A DNA stretch of 64,000 nucleotides from Allacma fusca (taxonomy: Eukaryota; Arthropoda; Collembola; Symphypleona; Sminthuridae). This document shows, piece after piece, positions 1 to 64,000 of this stretch. The stretch lies in the NCBI GenBank assembly GCA_947179485.1, contig OX359247.1:56889131-56953130 (forward strand). The letters run 5' to 3'. Numbering within the stretch: the stretch's first letter is position 1; each line of letters opens with the position of its first letter. The position numbers and the translations under genes were made by a program. A model generated the notes under the pieces. The model was not told where the DNA came from. It worked only from the letters and a program-made list of their open reading frames with translations, and ran no database searches.

Positions 1-2041
1 AATGTGCCCCCGTTTTAAAGACTACTTTTATATCCAGTGATTTATTTTTCCCAGTTTCCAGGAATAAAAAAATGTGCAATTAAAAACTCCCTTCTGCAGA
101 TAGTAAAAAACAACAATAACAAATAATAAAAAAAACAACAAAGATTTCTATTTTAATACTATATGAGCCCACATTTAAATCCTGACTTCCTCTTGACTAC
201 CGCTCAACAACTGCTCCAAAGATAAATAGGTTCCTTTGAGGCTGAGCACTTGCATAATATGACTTTTAATGGAGCAAATTCCATTTCCTTATGTGGTTAT
301 ACATAGGACGTGAGGTAAATATCACCTGCACTTTCAACAGTGCCTATACAGTCATTGTTGACAATCATTCCTCCATTGTCCCCTCCTCCTGCCTTCATAA
401 GCGTGACATTTGTGTACCATGAAACCATGTTTGGTGCGCTGGTTAGATAATGTACATACATATGTATCTCCTGTATAATTTCGGAAATGTAATGGGAAAT
501 AATAAAGCTGAGCATGTCTAAAAAGGGATTTTTCCCTTGTCAAATACTTTGTTATGCTTATTTTGGGGGCTCTGACTCTTATTTGGTAATTTCATTGTAT
601 GTCATAGATTGGAATATCAATATCAGATATATGTATTTACAGATACACATGTCTTGCATCTGTCGAGGCTGGGCGTTTGCTTGCAATTACAATTGTCAAG
701 TACAGTTACTAGACCGACGCACTAATTGTAAGCAACAATACCAAATTGTATAGCGATCCCATCATGGTTTCGCTCTAAAGGAGAAAATGTGGCAAAAACT
801 TGGCAGTGATATCTCCATCAAAGCCTTCTTGAAGCACGAGTATTAAAACGTTGACTTGTGGTTCAATCATCAAACAGGAATGAGACGCTTGATTTATTTT
901 TGTTTTGCATAGCTAACATCACCTAATCACACCGCTTCAGGACTGACTGCATAGCAGGTGTAAAAGGTATAGTTAAGTAAGCTTTTGTAGGTATATTATA
1001 TAATTTGTTCACTTGAGTGTATGCTGAAGAAGCTAAATATATAGGAACTTTTTCAATTATCCCTGAGCCATAGCGTATAAGAAATCTCAGTTTTAATCGT
1101 CAAATGACAAGGGGGAAGTCATTAGATACGAAATTGTCAGATTTCCCTTTTTCAACTTATACACAAAGCACACCTTGTAAATAATACACCTTTACAAGTA
1201 GCAAAACTTGACTTTTGTGTAGCACATTGTATTGGGAAGGATAAAAATTAACATTGCGTTAATCCGGAAAGCATAGATACAAATAAATATTAGGTTTCTT
1301 CACATTATGAATATTTACCCTTTACCTCTAGAGAAAATTATTGAATTGTTTGAATTCCCAGGTCAGTTGAATAATGTGAACTGAATCATTCGGTTTAGTT
1401 CAGCTGGCTGTGAACCGAATCAAAAAAATAGCGAATCAAATTAATTTAATTTGACATTTTTTATTTTGATCTAAAAGCTTTGTATGTAGCTTTGTATATA
1501 GTTTGCTCGCCAAAATAGGACAAAATACATACTTTGGCAAATCGGAAATGTGGAACATTTACGCATTTCCAACCCAAATGTAGAAGGTCACAATAGGAAT
1601 TCTTACAGTATTCAACAGGGGTTGTTAAAAGGGGCACTGACACTGGTGCTAGCTTAAGTAGTATTTTAGCATGTAATGAATTTTAAAGGATGAAATTCAA
1701 GCTGCTTCACTTTTAGTAAAATCTCTTCTCAAGTCATACATTTTTGTGAGCGGAGATTTGATATTCAGAATTTTCTCTCTGAATCCTTACTGTTTAATTA
1801 TGTGCATTGACATCACGAGAGGGAGTTGTAGCAAAGGATGGAGCTGTTCATAATTACCTACCTAGGAGGGAGAAAGTAACATTGGAAATTTCAAATGATG
1901 TTATTAATGGGATATGAGATTACAATGGAATCTCATTGTAAAAGTTACTCGCTTGTAATAGCGTTTTCTGAGTAGGAACAGAAACATCTGCACAGTGACT
2001 TGTAGTAGCAATGCGTACTCTTGTAAGAGATAAGGTCATTG
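1..2041. other. Intergenic, no gene recognised
   Basis: AT-rich sequence with only short chance open frames. No splice-joined coding pattern, no recognisable domain and no paired terminal repeats were seen. Around 1370-1440 there are a few short motifs such as GAACCGAATC that resemble a stretch in the first intron of the second receptor gene (about 18990-19090), possibly an old dispersed repeat. Confidence 0.5.
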
Positions 2042-2405
2042 GTATTTGCCTATGCTCGGACTGGGTACGGATAATACCCGGGTACAGGTGTGGCGTACTC
2101 GCAAGTACGCAGGTACTACCTGGGTACTCTGGAATTTAGACTAAAGGGGGTACGGGTATGGGTACTTACTCTGTGGAACTTGGGTAGTACCCAATAGATA
2201 CGGGTATCACTACGTAAAACATCTGTACCCGAGTATTTTTGGGTACTCCAAGGATTTCTACTGGGATGAATTACTATGGCTTATTGCAATATCTGTCAAG
2301 TGTGGAGTTGGATGTAAATCTGTTTGCTCTTTATTGTGTACGGCTACTCGTGTCGATGAAAGAGCCACGGGATCATTTCAGCTTTCGTGGTCATTACATT
2401 CTAAC

Positions 2406-2533
2406 TAGGGGTGAGTATTTCGTTGGTTAACGATATTCTCGTTAAATCACGCGAGATGTCGTACCGTCTCGTTGATGCATAAAGAACGAGATAAAAGAGA
2501 TTCACGTCTCGTTGTCTCGTCATACTCACCCTA
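2406..2533. mobile_element. 128-bp MITE inside hAT family A copy 1
   Basis: The ends TAGGGGTGAGTAT and ATACTCACCCTA are inverted repeats, and TCTAAC occurs on both sides (2400-2405 and 2534-2539). Copy 2 of the host element has the uninterrupted site CAATCTAACGCTTC at about 5369-5382, which serves as the empty site. The interior has many ACGAGA/TCTCGT motifs. The superfamily is uncertain; the ends would fit hAT, but only 6 bp of the duplication match. Confidence 0.72.
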
Positions 2534-2864
2534 TCTAACGCTTCTAATGATTTTTGTCGGGTATCTTATAAAGAAATAGAACGTAAAGAGTCAGCCAGGT
2601 CGCCTTTTTATCGATTTATATTTAATGGAACTCATCGAAAAAGAATTTGAAGGGGGAGCAGGTTCCTGACATTGAATTTCATTAGCTTCATGGGGGGGGT
2701 CAAATTAAAATTATTTTAAGACGTATTATGAGATAAGTTTCGAATAAATATAAATTTGTTACCTTCGAGCAAGATCTATTTCTTATTCTTATAAGTACCC
2801 GAGTAATACCCGGCCCCAAACAGTAGATATCCGGGTACGGGAACAGGTTTTGGTACATTACAGG

Positions 2865-4557
2865 CAGTGCTGCGATCGGGTCAAGTAATTTCAAAACTTG
2901 ACCATGAACTTGACTTGACCACGAAACTTCAAGTAATTTTCAAGACATAACCTGAACTTGATAATTCGCGTTCGTGTAATTACTTGACTTGTCAAGTTCA
3001 AGTAATCAAGTAACTTTCGTAAGACCCGAACTTTATCAAGTAGTTAAATTTCCAAACTTGACTTGAACTTGACTTGACCATGACTTGAACGCGACTTGAA
3101 CTTGATAATTCAAGTTAATTATCTCAAAAAATTAAACATGGCCACAATAACTTGTCGAACTTGCTGCAGCAAATTATTTTCTTCAGACTGAAAACCAAAA
3201 TGCATTCAGAAAATAATTTTACTGCTACTTTTTATTTAAAACCATTCGAGGACAACTTTGAGCGTATACTGAATACAGTAAAAGTTCGATATAAGGGACT
3301 ATATAATTTATAAAGGAATTTCCCTTATACAAAACGTCTAAAGCATTGTGTAAATGAAAGTTGGTGTCAAACAAATGCATCCCTGATATCGATACATTCC
3401 TTATAAGGGACTGTGTACTAATGACGTCACTCCAAATTGCCCACTTTTGAACACCCCCTCCCCCAAAATCACATCAAATCATATTCTGTCAACCCCACCC
3501 CCACCATCTGACGTCATGTGTAATACTCATGTATTCATTAATACAATAAAGGCTGCATCCTTGATTAAAGCGGGATTTAGTAAAATACTAATAATTTGTG
3601 CATATTGTGTGACTGAATTCCGATGTCTGTGAAAGCCATCAAAAAGATTTGTTGTAACTGAATTCTAAAATATCGAAGATTACTGCTTTTATGTAGTACA
3701 ATAAACCCTCGTTATTTTTGTATGATGTCAGACAACACTTGCTCCTCCCCTCCTCCTGTCACCCGAAGTCACTCATTCTGCTACTCCCCCTCCCCCTAAA
3801 TGTATGACGTCATTAGTACACAGTCCCTAAGCTGAGCCCTTATAACAGACTTTCACTGTATTCTGACGAGTTTTACATTGTGTCAAGTTTTATTTAATGT
3901 TTATATATAAATTTATACATATACCTATTTGAGAATTACCAGTACTCTTAATTTAAAATTTAATAAACTAGTATTTACTTATTTATTAAACGCTTTTTGT
4001 AAAGAGTCATCCAAGCTCAATTTATATTGGAATTTATTTACACAAGTTGAAAATAATTATTCTAAACAACAATATGAATTATTAAGATAATTCTTTCATT
4101 TCATGGAGAGGCCGCTGCAACAACTATAACAATGAGCATGACCTGGTAAACAAGACCTTTATAAAACGGACTCTGATTTTGAATTTTGTCCTTTGATTTA
4201 TGGCATATGCAAACAATATTCCCTAGACACGATATGAAATTGGATTGTGATTTTGAAATTTCTTCCGTCCTTTATGGCATACGCAATCTAAAATTACTTG
4301 AACTTGACCATGAAATCTCAAGTTCATGGTCAAGTTTTTTCTTTCCATTACTTGACCCTGAACTTGACTTGAGATTCAAGTAAATTTTTCTTACTTGAAC
4401 TTGAACCTGACTTGTCTTAGAATGTCATGGTCAATACGAGTACGTACTTGAACTTGACCCGAAAGATTCAAGTAAAAACATTGGCCTACTTGAACTTGAC
4501 CCGAACTTGAACTTGACTTGAAAACTCAAGTATTACTTGAACTTGTCCGCAGCACTG
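2865..4557. mobile_element. hAT-like element, family B, nested in family A
   Basis: It starts CAGTGCTGCGATC and ends GTCCGCAGCACTG, giving a 10-bp perfect inverted terminus (CAGTGCTGCG). The 8-bp duplication ATTACAGG lies at 2857-2864 and 4558-4565. Both subterminal regions are crowded with CAAGTTCAAGT/ACTTGAACTTGAC motifs. No transposase was recognised. It is itself interrupted by a mariner-like MITE at 3276-3858. Confidence 0.85.
3276..3858. mobile_element. Tc1/mariner-type MITE nested in family B
   Basis: The ends CAGTAAAAGTTCGATATAAG and CTTATAACAGACTTTCACTG are inverted repeats flanked by TA (3274-3275 and 3859-3860). A second, internal inverted repeat is perfect over 24 bp: 3406-3429 against 3805-3828, containing GACTGTGTACTAATGACGTC. 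The interior holds C-rich patches but no coding frame. It is about 583 bp and non-autonomous. Confidence 0.75.
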
Positions 4558-5622
4558 ATTACAGGTAGTAGCAAATTGTGGGTACATGTATTAAATTTTA
4601 GTTTTCAGTCTGGGTACGGGTGCCAAACAAATTTACCCAGACAGTCGGTAACGGGTATAGGTACAGTATATCGTCTTAACGGATGTTGGGGTACGGGTAC
4701 TCTCTCTGCACCCAGTACGAGCAGTGGTATTTGCATTCTTGACTCCCATTTACAGTGTAAATTCATAGTGAAAGTGCTAAAAGTGTTTTGGCAATATTGG
4801 GAAATGGCGTGGAATGAGAGACTCAGTAATTAAATTAAAAATTGATAATAACATCTCACGTTATTAATAATGCACAGTAAAGGTTTAATTCCTGAAGTCA
4901 CAGATTTCAGCAGGAGATGACCTCAGTGTCGTAGACGTAATTACACGTTTCGTCCTAGTTGGGTCTCTGCCAGTGCTCGGACTGGGTACGGGTAATACTC
5001 GGGTAAATGGGTACGGGTACAGATATGGGTACTACCCGGGTACAGAAGTTGCGTACTCGCAAGTACGCGGGTACTACCCGGGTACTCTTGATTTTAGGCA
5101 ATAAAGTGGGTACAGGTATGGGTACTCACTCAGTGACAATCGGGTAGTACCCAATGGGTACGGGTATCACTATGTAAAATTCCTGTACCCGTGGGTGCTG
5201 TACCCGAGTATTATTGGGTACTCAAGGATTCCTAATGGGATGGATTACTATGGCTAACAATAAGACCTACCAACCGTGGAGTTGTTTATTTCTTTGCATA
5301 TCTACAGATACTTGCGTTAGTGACAGAGCCAAGTGGCTTCGTCTCATTTATGATTACGTGGTAGTTGCAATCTAACGCTTCTACTAATTCATCCAAGGAA
5401 TCTAATAAAGAAATAGAGCGTAGAGTCAGTGAAATCATGTGTTTATCGACTTAAATAGTGAAGCTCGTCAACGAAGAATTTCAAGGGGGAGGTTCTTGGG
5501 ATTTAATTTAATTAGCTTCATTGGGAGCGTAACATTACAATTATTTGAAGACGTATTACGAGATAAGGTCGGAATAAATATACATTTATTAGCAGATCCA
5601 TTTCTTAGCGTTACAAGTACCC

Positions 5623-6443
5623 AGGGTCGCCCATTTGAAAACGCCAAGGCATTTTATGCAGACAATTTGAGCATTTTCAATTCAGGGTATTTATGACACT
5701 TTGAGTATTTATTGAGGTGAATATTTATAACATTTTAGAATGAAAAATATCATTCCTTGCACGCAATATTTATATTTCAGTCCCTTTGATTAATGTTGAT
5801 AATTTTGACGTTAAAAGAACTTGACAGACATCTGAACTTGGCGTTCAAAACTTCCATGGGGTTGCATTTTAGTCCTATTTTGCCTGTATTTTTCGAAAAT
5901 CTCCGTCTCGGGCTTTATAAATGTGAGAGACAGTTTACGAATGTTTGTTTTATAAAGCTGCAATATAAAATTAATATTCAATATTGCCTCCCACATTTAT
6001 TTCCTGAAACTGCAGTGTTTGACTTGGAAAAATTATGATCAACTCAATTTTTCCATATAACATTTTCTATACACAGTGTACGATTAGCCGTAAACGATTA
6101 GCCGGGGAAAAATTGTTTCTTGTTCTCGAAGTTGAAAAGCAAGTTATGGAGAGTTTAGTATTAAAGAATCCGTCCCAATTCCAATTAGCCTAGAACACAT
6201 TTCATTTCATTCAGCAAGTTATTATTTTGGGGTAGTAGGATTTGAATTTCGTCAGTGTTTATTAAAAAAATCGCAAAATGCCTTAAATAATGTTTTCAAA
6301 AAATTCAAATAGGATGTCTTTAACGCATAGGGAAAATTCCCAAAATCGCGGACACTTTTAATGGAGGTCAAAAAATTGACAAATTAAAATTTTTCAGCTG
6401 GGCAGGCTATTGTCGTCGGGGATTTTAAATCAGCCAAACTTCC
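5623..6443. mobile_element. Unclassified insertion inside family A copy 2
   Basis: Copy 1 is continuous across this point, while copy 2 carries about 820 extra bases. The short direct repeat AGTACCC lies at 5616-5622 and 6444-6450 and could be a target duplication, though AGTACCC is common in this family. No convincing terminal inverted repeats and no coding frame were found. Confidence 0.4.
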
Positions 6444-6515
6444 AGTACCCGAGTAATACCCGGGTACACACAATAGATACTCGGGTACGGGTACAGGTTT
6501 TGGGTACATTACTGG

Positions 6516-6879
6516 TACGGGTAAAATGTGGGTACAGGTACTACATTGTATTTTCAGGTACGGGTACGGGTACTGAAATAATTTACCCGGTTACTCGGGT
6601 ATGGGTACGTTTATAGGTACAGCATTTTGTAGTACCCGATATTCGGGTACGGGTATGGGTACGACATTAGCGATCCAGTTGATCTGCACTGCAGAGACCA
6701 GTGCTCGGACCGGGTACAGAAACCGTGTACCCGTACCCATACCCGTACCCGAATATCGGGTACTACAAAATGCTGTACCTATAAACGTACCCATACCCGA
6801 GTAACCGGGTAAATTATTTCAGTACCCGTACCCGTACCTGAAAATACAATGTAGTACCTGTACCCACATTTTACCCGTA
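6516..6879. repeat. Perfect inverted duplication with 148-bp arms
   Basis: Bases 6516-6663 and 6732-6879 are reverse complements with no mismatch found by eye, separated by a 68-bp spacer. The spacer holds the family A terminus CAGTGCTCGGAC in reverse and the flipped target duplication GCAGAGAC. One arm is the right part of family A copy 2; the other is its inverted duplicate. Confidence 0.85.
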
Positions 6880-8683
6880 TTATTATTGTATTATTATTGT
6901 AGTTTTTCTACTGAAGGAAGTAATAGAATTCAATAGAACCGCAAAACAGAGCAAGAAAAGTGTTATAAATTTGTAAAATTTTGCACACAAATTTTTTAAA
7001 AATATATAATAAAGCAGTGAGCTCTGATTCCAAGATCAATGCACCGCACAGGAAGAAGTTATTATTTATCATTATTACGCCCTGATGAAGATCAATGTTT
7101 GAGATTGAAAGCTGGCAAATGAATTGATTCTAAGCATTGTTCACGTATTCCTATTATTTCAACATGGATGATATTACAGCAAGTAATTATTATAGTTTTT
7201 ATGCCTCGCGGCTACGTTTGTGAAGACTTGTATGACATTAAAGTCTGAATATCCGTAATTCCTAGTAACGTATTCGCCGGTACATTTGTTAGTGTATAAT
7301 TTGTATATGAGCTCAAAAAAAGATTTATTGAGAATGGGCTTATGAATACATACAGTAGGACAGCTGCTGTCATACAGTGTTACAAGCCAATATAATTATA
7401 TATTGCACTAAAATTGAGCATCACTATTCTCAATATTATGGACACTACGTCATTTTAGCGTCCTCACATTTTGTGTCAATATTTTATTTAAGCAGCTACT
7501 CTGTCATATGTATATAATTCCCTTTGCTTTTGTAAGCCTGCAATATGTATGTACGTAATTGATGCCCAATTTTAATCAAACTCAAATGGTATACGTGTGT
7601 GTAATGATATGACTTTTGCGACAAAATTTCTTATCAAATTGGACCGTTAGAACGTCCCCAGGGTCTCATCATATAGCCATTTCGAAGTTTTGTACAGGTG
7701 CCCCTGCTCAAATTATTGACATTAGGGAGTAATTTACACTCCACTATTTTCGCACTGTAGACATAATTATATATTTGCCCAAAGAGAAGAAATGTGGAAT
7801 TCAAATTGACAAGTAATTTTTCTTCCCATTCAATTCCCGTCATCATCACCTGCAACCATTACCGTATTTCCCTCCTGCCTTTTCCATATGTGGTTTGCCT
7901 AGACTCTAAAAATGGGACTGACTACTATCCGCAATTAAAAATGCGCATTTCAAGTACGTGGCCTGTGACGGGGCACATCGATCCAGATATTCAAGAAAAT
8001 GGAAGGAATGAAAATCCTCGTGTAGGCTTGTCATTCTCGGCCATTGAAGCACTCAGAGATCTTCGGACACAGGTAACGGAATTTATTTACAGACTGAGAA
8101 GCTTTCACCCAAAATTATGAGCTTTCCAAAGTAAGTTGGTGAATAATGGTTAAAGTGTTTTGTCATTACTACTAATGGAATTATGACAGTCAAGTGTGCC
8201 TAACAAGGAGTGAGTAATCAAGTTTTGAAATCTTGTCAAAAATATTATTTAATGCTGCGTATGTACAGTAAGGCGAGTGAGGATTAAAAGCCGAAAGAGT
8301 TTTGACAGCACAAATTATGCACAATATAAAACACAAATACTAAAAGGCGTAAAGTGTCGATGCACTTTCATGTTTTTTATCCCCTGCTAAAATCAAGGTA
8401 ACTATATCCATTTGATCACAATTTGTTTTAACACAATGTATTTTTTTAAACGCACGTACAACAACATTAATATTTTCGTGAAATCGGGTTCTATTTTTAC
8501 ATTTGGAAAGAGAAAATAAATGCAATGTTACCATGCTTTTGCTTCCCCAGTTGTCTGAACCTGAACGAAATGTAAAACACTTAATTGTTAAAGTAAAGAT
8601 ACCTTACTGCGTTTCCCGCTCAACATTTTACATCCCCTTTAGCATTTATTTTTGAGGCCAGTGCAAAGTTATAAGATTTTTCA
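6880..8683. other. Intergenic, upstream of receptor 1
   Basis: AT-rich DNA with no recognisable gene. A 108-codon open frame at 7794-8120 has no domain, no paralogue in the window and no splice partner. No convincing promoter element was identified for the receptor gene that follows. Confidence 0.45.
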
Positions 8684-11228
8684 ATGATGTTATTGGATTT
8701 TGAAAAGGTACAAGCCTTGTGGAGCAAGCAAGGGAAAAATCCTCACAAGCAATTTGTGAGGAACGTGACTCATCAAATGGAGAAGGTCTTTAAGAATGAT
8801 CTACGACGAGAGGATGATCTCTATGTGTCAATGCGGAGTTTCCTGATTTTTGGACAAGCTCTAGGAATTGTACCGATTCGAGGACTGGGACAAAAAAATT
8901 GTAGAGTACTTCATTTCCGGTAAGAACCATGGAACATTTCAACTTTCAATTTACGTTATCCTATTTGTGTACCCCAGTAAATAGATTCTTATTAAATGGT
9001 CTGGATTTGAAGCCAACTTAATTACGTTTACTGTAAAAATGAAAAACAGTAAAAATGTATATATTTTTTGCAAGCTTAATAATCAAAAACGAAAATATTT
9101 TATTTTATTTTGTGGAAAATAAGGAACTCTCTTATGAGCGCATTTTCTATAGGGAAAAATTACGGGCCGTATTCACGTTGAGCCCCGTGTTATTTTTGCT
9201 ACTTATAAGAGCATGTCAATGTAGGAGTCAAATTTTGCTCCGCTTTCACGATATCGAGAATTCACTTTGTCGTACATAATTTAATTGTGTGTAATTACTC
9301 CTTTCATATTTAGACATGAAAATGTACATGAAATAACTCAATGCGAATGCATTAATTATGACTTGAAAATTGTGATTTCAGGTGGTGCAGTTGGCAGACA
9401 TTTTACAATACAGCAATGACGATGTTACTAGTCCTTGCCGCCATGCTTAACCTTGTCGTTTGCTTTCAAGTGAGAGGGAAGAATCCTAGTGAGTTGGCCT
9501 GGTCAGCCAATATGGCAGTGTACTATTCCATTGGGGCTTTCAAGTATGTATTAATTACAAAAACCACTAATCTATTACGAGGACATGACATTCATACATA
9601 TGTAACTCATATTAATTCCATTCTAATTTTGTTTACTTCTAATTTATCTCTGGAAAATTCTAGCTACCAATTCTTCCTGCGAAATACAAGACGAATCATA
9701 GAATTATTCAAAACGTGGCAGGAAGTTGACTTAAATTTCGTAGGAATTGATAAGAATTTATTTCGGGACAGTGTTTTGATCTCTGGATGCATTTACACCT
9801 TTTGTATATTCGAGCATGCTTTTTCTCATTTGAAATTTTTCCCTTTGGTGGAAGTGGCTGAGAGTGAGTAAAGCTGGGATCTGGAGCTTGTGTAAACTTT
9901 GACTGTAGAAATTTTGTCGTTCGATTTTCTATCAAATTTTGCAATTTTTGTTCCCCCAAAAAATTGTTTAATATATTGATTTTAGGACGATTACTTTCGG
10001 AGCCAAAAGTGCAAGGGATTCTAAAGAATGCAACTGCCTGGGAAACTTACTACTGGAGATCGCATCCTTTCCTCCCTACCATCGTTCCCTTCAGCAACTT
10101 CGTTGCCATCACATTCTTCCTGTTGAGTAAATTTGCTATATTTGCTTGGGACTTTGGTGATATTCTCATTTCCGTCCTGTCCCGAGCCTTATACTACAAA
10201 TTCAAACTTTTGATTGAGCAAGCGGAGACGCGGTTGATTAGGAACCGCTCTACTAGTTTGGGTATGAGACCTCCCTTAAAAAATATGAAATAAATTGAAG
10301 TATCCAGGTTAGGTTATGGAATTCAATAATTCACATAGTTATTATTGTTTGTGATGCAGATTCAGAAAAATGGATCCAGCTTACGGATGACCACGCAAAA
10401 TTGTACCTTCTGATAACGGAATTTGAGGGACTGCTCTCTCCATTGGTATTTGCTTCCTTTGGGGTCAACATCTACTACCTTTGCTTGCAGGTAACAACTG
10501 TACAGATTTACTGGATTATACTTTTTTCCAACTCCCAGACCAAATAAAGTAGTGACTCATAAACTATTTGATTCCCCAAGTTTGATGAGTCTGAATACTT
10601 TTCATAGGTCAAAGTTCATTTGCTTTTAAATATGAGTTAGAATGTTTATTTCGACGATTGCTTTCTAAATTACTTGAGAGATTGAAAATAGACATTTTTT
10701 AAGCTCCCGGAAACATCTCAAAATAATTACCGAAATACGCTTATAATAATAATTCCCGTTAAATATTTGTAGCTAAATCTTGGCTTGACTCCATCAGCAA
10801 ATAATAGTCTTATAGCCAGCATTTATGCCACGTGGTCATTTATGCAATTACTCGTACGGTTACTTGCTGCAGCCATCCCTGCCGCACAAATTCACACGTA
10901 TGCACATAAGATGCTCCAAGTTTTAAAACAATGTCCGACACCTTGCTATACTACGGAGGTAGAGAAATATTTGTCTAATATATTTTTTTGCTTGAATATT
11001 TTACGTCTACAATTTCCTTACAACTTGTAATTAGGCCTCCTGAATTAACTAGATAAAATATGGATGTAACAGGTGGACCGAACGGAAAGATTCTTGGCTG
11101 TCACCAAAATCGGCTTGTCTGGTCTGGGATGCTTTACCATTACCAGGCCATTTATCCTCTCTATTGTGAGCGTTGTTTTCACTTTCGAAATTGTACTACT
11201 TCAGTCCACGGTGGTGGACACCCCTTAA
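8684..11228 (+). CDS. Gustatory receptor, sugar-receptor type (receptor 1)
   Basis: Seven exons: 8684-8919, 9382-9543, 9664-9863, 9986-10261, 10360-10490, 10773-10958, 11073-11228, joined in phases 2,2,1,1,0,0 to give 448 residues. All introns are GT-AG. The product is a multi-span membrane chemoreceptor of the arthropod trehalose/sugar receptor family. Family hallmarks are ELAWSANMAVYYSIG, FEHAFSHLKFFP, ATAWETYYWRSHPF, AWDFGDILISVLSRALYYKF, LSPLVFASFGVNIYYLCLQ and, in the last exon, TFEIVLLQ in place of the general receptor signature TYxxxxxQF. The ATG at 8684 opens the longest frame with two Met codons; the true start could differ slightly. It is the most divergent of the three copies, lacking the QPFSENL stretch before intron 1. 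A possible AATAAA poly(A) signal is at 11333-11338. Ligand is inferred from the family only. Confidence 0.9.
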
Positions 11229-12976
11229 CTGCTTGCGACGTATATTCCTTTCTGTGTATGCAAAGTAACTAATTCAGAAATGTAAATATTATGTGTACCC
11301 ATGTATAATTATTATGACTACTCCGTGGATAAAATAAATATTGACAAAATATGGAAGTACTTATAACAGTTCCAAATTCCAAAGTACGCAAACTTTCTAC
11401 GCTCGGAAAAGTAATGATCCTTTGAGGAATATTACAATTAATTGATAAGTCTCGGGATTATTATTACTACGTTATATCGGCATTTATTATTACTATAATT
11501 TTATTGGTTTACGTTAATGCTATTTACGTATGCACATGCAAATAAACTAACAGACTCCACGTGAGTTTTCCCTGAGTATGAGGAAGGAGGGTCTGGTTCT
11601 TCCCCAAAATATTGACACTGAGCTTCAAAGTTGGTGAGTTGGCCCTAAGTATGTGTGGAACTAAATCTCAGCTAGAAAATCATGAGCCGTGTCATTCACT
11701 GTAGTTTTAATTGTCCGAATTACCTTGCTTTTTATTTTTTTTAAATCAATATGATGATAGTGTGAGAATTGGGCTATTCGTAAACAGATGAATAACAGTC
11801 ATATGTGAAAACCTATGATAATTTAATTTCAAATAAAACCTATAATGCTAATGCAAGCTATAATTACGCGTGCAGTTATACCTAAAAGTATCTAAACTGG
11901 GTACAGGCCTATAGATGGATAGTTAACACTGTGTTCTTTCAAGGAGAAAAATTAACGTTGTGGTAAATGAGAGGGCCTCCAAATACATATATATTTGCTC
12001 CATTAAAGAAAATGTGCTTATTATGGAGTCTCCTACATCAATGGTTTACAGTAGCATGTAATTATAAATTCTCATATGTGTCAGCCACTCAACCCCGTAC
12101 CGGAATACATTCGGACTAATGACCATAATTACTTTTTGTAATAATTATTCACATACTTATTATTATAGGTAGTTGGATTTTTTTACAACGTAACCCACAA
12201 ACTCAAGTATTTGTATATAAATACAATGTACTGTCTATAAGAGCACCCCTACATGGGTTACAATCTGACTCATATATATTATACTCGTGTGGGACTCGAA
12301 TAGGAAGGCATCCAGGAATCCAAGCCCTGTGAATATGCTCTGTGTGTGTCTCCAGCAGAGATAGTATCACTATAGGCATATGTAAAGACACTGTATTACT
12401 ACAAGTGTAAATAAAAAATATGAATCCTCCAATTAGGGAAGGGAATTAATATGCAAAGTATAGTAATTATTAACTTTATAATGACAAATGACACTCAATA
12501 CGAGTGAATGACCTTTTTTTCGTATCTTAAATCCAGTAATAAGACACTACTCACCCATTCCAACTAACAATAAGAATAAAACCTTTACTGTGGAAATTTC
12601 CACCTCTATTCACAAAACTACTTCGGAGGGGACCAGCCTTCCAGGACGTTTTTCAAATTGACTCCTGCTGCAGGAGATAAATTACTACTGACTTTATATA
12701 CAGAGCTGACTTCATGAAGCGAGCATTTCTAAATCCATTGCTCAGGAAGGACATCCTGGGAGCTCCATCCGAAATTATTGGAAATATTCCTTTAAAATTT
12801 TAAACACTTTTAAATATTCGAGGAAGCAAATCCGGATCAAAAATATTCACAAAATTACTTCAGGACACAAACATATATAAACTCCCTAAACGTTCAAATA
12901 CATCCGTTTTTCCCAGCACAATACACATACAATCTTGGCATTCGAATCTGAAAATCACGGAAAGATTTTTGACAAT
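11229..12976. other. Intergenic between receptor 1 and the small membrane protein gene
   Basis: It holds the 3' untranslated region of receptor 1 (possible AATAAA at 11333) and, at its right edge, the promoter region of the next gene. No other coding pattern or transposon end was recognised. Confidence 0.5.
12874..12880 (+). promoter_or_regulatory. Candidate TATA box of the small membrane protein gene
   Basis: TATATAA lies 97 bases upstream of the ATG at 12977, a spacing that allows a short 5' leader. Position and sequence are the only support; AT-rich background makes chance matches common. Confidence 0.35.
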
Positions 12977-14281
12977 ATGGCTCTTAAAGGACTGGCCTTT
13001 CTCTTTCCATTGATGCTCTTTATTGTACTTGCTGTGGATTGTCGACCGTCCAGGTTTATCCCTACTTTTTAATTAGTTAATTTCTCATGTGTGGTCATTG
13101 CTATAATAATATTACATCTCCTCAAGATATAAGTATTAGTTATTAATTGTTTTAAAATAGAAGCTGTGGGAAATATAATTTGTACTTATTGGATTTATGT
13201 ATTTGTGTTAGCTTACCCGTTGAAGCATTCGAATCTATAGCCAATGTTGAAGAAGCATTAGTGGAGACTATTGAAGGGAAAAGGTGAGTTTTAACTGTAT
13301 GTAAAATATACTCTCGTTAAAAGAGTTTCCCTTACCAGAGCTATTTTTACCGAAGGAACAAATATCTTTTGCTGTATTTACGTTTACGAGAATGTTAATT
13401 ACTTTATCTGTCCTCATGAAGACCTCCAGTTTGGATGGAGGTTTATGTAGGTACTTTTAGGGATGCTTTTCTAAAGACCGTTTGTATACATTGTAGCTCA
13501 AATTATTTCATGGGAAGATATAGAGATACAGAGTTGTTCATACTTGTAGTATGAAATTGGTCATTATTAAAGGGTTTTTTAAAATTAACTAATTTCAAGT
13601 CTCCCAATTATTATTTTACAGAGCTATCGACGTCGAACTAAGTGAGACAGGAGTGAAGATTTCTACCAAATGCACGTACACCAACTCACAAAAGATCTTA
13701 ATTGCAGTAATTGCCATCATGGCTGTGCTGTCTGTGATTGGATGCTGCGTTTGCTGCAAGAGCTTGTGCAGTGATAAAAATCGCCCCATGGGAACCAACA
13801 GTATTGTTTATCAAAGTAACTTACTCTTTTAGCTCTGTACTTTGAAAATTGCTGGGACGTATTACGTACATTTAAAATAACATATTATTACAATTATCAA
13901 CAAATATAGTATTTATTCCTTTCAGGTGTGTCCAGGCCTAGCAGTTATCACATCCAACATTTGGAACCTATCCCTGAAGGTAACTCTCTCACGTCTGGCT
14001 GTCAATTGTCAACAACTGACAATTGTCATGTTCCTTTTTAACAAAAATGGCTAAATCCGAAGCTTATAAATTGTCCTTATTTTTGCTTGAGCCTTTTTGT
14101 GGAGGGATGTTAATTTGTTGTGGATTTCTGTAAAGTAGTAATTTATTTGTATTCACATTTTAAGTTTATTCATCAATATCTTGTGTGCTTTTACTCTGTA
14201 GGACGATGCACACCGGTACAAAATCAACCTCCTCCGTATTCTTCGACTACAGAAGCTTTTTCGAATGGGAAACGCTGGTAA
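12977..14281 (+). CDS. Small single-pass membrane protein with PPPY tail
   Basis: Five exons: 12977-13053, 13212-13283, 13622-13815, 13926-13979, 14202-14281, phases 2,2,1,1, encoding 158 residues. The N-terminus MALKGLAFLFPLMLFIVLAV is a signal peptide. A short acidic ectodomain of about 45 residues follows, then a hydrophobic span (ILIAVIAIMAVLSVI) leading into the cysteine cluster GCCVCCKSLC, a likely palmitoylation site. The cytoplasmic tail contains QNQPPPYSS, a PPxY motif of the type bound by WW-domain proteins such as Nedd4-like ligases. The layout recalls Shisa/CYYR1-like adaptor proteins, but the ectodomain has only one cysteine after the signal peptide, so no family is claimed. Individual exons are short and easily missed; the frame stays open across all four joins and ends with a stop 35 bases before AATAAA (14316-14321). 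Intron 1 has a weak donor (GTTTAT). Confidence 0.78.
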
Positions 14282-14979
14282 CGCACAATAGCCACACATG
14301 CGCATCCTATCTTACAATAAATTTCCAATTGGTTACCTCAAGTTTTTCCCAAGAATTTATTTACTGTGTAATTGTTACGAGACTATTATCAAGCCTTTAC
14401 TATTATGCACTTTTTCATTATTTTGCAATTTGAAAACATGGTGCTCATTTGCAAAAATTAACTTTGTCAATTGTAAAAATAATTTTTACAACTCCATTTG
14501 CAAAATTCAACGGATTCTAGTATATTTGGTTCAATATTGGAAATTCGAAGGTGTTTTCATTTGACGAAACGTATTACTTTCCCTTGTAGTGTTATACATT
14601 CCTTAACGCCAGAGGGTATTATTTGTTTTTTTGTGCCGAAGTATTTGATTCATTAAACATAGTTTCGTATTCTGTTTCTTTCGATCTAATCTTTTGGATA
14701 TTATGCTCAATTTCTTATTTTACAGCACATTGCAGGATCTATTTTCGACTCTGGCATGTGTATATGCTTTGACGCCTGTTTCTCAACTGCACACATTATT
14801 TATTCATGTTTGGAAAGAGATTAGGGGAGATGAGATTAGGATTGGTCATATGTGGATGTATTGTCTGTACGAGGGTGCGTTCAAAGAAAATAATAATGAT
14901 CGCATTGTTGGAGGGGTAGGCAGCTATTCAAATATTAAAATATCGTATAGGTTTATAATCAAGATACACTTCAAAGCAT
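14282..14979. other. Intergenic
   Basis: 3' flank of the small membrane protein gene, then AT-rich DNA with short chance open frames only. It ends at the 8-bp target duplication of the P-like element. Confidence 0.5.
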
Positions 14980-14987
14980 AGATAGGC

Positions 14988-16340
14988 CAAGGCTATAGAT
15001 AGTAACAGGTTCGGCCAAATCACACGTAAGAATGAATAGGGCGGAGAGGTGGACAAATTTAGGGGGCTGTGACGTCAGTAAAAGTGATCTCAGCGCGCGC
15101 TCTACTTGTCTTTAATTGACAATCTGTATAGAAGCAAATAAAATTATTTAATTTGAACTTTATTTGTGCATTAGCGGAATGTAAAAACACTAAAAATATT
15201 AAACAGAGTAGACGATCAGATTTAATATTTTACAAGTTCCCTAAAAATTCTCACACGGCTAAGGTTTGGGTTGTTAAGTGTAAGAGGAAAGAAAATGTAA
15301 ATTGTGTAACTGCTAGGATTTGTTTACATCATTTCAGTGAAATTGATTATGTCTGCGATTTAAAAAATGAACTTTTGGACTTGACACGTTGACACCTAAA
15401 AAAATATTAAAAATTACGACCGTTTCCAATGTGTTTCCATTCAGAACTCAGCCAGTTTCCTTTCAATTAATTCGAAGTAACTGTCTACACACACAAAATA
15501 TTTAGAGATGAAATTAACAACTTATTGTAAAGCATAACAAATTTTAGGTGATCATAATTAGCTTATGAAGAAACTTCAATCAATTATTTCAAAACAGAGA
15601 AGTGAAATCGTGAAGATTATTTGTGTGATTCTAAAGTTCTAATTGTAAGTCTACAGTAAAAGCTGCATTAAGTAAACACAAACCACTTAAATATCTCTTT
15701 CCCCCGACCAAGCCAAATTAATTAGTGGTCACAAAAGTGTCAACTGGAGCATAGGGGATATTTCAAAGGCATTGACAATCAAGTACCTAAGTACTAAAAC
15801 CTATCATGTGACCAAGGAATATTTACAAATTCCACTGCAATAACAGAACTTTATGAAGACGAACGAGCAAGTTGACTTTTGACGAAGAGATTTTTACCAA
15901 ACTTCCCGTTTTCAATTTGATTCAAAAAATAATAATTAGTCGGGATTTGGTGTTCACATCGAGTTTCACACGGTGTCGTTATTCAATTTAAAGGCATTGA
16001 TGGAGTAAGCAAGATCTAAATTTACAGAAATAGCAAGAAACGCAAGTGTCAGGTGGGATTTTTAATCTTAACTACAAACTAATTCCCTGCTAAAAAGCAG
16101 AAGTCACGGGTTAATTTTGTGAACAGGAAACAATTTGTTAATAGCTCTGTTGTTGTCGTGGGTTAATTTTAAATTTAATTGTAATACTTGAAAAGAATTA
16201 AAAATCTTATTCAAACTATTTTGCGAATTGTTTACATACTTGTGTAGTATGTGTAGTAAGAAATGACTTTTGATGACGTCACAGCGAGGGGGTTGTTTCA
16301 GCATACGCTTTGGCCGAACCTGTTACTATCTATAGCCTTG
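14988..16340 (+). mobile_element. P-element-like DNA transposon (non-autonomous)
   Basis: Terminal inverted repeats of 32 bp match perfectly: 14988-15019, starting CAAGGCTATAGATAGTAACA, against 16309-16340. The 8-bp duplication AGATAGGC flanks it at 14980-14987 and 16341-16348. A 12-bp subterminal inverted repeat, GCTGTGACGTCA, lies at 15066-15077 and in reverse at 16274-16285, echoing the internal repeats of Drosophila P. Inside is a THAP zinc-finger frame (next entry), the N-terminal DNA-binding domain of P transposases. The GTPase/RNase H-like catalytic part is missing at 1353 bp total length, so it could move only with help from a full copy. Confidence 0.9.
15153..15392 (+). pseudogene. 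THAP-domain remnant of a P-type transposase
   Basis: The frame shows the C2CH pattern of a THAP finger: CALAEC, then FYKFPKN, the tryptophan in KVWVVKC, and ICLHHF, closing with a stop after about 80 residues. No ATG occurs in the open stretch (upstream codons back to a TAG contain none), so the start exon is either spliced from elsewhere or lost. Nothing resembling the catalytic domain follows. Its place between P-like terminal repeats supports its origin as a transposase N-terminus rather than a host THAP gene. Confidence 0.8.
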
Positions 16341-16551
16341 AGATAGGCAGAAATTCCGATATGATCATTCCTATCTTTTGTTTACGTGGAAATCCTAAAA
16401 GAGTCACATATTGCCAGATGTTTTTTTGTAGGAACATATAAATATGTGTGACTGCCTTATGCATTTAATTTTGTCGTCGAAATTGAAAAAAAAACATTTC
16501 TTGATGAAATCACCATGTAAGATTTCAGCTGACCATTATTAGACTGCAGAG

Positions 16552-16917
16552 CATACATGTACAAAGGGCATACCAAAGTTACTTTAGACCCGCCTTGGAA
16601 AAATCGGAAAATTTTGACCCCCGGCCCGTCCTCAGGTCGGGCCGGGGGGTCAAAATCAATGTCATCACCTTTTACGTTAAAGTTATGTTAAATAACGTAG
16701 GTTAAACGGTAGTTTGAAAATTTGTAGAGCGAAAAAACCTGAAATTCATCCAAAATATGACAGGAATTACAAAAAACTTATTTTAGAAGAAGAAAAAATG
16801 TTTCAGAGGCATATAATTATAGCATGAGAGCTAATGAGTAGCTAAACTTGACCTTCCGTGAAATTCAATTTTTTTGAATTTTGACCCCCCTTGGAAAACA
16901 CGCCTTGTACATGTATG
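16552..16917. mobile_element. hAT-like MITE with GC-rich central hairpin
   Basis: The ends CATACATGTACAA and TTGTACATGTATG are perfect inverted repeats of 13 bp. CTGCAGAG is duplicated at 16544-16551 and 16918-16925. About 60 bp inside is a strong hairpin, ATTTTGACCCCCGGCCCG paired with CGGGCCGGGGGGTCAAAAT (about 16611-16655), unusual in this AT-rich DNA. No coding frame. 366 bp. Confidence 0.82.
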
Positions 16918-16925
16918 CTGCAGAG

Positions 16926-18736
16926 TGTCTTAGAATTGAATGATATTCTGTCACCTCTAGCAACCCATCCCAAGTGAACTGGCACGAACTTCAGTTGAGG
17001 TTTTGACATTGGGTAAAATTTATGAAATGCATTACCACAAAAAAGTGCATTTTGATTCATTTTGTCCTTCCCGACAGCTCTCCTTGTTAATATTACGAAG
17101 GTTATAAGCAACAAGACCACACATTTTAGAAATGTGTGGACAATCTTTCCAATATTAAATAGCTTTTGATTGTTCACAACCAACGGTGAACTCTAATGGG
17201 CTGGATACATATTGTCATAAGGGGAGGCCCTTTTAAGGATAAAAATGAGCATTGTGGTAAATTGGAATGTAGCCGAATATTTGTGCTCCTACTCTTCTAT
17301 TGAGAGCATCGTCGGTGAGGGACATGCATGTTTGATTAAAATCAAAATGAACTGCTTGGAGCTTTCACTTCAGACAAAATAAAGTGCTGTCTGCGCATTA
17401 AACTACATACATTAGGCTATATGATGCATGTAGATCATTTTGCTTGTAGGGAAACTCCTTGTCTACCATTTATTAAAAATATTTGTAGTCTTATCTGTTT
17501 GAATACAATTATTTTGATGAAGTAGTACCTCATGTATTTGTTTCCTGCTGGAAATTATGAATATGTGTTACGAGACATTACAGTATTATGAGCTTGATAA
17601 GAAATTTGAACTTACAATAATTGGCGAAATAAATTATTGCACGGATTATACATTGATACTGTAAGCTTAAATAAATATTTATTAATTATTATACGATGAC
17701 TGAAGGATTTCTCAACTAGGTGTTTCATCTGTTACCAAATAAAGGTGTAAATTCTATAAACACTTACATAACTACGTATATATTACATACCTATATGTGC
17801 ATCTATGTACATGTAGATTACTCATATATGCCAACAAACCATTTATACCCCCTACCGCATTCAAGGATGAACGATAAAATATATTTAAAATCCCCATGTA
17901 TTGGCAAATCTTGTTTCAGAATTTCTAAATTTGATTCGTCTAGCTTGAACGAAGCTCGAGCGTTCGAAAAACGCTTGATACAGCGAATGAGGGAGGCTAG
18001 TAAAATTTTGTGGCTTGGCTTTTAGTTTTAAATATGAGTTTTAATTTTTTAAATATCTTTTGATTGACCTTACCTCAAATTTTACGAATTTTCCTGGGAG
18101 CTTTCAAACAGGTCCGTACGTTAAGAATTGTGGGCACGATCGAAAAAATAGGGAGCAAGTGTTGGGAAGGTTGAGGAAATTCAGCTTCAGGAGCAAAAGT
18201 GGGAAAGACCAATCTCGCAATTTTGATTCGTAAATACTATGGGAATTCATTTACATCTAATGTCATTAATTTAGTAGCGGTAAAAAAATGGGGACAAAGG
18301 TTTTGCCGCCCCCCTCTCGCCGCTTTCTTTAAGGTCCCAAATGGGTTTTCTATAAAAGCGGAAACCATAAACGCACAGAAATAATTGATGGCCTTAGTAT
18401 GGATTAAATGTCACGGAGTTATTCACTCCATCCATTACCATATTTATGCTATTAGGACTGGGTTGAAACTATTAAAAGATTTCCGAAAATACAAGCATCA
18501 GGAGGCAGGTGTCCCGACAGGACAATGTATGTAGTTAAGACTGGGCCAGTGTTTGTTAAAACGTGAATTTATGTGCTACTACAATATTTTGACATGTTAC
18601 TACGCTCTACCGAAACACATATAATGTACTTACAATGAGGAAAAATCTATTTTGGCACTTTGTGCTATAATTATAAGCAAACGCATAGAAGGAAATTACT
18701 CATTAGAAGTTTACTATCGGATCCGACCGGGTCAAA
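16926..18736. other. Intergenic, upstream of receptor 2
   Basis: No gene recognised. Near 17425-17450 a lone GTAGATCATTTTGCTTGTAG resembles the terminal motif of the MITE family at 42759-43590 and may be a fragment of it. The open frame at 17720-18025 starts with low-complexity TATACAT-type DNA and shows no domain. Confidence 0.45.
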
Positions 18737-21613
18737 ATGTGGGATTTATCTCTGAATTCTCAAGTTAAAACTAGCGACACAGAAACTATCAGCTATTCGG
18801 ATACTAATTCAAATTTAGAACCAGTTCAAAACCCCGATGATTTGTATAATTCTTTGCGTAACTTCCTGGTGTTTGGGCGACTTATAGGAGTGGTACCCTT
18901 GCAAGGAATATTCCAGCCATTTAGTGAGAACTTGCGTTTCAAGTAAGTGACTGCAGTGCACACTGGTGAGGGCACACTATGTTAGGGGTAGGAAGGATTC
19001 AGTTCAGATTTTTACGATTCAATTCGGCATAATTACACACATATGTTCTGAACTGAATCAGAAATCCGATTTCGATTCGATTCGGTGTCACTCCAAAATC
19101 TCTAAAGAGTGTCTTCACAATATGGACATTCGATACATTTACCGCAATACCAATTTACCTGTTTTAATAGCATTTGTATGTAATAACAAAATTTACCCAA
19201 ATCTTATTTACACGTTTTACATATACAAATATTCGTTGTGGAATTTCTAGATGGCTAAGTCAATCTGCGATCTACTCTCTCATAATCTGCTTTTTCCTAA
19301 CATCCAGTTCAATTATAAATGCTATTGTTAACTTCAAGACTGCAAATAACTCTCCCGTCGAATTGGCTTGGTCAGCTAATCTGGCTATTTATTATGGAAT
19401 CGGAAGCTTTATGTAAGAAACATTACTAACCGGGGTTATAAGTGCGCATGAAAATTACAACATTTTTAAAGCTCAAAGATTTTGAGATTTTATTTGCCCT
19501 TATATGTTTTATTGATTTGACTGAATGTTAAAATTTAAATTTACAGATATATTTTTATGCTTAAGCAAGCCCCGAAGTTCCTACGACTATTCAAGAAATG
19601 GCAGGAATCTTTTGACATGTGTTACATCAAAATTGATCAAAATCTATTCCGAGATGTGAACACTCTAGCAATTTTTATGTACACATCTTGCATTCTGGAA
19701 CATTCCTTTGCACATTTGAAATTCTTCCCTATTGTGGAGAATTCTGAGCGTAAGCCGATCTTAAAATTCGTACAATCCAATCTCTCTTCAACAAGTCTTC
19801 TTATAACGACACTTCTGTAATGACAAACTTATTGTGAGATTCTGACACAAGTATATGTTCTTTCACATCTCAAAATTTATCAAAGTAAGGACAAACGTTT
19901 TGCAGATGGGGTGTCGTTATCCAGAAGATTCGACTACTGTCAGTGACTTTTCAAATTAAAAGGGTGTGGTCAAAAATTAAAACAGTGCTGACAGATTTGA
20001 TAGGGAGTCTTTTTTAATTTGCAACCTTTTTTGTATAGTACGGCTCTTGAATGTCAAGGATTTAAAATCCCCTCTACAAAACGCATCTGCTTGGGAAACG
20101 TATTACTGGAGATCGCATCCTTTCGTGGGGGACCTAATCCCTTACCACTTTGTATCGGCTGTCACAATTTTCATCTGTTCCAAATACTGCATTTTGGCTT
20201 GGAACTTCGGAGATATCCTTGTCACAGTCATGTCGCGTGCTCTGTCTTACCGGTTTAAAATGCTGTATGAGCAAGCTTCAGAGGAACTGTTGAGCGATAA
20301 TGGATTGGTTACCAAAAGTAATTTTAAAAATCATATAATATCAAATGTAGGAAAACCTTTAGTCTATTTTAGTCACATTTTATGATGTTATCAGCCTTAG
20401 CTATTATTTTTTCTTATCTTCCGTCCTTTTATTTTATGATATTTACACACCTGAACTCCTGTCTGTTTACAGATTCTAAAAAATGGAGTCGATTTATCGC
20501 AAAGCATGACATGCTACGGGAGTTGACGCAAGAGTTTGATGATCTCCTAAGTCCATTAATATTTACGTTGCTGGGAGTCAACTTATTTTCGTTTTGCCTC
20601 CAGGTACGCCCAAACATTACGTTTTGAAGCTGTACCCATTTGGTATCTGACATTATCAGTTGGTCTAATGGGAGAGTTCGTAAGTTATGTGTGCTTTGCG
20701 TGGGAAAATTTGAAGGAGTGCATGCCTTGCAATAATCTGATGGTAGATCGGAATCAATTTCGTTTATTTGTATAACCGAGGGCAAATATTTTTATGCTAC
20801 AGTTGAATCTAGGCTTGACTCCGAAAGCTACAACTTCTTTAATCGCATCAGTCTACGCTGTCTGGTCATTTTTACATCTAATCATGAGGATCCTTGTAGC
20901 TACAATTGCTGCCTCAAATGTGAACCTGTATGCGCACAAGATTGAGGCCATTTTGAAGAAGTGTCCAATGGAATGCTATTCGCCTCAGGTTGGTGGGAAT
21001 TTTGGTTAAAATCTAGTTATGAATAATTCCCAAGGGTTTGAAAATTTTGGCTACTACCAAGCTACACACTGCTATTATTTTATGGAGGTATTTTCTTACA
21101 ATTAGCCATATTAAGTAATATTGTCAAAAACTGTGTAAACACCCCGTAAAACGATCTCTTATTAATAGATAACATTGTAGAAAATTGCGACATTCAGCAT
21201 TTACTGATACGTTTATGCAGTAAATTCTCAAAAAATGAATCGGAATCAATGGACGAAAAAACTGTTTCTGGCATAAGAAAAATTCATCTCCTGTTAACGT
21301 TTTAATATTTGGAGGGAATAGATAAATTTGTCAACAAAATTAATATAAGCCGTTTAAAGGTTTCAGTTATAGGGAAATTTTACTTCGACCGCTGAAAATA
21401 AATTAGAAGGAACTAATCATTGAAATTTGAAATTTATCTTTATTGATATTTTAGATTGAAAGAACCGAGAGAGCTATACGTTCAAGCAAAGTCGGATTAT
21501 CAGGCCTGGGCTGTTTCATAATTACACGTCCCTTCATACTGCAAATAGTCAACGTTGTTTTCACTTTTGAAATTGTGCTCCTTCAGACTGGCAACACTAA
21601 CAGTACAAGCTAG
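18737..21613 (+). CDS. Gustatory receptor, sugar-receptor type (receptor 2)
   Basis: Seven exons: 18737-18942, 19251-19412, 19547-19749, 20039-20317, 20473-20603, 20803-20988, 21455-21613, phases 2,2,1,1,0,0, encoding 441 residues. The joined protein runs parallel to receptors 1 and 3 over its whole length: DDLYNSLRNFLVFGRLIGVV, ELAWSANLAIYYGIG, LEHSFAHLKFFP, ASAWETYYWRSHPFVGD, AWNFGDILVTVMSRALSYRF, LSPLIFTLLGVNLFSFCLQ, LTPKATTSLIASVYAVWSF and TFEIVLLQTGNTNSTS at the C-terminus. It is predicted to be a seven-span plasma-membrane taste receptor of the sugar clade; ligand unknown. Intron 1 contains a pair of diverged GATTCAGTTCAG-type repeats. Splice donors are near-consensus (GTAAGT, GTAAGA, GTAAGC, GTAATT, GTACGC, GTTGGT). 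Confidence 0.92.
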
Positions 21614-23617
21614 TTCTCTGCTTACCATTGGGGCAATGAATGCTCCTTAGACAAAAATATTTGGAGCGAATTTTCTAAAACTATGTTTCAAAAAGTCTTA
21701 CTAGCGCCTAATTACACAAATTTTATACAATTATTAATAATAATTAATTGTAATATTCTTAATGCAGTCCTGCAATTACGTTTGAGGAAGAATAACAAAT
21801 TTAGCTTTACTTTTAAGACAATGCACAAATTCAGAATTTGTTTTTATGCATCATGTTGTTAATTATACAAATAATTATATTTACTCGTAAATGCAAATAG
21901 CTACATATTACTGCATCAAGCTTTCTAAAGCCTTTATGAAATGCTCAGTTGTGAATACATACATAAAGTCAATACATTGTGCTCGATTGTTGGCATATCA
22001 TTCCCTCAACACAATTCTCGGGTGAGAAGCTTCAAACACAGGAACCACATACATAAAATTCCATGGTCCATGTACATATAAAAATCTGTGCTAAACCCAT
22101 GGGCAAAACGTACAGCTTTGCATATTGAATCATATTTATTAAAATACATATTCATGCTTCTTTGTTATGAGTTACGACGACACCAAACCGAGAGTGCTGT
22201 CAGAACTGTCACTTGCCCACAATATCATAATGACATGGGAAGTACATTAAACATTAATTTAATGCGTCTGAAAATAGAAGGCTTTGTTAAAGGAGGGAAA
22301 ACGTTGGGGGAAGCGGAAAGCAGCGGTATCTGAGCATCGCTAAAAATTAGAGCAGGTGTGTGCCACTATATTGACAAATAATTTGCCTTCATAAAATGAC
22401 ACGCCTCCGAAATTATGCTCAAAAGAATAACATAATAATGCATACGTGGAAGAACTTCCAGAAGAACCCTGTCATGGTAATGTTGGTTCTGTTCATATAT
22501 TTTCAATCGGGTAAGAAGCAAAATCTTTCAGGTGTACAGAAGTTGTTGTCAAAATTGGAAACATTTTGCATGATCATTTTGACATAATCTTGGATAATAA
22601 AAATGTTTCCATCAGAGAGCTTGTATGCGAACGTACATTAATCCACAAGAGCTTTTTCACCATCCCTAGCCGAAATTAGAAATGATGATGCAAAATTTTT
22701 TAATGGATCATTTTATTGCCAACTATTTTCCAGGTTTTGCAAATTTGTTTTGTTCAATGGTAAATATTTATGAACACAGTGGTCACAAATTTGAAGCAAG
22801 GGATATTTGAACCTTCGAAATTCGGAAATATATAATTTACAGTATTACTCCAGTAGCGGTTATTTTTGACTTTAATATTTTGTAGCTCCCTTTATAATAG
22901 TCTAATTTTACTCCTGTCTGTATAGGGAATCCTCATATGTATGTGCGTACAGAGAGACTTCATTGTATCTGATTATAGTATATTTTGGTTGTTCACTTTT
23001 AACAGGTGCATAATCCTGTGTTAATGGCTCCTGCATACGTTTATTTTTGCATCTTAGCATTTGTATGCAAACCTTTACCCAATTGTCTAGCTATCCCCCG
23101 GTTCGTTCCTCTTGCCACAGCTTGATGCTCCATACATTGCAAATATAACCTTGCTCTTGACACGAGAATTTCTTGGAGAAAATTTTCTTGCTGCATCTGT
23201 TCATTTCAGATGTTATTCTGTAAGCACGCGTAGGCTCATTGTTATTGTATCAAATGGATGGAGAATTGAAGTGACAAGATTCTTTTGAAGCGTCCATTAA
23301 AATAGAACTTTACGGAGTGCCCACATGGTTGCAGTATCAAAGAAAGCAATGGATTACTCGAATTATTTATTATGGTTAGATTCTTTTCTATCCATTAATT
23401 TCTGGTTTACATTTGAACTAATTTCACTCCTAAACTCGGGTTCACCTTAGGACGTTATTTTTACAGGAAGATTGAGTGTGGGCAGACAATACCAACTCTC
23501 GTAGTGTATCTCTCAGGAATATTTTGAGACGTTAATTATCCAATTTATTCCTATTTGATTGTTAGGGGGATATCCCGGAAGTCTTTAAGGAATAAGTCTT
23601 TGCGGGTAAAAAAGAAA
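21614..23617. other. Intergenic between receptors 2 and 3
   Basis: AT-rich, no coding pattern or paired transposon termini recognised. Several short open frames (22088-22333, 22396-22587) lack domains. The open frame of receptor 3 extends upstream to 23555 without an ATG, so an upstream non-coding or coding exon for that gene is possible here. Confidence 0.45.
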
Positions 23618-25999
23618 ATGTTGGATTTGGAGTTGAAGAGGATGAAACGGGCTGGTCCGGGGATAACGGAAAAAAATCCCCATATTTTTTTATCCTTCAA
23701 AAATCAAGATGATCTCTACTCTTCCCTTCGGTATGTTCTCATTTTCGGACGTATTATTGGACTAATACCTTGGCAGGGGATGTTTCAACCCTTCAGTGAG
23801 AACCTTAAGTTCACGTGAGGATTTTTTAATGTTGGCGTTTTAATTTACCCTTTAATTTTAACCTTCACTAAACAAATATTATCCAAAAAGTAGCTCCCGA
23901 AAATTAGCCTCAAAATATATAAATAGTTGCTTGTAAATTATAATAAATAGTAGTCCCTAAAAGTGATGTCTTATAAACTGTAGAGGCAATTTTTTGTCGT
24001 TGAAGTTATTTAATTTTAATGGTAGGACATTCATATGATTTTAGGTGGAGGAGTCAAGCGGCCATTTATTCTGTGACAATGAGTTGTTTACTCTTCTTCA
24101 GCGCCGTTATCAATGGGTTTGTGTCTTTTCGAAACACGAATGTCTCCCCTAGTGACCTCGCGTGGTCAGCTAATCTAGCTGTATTTTATGGCATTGGTGG
24201 TTACATGTGAGTGTCAAATTGAATTCCGAGGATTATTGAGTCAACCAAAACTTTATTTAATTGTAATTTTATTCTTATCGCAGGTACTTGTTCATGGTAA
24301 ATCAGGCCCACAAATTTTTAAGAGTTTTCCAGAAATGGCGAGAGACGTTCATATTCTACGATGGGGTAGACCAGAAACTCTTTCGAGATGTAAATATTAT
24401 TGCCTTGTGTATATTTACATCGTGCATCCTTGAGCATTCGTATGCTCATTTGAAATTCTTTCCTATTGTTGGGAATTCAGAGCGTAAGTCACACCTCTGG
24501 CAACTACTTATTTGTAAAAACATTTTTGGGGGCCGAAAAGGAAATCATGTTTAAAATTTTTGGGGGTTGGTCTCAATTTTAATAGGACGACTTATAGCCC
24601 GTAAAGACCTACAAGTAAAGCTTGCAAATGCATCCGCTTGGGAAACCTATTACTGGAGGTCACATCCCTTCGTAGGAGATATCATTCCATACCATTTCAT
24701 TTCGGCATTCGGGGTTTTCATTCTGGCAAAGTACAGTATTTTGGCTTGGAACTTCGGCGATATCCTTGTTACTGTGATGTCACGGGCTTTGTACTACCGC
24801 TTCAAAATGCTTCATCAGCAAGCGCAACAGATTCTGGTTGGTCAAGATGGACTTCTGTGCAGGGGTAGACAACTTTTCTTACATGTCGACTCTTTTCATA
24901 CATACCATTACAGGAATGTGTTGAACAAGTTGTTTGTTACTTATCGGTCCAGATACAGCAAAATGGCGTCAGCTAGCTGTAGACCATGAGAAGCTGTGCG
25001 ATCTGGCTCAAACCTGCGAAGAGCTATTATCCCCTCTAGTATTTGCTCTGTTTGGGGTTAATGTGTATTATTTCTGCATACAGGTAATTTATATGGTTTC
25101 AAGTGTCTACTTTAATATTTCATTTTAACATAAAACGCTCGTTTTAAATACATCATTCTAACTAACAATAAGATCATTGTCGCTACCAGTACAATATAAT
25201 TTGAAACATTAGCATTTTCCCAGGCAAATTTTGTGCATACGCAGATATTATGCTTCTACTAAAAACAATAATTTGTTATTTTTTGAGGCTCTCTTACAGA
25301 GATGATTCTCTGATCCATAAGTAAATGAGTGTTTTCCATTGCTAGGAGACACCTTAAAAGAGCGTTGTCTTTATATAGATAATTATAATTTATTTTAGCA
25401 ATTCCAGGTTACCCTACCATATTATATATTATATTACACCAAACATTTTTTCTGTAGGGGATAATATTTAGGAATTTCCCTGTTCACCACAATTTACTGT
25501 AAATTCCGATCGCAGAGAGTAATGCAATGAAACTGTGTAGCTGTAAATATCATTTTTTAATTTTAGCTGAATCTTGGGCTGACTCCGACCGCAAATACGA
25601 CTCTGATAGCGTCGATATATGCCGTATGGTCATTTCTTCATTTGATAATGCGCCTTCTCGTAGTTTCTATCACAGCCTCGCATATCCATACTCATGCACA
25701 CAAAATTGTTGATGTTCTCAAGAAATGCCCGATTGAATGCTACACAGCCGAGGTAAAGTAAAATTTTATCATGATTACTTCACAGTTGAGCAAACAGTTT
25801 TTATACACAGAATGAATGAATAAAGTCCTTGATTTTGTAGATTGAACGCGCTGAAAGACTTATTCGCACAAGTCAGATTGGACTCACCGGCCTTGGATGC
25901 TTTACTATTACTCGTCAATTCATCCTGCAAATTGTCAACGTTGTTTTTACTTTTGAAATTGTTCTCCTCCAAACTAGTAACACTAACAGTTCAAGCTAG
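23618..25999 (+). CDS. Gustatory receptor, sugar-receptor type (receptor 3), LINE inserted at its stop codon
   Basis: Seven exons: 23618-23814, 24045-24206, 24284-24483, 24586-24864, 24953-25083, 25567-25752, 25841-25999, phases 2,2,1,1,0,0, encoding 437 residues from the first ATG in the open frame. Hallmarks are DLAWSANLAVFYGIG, LEHSYAHLKFFP, ASAWETYYWRSHPFVGD, AWNFGDILVTVMSRALYYRF, LSPLVFALFGVNVYYFCIQ and TFEIVLLQTSNTNSSS. It is closest to receptor 2 (shared QPFSENL and the same C-terminal NTNS tail). The start is less certain than in receptor 2 because the frame is open upstream. A LINE begins 3 bases after the stop codon, so the native 3' untranslated region now resumes only at about 30495. 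A candidate AATAAA for the original transcript end is at 30803-30808. The coding part itself is undamaged. Confidence 0.92.
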
Positions 26000-26002
26000 G
26001 TT
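25987..26002. repeat. Target-site duplication of the LINE, copy in the receptor 3 last exon
   Basis: The 16 bases CAGTTCAAGCTAGGTT include the last codons and TAG stop of receptor 3 and recur exactly at 30482-30497 on the far side of the LINE. Confidence 0.92.
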
Positions 26003-26067
26003 GTATGTATATTTTTATTGATTTGAGCTACCGCTCCTTCAATATGTATAAGTACAAGTGTGATTGT

Positions 26068-29000
26068 TTACATTCTTTTTGAAATTTCCTCAAGAAAACG
26101 ATAGATTAGTGTGGCAAAATCCTTATTAGTATTTTTAATTAAGCTTTCCCAGAAAGTTTCAATGAAGGGATGATGCGAAGGATTGATATTGGATAGGCTT
26201 GCTGGTCTATAGTTGGAGAGCAAGTGGCATTCAAGGAAGAGATGACTCCAAGTGCTGCTAAACTGTGAACAGAAAATACATTTGTCCCGGCGTAGAGTGA
26301 TCTCGTTGAAATGAATAAATATTGACCCCATTCTGATTCGGGCTAAGATTCCTGCGATTCTTAACGGGGTAGGGGTTTTTGTATACTCTTCTGCATAGTC
26401 GTGGGTTTTGATTCGTTTGTATAAGGGGAAATGAGTCGATGCCATCATTTTGGCTACATCTTGAACTACTAATGATTGTTGATACTTGCTAACTATCTTA
26501 GGTATAGCAGCGCGTATTTCGTCCGGCGATTTGCAGTTCCATAAACCTTTAGGCAGAAAATCCTTGATTCTGAAATAGAGCAGTGAGCTCCAGTTGAAAT
26601 TTTGAAGGTCCGTTTGTTCTTCCCACATGTCCTTGTAACAGCAGAGAAGCAAATTGCTGGTATTTTTCTGAAGACATTTAGTCCATAATCTTAATGATCG
26701 CCGTATGATATCCACACTTATTCTTTTAAGTTTGAAATCTAGGCTAAGAAAGAACCCAGGGGTGTTTACTGGGAGCTTTAGAAGCTTTTTCACAAAGAAG
26801 TTTTGGAGGTTGTCAATTTCTTCCAGGTGACGCAGTCCCCAGATTTCGGCGCCATAGGTCACCACGGAACGAACCATTGAGTTGAAAAGTGAGAAATGAG
26901 CTGTGCTTAGTGGAAGTTTGGCTTTTACTAATAGCGGCCATAGGGCTCCGATTGCTGCTTTACCTCTGCTTAGAAAGTCAATCAGTGTTCGATTAGGGGA
27001 GCCTGATTGAGAAAATAGGACACCCAAATATTTATATTCATTAACGCACTCGAGTTTGCTCTTTCCCCAGAAAAATGTGTGTTTCTTGGGTTTACCACCT
27101 GGCCTTTGAAAAACTACGATTTGGGATTTAACCGAATTGAGAGTTAATTTATTTTGAGCAAAGAATTTTTTAACAACGTCAATTTTTCTCTGAAGGCTTT
27201 CGGCGGAGAGGGCGAGGATTACAACGTCGTCGGCATACAGAAGGGCATGCACATGCCTTTCCCCGATCTTAATTGGACTTGTAAAGGAACTGTCAAGTGA
27301 TGCGATGATTCCATTAATGAAGATATTAAATAGAGTTGGGGAGAGACTCTCCCCCTGTAGAACACCAATATTAATTTTGAGCGGTTCAGTAAGGCCATCC
27401 TCTGTCTTAATGCGTGCTTTAGCTTGACCATATATTGCCCTGACACATTTTATAAACTTTGAACTTATTCCGGCGGAGGCCATTTTGGTCCAAAGTAGAT
27501 TATGGGTTACACAATCAAATGCACCCGATAGGTCAACGAAAAAGCAGAATAATTTGGAATTGAGTCTCAACTGTTTATGAATTAAAGATTGTAGTAGAAA
27601 TATGTGATTAAGACATCCCATGGTTGGCTGATATGCAGCCTGCAAGTCCGTTATGAAATTTGTTTTCTCATTCCACTTGAGCAGCCTATAGTTAAGTATA
27701 GTGGTAAACAATTTCAGTTTAGTCATGACCAGTGAAATGGGCCTATAATTTTTGGGGTTATCACAATCTCCTTTTTTGAAAAGTGGTGCTATGGTAACTT
27801 GAGCCCATTCAGGGGGAATCTCTCCAGAGAAATACATTTTGTCAAACAAAGTCCGCAGTTGTTCAAGGCTGGCCACAGTGAAGGATTTCCAAATTTCATT
27901 AACAAAAGCATCGGCTCCAGGGGCTTTATTTTTCTTCAGATGGTTCACAGCCTTCGTGATTTCAGATAGACTGAAGGGTTGGTCGAGTTCGCCGTCAATA
28001 TTATCGTTGCCCATTATGCAAGCGGTGACCGGACAATTGATTTTGGATTGAAACATTTTCTCATAATAGACAGTCCATGTTTGCTTATCAATAGGGCAGG
28101 TAACTTTAGGTATGTAAGGACGGAGTTCACGAATCGCTTTCCAGAAGTCACAGCTCGTTCTGGTGTTAATAATTTTAGACACCATGTTGTCTAGATAATT
28201 TTTACGGCTATTTTTTAACTTATGCTTATACTGTTTTTTGGCAATAAAGTAATCATTAACATCTTGAGTTAGTTTGGTTGCCCTAAGTCTTCTTAATTTC
28301 CTCTTTAGCTCTCTTTTCAGAGAGAGGCATGTAGAGTCAAACCATTTCGCAGGTTTAATATATTTGCAAGGTTGTTTAATCATATCACATTTCACAAGTG
28401 CGTTGTTGATAGTTTTAGAGAGTAAATCATCCATCTCATAAATAGAGGATTTATCCGAAAATAAAAGGTTTAGTTTGATTTCTGAACTGAAAGTATCTGC
28501 TTTTTCATCTGACCATTTTATTCTTTTACCAATCTCACTGCTACTAGCATGGCTACGAATTGACAAAGTTATAGGCATATGATCGGAGTGAAAAGAGTCA
28601 CTGATATTGAATTTTTCGAAATATTGAACAAGGGAGGTTGACGCAAAACATAAATCAATGGTACTTTTACCAGTTTTACTGACGAATGTATATTTTGAGG
28701 AAGATTCAAGACCACTAATACCATTAATGAGAACAAGATTGTAGGATGTAGCAAGATTAAGTAATTTTTGGCCAAAAGGGTTTACTGTTTGGTCTTCCGA
28801 GTGCCTATGTGTTTGAGAACCCAAGGTTTGGAGACTGCCTACTCTTGAGTTGAAATCTCCCATCAGTATGATGTTGTAAGATAGCAGTTCAAGTTTTTCA
28901 ATATGTGTAAACATCTCACTGAATTGACCTTTCTCAGATATTGGGTTGATGTAGCAGAACAAAACTGCAAGATTTTTAATTTCATCAAGTTTTTTAAATG

Positions 29001-29184
29001 TGAGTATAATTAGCCAATTATTTTTAAAGTATAGTTCGAATTTAATGGCGTTGTGTATTGCTGCAAAAAGTCCACCTTTATGTCTGCCGTGCGACGCATC
29101 TTTTGTGGCGTTAACTACAAAAGTTGTGTGTGTATTATCAAAATAGTTAATTGGAACCGTAGACCAGGTTTCACAGAAGCACAT
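26068..29184 (-). CDS. LINE ORF2: endonuclease and reverse transcriptase
   Basis: 1038 codons from the first Met, but the endonuclease begins upstream: codons just before it read LKILFWNVHGIANK, the usual first endonuclease motif, and the frame is open back to the ORF1 stop. Further endonuclease motifs are CETW, MGDFNSRVG, STIDLCFAS and SDHMPITLS. Reverse transcriptase blocks follow in order: KNKAPGADAFVNEIW, PLFKKGDCDNPKNYRPISL, CFFVDLSGAFDCV, GVLQGESLSPTLFNIFING and the catalytic LLYADDVVIL. The C-terminal part has a Cys/His cluster (CIFCSQFSSTWSHLFLEC). It would nick the target and copy the element RNA in place. Because the endonuclease needs residues before the Met at 29184, translation must start earlier, by a non-AUG codon, reinitiation, or read-through of the ORF1 TGA. 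Confidence 0.93.
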   Translation of the reverse strand: MCFCETWSTVPINYFDNTHTTFVVNATKDASHGRHKGGLFAAIHNAIKFELYFKNNWLIILTFKKLDEIKNLAVLFCYINPISEKGQFSEMFTHIEKLELLSYNIILMGDFNSRVGSLQTLGSQTHRHSEDQTVNPFGQKLLNLATSYNLVLINGISGLESSSKYTFVSKTGKSTIDLCFASTSLVQYFEKFNISDSFHSDHMPITLSIRSHASSSEIGKRIKWSDEKADTFSSEIKLNLLFSDKSSIYEMDDLLSKTINNALVKCDMIKQPCKYIKPAKWFDSTCLSLKRELKRKLRRLRATKLTQDVNDYFIAKKQYKHKLKNSRKNYLDNMVSKIINTRTSCDFWKAIRELRPYIPKVTCPIDKQTWTVYYEKMFQSKINCPVTACIMGNDNIDGELDQPFSLSEITKAVNHLKKNKAPGADAFVNEIWKSFTVASLEQLRTLFDKMYFSGEIPPEWAQVTIAPLFKKGDCDNPKNYRPISLVMTKLKLFTTILNYRLLKWNEKTNFITDLQAAYQPTMGCLNHIFLLQSLIHKQLRLNSKLFCFFVDLSGAFDCVTHNLLWTKMASAGISSKFIKCVRAIYGQAKARIKTEDGLTEPLKINIGVLQGESLSPTLFNIFINGIIASLDSSFTSPIKIGERHVHALLYADDVVILALSAESLQRKIDVVKKFFAQNKLTLNSVKSQIVVFQRPGGKPKKHTFFWGKSKLECVNEYKYLGVLFSQSGSPNRTLIDFLSRGKAAIGALWPLLVKAKLPLSTAHFSLFNSMVRSVVTYGAEIWGLRHLEEIDNLQNFFVKKLLKLPVNTPGFFLSLDFKLKRISVDIIRRSLRLWTKCLQKNTSNLLLCCYKDMWEEQTDLQNFNWSSLLYFRIKDFLPKGLWNCKSPDEIRAAIPKIVSKYQQSLVVQDVAKMMASTHFPLYKRIKTHDYAEEYTKTPTPLRIAGILARIRMGSIFIHFNEITLRRDKCIFCSQFSSTWSHLFLECHLLSNYRPASLSNINPSHHPFIETFWESLIKNTNKDFATLIYRFLEEISKRM

Positions 29185-29319
29185 AATTTTAGGTGATATA
29201 TCTTTAATATCACTGAAGAAATCTATTGTTTTATTGGCTATCCCATGAACATTCCAGAATAAAATTTTGAGTGGTTTAGTTGGGGTTGAGGTAGGTTGTA
29301 TTGAAGGAGCGTGTAAGTT

Positions 29320-30084
29320 TCAGGCTAATTGTGAGACCGGAGCCTTCATAAGGTTACCATCCGAATTTATGGTGTGTAGGGAGTCATTTATGTATAATCC
29401 TTCCCGAGTTAACTTGACCTTATTGCCGGCATCTCTCTCAGCCTTACGATGATGTAGGTATTTTGATCTTCTGATCTGTCCGGCTGCTGAGAGATCGTCA
29501 CTGATGGAGTAAGGACTGTCCTTTAACTTCCTGATATTTTTGAAAATGGACCCGCGAAAGTACTCATGTCGAAGAACTATAAGAATCGGTCTTTTAGGGT
29601 TTTCGGGTTTTCCTAGACGAAACAGGTCTCCAATAATATTCATTTGCGCATCCAGTGTTTCAAAGACAGGTTTGACGGCTGTCATGAGTTCCTCTCGAGT
29701 TTCATTAGCCGATGATAGTACCCCCCGCAGTATGATATTCTTTTCTCTGTGCTTCTCCTGTAGTTCCTCCGATCTCAAGTATAGATTTTCAATTTTCTCA
29801 CGATTGACTTCAGTAGCGTTGTGTACAAAATTTACATCCCTTCGAAGTTCTCCCAGGGTCGCTTTAATGGAGTGTTCCATTTTAGAGACTTGATCACTTG
29901 TAGCTACTTTCGACAGGCTATTCATAATTGATTCGAGTTTCTCTTCTGTAGTTTGCGGCCTACTTGGGTTGGTGGGGTTCGATTCATACATTGCAAATTT
30001 AGAAGGCGGAGAGTCAGATTCCGAGGATGTGAAGGAGTTTTGTTGGATTATTCGGGTTTTGTTTCGATGGGCTCTTTTAGTCAT
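29320..30084 (-). CDS. LINE ORF1: RNA-binding protein with coiled coil
   Basis: 254 residues on the minus strand. The N-terminus is basic and Ser/Pro-rich (TKRAHRNKTR, ESDSPPSKF). A helical stretch (about residues 45-110, with KLESIMNSLSKV and EVNREKIENLYLRSEELQEK) fits a coiled coil. It is followed by REKNIILRGV, GDLFRLGKP, RPILIVLRH and an SDDLSAAGQIRRSKYLHHRK block, the arrangement of L1-type ORF1 proteins (RRM-like plus C-terminal domain) that bind element RNA as multimers. It ends in a single TGA with ORF2 continuing in the same frame. Confidence 0.85.
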   Translation of the reverse strand: MTKRAHRNKTRIIQQNSFTSSESDSPPSKFAMYESNPTNPSRPQTTEEKLESIMNSLSKVATSDQVSKMEHSIKATLGELRRDVNFVHNATEVNREKIENLYLRSEELQEKHREKNIILRGVLSSANETREELMTAVKPVFETLDAQMNIIGDLFRLGKPENPKRPILIVLRHEYFRGSIFKNIRKLKDSPYSISDDLSAAGQIRRSKYLHHRKAERDAGNKVKLTREGLYINDSLHTINSDGNLMKAPVSQLA

Positions 30085-30481
30085 TTACGAGTCCTGACTA
30101 GCTGGAAGTCAAAATACAATTTTCGTGCCAGTATCTTAGGGACCAAAACTTTCAAACGAATCAATAATGTGGTTGCCGGCTCCGGACGTATACTAAAGTA
30201 AATTGTGCTTATCTGTATTGAAGCTGGGTTAAGAGATCCTTGTATATGCAAAGTAGCCTGTATCGACTGGATCCGACTTGTGCTGAAATTGACAGTCTCT
30301 GCTCGTTACCGGTCACGGTAGGAAATGACCCTCTTCGATTGAATCCAGATTCAGAGACGAAAATAACATTGGACTAATGAGATTTTGTCCACAGATATGC
30401 TCAAGAAACTGACAGATTTTTAAATTTTGGATGAGAGAAAAGATTTGCGATCACACTTGTTAGAGTTCAAACTTCGCGCCT

Positions 30482-30497
30482 CAGTTCAAGCTAGGTT
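30482..30497. repeat. Target-site duplication of the LINE, distal copy
   Basis: CAGTTCAAGCTAGGTT, identical to 25987-26002. It marks the 5' end of the LINE and the resumption of the original receptor 3 downstream flank. Confidence 0.92.
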
Positions 30498-33400
30498 TAA
30501 TGAATATTGAATCGGATGTGGTCCATTTACTCTCAGGTTTCAAAGTCTCTACAAGTTGAGCGTTAAATGTACACTGATAGTGGATTTACTTCCAAGAAAC
30601 TTTTACCCCGAGTAAGGATGAATCAGTGTATTACATTAGTTAATACTATAAAATCTCGAATATTAACACTTCATTATTGTTCCAATGATGACACCATCAC
30701 TCGTCATTGTCACACAAAAACAGATACTATATTTATTAATTTTCATATACATTCAGTATGTATACGGCTTTGAAGAGGATGCAGTTGCAGGTTTCATAGC
30801 GAAATAAACATAAAAACAAGGCTCCGCATTATATTTATATTGCAATGGGTGGCTATACTTGCTATTGAACTTGTCACTGCGGTATTATGCACTTGTACCT
30901 GTACAGGAACAAAAATTTTTAACTGGATGATTTTTATATTTCATTGTCAAAATAGTGTTATATACAAAGTGGGCAGGTAACCAACGCCCCACCACCGGCT
31001 AGCCCGAATAAGTAAACAATGTAACCAAGGGAAAGAATTGTTTGGAAATGTTTTCAACAGCAAACAATTAATATCTAAATAATTTTTCACCTTCCACCAC
31101 AGTTGTGACTCTTATGTTAGTAAGGTTTGACTTGGACCGGTAAAACGTTCAAAAAATACCCCATACAATGTTCTACATGTTCTACAGGCCTAAACAGTGT
31201 AAATTACTTTCTATAACAGTCAGATCTTGCATTTTCTAGGGTCTAATTTGTGTACTCATGAATTCTATTTGAACGACTGTAATATATAGGCATATGTTAA
31301 TTCCAGAAATCGGGGTTCCACTAGATGAATCGAGTTCACGTGGGAGCGAAGCAATATTTCAAAAGTGAGCATTTATGCACTACATTTGAACAGTGCACTA
31401 CGTAAGCATTCACTGCGTATTCCTGGTATTAAGACTTAGACTTTATGTTACCTGGCAGAGCATTCACCAGTAGTAAGAGGCTCTGAAAACACCGTCAGAA
31501 GTTTTCAAAATTTCAAAAAGTGAAAACCTTATTGCACTTCTGCATGTGAATCTCCATCCAATGTTAGCAGGGACATGTCTGTAGGTGCCATAGTGTAAAA
31601 GTTTTTGTGGGGACAAGCTCTGCTTAGCTTACCCCTGATACGGTTCCAATATATCGGTTCGTGCTCATAAAAAGAGCTAAGATAAATCCTTGTGAAAAAT
31701 ACGAGTTTTAAACTGTACCACATAAGGTAAAACAAACGGTTCTTTCCCGGTAAAACTCTTGCTCAGACCGAAGAAGAAGAAGATCCTGAAGTCAAGAATG
31801 ACTTGACTAGATATAAATGACTTATGAATGACGTCCTGTGTTAACCGGGCTACCAGTGTTCTGACCTTACAGGTCAGAAGCTTGCATGTCAACACATTGC
31901 AGGTCTGCTCCTTGGAGATACGCACATTTTTTATGTTGATCATCTGCAAGGACAAACATACGAACATACATAACTTTCTCTTGTTTGCTTCTGAAGCTGA
32001 AACCTACGTACATATTAACATTTGCCACTACCAATATATATTTTACCGGTGACTCCCACCAATTTAACCCGGAAATGAGGTTAGCTCTGTTTGGAGATTT
32101 GAGGAGCAAATACTGTCGGTGTATTACTTGTGTAGGGCAGCTCATAAACATATGCTCAAACGAATCAGTGGCAACCATATTACAACACTTTTACAACTAA
32201 CTCGTGTACATAGAAACTTGCGAATTTATACGCTGCACTGTAATTACAAAAATGTGCAAAAATTTTTATATCAAAGCGTATAGTGAAATTGCTCGATTTT
32301 TATCTTGTGACTCATAAGACTTTTGAACGGAAGCAGCGACAAAGACGAAATCAACGGTAAATGAAGTGTTGCATCGTGTAGAAGGAAACTGTCAGTAGTT
32401 ATCCGATTTCCGAAATTTCATAAAATTTTGAAACTGGTGTCGACCATTGATGTACTTGAAGTAATACCAAATTATATTGTGGTTGGTTTCCGGCTGCCTC
32501 CTGGTTTTCGAAATTTCGAATTTCCTCTCGAACATTGATTTCAGTACTTTAAGTAATGCCAATGCGTTTTGTTTTCGGTTTTACTTTAATAAAATTTCGA
32601 AAAATTTTGAATTTTGTCAAAATTTCATATTTTTGAAAAAATTTGACCTTCGAGTACAGTATTTATAAACACTTAAGTAGCTTAACTACTAGTATAGCGT
32701 ATAGACGTAACATGGACACGAAAATTATCGTCAACTCTTGCATGTATTCATATTATTTGTACGTATGTATTTCCTGTATATAATTCAATCACAGCACTGC
32801 CACAGCAGCTGTGGATGAGGTGATTTCTAATCCCTACGGAACTAAGCTAGTAATAATTACTAAACTTATATTATCAATTTACACATGGCAATTACAGTAT
32901 AGTTACTATAGTTTGTCTTTTGTAAGGTCGCGCAAGTTACGTTCACCTGAAAAATGCTTTGCTCAGTAAAAGTATCCTATATTGATTTGAAGTGGAGAAA
33001 ATATCCAGTTGTGCCTGGATCTGAAAACGCCCAAAATGACAGGGAAACTTGGTCTGGATTTTTGGGCATCATGCCTTGACTTTTTCACTTATATAACCCT
33101 GAATAGCAAACATTACGCAATCTAGATAATTAAATTGTTTGTTTTTAATAAAGCAGCATATCCAAAGAACCACATATAAACTTACTTAAAGATAATCATG
33201 ATTAAAAAATAATTTTACCCAACACTTTTCTCGATACTGAAGAGCCGTCTGAGAAATGTGTATATATTTTTCATAATCATGTAAATGAGAAGAAAAATTG
33301 TCTGACCTTGGATATAAATAATTATGTAATTGTAAGTTTATAGATCTAACAGTATCTTTCACAAATAGATGAAAACATGCAATGATGCAATAGTTATTTA

Positions 33401-33539
33401 TTAAGCCCAGCTCTCGACTGGACCCATTATATATTATGACCCTGAAATACGAAAAGACTCAAAGCCCTTTTCATAAACTACTTACATAAATATTTTTTAT
33501 CTTCCTACTAATGTACTGTATATGCGTATGCGTGTTACT
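30498..33539. other. Intergenic
   Basis: It starts with the displaced 3' flank of receptor 3 (AATAAA at 30803-30808). The rest is AT-rich with scattered short open frames on both strands (31529-32200) that overlap each other and show no domain. No paired terminal repeats were recognised. Confidence 0.45.
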
Positions 33540-33547
33540 GGCTGCAG

Positions 33548-34352
33548 CAGAGGTGTCCGCCTATCCTACCTATAGGCCTATTTGAAGGCTATTTATAGGG
33601 TGCGAGGATTTTATTAAAGAGGCTTGTAGGCAAAATAGTGTGCAAGATTATACACTTAAAACCTAGCCTACAAAATAGGTAGGCTCAGCCGTCATAGAAT
33701 TATAGGCATATACATATGTAGACTATTGAAGCACATCATTTTCATTCAATGGTATATATGGAATGGACAAAATGAAAATAATTAAAGAATAGTCGGCGCC
33801 GGGTACTTACAAATTGTTTTATGGAGTGGTTCAAGCGTGAAAAGTACGTGCTATCTCGCCTTGATATGCGCTGAAACCTCACGGAAATCAAACTTCTAAA
33901 TATTCGGTAAAGTGGGAATTTAAGGAAATCTTAAGTGTGACATCCCTTTTGACCAATGTTGTAAAATTTGCATACTATTTCCGGCGTAAACCAAATCAAG
34001 ATACATACTATTTTGCTCTTAGGGCTTTGGTGAAGGTGTCTAAACTTAAACTATTTTATTTCAACCCCATTTACTTGAGACAGTATTTTTAATTTATTAG
34101 AGTAGAATGGTCAATGGTCTTAAATAATCTGTCAGTTATGAAAAGCACATAAGATTTAGGAAGGGTGTAGAATTCGTTGAGCTATTTTTTTAGTGAAATG
34201 TAGGCTAATATGTAGGCTTGCTGCCCCATATAGGAAGGATGTAGGATAGGCTGATCTATTCGGCGGTTAAAATGTAGGCATATATGTAGGCTCGGTTCAA
34301 ATTTTATAAATAGGAAGGATATAGGATAGGCTGAGTCATTTGGACACCTTTG
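33548..34352. mobile_element. hAT-like non-autonomous element
   Basis: It begins CAGAGGTGTCCGCCTATCCT and ends TGGACACCTTTG; the inverted ends share CA(G/A)AGGTGTCC. GGCTGCAG is duplicated exactly at 33540-33547 and 34353-34360. Subterminal sequence has repeated TAGGATAGGCTGA and TGTAGGC motifs. No transposase frame. 805 bp. Confidence 0.85.
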
Positions 34353-34360
34353 GGCTGCAG

Positions 34361-35566
34361 CAACAGGTAATCAACTGACAAATGACTCATATATGGGGAT
34401 ATATATTTATCCGCCAATTTACACTTCAAAATATAATCATTATTATCTTTGGAAGACTGGACCTTGATGCAAAACAAAGATTTTGTATGAGAATTTATCA
34501 ATCCGTGTACTGAACTTTGTTCATTGTAATAATAGCGTATTAGACAAGGTATACATTTGTAGGTACGTCCTTGTATTTCACGGATGCGTAGCGTTGTCGG
34601 GATTGTGTTGTCCACACGTCCGTATGTCCGCACACCCATCGACACGATTAAGGAAACTTTATTGGACCGATTTTACTCAAATTTTGCACATGTGGTCTTC
34701 AACTAAAAATATCGGATAAGTTTAATTTGAAATCGGTACGGCAGTTTTCGATAAACATTGTTTATTCCCAAAGATGCTACCGAAAGGGAGGAAAGACATA
34801 TGTCTGTGGTGCATTGATACACTAATTCCTGTCCATTTGCGGGGCGATACTAAAATTATTATATATTCAAGGGTAATTATTATTACAAAGAACAGCTGCA
34901 GACCGTGAGTACACACACACATGTTGATGCTTTAACACATTTAATAGCCACAAGAGCTTCAGATTTTTTTCATTATCAAAAGTGCTGAAAAGATTCGGAA
35001 AAATATTTCAAAATTATACAAAATTTAAGAAAATATTGCAAAATTTACGACAAGTTTCTAAAAATATTCAAAATTATACAAAATTTAAGAAAATATTGCA
35101 AAATTTACGACAAGTTTCTAAAAATATTCAAAATATTCGGAAAAATATGTAAATATTAAACCAAAAAGTATTTTTAAAATGATGAAAAATGTTTTTAAAT
35201 TTCGGGAAAATATTCCAATAGGCAGCATAGGCAATTAAAACAATAATTTAATAAGAAACTACACGTTAATTCATGTCGGTAACCATACCGCTCTTTGGAT
35301 TGTCAATTGCCACCCTACAGAAATGTGCCCAAAATCGTTGCAAAGTGTCGATTTTTAAGTATAGCAGAATGTGTGCAACGTACTGGAAGCCAATTAAATA
35401 AAATATGGTAAAACAGATCTCCTTGTCTACACCTTCTCATTTCAATCAGTGAACTTGTCTCCCACACAAGAGAGTACGTAACGCTACAGAGTGGATATTT
35501 GTTATTTATGGACCAGCTCAGGTCCAATTTGTTTTTTAAGGCTTACTAAATCAGAATAAGATCATC
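34361..35566. other. Intergenic upstream of the P450 gene
   Basis: AT-rich with short chance frames. It contains an exact 60-bp tandem duplication (35009-35128, separate entry). No clear promoter element for the P450 was identified. Confidence 0.45.
35009..35128. repeat. Two-unit 60-bp tandem duplication
   Basis: The stretch TTCAAAATTATACAAAATTT and the following 40 bases repeat once with a period of exactly 60 and no difference seen. It lies in a wider tract of ATATTCAAAA-type sequence, so replication slippage is the likely cause. Confidence 0.85.
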
Positions 35567-38500
35567 ATGATTTCACTAACTGGAGCTTTGGTTCTATGTG
35601 CAATAAGTATAATCGTTTATAACATTTTCTTTAAAAATGATGGAAAAAACTATCCAAAAGGTAAAGTGTACAACATTACGAAGAATTTAACATTAACGTT
35701 TTATTTAACAATATTTAATTTTAATATTCAATACTCTTATTACGTTATAAGAGCCCCCGTTATACTTTCACTTAAGAAACAAACATTTCCTTTAATATAT
35801 ACAATGCTAATTCTGGCCCGTTTTGGTGCGTACTTGTATAATGTTTCCTTTATGATTTTTGATCCTGCAGGAGTACACTTGTAGCGAGTTTTTTCCGACA
35901 CTATGGATAGAAACTATGTCGTTCAAGAAGTATTAAACATATATGTAAAAACAAGTATAATGTATGTATGTACCTCCTTTGAACCGCCGGACTTTTCCAG
36001 AATTAATTTTTGACAGCATGGTTTTCAGAATTTTGACACATTTTAAAAACTGTCAACTTTGACAAATTCTTTCCGAAAATCCAACAAGTCGAGCTAGTTT
36101 GTTCAGGGATGTCACCTGAAATAAGAAAATATCAGACATATTTTCATTTTTTTTTAAATAATGTCTGATTACCCGGGATCAAAATTTTGAAAAACATATT
36201 TTGGGGTCACATATAGGACTCTTGAAAAACCACTTGATTGGTCGGGTTGACTCGGTGGTTAAGCATTGATTCGAAAGTCATTTAATTTCCCTCGCAAAAA
36301 ACTATCTCCACCAAAATTTTGAAATCATAGTCATCATTTTGGCGAATAATCAAAACTACGGATTTTTCTCCCAACAAGCAATGAGTCGTGAGAGCTAGTC
36401 TTTCCTCAGGAGGAAATTTACTATGATAAATATTTTAAATATACGAAAGTCAAATTCATATTTAGCAGGGTTCCAATTTCAGGAATTACCATGAGTTTTG
36501 TAAACCGCATTGAAAAACATGAATATAGTTTGAAGACTTGGTTAAAATTTCCAAATATTCTTGGGCTAGAATAGTAAAGTGGGGTCGAGTTATTTTTGTT
36601 CTTGTGATTTAAATAATCATAAATGTGCATTATAGCTAATTATACCGTGTCTATGGGTAGCTAAGCCGTAAGAATGGAAGCAATTAAATTTACAACACCT
36701 TTGGACTATAAAACAAGAAATTATTGCTGAAGCAAAATTTAAAAAATGTTGCTGGTATAAATAAACTTTAAAATAATGATGATTTGTTCTTTAGGTCCCA
36801 TGACTTTGCCTCTAATTGGTAATATGCTGGAATTAGGAGGATTTGTACACGTGAAACTGGCCAAATGGGCAGACAAGTATGGGGATGTTTTTCAAATTTG
36901 GTTCGGTAGTCATCGGTAGGTTAATTGTTTCCATATAATTATTCGTATTAATTTGTTTTATCTTCCTTTATGTAAATAATGGTAATGAATGGTGTACACA
37001 AGGTACCTCAAAACATTCACGCCCCCCCAAACACGAAGAAAGGTAACGGTCAAAATCATTCAGTTACCACATAGTTTGTAGCAAATATTCTTCTGGACCT
37101 TTTAAAATTTGTTCCATCGCCACAGTTGAAATACAGGGCTCATGGAAGTGGAGCAAAGTTTTTAATCAAATTTTAAAATTCTTCAAACCGTGCAATTTAA
37201 TGCTTGTTTGTAGCAAGCTTGTTTGTTGACCTTTGTACCTATGTTAATTTCCTGAGGTCAAATAGATTATTCGATCTTCTACAGAATTAACAGGGTTCTG
37301 ACTTATGTAGTAGGTAATTTTCACTGTTAAAATTTTGAATTGCCTGGTCACATTACAATGTCTATAAAAGTCGACCATTATCTTGCGGACGGACAACTAG
37401 ACATCAAAACGCTAACATTAGGGAACTCCGTTTCATTTCACCTCTGACACTACCATTGGAATACATGCATTCCCAAATATTTAATCCATGCAAACATCTG
37501 CTCCTATAAGTAGTGGTCTGTTGTAGCAAGTACGCAGGCAGTATTTACACATGCAGTGAACTCTCATTACAAGAGACCACTTGGAAGATGAAAATTTTGA
37601 CTTTTCTTTGTAGGAAAAAATGACAAGTATAATATTTGCTACAATAAATTAGGGCGTATAAAGAAAATGCTCTGGTAAGTTGGTCGCATTTGTGATGTAA
37701 TAAAATTCAAAAAGGATATTTGTAAACTTTAATAATTATATTCTATTTAGATGCTACGTTGTGAATGACTTAAAATTAATGAAGGAAGTCTTTAATGATC
37801 CTGCTTTCGCTGGACGAATTCAGGACGAATTGTTCACTCTCGTATCTGATGGGCCACACGGTACTTGATCCAATAAATGTTTTTAAACATATTGACAATG
37901 AAAAAACAAAATAAGTTACAAGCATTCTTAGTAAAATCAAAATGCATTTTCAATGGCGTAAAATAGAGAAATCAATTCAAAAATTATTAAAAAAATGAAC
38001 TAATTGGAATTTATGCTACAAGCAAAATATTTGTTTCAAAACTGGCATTCATTTTGGTTTCGAATGAAAACTGCATGCAGTTTATTTTGTACTTCAAAAG
38101 ACTCGCACCTCGTTTGTTTTGCTTGTGTAAAAGATCCTTGATGAAGTCAATTCCTAAATCTTTTGTATCATTTTGTTTTCTCAGGATTGCTGAACTCCTC
38201 AGGTCAGGAGTGGGTTGACCAACGGCGGTTTACGCTCCGTCACCTTCGGGACTTCGGTTTTGGGAAGAACGTCAGCGAGGAATTGATTATGAACGAAGTG
38301 AATGAATTCTTAGGGAAATTTTCCAAGCAGGTAGGCCAGCCCGTGATGCTAAACAGAACCTTCCAGATGGCAGTGTTGAATACATTGTGGGAAATTATGG
38401 CAGGAGTGCGTTATGAGCAAGATGACCCACGACTTTGGTCCGTTTTCAATAAAAACAAAGAGTAAGAAGAAGGCACCAACGCTACATTCTTAACTACGGA

Positions 38501-39754
38501 TATATTTGTTGATGCTATTTTAGGTTAACATTTGACTTTGTATTTCAAACAGATTATCAGAGAAGATGGGCAGAAACTTAGCAATTGTCCTCATGCCTAG
38601 ATTGGCGAGATTAGTCCCGAAATTGTCCGGTTGGGGAGAGGTCATGGAGTTGGTGAAGGATGTGCGGAGCATAAGTTTAGGCCACATAGATCAGCACAAA
38701 CAAACTTTCCCTGAGAATGGAGTACCCCGGGATTTTATTGATGCTTACCTCAAAGAAATTGAGACCACAAAAGATCCTGCTTCCAGTTTTTACAAGGATA
38801 ATGGGAGTAAGAATTTTATTACCTGAAACAACTTACGAAACAAATATAATTACATATCTTCTAATGAATCAATCGCATGTGCTCCTAAATTTAAGGCATG
38901 CTGGGTGGCATAAATAATTCCCTCCCCTCTAGTTCTTATTAAGTATGGGTCAATTTACTCTAAACGGCCTTGTATGGGATTGTACCGACATTGGAATTGA
39001 TATTTGAAATGCACCTTCATTCTGTGTTCTAATTGTTTCCCTAAATAGTTCGGTCTTTGGCAGCTGTTATTGGAGATTTGTTTGGTGCAGGATTTGAAAC
39101 TGTCACTTTGACCTTATCGTGGGCTGTTCTGTATTTATCAACATTCCAGGAAGTGCAAAAGAAACTCGAAGAGGAGCTGGACAGTGTTGTTGGTCGCAAC
39201 CGTTACCCTGCTCTGGCTGATCGTCCATTGTAATACCATGCATAATATTTTACGGCAGTATTTGGGATAACAATTACTAGGCATGCAACTCATTGACACT
39301 CTGACTGAATAGGTTGCCATATGTGGAGGCCAGCATCACAGAAACTCTACGCTATTCTACCATCGTCCCATTCAATGTAATTCACACTGCAACTCAAGAT
39401 GCCAAAATTAATGGTTATGACGTTCCCAAAGGAACATGGATCATTAGCACCAACCATCGTGTTCATTTTGATGAACGACACTTCCCTAACCCCACCAAAT
39501 TTGATCCTGGAAGATTTATTTCAAAAGATGGAAAATTCCAAAAACCTGATGCCCTCTTAGCCTTCGGATTCGGTAAGCGAGTTTGTCTCGGAGAAACGTT
39601 GGCCAGAGATGAGGTATTTCTTTTCCTGACGAACATGTTCCACCGATTCAGTATTCGACTCGCCGATGAAAATCCCAATGCTACCCTCGAACCTAACCCT
39701 GGATTCACACTTGCACCTAAGGATTTTAAAGTTGTCATGACTGAGAGAAACTAG
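35567..39754 (+). CDS. Cytochrome P450, CYP2-clan type
   Basis: Seven exons: 35567-35660, 36795-36915, 37751-37860, 38185-38461, 38553-38806, 39049-39229, 39313-39754, phases 1,2,1,2,1,2, all GT-AG, giving 492 residues, the usual microsomal P450 length. An N-terminal membrane anchor ([19 protein letters not shown]) is followed by a short proline hinge ([13 protein letters not shown]). Helix C shows [21 protein letters not shown], helix [13 protein letters not shown], helix K ETLR, then PTKFDPGRF and the haem-binding loop [15 protein letters not shown] with the ligating cysteine. The product is a haem monooxygenase of the endoplasmic reticulum working with P450 reductase; substrate not predictable. 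The [16 protein letters not shown] block and intron pattern point to the CYP2 clan. An internal GTAGGC at 38332 was not used as a donor because the frame and helix pattern run straight through it. ATTAAA at 39842-39847 may be the poly(A) signal. Confidence 0.94.
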
Positions 39755-40077
39755 AGGTACTCAATCCACTCTTCGATTTGTGTGAAAATGATTAGTTATC
39801 ACTCGTTTATTATCCATGACTAGCTAACTCATGATATTATTATTAAAGCCCATGATTCAAATTCAAAATCAAAACTTCATTAATAGGATTTCTTATTACT
39901 ATTCTTTTGTTAGCCCCTGAGATTTAAACATAAATATTTACGAGAGTTTTATCGTATCTACTTATATACATACATAGAAGGCATGGCTGGTGGATTAATA
40001 AATTAACTGTCGGCTAGAGCATCTGCCCATGGGATATTTTAGGCCAGTGACCTCCCGCGACCCGTAAACGTTCACCC

Positions 40078-41789
40078 TAGGGTTCCCACTTTTTTGAAAC
40101 GTCATTCCGGGACAAAATAATTTTAAATTTTTTTTACGTATAAACGATTCCTAATTGTATTTTTCAGCCTTTTTGTCATCTAATAACATTTTGTTTTCCG
40201 GTTTTTCCAAAAAAGAAACCAATCCACAACATGAAAAGGGCACATTAAGCCTGACTTGAAGCTCTGCCTTCACAAGTTTTGTTGACATTAAGTTTCTCTC
40301 GGCTGTCCAAACTTTCTTCATTAGGCTGAAATAACGTGCAAAATCGTTGCTAAGAGGAATTAATATCACGAACGATACAAGCTTGAGTAGTTCAGCCCAC
40401 TTTGCACGGACCGATCTCGCAATCCCCGATCACAATCAAAAACTCAAGTTTGACGAAGTAAGCAAAATTCATGTAGAACTGGTCCTCGTTTAATTTAATA
40501 CAGAGTGCAACGGCAATATTTAGTAAATTAGCCATTGATACTAAGAATTCCTCTGATTTCAAATTTGGTAGTTCCATTTTCAAAAAAAAAATTAGTACCA
40601 CTGAAATCAAAATGTCAGCTAAAATAGGTCTGCAGTGATTTCAAAAAATCCAAAGCTTCCTGTTCAGAATTGCATTAGCGCTACTTCCGTAAAATTTATC
40701 GTTGTATCGGTTTACACAACTTTCCAGAAGAGACTTCATTATGGCGTAAACTTCCGTAGAAGTACAATCATAACACTCCTACATTAAAATGGGCGAATTC
40801 ATTTATTGTAAAATACTGTGCACAATAAATAGGTAACATTCGGGTAGGCATTCTACTTTCGCAGCATCTTCATTGCTGCTATGACATACAACCTTGCGAA
40901 TAACAGGGCAGTCACTTTGTTCCTTCAAAAGAAAATATGACTTCAACGCTGACCTATTAGAAAGGAATAAATCCAGTGCTGGAAATAAGGAAAGCCGCAC
41001 CCACAAATTCACAGAACTGTTTTAATGAGTCTAGTCTCTTCGCAGACGAGCTAGATTCGATAAAAACCTTTGAAACTAAGCCTTCAACATCAATTGATAA
41101 TTTATTGCATGCATTTTTTACAGCGTTGTGTATAATGTGATATTTGAAATTAGCAGCAACAATTGATGGATTTTCTTCCTGGAATTTCTGAAGCCCATAA
41201 TTTTGGCGACCGTAATTTACGTTCGCATTGTTCGTGTTGTAACAGCAAATACTTTGAATTTTTAATCGTCTCCAGATTATTCGGTTTGAAAAAATCTAAA
41301 CTTTTTTAGTTTCAGCACCTGCTTTCTCTAGGATTTTAGGAACTTTACATGTGAGATTTAACAAACCCAAATTCTTCATACTCACAGAGAAAGTTGCTGT
41401 ACACACTAAAATCCTAGCAGGGATCTGGTCATCTTTGCCATTTCGACGTAACCAATTTTAGGAATTGACAACCTCTTCCCATATAAAATTGTAAAACCTA
41501 GACCTTTTTAATTATTACCTGATGCTTCAGCGATTTTGTTACGCTTGTAATCACATTTTTATGATTTTATTAGTTTTATGTAGATGGCACATGATGCTCT
41601 CGTTTGAATTGAGCTCCTCTAGAACAAAATATTTTATTTTTCTCTTAAAAACTCGAATAAATTGTGTAACTTCTTGAGCTCGACGTTTCCGGGACATTCA
41701 CGTGTCCCGGAATACACCCTGCCGGGACACGGGACAACGATTGTCATTCCGGGACTGTCCCGGGCATTCCGGGACGTCTGGGAACCCTA
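40078..41789 (-). mobile_element. hAT element with decayed transposase
   Basis: The ends TAGGGTTCCCAC and TCTGGGAACCCTA are inverted repeats, and GTTCACCC is duplicated exactly at 40070-40077 and 41790-41797. Both subterminal regions repeat TCCGGGAC/GTCCCGGAA motifs, strongest at 41690-41780. The interior encodes a broken hAT transposase on the minus strand (next entry). 1712 bp. It sits about 0.3 kb after the P450 stop codon. Confidence 0.9.
40151..41012 (-). pseudogene. hAT transposase fossil
   Basis: Minus-strand frames read, at 40803-41012, a block with VRLSLFPALDLFL and SALKSYFLLKEQ, matching the middle part of hAT transposases. At 40151-40369 comes the C-terminal dimerisation region: FSLMKKVWTAERNLMSTKLV, then KAELQVRLN, SFLEKPENK and KKAEKY before a stop. 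The pieces are in different frames with stops between them, and the zinc-finger BED and first catalytic parts were not recognised, so the gene is dead. Confidence 0.82.
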
Positions 41790-41797
41790 GTTCACCC

Positions 41798-42758
41798 GTA
41801 CCCGCCTTGCTGAAAAAACGATTTTTAAAATCCCTGTTGGCACAAATAATTTCCCTACAAGACGTCAAATCCCTGCGAAATGAGGTCAACCATTCTAACA
41901 TTTTTTCAAAATCTGGGATCAAATTTGCTACAAACTTAGGCGATCAATTCTGCTACGAATCAACCCCTTATGTAGGCTAGGCTACTCTGACCATACTTTA
42001 TATGATGTGAGTATATGCACAACGAAGTTTAAAATGTATTGTTCCATTTATTTAATTAAATTGTTTTGTTTTTAATAAAGCGGAACATCCTGAAGAGCCT
42101 AAGATAAATTAAATTTTCAAGCTAAGATTGAAGGATAATCATTATTACCAAATAATTTTAGCCCAACAGAAATTCCTCCAGACAGAAGACGTGTCTAATA
42201 TTATAAGAATCAGATTTGGTCACTAACTTATTCACCGAATAATCTGAACTTTTATTGAAGAGAGAATTGTGCTTAATAAACTGAAACTGAATATAGTGAT
42301 TGAACATTTTAAACCACACATGTAGAATAAATAACCAGAAGGCTGATTATTTAGTACTGGAAATGAAACTGGAATTATGATCTCATGATCAAAATAACTA
42401 AACTTAATCTTGACAATCTATTAAAAACTCAAAGGGGTAAAACAGTACAAGTAGGAATAACTCACGGCCAAACACTGAGAGCTTCCAATAAATCTTTAAA
42501 AATTCTTGACTACTAACTATGTAATTATTACATCATTTACTTTTGCATATCACTACATAAATTAGTACTTGCGACTACCAAGAATGAGAACGTGGGTAGT
42601 CCCTCGTCAGAGATTCTTCAAACTCTTGTCACGTCTGGATACTTAAACATTTTCACTGATTCAGATTTTATTACAAGCAATAAAATCGTCAACTTACACT
42701 AATTACATGCTAAACTTCTTACAACTACATATGTAACTATAATAATTATAGTTACATA
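41798..42758. other. Intergenic
   Basis: AT-rich, no gene. At about 42729-42759 an ATATGTAACTATA...TATAGTTACATAT imperfect palindrome abuts the MITE that follows. Confidence 0.45.
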
Positions 42759-43590
42759 TCGTCGGTGAAGAGGCACAATGATCTAGGTACATAATCGATT
42801 AGAATCAAAATGATCTACATAACTTTTTCCTTAAATGCAAAATGAACTGGGTACAAGCCTCTTTAAAAGCAAACTGATCTACATGCAATTTTCCATAAAA
42901 GCAAAATGATCTAAGTGCCGGTATAATTTTTTGTGTAAGAAAAATATCATCTACACATGGCTTATAACTGTGATTGACCTAGGGTTGAGTTAATATTGTC
43001 TGAAGGGTTTGCTATTACTAAGGATCATTCCGGCAACTAATGGTAATTTGGCTTATTGCATCTAATATATTTTTAGTTATGATAACTGCAATATTTATTT
43101 ATTTTAAAATTGCCGAATTAAAACACGATTCAAAATCAGAGTTTACAGGTTTTGTGCTCATGTGTTAATGTGCACATTGAATTGGTTTTCCCTTATAATT
43201 CTCAACCTGGAGTTTCTTCAAATCGTATTTTACGATCATCACCATTATCATAACATTCGGAAATATTTTCAAATGTTAAATCATAATTGACAACATATTT
43301 TTTCAATGTTACTGAAAAAAAGAAATGGGGGCATTGGGGAATCGAATGCATATATAAAAGATTTTTAATACCTCGAATATTTGTACACCGGCATTAGAAT
43401 GTGTTTATTTATATTGTTTTTATTATAATTTGTATCTAGATCATTTTGCTTTTAGGAAAAGCTGCATCTAGATCATTTTGCTTTTAAAATTCAATGCAAG
43501 TAGATCATTTTGCCTTTAGTGAAACTGCAAGTAGATCATTTTGATTCTAATCGATCATGCACCTAGATCATTTTGCCTCTTCACCGACGA
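42759..43590. mobile_element. TA-flanked MITE built from GATCATTTTGC motifs
   Basis: The ends TCGTCGGTGAAGAGGC and GCCTCTTCACCGACGA are inverted, flanked by TA (42757-42758 and 43591-43592). Long inverted arms of about 150 bp repeat the motif AAAGCAAAATGATCTA/TAGATCATTTTGCTTTTA five or so times each, at spacings of 35-50 bp. No coding frame. 832 bp. Tc1/mariner-type by the TA duplication; related ends occur near 47034-47160 and 50548-50711. Confidence 0.75.
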
Positions 43591-43593
43591 TAT

Positions 43594-43626
43594 CTTATAT
43601 GTATGTATGTATGTATGTATGTACAA
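43594..43626. repeat. TATG microsatellite
   Basis: A run of TATG/TGTA tetranucleotides about 30 bases long directly follows the MITE end. Confidence 0.8.
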
Positions 43627-43799
43627 ACATATATTTTATATATTGTACTTACCAAAACGGAAACTATTTGCGTTATAGTTTTAACCTGTCGCGTTAAACT
43701 GTGGGGACAATTGTTTTTGTCCCCGGGGACGTCCCGTCCCGGTCCGTCCAGTGTCCCGACGGGACGTCCCTGTCCCCGGCAGAAGCTCTCTCACAGATT

Positions 43800-44346
43800 C
43801 GTAATTTATCACGGAATCCACCCTTGCCTTAAGTTTTGTAAAGAAAACGGCAACAAGTCACTAAATTATGAAAAGCCATATGGTAAAAATTATGTTATCG
43901 ATCCTATACTTACGAAACATATATACACGAAATACACATGGATTATGAATTAAAGAAAATGATTTTACAATGAAATTTGATCCAATAAAACATTTTTCAG
44001 GCTAATTCGACCCGAGAAATGGTTCGGAAGGTTGTGACTTTAATCTCCGCACTCATCATTACCTGCAAAAACGAATAGAAACTTACATTCATGGAGACTT
44101 CAGGTTGTACAAGAATTCAGAGTCTCCAGAGGAGTCCTGTTTCCAGCCATTCCATTGATTTGGTAGGGCCACCTAAAGTAGCACTGAAACACGTAGTCTT
44201 TATTAGGAACGATCAATAGTTGTGCAAATTGTAACACAGGATAAAGTAAACTGACAATGAGACTTGGCAGCTACAGGCTACGGAAGCGTCGAGTGAAAAA
44301 ATTGACAGGGCACTTAATGTTTCGGGACACTTTGAAAGCGTCCATG
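43800..44346. repeat. Dispersed repeat, left member of an inverted pair
   Basis: It matches the reverse complement of 56350-56905 with moderate divergence. Shared landmarks are GTAATTTATCACGGAATC, CCTTAAGTTTTGTAAAGA, TAATTCGACCCGAGAAATGG, CATTGATTTGGTAGGGCCAC and GGGACACTTTGAAAGCGTCC. Similarity stops at GCGTCCAT in both. This may be one element present twice, or the two ends of a much larger element. Confidence 0.75.
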
Positions 44347-44885
44347 CGTTGACCTCACGCATGGCAGCAGAAACTTCACCAGCTTCACGTTGTACCTTCA
44401 GTTCTCCGCAGAAGCAGCGGCGATTGGGATATGTACAGCACGGTCCCATTATTAGATTACTTTTAAGAGCACTTTCTCTGTAGTGCAAAGATGCTAAACT
44501 GACTTTGCCCACCTTACATCCTACCTATACGTTCAGTTTAGGGGGGGACTTCCTGCTCGCCTTTTTGTGCAATTGCTAGGGCCAATGTCCTTGACTACAA
44601 AAAGCATTTGCCGCTGCCTACATTTCTAATTTCTACCAATGCCTATAAAGCGTAACGGAAAGTGTGAGCCCCTTCCACATGAGACCCTTCCCTTTACTGT
44701 AGAAATAAATTATATTCAATTTCATATATATAATTAAAATTCATAATTATATTTTGCCGTTTTTATTTTAGCAAATTTATATTGGACATACAACTTTAGT
44801 TTAGATCAAAAGACTATGCCCTCGTATGCAATAATTACTCAGAAAACTGTTGTAAAATTGTTTGTTACTATTACTTATGTGTAGC

Positions 44886-45120
44886 CAGAGATGTGTAGTA
44901 CTTGAAATACTTAAATACAAAATACTATCTAAAATACAAAATACGTATCTTATATCTTGTATTTCAAATCTACTGGGGTCGACCGGGTATTTTGTATCTT
45001 AGTATTTACAAACTACGATGCTGGTAAGTATGTATTTAGTATTTTATTTATAGCCATTAATAGTATGTATAAGTATTTAAAATAAGATACTTTATCAAAA
45101 TACTTAAGTACTCAATATTT
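44886..45120. mobile_element. hAT-like left end rich in AAATACAAAATAC
   Basis: It starts CAGAGATGTGTAGTACTTGA and runs into many AAATACAAAATAC/GTATTTTGTATC motifs. A matching inverted end (…CTGCATAGCTCTG) is at 54539. No shared 8-bp duplication was found between the two flanks, so they may belong to one old interrupted element or to two copies. Confidence 0.5.
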
Positions 45121-45353
45121 TGAAATTTTCACAATCGTGCTTATTGTCAAACGATTTACTATCGTTAGCATTTAGTATAGGAACAACGTTTTTTAGCGAT
45201 TTACATACGTCGTACGTACGGGAAATAATAAACGGGATCAATTCACTCCTACTATCCACCGCAAAGTAGCATCAGAGAGCATGGTCCTTCTCGTTAGCAT
45301 GCTTTAATAATTATCTTTCATCTTATTATAAATTATAAGAAATCGGTAGTTCG

Positions 45354-45553
45354 NNNNNNNNNNNNNNNNNNNNNNNNNNNNNNNNNNNNNNNNNNNNNNN
45401 NNNNNNNNNNNNNNNNNNNNNNNNNNNNNNNNNNNNNNNNNNNNNNNNNNNNNNNNNNNNNNNNNNNNNNNNNNNNNNNNNNNNNNNNNNNNNNNNNNNN
45501 NNNNNNNNNNNNNNNNNNNNNNNNNNNNNNNNNNNNNNNNNNNNNNNNNNNNN
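45354..45553. other. Assembly gap, 200 N
   Basis: Exactly 200 undetermined bases, a conventional placeholder length, so the true size is unknown. It follows the AAATAC-rich repeat and precedes a diverged hAT copy. Confidence 0.99.
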
Positions 45554-45699
45554 CACACAAATATCGTCAAATTTTCTCGACAGGTAATCTTTCCAAATTT
45601 ATATTTGTTTCACTCCCCAATGAATTATTGATGGGATTAAATTTGGAGAAAATTTGATGATATTTTATGGGGGGCAAATTATGGCGGTTGTACATACGT

Positions 45700-46585
45700 A
45701 CGCTAGAGAAATTAAAAATGCCTTGGCATTTTTGGCTTTATCCCTGTCAAAACTGCCCTGGCATTTTCGGCACTTTCATTTGATGGTATTTTGGGCATCT
45801 ATGGCACGTTGGGTAGTTGGGTATATTCAGCCTGAGGCAGGTATTTTTGCTATGTTCGCGAGAATTGTTTCAATATGCAGCGTTAGCTATGGATCTACTA
45901 ACTTTGCATACTAAATCACAAAGCACTATGTTACAAGTTGAAATAGACAACTTCATCGAAAATATAATAATATTTTTTATTTATTTTGGTGTAAGAATTT
46001 CTTGTGCACCTAGTCATTTAGCGTGCAAACACATTTGTGCAAAAATGTAACAAGGATTAAATAACTGTTATCTATATGCAATAATTTTTGCATTGTCACA
46101 TTTTGACTCCGAGTTTACTTACTTGGGCTGTTAAAATTCCATTTTCAAAGTCGACCCAAATTGCTACATAAGCTCCAAGTTTTAAATTGTTTATAAGATT
46201 TATGTATTTTTGTTAAAAATATTTAAATATAGGCGTCATCCAAATTCGGAACTTACAAAGGCACTACGCTAATTACAATTTCAAATCCCAACTCTTTTAA
46301 AATTCTTAAAAACAATTTTTAAACCACTATGTAATTAATTATACCTATTGATTTTTCGTAAACTTAACAATAAACTTTTCGAAAACTGTATGGGTTCGAT
46401 TATATCGAAATGCTCCGGAAAAAACGCTGAACGACCAACAACAGTGTACATGTTTCTGCTAATGTCACCAATACGCTAAAAATGCCCAAAATATCGGGCA
46501 CTGCCAGACTAGAGCATTTTAAGTGCAATTTCAGGTGGGTAGGCATTCATAAAACCCATGACATTTTCATTTCAGTAACCCTGGT
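45700..46585. mobile_element. Diverged relative of the hAT-like element at 48610-49150
   Basis: It contains ATGCCTTGGCATTTTTGGC, TGCCCTGGCATTTTCGGC, TATATTCAGCCTGAGGCAGG and, at the right, AAAATGCCCAAAATATCGGG, in inverse order to the 48610-49150 copy. It ends near CAGTAACCCTGG. The left end is not defined and may lie in or near the gap. Older than its relative, judging from the divergence. Confidence 0.5.
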
Positions 46586-47390
46586 TATACTTATGTACAT
46601 CATAGGGCAAATCTCAATAGTCCAGTTTATGCGTATGTATAAGTGATTAAATATAGAGTGAATATATCATATCGACAACATACATACAGATGCGCAATGA
46701 TGGAGGGATTACTTTTTGGGGAATTTTGTTGAAGGATATAAAACTATGTACGTAAAAACTTGAATTTCATTGAAATAGCGAAAATCAAAATTTCATCGAC
46801 TTTCAAAAACTCAAAATCCTTATGGGATTTAACATTAACTTTTTTTGAAAAGACAGGTCCCCACCTGTGGTATCGTTTTAAATTTTGAAACTTTGGGGAC
46901 GTGTCCTAGGAGAACGGGGCAAAATGCACTCGAGTTACATGAGTTTTGAAACATACTAGGTGAGTACTAAAACATGTGCTATGCTTTGTTTGAATCGGCT
47001 TGTACCATCCCAAAATGTTACCTTGTAAGTACAATTTCGTTTAAAATCAAATTGGTCTACATGCAGTTTTACTAAAGGCAAAAAGGACTAGATGCGTCCA
47101 GTTTTAAAAGCAAAATGTTGTACATACAATTTCGCCTAAAAGCAAAATGGTCTACACACAGAAACGAATGAGAGCATAATTAGAATACGAATTTTAACTG
47201 CATATCCTTAAAAGATGAGTGGAATATGAATTTACACAGCACAGCCAAAAAAGTGTTAATCGAATATTTAGGTGCAAAACCACATGAATAAATTTAGTGC
47301 AAATTTCGTATCATCTGAAGAAAGTTATTTATCAATCATTTGTGAGCTGTAAAAATTTATCAACTAATAAAGTCGTAATGATTACTTCTT
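46586..47390. other. Intergenic with a MITE half
   Basis: At about 47034-47160 lie three CAAAATGGTCTAC-type motifs (for example AAAAGCAAAATGGTCTACAC), the left-arm pattern of the MITE family at 42759-43590. Its matching right arm is at 50548-50711, beyond the foldback element. The rest shows no gene. Confidence 0.5.
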
Positions 47391-47659
47391 ACAAGTAACC
47401 CTCACCACATGCCCTCTCGGGATTGGAATGCAATTCTGTGAAAGCTTCGGTCCCAGCGAGAACAAACGTTTGGGCCATCTCGCCCTTGTTTGCGGGGAAA
47501 TCACGAATAAGATTTGAATTCTAACTCGTCGATAAAGGGTCCCCTATCCACTCCAATTTTCCAATGTTAAATCCCGTAAGAAATTTTAATTTTCAAAAAT
47601 CGGTGTTTTATTAGATGAATGGCATATTTATAGCATGCATTCATCATACGTGTTTTTAA

Positions 47660-48366
47660 AGCCAGGTTCTCAGCAGTACGAATTCGTGTACGAAAGGTCC
47701 GTTTATGCGAATCGTTCGTACAGAACATCGTCCGATGCTGAGAATCAGATTGCGATGATTTCGTGTACGAATTCGCGCGCGAAGGACCTTTGTCCGAAAT
47801 TCGCGTCAACGCAGGAGTTCAATTATTTTAACTTATGGTACGAAATTAAAAGAGCCATTACTCATTATTTTTTGTTCTTCTTTGGATTAAAAAGCTATTT
47901 GAGTTTTAAGAACTACTTTCATACTAAACTAATGTTTTTCTTACCAGGATTGTTTTTATTGTATTTACATTCTATATTACACACTGCAGTAAAAATTCTC
48001 CTCGTTGTTTTTTACGAAGACATGGACGAATCCATTGAGTTCTTTTAATTTATCGTTTTGGTTTCCTCCAGTAATAAACTACTGTTGCACATACTGTCAG
48101 TATTTTCTTTTTTCAGTTTTACAAGTGCTGTTTTTAATTACTTCTATTTTTATAGTTTAAATATTAAAGATTAAATTAATATTAAATTAAATTAATAAAT
48201 TAATTCAGTTACACCATCTTCGTACAGTACTGTCAAAATACCATCTTTGTGAGAACCGCTCACAACGATCCCCCGCTGCATGTTCGTACGAACACTTCAT
48301 TCGTACCATCGAGCACGAAGGAAATTTTCGTCGGACGAAGAAGTTCGTACTGCTGTGAACCAGGCT
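47660..48366. mobile_element. TAA-flanked element, PIF/Harbinger-like MITE
   Basis: It starts AGCCAGGTTCTCAGCAGTAC and ends GTACTGCTGTGAACCAGGCT, inverted with two mismatches, flanked by TAA (47657-47659 and 48367-48369). Subterminal sequence repeats GTACGAA/TTCGTAC. The related foldback copy has the uninterrupted site (GTGGTTCTAGTTCAAAT at about 55091-55107). 707 bp. TTAA also fits the junction within a base, so a piggyBac-like origin is the alternative. Confidence 0.75.
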
Positions 48367-48609
48367 TAAGGTTCAAATATACGTGGTTCCAGCTACTTTC
48401 TTGACCTGAGATTGTTAACCTTAGACCTTAATTGTTGCGACCGATATTGGTCACAATTAGTTTTTTGACATGAGATTGAACAATATTGGTCACAATCAGT
48501 TGTAGACCTGAGATTGACCAATATTAGTCACAATTAGTTTTTTGCCCTAATATTGGTCACAGTTAGTTTTTTGCCCTAATATTGGTCACAGTTAGTTTTT
48601 TGCCCTAAT

Positions 48610-49150
48610 CAGGGTTGCACAAATAAAAATGCCCTAGGTTTTATGCCTGCCCTCCTGAAAATGCCCTGAAAATGCCCAAAACGCCGAAAATGCCCTGAAA
48701 ATGCCTTACTCTGAAAATGCCCGGCATTTTGGGCATTTTCAGCAGGCATTTTGGGCATATTGGGCATTTTTACAGAAACTTATACAATATGACCATTATT
48801 GCTCCTTTAACGAATATAAGGGAGTTTTTCATAGCATAATCAAACCCATCCAGTTTTAGAAAATGTTAGAAGTACTTGATTTAAAAAAAAAGAATTTAAT
48901 TAGTCTAATTTGTTACTTATGGTCAATGGTTATTTCAATAATACTTAAAAAAATTTAAGCCCCAACGGATTTGCAAACATTAATTGGTGTGAATATGCCG
49001 AAAATGCCTGCCCTAGGCTGAATATGCCCAAAATGCCCAAAGTGCCATAGATGCCCAAAATGCCATGAAATGAAAATGCCGAAAATGCCAGGGCATTTTG
49101 GGCAGGCATAATGCCGAAAATGCCATGGCATTTTCAGTTGTGCAACCCTG
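48610..49150. mobile_element. hAT-like MITE inside the foldback arm
   Basis: The ends CAGGGTTGCACAA and TTGTGCAACCCTG are perfect 13-bp inverted repeats, and GCCCTAAT is duplicated exactly (48602-48609 and 49151-49158). It splits one 39-bp unit between GCCCTAAT and ATTGGTCACAG. The subterminal DNA repeats AAAATGCCC/GGGCATTTT many times. 541 bp, non-coding. Confidence 0.9.
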
Positions 49151-49686
49151 GCCCTAATATTGGTCACAGTTAGTTTTTTGACCCGAGATTGACCAACATT
49201 GGTCACAATAGGTTTTTGACCTGAGATTGAATCTATTTTTCACACTCGGCCTCGTGGCCTCAGATTGACCAATATTACTCACCGTTGGTTTCTTCATGTA
49301 AGATTAATCAATATTTGCCACATCTACCTTCTTGACCTATAATTGGTCAATATTGATCACAATTGGTTTTTTGACCTGAACTTGACCAATGTTGGGCACG
49401 ATTGTTTTCTTGACTTCGGATCAAGAATATTGGTCACAATCGGTCTCTTGAATTTTAAAAATGCTCTTAAATGTATGCTATTTCTACACATAAGTTGGAG
49501 TTATCGGAGCTTTGCGAAATATTTTTAGGATTAAAAGGCATTAAAGAAAATGTGTTGTTCAAATAACTAAATGTTGAATTCAAAAACCACAAAGTATTCC
49601 AACTTTGATTGATGTGAGTGACACCCACGACTGCAAAAATTTGATCCAAATTTGCAACATACCGGGGAAATCAAAATAATTAAATA

Positions 49687-50205
49687 ATATTGTTCAATCT
49701 GTGGACACGAAACCGAATGTGAACAATATTGGTCAATCTGTGGACACGAAACCGAATGTGAACAATATTGGTCAATCTGTGGACACGAAACCGAATGTGA
49801 ACAATATTGGTCAATCTGTGGACACGAAACCGAATGTGAACAATATTGGTCAATCTGTGGACACGAAACCGAATGTGAACAATATTGGTCAATCTGTGGA
49901 CACGAAACCGAATGTGAACAATATTGGTCAATCTGTGCCCAATCCCAACAATATTGGGCACAGACTGTGCCCACGAGTCCGAGTGTTACCAATATTGGTC
50001 AATCTGTGGCCACGGGACCGAGTGTTACCAATATTGGTCAATCAGTGCCCACGAGTCCGAGTGTTACCAATATTGGTCAATCTGTGCCCACGAGTCCGAG
50101 TGTTACCAATATTGGTCAATCTGTGGCCACGGGACCGAGTGTTACTAATATTGGTCAATCTGTGCCCACGAGACCGAGTGTGACCAATATTGGTCAATCT
50201 CAGGT
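49687..50205. repeat. 39-bp minisatellite, twelve units of two types
   Basis: Six nearly identical units contain GTGGACACGAAACCGAATGT then GAACAATATTGGTCAATCT (49700-49935). One irregular linker follows, then six units of type GTG(G/C)CCACG(A/G)GNCCGAGTGTTACCAATATTGGTCAATCT (from about 49968). Because 39 is a multiple of 3, open frames run through it on both strands; these are not treated as genes. It forms most of the right arm of the foldback element. Confidence 0.92.
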
Positions 50206-50547
50206 CAAAAACAGATTGCGACCAATATCATCGAATGTCAGGTCAACAAACCAATTGTGACCAATATCGGTCGCAACAATTGTTTCATTCATCTAATGTA
50301 GCACCGAAGTTTGCATATTAAAATTTCTTATGATATTTAACGTTGACAAATTTAAGTTGGACAGGGGACCCTTTACCTACGAGTTAAAGTTTAACAAATC
50401 GACGTGATTTCTCGCGCAAACCAGGGAAAGATGGCCCAAATTTTTGTTCTCACTGTGACATTGGGCCAGGTACCTAAGCTTCCACAAAATTTCATTCCGA
50501 TCCGGAGTGAGCTTGTGACGAGGGTTACTTGTGAGCTTGTTCATTAT

Positions 50548-50711
50548 GAAAGTATGTAGACCGTTTTGCTTTTAGTGAGAACTGCAAGTAGTTCATTCTG
50601 CTTTTGGCGAGGCTTGCAACTATTCCGTTTTGCCTTTAAGGAAAAAGGCAAGTAGGCCATTTTGATTCTAATTGAAATTGCACTTATACCATTTTGCCTC
50701 TTCACTGACGA
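50548..50711. mobile_element. Right arm of a GATCATTTTGC-type MITE
   Basis: It contains TGTAGACCGTTTTGCTTTTA, three more such motifs and the terminal CCTCTTCACTGACGATA, closely like the right end of the 42759-43590 element and followed by TA (50712-50713 frame). Its left arm appears at about 47034-47160, so the foldback element probably landed inside this MITE. Confidence 0.6.
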
Positions 50712-50813
50712 TATGGGACAATGTAATACTCTATTATACTATTCCGTTCCTATTCTTTATTTCTGACTTACAAATTAATTTAATATGATTTATTATTCCG
50801 CTGAATGGAAGTT

Positions 50814-51080
50814 AGTTTAATTTGAAGGAAGAATATGCAAGCAAAGTGATTCAAATGCATTTTGGACTAAAATAAAAATTATCTTCATAGATCCTGTTTA
50901 AAAATTATATTTACGCAGTTGAGTAAATTCGAAAGGATCAATAATGCCAACGGAAATTACGAAATACTAGTCGAAATTTTTTAGGGGCATCCAAAATAAC
51001 GGATTTTCCCCCCAAATTTCTCCTTTTTCCGACGAGAAGATATTGTCTGAAACTTTGAATTTCCCGCTAAAATGTTGACA
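50814..51080. repeat. Dispersed repeat, member 1
   Basis: Direct match to 62247-62393 (CAAATGCATTTTGGACTAAA, ATCTTCATAGATCCTGTTT, CGCAGTTGAGTAAATTC), continuing into 63676-63800 (AATAATGCCAACGGAAATTA, CGAAATACTAGTC). The second copy is thus split by about 1.28 kb of extra DNA. Family unknown. Confidence 0.7.
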
Positions 51081-52724
51081 AAGATTTTGAAATTTTCGCA
51101 TTATTTCAGCTTGTAGAGCATATCAGTAGCTTTTAAATTAATACCCGTTAAAGAGAGCATCTGATTCAAAACTTGTTGGGATTTCTCGCGTCTCCTGTAG
51201 CCCCAAAATCTGCTTTTCGAAATTACGATCACCAGAGTGGATACGGAATTTGAATTTTTATATTTTAAAATTTGTATATTTAATTAAAAAATTCATAATA
51301 GAAGTGTCAAAAGACAATTGTTATTTATTATTTATTTTAAAGGAATTATGCACGTGTCTGTCAAATACTTAACCACGCCTGGATTACTTACAACACATAC
51401 GGTTGAATGCACGAAAAAATATAATGTTATTCCACATAGGAATAATAATACATGTAGTACATTTGGGGACTGCAATAAAAAATTTCCTGATAAAAGGCGA
51501 ACCAAACCGGAACTTCCATCTCCTCGCTTCCTCACATTTGCACCCTCAGCTTATTCTTTTACTAATTGTAAATGTATATTATAATGTATTGCTAAATGTT
51601 AGTTAAATGCCGAAATGCATCTACTATCCCCAAATACAGCAAATTACATTCAGTTCTTCCTTGACCTGAACTACCGAAAGAGAACAAATTTTTTCCCCCA
51701 AAATTTCAGCAGATATATTCATGCACAAGGATTTATCTGAGACATGGCTCCTCCCTTTATGACATATTATCTTTCGATGAAGTTAATTGGTCTCCAAAAT
51801 TTTGAAAAGTACATTTTGGAAGCGATTATAAATTCTGGAAAACTGCAATAAATTTTGTCTTGAATGTCGCATCTCGATCAATTATGTGTCGTTAAAAAGA
51901 TATTTAATGGCTTTATAACCTAAAAATATTTCGAAATCCTAGTCGATATTTGGGCAGGGTGCTAAAATTCCCACATTTGCTTAACCAAAATTTCAAAAGT
52001 TTGTTTCGTCGACAAGAACATTTGAATACTGTGATCATGGAAGATGAGTAAAGTCAAGAGTTTTTGCAGAAAACCGAAAATTGCAGTCTAAAGTTTCTAA
52101 TTCATGGCTATTTTTTCCCATACGTGTTTAGATGTTCGATGCTTTACGGACTTTCGGATGTGCTATTTCACCAGTCAGAATTGTAGGTCTGGCTCGTAGT
52201 AAGAGCAAGAGAGGGTGGAGAAATCCGTCTTCAAGAGCAAAGATACGGAGTAGAAGGAATATGTAATCTCGTTCTTGTGGACTGTCCTAAATTCATAAAA
52301 AATTTCGGTTAGCTACGTTTATAGTGAATTTCATGGGGATTTATTTGAATCCAATTTTAACTGCCAAAGTCAAAAATAGCGGTCGCGGGAATCCGAAATA
52401 ATATTCAATGTATATGAATTGCTTATGCAGAGTTGAAATAAAACTAAATATTTTTTCTTCACTTCTTGCCTCACATTTGCGTAGACGACCATTAATCTCT
52501 TAGAAAGACAATTTCAAGCTGAAGTGAAACCCCATGAAATTATTCTACTAATTTTTTTATCGTAAACAAGTTTGTAAATCCCGGACCATCCATGAAAAAT
52601 AACATGGTCAGAAATTCCCTGCTCCTCAAGTTTTATGCTTCGAAATTTATTGCGTGTCTTTTGCAGTTGTTTTCACAAATTCTCCTGACATCATTCGAAA
52701 GTCACCTTGAAGACTTCACTCCCA
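51081..52724. other. Intergenic, old repeats, no gene
   Basis: AT-rich with motifs such as CAAAATTTTGAAAAGTACATTTTGG that loosely resemble 36060-36400 and 63670-63900. Short open frames only; no domain or splice-joined pattern seen. Confidence 0.4.
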
Positions 52725-52925
52725 CATCGCTCCAAAGTTTAATCTCCCATCGCTCCGAAGTTTACTCTCACATCGCTCCGAAGTCTACTCTCACATCGCT
52801 CCGAAGTCTACTCTCACATCGTTCCGAAGTCTACTCTCACATCGCTCCGAAGTCTACTCTCACATAGCCCTAAATTTTACTCTCACAGCCCCCCAACGTT
52901 TACTCTCACATCTCTCGGACGTCTT
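52725..52925. repeat. 23-bp minisatellite
   Basis: About eight units of TCTACTCTCACATCGCTCCGAAG-type sequence, most regular at 52755-52865 and decaying on both sides. An open frame through it reads as a 23-residue repeat (three units per turn), a by-product of the period. Confidence 0.88.
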
Positions 52926-53140
52926 CCTGACATCTTTTGAAGTAAGTGTCAGAATAAACAAAGTCAAATTTGCTATAGCGATTAAAATAAAATGACCTTT
53001 TATTTTTTAAGCAAACTGACATAACGGTTGTATTTTTTGGGAACAGAATCATTTGTTTAGCCTATTTAAGGCTTAAATTTCCTTTGAGGAGATTTGCGGT
53101 ACAATGCGTTACATATGTTCATAATGTGCCACATATAATA

Positions 53141-53736
53141 CAGACATGTCCAGCCTTCAATGAAGGTATCATTAAAGACGGAATATCAATTTTCCAGAGA
53201 GTTGAGAAGGGAAGGCTGAATTAATTCGGGAAAGCTGAAGAAAGCCTTGCTAGTATTAGTATTAACAGAAAACGGAAGGCGAAGGAAGGAAGTATGTAAA
53301 GTACTGCTACTTACAATTAGAAGGCTTCGCACATGCAATGAGCTACAATATATAGTTACTAATACAGCAATGAGAGCGTACTAAAAACACTACAAATACA
53401 CAAATGTAGTTATTTGCACAATAAGACTACTTCATTGCTTCTGATTTTAATAAACGAACTCAATTGAGTAAATTCTATCACTGATTTTCAGGTGTTTTAC
53501 CTTCAAAAGGGTTGTTTAAATGCATTGTATAGTATTTCGTGTGATGAAGGCTGAATAGGAAGGAAGGCTGTTTTTTCAAGGCTGAAGACTGGAGGCATTA
53601 AATTAATAAGTAAAATAGGGCTGAAGGAAGGCAAAATATTTTGAAGACTTCCTTTAATACAAGGACGAAGGAATGCGTTTTTTCAAAAAATTGCCTTCGA
53701 AGGTTTGAAGGAAGGCAATTTATTTGGACATCTCTG
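53141..53736. mobile_element. hAT-like MITE with GAAGGAAGGC motifs
   Basis: The ends CAGACATGTCC and GGACATCTCTG are inverted with one mismatch; ATATAATA is duplicated exactly (53133-53140 and 53737-53744). Subterminal regions repeat GGCTGAAGGAAGGC and its variants. 596 bp, no coding frame. Confidence 0.85.
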
Positions 53737-53744
53737 ATATAATA

Positions 53745-54289
53745 CGCAATGGACAAATCAGATCCTATTTCAGTCGTGACTGAAACACTCCGTAAGTACT
53801 ACCCCGAAGTTTTATTTAATAGTAAATGGTGGAATAATAATTAATAATAGCTACTTATATTAGTTAATAAAATACTGTTATAATAAATAATATTAGTAAG
53901 GGATATCGCAGTTTTGCGAGGGCTAATCGTGGCAAGTGTTTACTCGTCACAATGTTTTGTGCCACCCTGTATTCCACCCACAGGAACATATTCAGGGTCA
54001 TGTATGAAGTAGTTCAACTCGAAATCGGGTTTAGATAGTATCAGGCGTGCCACCTAATGCTTACTCTATTCGACTTCTAGGGCACAAAACTTTTAAAACA
54101 GTCACTTCAAAGACTACATATAAGACATGTGTAGTAATAAATTGTTCGAACAACGGTTGCGAATAGGTCAGTCCGTTATAATTATATTTTACGTCGTTTT
54201 GACTGTTAATGAAGTAACAGATTAATATGAAATTTTTATTGATTAGTAATTAAATGTATTTTCGGAATAATTATTCTAAAAAGGAGTTT
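53745..54289. other. Intergenic
   Basis: AT-rich, no gene or paired termini recognised. Confidence 0.45.
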
Positions 54290-54539
54290 CTAAAAATGTC
54301 AAAATCAGAAATAATACCAGTGAAAAGTATTTTGAGCAAAATACTTTATTTGAAATACATTTCACAATTCATTGAGAGTAAGTAAATACCAAATACTTTT
54401 GTACTTCCTGGCTCTCAAAATACTAAATACAAAATACGTGCTCACTGCTTACCAACTTTGAAATAAAAAATACAAAATACTTTGTGGTCTCAAAATACGT
54501 ATTTTAAAATACTGTATTTGAAAATACTGCATAGCTCTG
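54290..54539. mobile_element. hAT-like right end rich in AAAATAC
   Basis: It ends AAATACTGCATAGCTCTG, the inverse of the CAGAGATGTGTAGTACTT end at 44886, with the same AAATACAAAATAC subterminal motifs. The right flank is GTAGTCAC; the left end at 44886 is preceded by TGTGTAGC, so no duplication links them. Confidence 0.5.
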
Positions 54540-54824
54540 GTAGTCACAAAACTAATATTGTGTTGTATAGGAAATTATAGCAAAATTAACATTGTGCAGT
54601 AAACAGTAGAATATATTGACAAAATTAACATGGGCAATTTTGGTATGAGTATACTAACCGTTATTGTGTTAATCCCTGTTGCTTCTGCAAAATTCAAGGT
54701 TTCTCTGAGAATGTGCTGCCATTCCTGGGTATTTCTGTAAAATGCATCATCGAACTCAGTTTACATTTCATGTACAGTAGTATATACGGACATCTGATGA
54801 CAGTCCCTACATGTTTCAGTGCTA

Positions 54825-56350
54825 ACATGTAATCCTCACCACATGCCCACTCCGAATCGGAATGAAATTTTTTGGGAGCTTAGGTACCTGGCCCAATGTC
54901 CAAGCTAGACCGAAAGACCAAAGGCCATCTCACCCTTGTTTGCGCGGAAATCGCGCAGAAGTTTTAAATTTTCGTGAGCAAAGGCCTTTCCAACGTAAAT
55001 TTTCCAATGTTAAATCCTGTAAGCAAGTTTCAGTTTCGAAAGTCGATGCTGTTTTAGATTAACGACACATTTATGGCATGCATTCATCCTAAGTGGTTCT
55101 AGTTCAAATACTGACCACTTTTGGTAAACATGGTTTCTTGGTTTTAGGTTAACCAATAGTGATAAGTGCTGTTTCTTGACTTCAGATTGATCAATATTGG
55201 TCCACGCTACCTGCTTGACCTCATAATGATCAATGCTGGTCACAATTTTTCCCTTGGCCTCAGATCGGCCAATATTTGTCAGAACTCGTTCTTGGTCACA
55301 TTTCGCAATATTTCCTCAGATTGCCCAATATTGGTCAAAGTCTTTCTCTTGGCCTCAGATCGACAAATATCATTCTAAATTAGTTTTTTGGCCTCAGATT
55401 GCCAAATATTGGTCACACTTAGTTTTTTGGCCTCAGATTGAGAAATATTGGTCACGATTAGTTTTTTGGCCTCATATTGAGAAATATTGGTCACAATTAG
55501 TTTCTTTGCCTCAGATTGATCAAAACTGATCCAATCTACCTTCTTGACCTTATATTGATCAAAATTGATGTATAAGCTGCCTTCTTGACGTCATATTGAT
55601 CAAAACTTGTTTAAGCTACCTTCTTGACCTCAGACTGGTTAATATTGGTTAAAGCTACCTTCTTGACCTCAGATTAGTAAATATTGGTCAAAACTACCTG
55701 CTTGACCTCAGATTGGACAATATTGGCCACAATGAGTTATTTGAATTATAATTGGCTAACATTGGCCACAATTTTTATCTTGACCTCATAATGGCCAATT
55801 TCGGTCACAATATCACTCTTGGCCTAAAATTGTTTAATATTGGTCACAATTTTTATCAAGACTTCAGATTGGCCAATATTGGTCACAATTTTTATCAAGA
55901 CTTCATATTGGCCAATATTGGTCACAATTTTTATCAAGACTTCAGATTGGCCCATATTGAATGAAAATTTTTATCATGACTTAAGATTGGCCAATATTGG
56001 TCACAATATTTCTCTTGACCTCAGATTGGCCATTTTTGGTCAAAATTTTTATCATGACTTCAGATTGGCCATTTTTGGTGAAAATTTGTAACATGACCCA
56101 AGATTGGCCATTTTTGGTCAAATTTTTTATCATGACCCGAGATTGGCCAATTATGGTCACAATTAGTTTTTGAGCCTCAGTTTGATCAATGTTGGTCAAC
56201 ATTAGGTTTTTGAGCTCAGATTGACCAATATTGGTCAACATAAGGTTTTGGGCTCAGATTGACCAATATTGGTCAACATAAGGTTTTGAGCTCAGATTGA
56301 CCAATATTGGTCTCGATTGTTATCTTGGCCACAGATTGACAAGTATTGGT
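54825..56350. mobile_element. Foldback-type element, half copy with long 39-bp array
   Basis: It begins ACATGTAATCCTCACCACAT and follows the left-arm sequence of 47391-50532 (GGAATGAAATTTT, GGCCATCTCACCCTTGTTTG, CCAATGTTAAATCCTGTAAG, GGCATGCATTCATCCTA). About 30 diverged 39-bp units then run from roughly 55110 to 56345, variants of GACTTCAGATTGGCCAATATTGGTCACAA. No opposite arm follows: the array stops where the inverted dispersed repeat begins, so this copy is truncated. Confidence 0.75.
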
Positions 56351-56905
56351 ATGGACGCTTTAAAAGTGTCCGGTAACACAAAGAGCCCCTTCACTTTCTT
56401 GACTCGACGCTTTCGTAGCCTGTACCTTGCAAGTCTCAGTTTACGTTTTCCTCTTGGAACAATTTGCACATCTGCTGATCGTTGCTATTAAAGACTGCGT
56501 ATTTCAGTGCTACGTAGGTGGTCCTACCAAATCAATGGAACGGCTAAACACAGGACCCATGTCAACGCTTTAAAGTTATTTTACCACCCGAAGTCACCAT
56601 GCAACTCAGTTGAAGTTGTTAGTCGTCCTTTCAGGTTATCGTGAGTGCGCAGAATAAAGTCTCAACCCTACGAACCATTTTTCGGGTCGAATTGGCTAGG
56701 AAAATATTTTAATGGATCAAATTTCATGGAACAAATTATATCTGTTCATAATCCATTGATTTAAATTCGTGTAACTGTAAGTATAAGTTCAATAAAATAA
56801 TTTCTCCCATATGGCTTTCCAAATTTAATAGCTTTTTTCCGTTCTTTTTACAAAACTTAAAGCAAGGGCACAGGCAAGGCTAGATTCCATGATAAATTAC
56901 GACTC
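56350..56905. repeat. Dispersed repeat, right member of an inverted pair
   Basis: Reverse-complement relative of 43800-44346, with landmarks ATGGACGCTTTAAAAGTGTC, GGTGGTCCTACCAAATCAAT, ATTTTTCGGGTCGAATTGGC and TTACAAAACTTAAAGCAAGG in the same relative order. It directly abuts the end of the 39-bp array. Confidence 0.75.
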
Positions 56906-58015
56906 CGAGGGTTTTGTTAATCTGTGGTTGTGGGTCTACTTATGACCTCAAAGGTCTATATGAAGTCATGTAACCAACTGTGATGTGTTAAGGTCAACGG
57001 GAGGTCATGTGACCATACGTTTCGACTATACCCTGGGTCTGAAAATTATTTGGTTCGCCCCCAAATTGCACCCATAAACGAAAAATATCTGAAATTGAAA
57101 ATATTTGCCCGATTGGTGTCCTCGTAATTAACGTAGGGTATCCTCACATGTTAATTGTCACTAGAGCTAGAGCTACTTGTGGGAACGCAAAGTTTAATCC
57201 CATTCCCGAACCCGATCCCGAAAATCGGGTCATCAATATTTTCGGGCTCACACCCGAACCCGTTCCCAAAATACTAGGATCGGGTGCACGAAAGCCCAGA
57301 TATAAAATATGCGTAAAGCGTTGATCTCAAACCCGATCCCGAACCCGAAATCAGATAAAATTTGGTCCCAATCCCGATCCCGAATCCTTTGAACCCGGAC
57401 TCGTTCCCGGGACCAGTGCAGTTAGTATAAATCAAATTTTAGGGCGGCGACAGCCCCCTTATAATATAGTGTTGTCCATGGGTTTGTTTGTCACGCGGGT
57501 TTCCTCCGAACCCACTCTACCGCTTTTGTTCAAAATTCTTGTGAACATTTGTCAGGCTACTTCCTCGGATGAGTTATTGGTTGAAATCGGTCCACTTATT
57601 CGTACGTAAAAAATTAAAATGAACAAAATCTTTGTTTTCTCCCGAACTGTAGCCACCATTTCAATGAAATGTTCTTATACATACCAGTCAGTACTACTAA
57701 CACTATTTTTTAAAAATATTTCGAAATTTTGTTTTCAAAATATAATTTTTACTTTTTCAAAAATTTGTAACGGTAATTTTATAAATGAGCTCAAGATATC
57801 TACTACAATAATTAAACAAGGAGAGATGGCCGTAGCTGGCGCCGCCCTACGGGACAGCCTTAAACAATCGCGGAGCGATGATTTTATTCTTCACATTTTT
57901 ATTGAGTTACCAATACTTATGCATGCGGACCAGACATCAATAGATGTAAACACTAATGGTTATTATACTAAGCGTCACTGCTGTCCGCCACGTTTTAATT
58001 CTATTCTATTCTATT

Positions 58016-58545
58016 CACTGATCGGCAAAATTTCTGAACTCGAACTCGCACTCAAGAGTGCTAGGAGTCTCTAAACGTAACTCAGAACTCATTCAGGAAC
58101 TCAAATTCTGAATCAAACAAGAGCTCGCACTCGCACTCATGAGTGACCATGATGAAATCTAGCACTCAAACTCGCACTCAGAAACTCTCAGTAACAAATT
58201 AAAATTAGCGCCATTTCAAGGAATCCGCCAAGGAATGACGCTGAAGCCGTCCACTGTACTGACGATAGCTCACGTTTTTAGCGGAAACGAAAGCATCAAA
58301 ACGCTAAATGCAGGCAAAATTTACTGAATTTGTACGTGTAGATGGGGGCAACATGCATTCCGTTAAGGAATATATGAGTTCCAAATACTGCCCTCACACT
58401 CGCTCAATGACTGCAATCTATTTTTATGGCACTCGGCCTCACAAACTGAGTTCTGCTCAGAATGCCGCGGGTCTCACACGTCACTCAAATTTTGATTTCT
58501 GAGTGCGAGTTTTGCTCTCAAAACTCGTGATTGCGCCGATCAGTG
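58016..58545. mobile_element. hAT-like MITE nested in the 57976 element
   Basis: The ends CACTGATCGGC and GCCGATCAGTG are perfect inverted repeats. ATTCTATT lies on both sides (58008-58015 and 58546-58553), though this is also the local microsatellite. The interior repeats GAACTCGCACTC/GAGTGCGAG motifs. 530 bp. Confidence 0.82.
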
Positions 58546-58974
58546 ATTCTATTCTGTTAACAACTAAGTCTTGTATATTCAAGTTCTATTATATTCTGCT
58601 AAAGGTTTGACGGGGCTATTCAAGTCAATTCCTATTCCAACAAAATTAGAAAATTCGTATTCTATTCCTATTCAAATTCTATTCATCAGAAATCAAAAAC
58701 CGCGCGATGAAAACTAGTGGATAAAGCGCGCTGAATACATATGTATAACTACATTTTCTTTCTTAATTCCAATTTCCAGTTCCTGAAATTTGTAACTTGC
58801 CATTGACAATGATAATAAAATAACTGATATTTAGCAAATTTACGAGTCACCTCCAAGCAGAAGAGAATTAATTGAGCGTATAAATAATAATTTGTACTCA
58901 ATAATTGGCACTTAACAGGCCTGAATGAATACAATAATTTTTACCATTTGTTAGTTCTTTGTCGTAAGCCTGAG

Positions 58975-59340
58975 TTCATATTTACAATTTAGTTGAAATC
59001 GGCTAGCTAGGTTTTCAGAAAACAATTCCCGAAATTTTGGGTTTCAAGTCAAATATGACAGGTATCTTCAAAACTACTGAATATATTTCAATGAAATTGT
59101 GTGTGAATATTGCTTATGTAAATAGTAATTGTTATTGCTTATGTGGTTGAAATCGACCCAATAGTTTTTTCGAAAAAAAAATTGAAATTTCGAACTTCAA
59201 ATCAAAAGACAGTTATCTCGAAGACTGACAAATGGATTTCAATAAAAATTTTGTGAATATTGCGTATGAAAATCTTAAAGATTAATGCTTATGTGGTTGA
59301 AATCGACCTGATTGTTTTAAAAAAATCGGAAATTCCGAAA
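58975..59340. repeat. Diverged tandem repeat, period about 150 bp
   Basis: Blocks with GTTGAAATCG(G/A)C, TTTTCGAAAAAA-type runs, AATTCCGAAAT, and ATCTCGAAGACTGACAAATG followed by TTTCAATAAA recur two to three times with drift. A related GGTTGAAATCGGTCC occurs at about 57580. Confidence 0.6.
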
Positions 59341-60348
59341 TAACTTAAAATTCATCCTACTTTGACGGCGATAGCTGACGCCACCCTACGCGAAGCCTAG
59401 CCACATGCAATCCAAGGGCTTTAGTTGATTGTTTTGGTTTATGACATTCTCAGTGGTTCAGATCTGAATAAGAATTTCGCTGTTTTTACTATTCAATTCT
59501 AATCTTGGCATAAGTTGCATATTCTATTCTAGTCTGGGGGTTTCAAAAATTGAGCTATTCCATTCTATTCGATTTATTTCTGTATAAATGTCGGTATTCA
59601 AATTCCTATTTTCCTATTCAAGTCGGAATAGAATAGGGCAGTAGTGCTAAGCGTCTGGTCTGCGTTGCCGAAAAGTTGCAGGAAGACTACTTAAACGATC
59701 CCCACCATGCGTTTTGTATGAGTATGTGGAAATCACTACTATGCGATGCACACTTTCACGAAGGAAGCCGTGCATGTTTTCTATTTTTTTTCTCCGCTAG
59801 ATGGATGCGTAGTTCCCAGGAACGAGAAGCGTGTAACGGGTGTGGGAACGAAGATGTTCCCGGTTCCCGACGCGAACAAGAATACCTTCATCAAGCTTGA
59901 ACCTGTTCCCAAACCCGGTCCCGTTCCCGAAATCCCGGGCCTGCAGAACGTGTTCCTGAACCTGGTCCCAAAGTATTTGGGAACATTAATTAGACACCCG
60001 AACTCGAACCCGTTCCCGATCCCGAACCCAATTCCCGGGTGTATCCCGATCCCAAAAGTAGCTCTATTTTTACCGTTGCATATTTGTTACAAAACTGTGT
60101 GTACTGAGGGGTGACCATATTCTAATCAATTACACCTCTAAACGCATAAAAGCTAAACGTATAACAGCTAAACGTATAAGCCCAATACGCATAATCAGCT
60201 AAACGTATAAGGTATCTTAACGCATAATCACCTATACGTATAAGGTATCTTAACGCATAATCATCTATACGTATAAGGTATCTAAACGAATAATCACCTA
60301 TAGATACGTATAGGATGTAGAAACGCATAAGGAGCAAAATGTATAATA

Positions 60349-60499
60349 ATGCACAAGTAAATATTGACATTCGTTTGAATTATGCTAGTGTTTTAATTGA
60401 GGGATCAAAACAATATTTAGCGTTCTTTTTAATACATTCCCTTGTAAGAGCATCGTCGTTAAAAGAGAACACTAGCAATGTAAATATTTACTTGTGCAT
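60349..60499. mobile_element. 151-bp TA-flanked MITE
   Basis: The ends ATGCACAAGTAAATATT and its inverse match perfectly over 17 bp, flanked by TA (60347-60348 and 60500-60501). It interrupts the left arm of the surrounding element. Confidence 0.7.
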
Positions 60500-60515
60500 T
60501 ATTATTAACAATTAA

Positions 60516-61574
60516 AGCTGCCAGATGCCTTCTTTTTTAGTAGACAAGCTACTATTTGGGAAGACAGTTTACTAAAAATTCATGAGATCTACTAAGTCTA
60601 CTATTTGATTGAAAAAGCTTCTAAACTCTACTTTTTTACATTTGTCTAAAATAAATGTAAAATTATTCTGTGCTGGGAAATGTGAGCGCGATCAAGCGAC
60701 ACGTTTCCGACATTTTAGAACTTGGTACCTGTAAATTGTCGAATCATTAACGTCTTTCCATGTAAAAGTAGGTCTATCATTTGAACTCCAATTATGTTCA
60801 TTGTTTCATTTCTGCAGCATACTGTAATAGTGCATTACTGTGAAGTAGTAGAAATCATAAAATGAAAATGGAGTGGAAATCATCATTAAATATTTTTATT
60901 ATATCCGTTAGTACTGAATAGTTGCTTTTATTTAAATGTAAGTACTCCGCGTGCTATTACTTGACCTAAAAAAATTAAAATGGGAGGAGATTGAACTTTC
61001 AACGATGGCTTGCAAAAAAGTACCTAAAAGTAATTACTTTAGCATCGCAGAATCTGCTTGCAAGAATGTGACAGTCCTAGTTGAGTGCTTACTTTCGCTT
61101 CCAGGTAAAATTCTTTCGACATTTGTTTTTTATAGAATTGTCTTGCTAGAAATATTTTTGTCAACACAAACAGGGTTCTGCCTCATTTCAGGAACCAGCG
61201 CTGTCACGTTTCGCTTTTATTAATAAATTGTTGACGCAGGTGAAATCTAAATTGTTTACGGAACTTCTGGAAGCAATGACAGCTGTAAAAGTTATTCTAG
61301 AATAAATTTGAGTATCATTTTATGATTTGCTATTGGGTGACACAAATTCGGTGAAACAAATTCAATTGCTCAGACAAGTATTAATTACTAATATTAACAT
61401 ACAGCAGAAGTACTTGCCAATAAGCAATATACCGTAGTTATTTTTAGAGAATGGCTGTTAAATCGCTTCACGAAAATGCTAACGGTAGAGTAGATAAATT
61501 GTTTTTATACAACGGAATAAATTTTGTCATAAAATTAAAAGGCCTACTATTTAGCTTATTTGAATCTGGCAGCT
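60516..61574. mobile_element. TTAA-flanked element, piggyBac-like MITE
   Basis: The ends AGCTGCCAGAT and ATCTGGCAGCT are inverted, flanked by TTAA (60512-60515 and 61575-61578). Subterminal pieces share CTACTATTT. No transposase frame; 1059 bp. The short termini make the superfamily call tentative. Confidence 0.6.
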
Positions 61575-61746
61575 TTAATTATTATACATTTTGCTCCTTA
61601 TGTGTTTAGATACCTTATACGTATAGATGATTATACGTTTAGATACCTTATACATACGTTTAGCTGATTATGCGTATAACTCTATGCGTTTAGCTGTTAT
61701 ACGTTTAGCCTTTTATGCGTTTAGCTATGATACCATTCTAATCAAT

Positions 61747-64000
61747 ATTTTGTATGTAGTGCTGTGGGATTGTTCACGCTTAGATTCCTGTTTGTTCGGT
61801 TTTGTTTTTCGAATAAAATATACGTTTTAGAAACCCAAAGTTAAACAAAAATAACGGCGACTTGGACAAACAAACGTTTAGCAAAGAATGAAGACCAGAG
61901 AACAGGAGTTGAAGGTTTCATGACGCCATGTATGTATATACTTGTTTATTGTTCATAAAATAATTTGAGTAGGAATTTAGAAATAGAAAAAAACGCCAGC
62001 TAGTAGTAAGGCCGAAATCATAATATAAAATCCGAATCGAATATGAAATCTCAAACTCAACAAGTATAGGCTAAATTCTGAATCTAAATATCAATCCAAC
62101 TAGAATTTGAATTCTGAACTCTACACGTACAGTGGATTTGCGGATTTCTGATGATTTCAGAATTTGTAGAATTCTGAATCAAAAACAAAATTCAAATCAA
62201 TACTCACAAGCGATACAAATACTCAGGCAGAGTTAGATCAGATAAGTTAATTTAATTAGAAGGAAAACTTTACAATCAAAATGATTCAGATGCATTTTGG
62301 ATTAAAGTAAAAATTATCCTCATAGATCCTGTTTCACTGAAGTCAAAATTATTCTCACGCAGTTGAGTAAGTTCAAATGGATCTAATTCACATGTATCAT
62401 ATGAGTGAAGTGAAGAAATGATTTGATGATGATCTCAATCAAACCTATAAAAGTCCTATAAAATAATATATAAAAGAGATCCATATATGGATCATTGTTC
62501 AACAAATTTCGCTATGACAAAACGAAATCAAAATGCTTGACTTGACACAAATTCACTGTTGAATTGTTTTTGCTTTGTTTTCAGGAAGCTAGGTCAGAAA
62601 TTATTACTGCAAGTGTCAGTTTTATGGAAGGATATTAATTGCGAGAAAAATATTGTTTATTTTAATATTTTGAAATTCCTTTCCCCTGCTCCCATAAATT
62701 TTAATCACGTTCCTGAAATAAAGATATCAAATAAATATTGGATTTTTTACATGTCAAGAATTTAGATTGTTCTTGTGATACCCCAAAATTAAACAATAAC
62801 ATAATTTTAACTTCCTTCTCAACGTTTCGTAATAAGGATGACCCTTTAAAGAATGTGGACCAGTCGGTGGGTTAACTGAAAAAACATCCATACAAATAAA
62901 CCAAGACTAACGAACTTTCATTGTTACTCTTAGCTGCGTCGCTACCAAAACACAAATTTTATTACAAAGGCGACAATGCCGAGCATGAATTGGATTCGTC
63001 AGAAAATTAACATTTTGAGGAATAGGAGGTTGGACAAAAATTAACATCGTGTGGCATAGGACGTAGTCTAAAAAATAAACCCAGCGTGTATTCCTATTGT
63101 TTGGGGGGGAGGATGCTGTTTATTCCAAACGAATGGCTAAGTTCATGTCATTGACATTTAACGAGTCAACAGAAAAAAATAACTTCAAAATCCAAGAAAC
63201 GTCAGGTCCTGGGGTCGTTTGCCAATTTCTAATGGGACGATTAATAATTCAGATAATTTCTTACCGGATCAAAATTTAGAAATTTCGTTAACAAATCCAT
63301 GAGTTTGAATGCCCTATTTAAGTCTTACTAAGTTTTCCAATTATTATCAAAATCCAAGAAACACCAGGTCCTGGGATAGTATGCCAACTTTTAATTGGAC
63401 AATGTCAGGTTGACAAAAAACAAAATGAGTAAAACTCGTCCTAGTCTGTGTCATTTCGCCAATGCCATCACACAAGTCTAACTTTTTACAGAGGCGCATT
63501 TCGTAATGTACTGGCCGTATTCTAATAATTTCTTTGTACGTTGTGTTGTCTTTTTGGTCGCCTGCGACGCCTTGATGTTGATACTATCGAAAAATCCAAA
63601 TAGCATTTGAGTGAGGTGATATTCCTCGACCACTGATACCTCATACGAAAGCTATTTATATGCTCTAGATGCTAAAATAATGCCAACGGAAATTACGAAA
63701 TACTAGTCTAAATTTGGTAGTTGCATCCAAAATCACGGACTTTCTCCACAAATTTCTCCTTTTGCACCCAGAAGATATTATCTGAAACTTTGTCACCAAA
63801 ATTCCAAAATAATAAATGTTCAAAATTGTACACAGTAATATATGCCCTTTAAATGAAAGCTCGGAGGATCCTCGACAAAATCCAAAAAATTGTTGATTCC
63901 AAGAAGTGTATAAATCTCTGAACAATGTTTCATTTCCATGCCCGATCTTCCTTTACATCCATGAATATTTATGGACTTTTGACATGTTTGAATGTTACTT
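61747..64000. other. Intergenic with dispersed repeats
   Basis: It contains the second, split copy of the 50814-51080 repeat (62247-62393 and 63676-63800). It also has a diverged direct repeat, AAATCCAAGAAACGTCAGGTCCTGGG-like, at about 63188-63235 and 63350-63397 (spacing about 162). No gene recognised. Confidence 0.5.

Follow-up and report, generated by a model that had tools for sequence, protein, structure and literature searches.

Tc4 inserts into the interrupted palindrome CTNAG, of which only the TNA is duplicated, as stated in the accessible part of PMC11071193, and the paper that first described it, cited in the available portion of PMC6829131, calls it a fold-back element in its title. 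Other foldback elements carry tandem repeats in their arms. In the accessible text of PMC4079207, the arm repeats of Tetris, a foldback element of Drosophila virilis, have seeded satellite arrays, and in the available text of PMC3688188 the THAP domains of Galileo bind sites within the tandem repeats of its long arms. A C|TNA|G target is also given, in the accessible part of PMC4482050, for the PHIS element NuwaII, whose ends measure 13–46 bp and mostly start with GG, and the available excerpt of PMC12477816 describes TNA as the classic Harbinger duplication, which means that the target does not by itself fix the class of an element.

Here we describe an element in a 64-kb stretch of DNA, C10:56889131-56953130 (hereafter the window), from a genome of 393 Mb in 91 contigs. 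It is an old, gene-less transposon of the Tc4/Tc5 kind, with mirror-image arms that bear arrays of a 39-bp unit. We read its family as a cut-and-paste foldback transposon of Tc4/Tc5-like type (Tc1/mariner superfamily), decayed and non-autonomous, in which the 39-bp arrays are passengers, and assign this reading a probability of roughly 0.78. Related loci fetched from the genome are labelled L005 onwards.

Structure of the window element

The inverted ends of the window element are CAAGTAACCCTC. An exact ACAAGTAACCCTC lies at 47391 (+) and at 50532 (−), the two copies facing one another; the element proper spans 47392–50531; as originally delimited, each end reached one base into the target copy. 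The inverted arms pair 47388–47621 with 50286–50535 and, compared over the first 200 bp of each, show 81.8% identity in 181 columns. Exact facing ends, inverted arms and arrays together confirm the original prediction of a foldback element with 39-bp unit arrays in its arms; long inverted arms composed of tandem repeats are the structure by which foldback elements are recognized.

Starting from the left, a target copy TTA at 47389–47391, preceded by C and placed by the flank consensus of 60 ends (target C|TNA|G), adjoins the left terminal inverted repeat (CAAGTAACCCTCACC..., 47392–47640, + strand), which was delimited by arm comparison. Inside the left arm sits a nested short inverted-repeat element, GCCAGGTTC...GAACCAGGC (47661–48365). 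The left-arm 39-bp array reads on the + strand in two parts, with 4 units at 48439–48584 and 6 units at 49156–49451, split by a second nested short element, CAGGGTTGCACAA...TTGTGCAACCCTG (48610–49150), which has the 8-bp duplication GCCCTAAT on both sides and which, from that duplication, we take to be hAT-like. A unique core follows at 49452–49685; positions 49502–49629 share 80% identity with the L043 core and are related to the cores of L036, L052 and L054. The right-arm array, 16 units at 49638–50272, has a weak inner edge that overlaps the core and runs on the − strand, so that the units read in opposite directions in the two arms, as had been predicted. It contains five exact 39-mers at 49725–49919 and, at 50181–50196, the sole perfect TGACCAATATTGGTCA of the element. 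The right terminal inverted repeat (50286–50531, − strand) is followed by a target copy TGA at 50532–50534, its middle base unlike that of TTA, and then by G.

A second family member at 54825–56350 (+) has a single arm, with its end at 54825 and a 31-unit 39-bp array at approximately 55112–56350; no right end for it was found within the window. Elsewhere in the window, a 1083-aa frame at 26071–29319 (−) resembles that of a non-LTR retrotransposon in having endonuclease and reverse transcriptase domains, and a cytochrome P450 frame at 39305–39751 (+; Pfam p450, 1.7e-45) is probably an exon.

Target site and duplication

Family ends occur 579 times genome-wide at up to 3 mismatches, compared with 10 for a control, and a 147-base end query gave 959 candidates, the 40 of which that were scored yielded at least 41 matches. 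The family arms exceed 200 bp and begin with CA. In 60 ends from the fetched loci, the bases preceding CAAGT are C (53/60), T (57/60), any base and A (58/60); the search pattern itself begins with A, so the adjacent A is partly fixed by selection, and the C and T are free.

In 18 of 24 two-ended copies the TNA on the left matches that on the right; the other 6 disagree, the window copy among them. A fixed rule applied to the fetched loci found 16 two-ended copies, 11 with agreeing TNA; the five disagreeing pairs are L048 and L049 (which have the same flanks), L033 (degenerate ends), L012 and the window copy (TTA/TGA). The further pairs comprise six with known coordinates, all of which agree, L066, which agrees, and L038, which does not. 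In a separate tally of 20 pairs, which left out L029 (agreeing) and L033, L038 and L049 (disagreeing), 17 agree, compared with a shuffled mean of 7.0, and none of 20,000 shuffles reached as high a count. From the flank consensus and the agreement between paired copies, we conclude that the family inserts into C|TNA|G and duplicates the TNA. Insertion at CTNAG with duplication of TNA is the Tc4/Tc5 pattern, seen in 18/24 copies, with the window copy disagreeing. Target duplications in the P superfamily, Galileo included, are approximately 7–8 bp, unlike the 3 bp of this family.

The fetched loci also show variation within the family. L030, L046 and L067 form a sub-type whose arm diverges from the main arm past CATGCGAC. 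The array-bearing copies L051, L052 and L054 have similar flanks made of a tandem repeat of about 164 bp, so the piece with the element inside it was probably copied as a block.

Transposase remnants and coding relatives

A search of the genome for the C-terminal domain of Tc5 transposase gave 11 matches, two of which were read (L068 and L069). L068 has a 581-aa frame matching Transp_Tc5_C (2.9e-10) and DDE_1 (2.2e-6), with HTH_Tnp_Tc5 below its cut-off, between inverted repeats of 250–261 bp that are 94% identical and are flanked on both sides by C|TTA|G, a TTA/TTA duplication. Its ends are CAAGCAAAG, unlike the CAAGTAACC of the family, and both of its arms share with the family arm, at comparable offsets, a 40-bp stretch that is 85% identical. 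L069, a more distant relative with 31% aligned identity to L068, scores above the cut-offs for both Transp_Tc5_C and HTH_Tnp_Tc5. The aspartates lie at 314, 432 and 466 in L068 and at 196, 310 and 350 in L069, motifs that we take to resemble the pogo/Tigger type. Comparison of the two proteins with solved structures gave nothing useful (best E 0.43 for L068 and 0.092 for L069).

A direct link between the family and this transposase comes from L070, a family element at C10:50485417-50486487, which holds a 39-aa transposase tail with 56% identity to L068 (E 1.5e-8 in the small set of fetched loci, 1.1e-6 genome-wide). The last codons of the transposase and a stop are followed by the family arm, at 91% identity. 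The 49-aa piece of L070 taken alone has no Pfam match; a genome search with this tail gave 7 matches, one of which, C8:60811405, is found 1.3 kb inward of the family end at C8:60812802. Another, at C12:30346416, is 78% identical and adjoins larger transposase pieces; C12:30342789-30346514 is the leading candidate for a coding partner, now decayed. A transposase between similar ends, proposed as a check in the original prediction, was seen as a Tc5-type C-terminal tail in L070, with complete frames in the relatives L068 and L069; no copy read combines an intact coding frame with CAAGTAACCC ends. Co-location of ends and transposases was assessed visually in a subset of the 579 ends. Counting against the Tc4/Tc5-like reading are the different ends of L068, the shared arm stretch of just 40 bp, the L070 piece without a Pfam match, the six pairs with disagreeing TNA copies and the missing intact coding copy.

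Other transposases had been considered. PIF/Harbinger (PF13359, 160 matches) and CACTA (PF02992, 28 matches) were searched first owing to the 3-bp duplication, and the one co-location read, at C1:74079900, is that of a short copy of the family and, next to it, an independent Harbinger element. Four matches to PF03184 were judged to be near an end; the one read, L067, is an element of its own at 3475–6021, presumably Tigger-like, with frames at 4153–4641 and 4700–5509, its own inverted ends and a family-like end alongside, and is not a partner. The L068 protein has a weak match to the L067 frame.

Arrays, ends and copy age

The 39-bp arrays are tied to the ends of the family from both directions of sampling. 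Among eight loci selected for dyads (L035–L042), seven hold a family end, the remaining one (L037) having none within the 7 kb read. In 30 loci selected for ends (L005–L034), an array lies within 1.5 kb inside the end in 19 and outside it in 1, which upholds the predicted association of arrays with ends. An array was called present at a score of 60, a cut-off set after viewing shuffles (up to 33), and 30 shuffled controls scored up to 31. The window element (L009) is one of the end-selected loci, as are related copies, L007 and L008 among them, and the 1.5-kb inward scan may overrun the far end of short copies. Most arrays start 230–335 bp inward of the ends and mirror each other in orientation: the stronger array match reads inward in 15 of the 19 loci, 12 of these 15 starting 231–333 bp inside the end. 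It reads outward in the other four (L021, L023, L025 and L031), as expected where only the array of the far arm remains.

Arrays are not found in all copies. None of six two-ended copies (L046–L050 and L065) has one; for L065 the scan covered the first 1.5 kb, and the sample of L046–L050 is biased against arrays because these copies were chosen for closely spaced ends. Arm identity is 91.7–99.5% in four array-free copies versus 72.3–86.1% in five array-bearing copies; L046 and L047 are old yet array-free. Since the youngest copies measured are array-free, the arrays are probably cargo, not a required platform. The unique core is common to array-bearing copies, so these copies probably owe the array to a shared ancestor, and it travelled along with the element.

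The proposed course of events starts with a Tc5-type transposase which, acting in trans, would bind the terminal repeats and cut at the ends, as is general in the superfamily. Insertion into C|TNA|G with duplication of TNA is seen in the copies themselves, and the enzymatic step behind it would be that of the same transposase. The 39-bp arrays would already have been present in an ancestral copy, and transposition would have spread them as passengers that are probably unneeded for movement. They may since have grown and shrunk in place by slippage or unequal exchange; array length is probably still changing, because runs of exact units sit in an old copy with arms 82% identical.

Conservation of the 39-bp unit

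The original prediction gave each good unit a perfect palindrome with two facing CCAAT boxes and, across the arms, dozens of identical spaced dyads. Dyad-like sites are indeed far above chance, with 31 in the window at up to 2 mismatches versus 0.05 expected, and perfect sites number 179 genome-wide versus 0 for a control. For a 19-base core of this unit, the genome holds 3,158 sites at up to 3 mismatches versus 91 for its control. Perfection is another matter: TGACCAATATTGGTCA is perfect in 1 of the 26 units of the window element, and both CCAAT boxes are kept in 5 of these 26 and in 60 of 252 units overall, with 31 perfect palindromes among 231 ungapped units. The one long run of identical units is the five exact 39-mers at 49725–49919, or six aligned units, and there the dyad is one base off. 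With one perfect 16-mer and an identical run that lacks it by a base, the dozens of identical dyads are not borne out.

Conservation was assessed in 252 units from 22 blocks at 16 loci, which were selected for dyads or ends and are thus non-random. With loci weighted, the dyad columns have a mean conservation of 0.856 and the spacer columns 0.759; the dyad is higher by 0.096 (95% interval 0.062–0.124, loci resampled), so that one of the refuting conditions set out with the original prediction, a dyad conserved no better than the rest of the unit, does not hold. The most conserved 16-bp block is nevertheless not the dyad itself, which ranks fourth of 39 when loci are weighted and fifth when all units count equally. 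It is CAATATTGGTCACAAT, which starts at column 5 (0.872), is asymmetric and lies 4 bp off the dyad. Columns 3–4 of the dyad are weak, and symmetric paired changes number 22 versus approximately 18.5 expected, summed over eight pairs. An off-centre best block, weak columns and the lack of a clear excess of paired changes together indicate that the palindrome itself is not what is kept. Judged from these alignments, the CAATATTGGTCACAAT block is under some constraint or has turned over less; any function of the palindrome in the 39-bp unit is putative. Passive cargo does not explain the conserved 16-bp block.

Similarity between the unit and the family arm was not detectable, with a best score of 15 that is equalled in 74.5% of shuffles, and there is no clear similarity to the arms of L068 or L069, where shuffles match the score in 51.5% and 14% of cases, respectively. 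Reading frames within arrays reach 308 aa (L042), with other examples at 2587–3752 of L035 and at 49688–50257 of the window; they are unlikely to be genes, long open frames arising in arrays because 39 bp is 13 codons.

Alternative explanations

The arrays could instead be a transposase-binding platform resembling that of Galileo, with many weak sites in the arms giving specificity and aiding the pairing of ends. The sites bound in the arm tandem repeats of Galileo, in the accessible text of PMC3688188, are a precedent for this, the conservation of the 16-bp block across 16 arrays would fit it, and so would the regular placement of the arrays, which read inward in 15 of 19 loci and start 231–333 bp in for 12 of those. 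We consider it unlikely, given that none of the six two-ended copies L046–L050 and L065 has an array, including the youngest measured, with arms up to 99.5% identical, and that the unit resembles neither the family arm nor, in any clear way, the arms of L068 and L069. That the dyad would be a site for a host factor, either NF-Y at its CCAAT boxes or a dimer on GGTCA half-sites, with the arrays serving as enhancers, insulators or centromere-like seeds, appears improbable. The abundance of dyad-like sites (31 versus 0.05, and 179 perfect ones versus 0 for the control) and the conservation of the dyad columns above the spacer would suit such a factor; the conserved block is however asymmetric and off-centre, perfect palindromes make up 31/231 ungapped units and symmetric paired changes show no clear excess. 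An NF-Y platform, part of the original prediction, is unlikely in particular because only 60/252 units, and 5/26 in the window element, retain both CCAAT boxes.

Two further readings concern the class of the element and the origin of its arrays. Membership of NuwaII or another PIF/Harbinger (PHIS) group would account for the target and the duplication, since NuwaII has C|TNA|G in the available part of PMC4482050 and TNA is the classic Harbinger pattern in that of PMC12477816, and PF13359 transposases are many in this genome, with 160 matches. However, the transposase remnant in the family is of Tc5 type, the one PF13359 match read near an end (L066) belongs to an element of its own that lies next to a short family copy, and NuwaII, as described in the accessible portion of PMC4482050, combines a Harbinger-type transposase with ends of 13–46 bp mostly starting with GG, against family arms of more than 200 bp starting with CA; we hold this assignment to be very improbable. 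The arrays might also be pure satellite DNA of independent origin that captured the ends or merely neighbours them. L037, one of the eight dyad loci, has no family end in 7 kb, and at C5:41500515-41502637 exact 19-mer matches extend along one strand for 2.1 kb, by their coordinates the longest run among the matches listed. This run fits satellite seeding and may be a satellite array. Arrays inside the ends in 19/30 loci versus outside in 1/30 make an independent origin of the arrays as a whole extremely improbable, and we retain the reading of a Tc4/Tc5-like foldback transposon with passenger arrays.

Inverted arrays in other elements

The window element is flanked by the arms of an element with inverted arrays of a 32-bp unit (47026–47159 and 50552–50686, approximately 73% identical) and, lying between them, is a foldback nested in a foldback. 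A second 32-bp inverted-array copy occupies 42756–43593, with arms at 42756–42913 and 43437–43593 that are 82% identical. A third inverted array, at 60138–60302 and 61582–61733, has a unit of 31–33 bp with CTAAACGTATAA and arms 78–88% identical by stretch. At L066, the Harbinger-type element at 2958–9070, which has a 523-aa frame (DDE_Tnp_4, 1.4e-16), has inverted arrays of a 148-bp unit with a near-palindrome around TGACCTC / GAGGTCA.

Inverted arrays in the arms of transposons, some of them putative, thus look common in the window, which favours a general process over a special role of the dyad. A tentative extension, which we regard as possible and rather doubtful, is that the genome tends to build inverted minisatellite arrays in the arms of unrelated DNA transposons by a host-level process that does not depend on the unit sequence, and that within this process the conserved 16-bp block may be a selected binding site. 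The arrays that speak for it are the 39-bp ones, those of 32 bp (42756–43593 and 47026–50686) and 31–33 bp (60138–61733), both in putative transposons, and the 148-bp arrays of L066.

Comparison with known systems

The element had been put forward as the strongest candidate for an undescribed type. It is not one, because target site, duplication, foldback arms and the transposase remnant in a family copy group it with Tc4/Tc5. A text search of the literature for three exact end and dyad strings gave no match. As far as the accessible portions of the literature go, Tc4/Tc5 elements, which occur in nematodes, arthropods and tardigrades, share with this family the C|TNA|G target, the TNA duplication and foldback arms; a Tc5-type transposase is represented by the tail inside a family copy and by a complete frame in a relative. 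The family differs from Tc4 in the arrays of 39-bp units in its arms; in the literature searched, as far as its text was available, no such arrays were found described for Tc4 arms.

The arrays themselves have parallels in other elements. Galileo of Drosophila has long, internally repetitive inverted arms like those of this family, according to the available parts of PMC3688188 and PMC3573991, but it belongs to the P superfamily and has a THAP transposase, whereas the present family is of Tc5 type and its unit is without similarity to the arm. Tetris, as presented in the accessible text of PMC4079207, is a non-autonomous foldback element with tandem repeats in its arms and in longer arrays too, and has a miniature relative that shares its ends; its unit is about 220 bp, against 39 bp here. 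Within what these sources give, Tetris is the closest precedent.

With copies of varied age, some with arrays and some without, the family allows one to ask whether arrays aid movement or just ride, and it shows how transposons may spread tandem repeats and seed satellites. Its description extends to a Tc4/Tc5-like family the set of foldback transposons with tandem repeats in their arms, for which the precedents found, in the portions of the literature available to us, are those of Drosophila.
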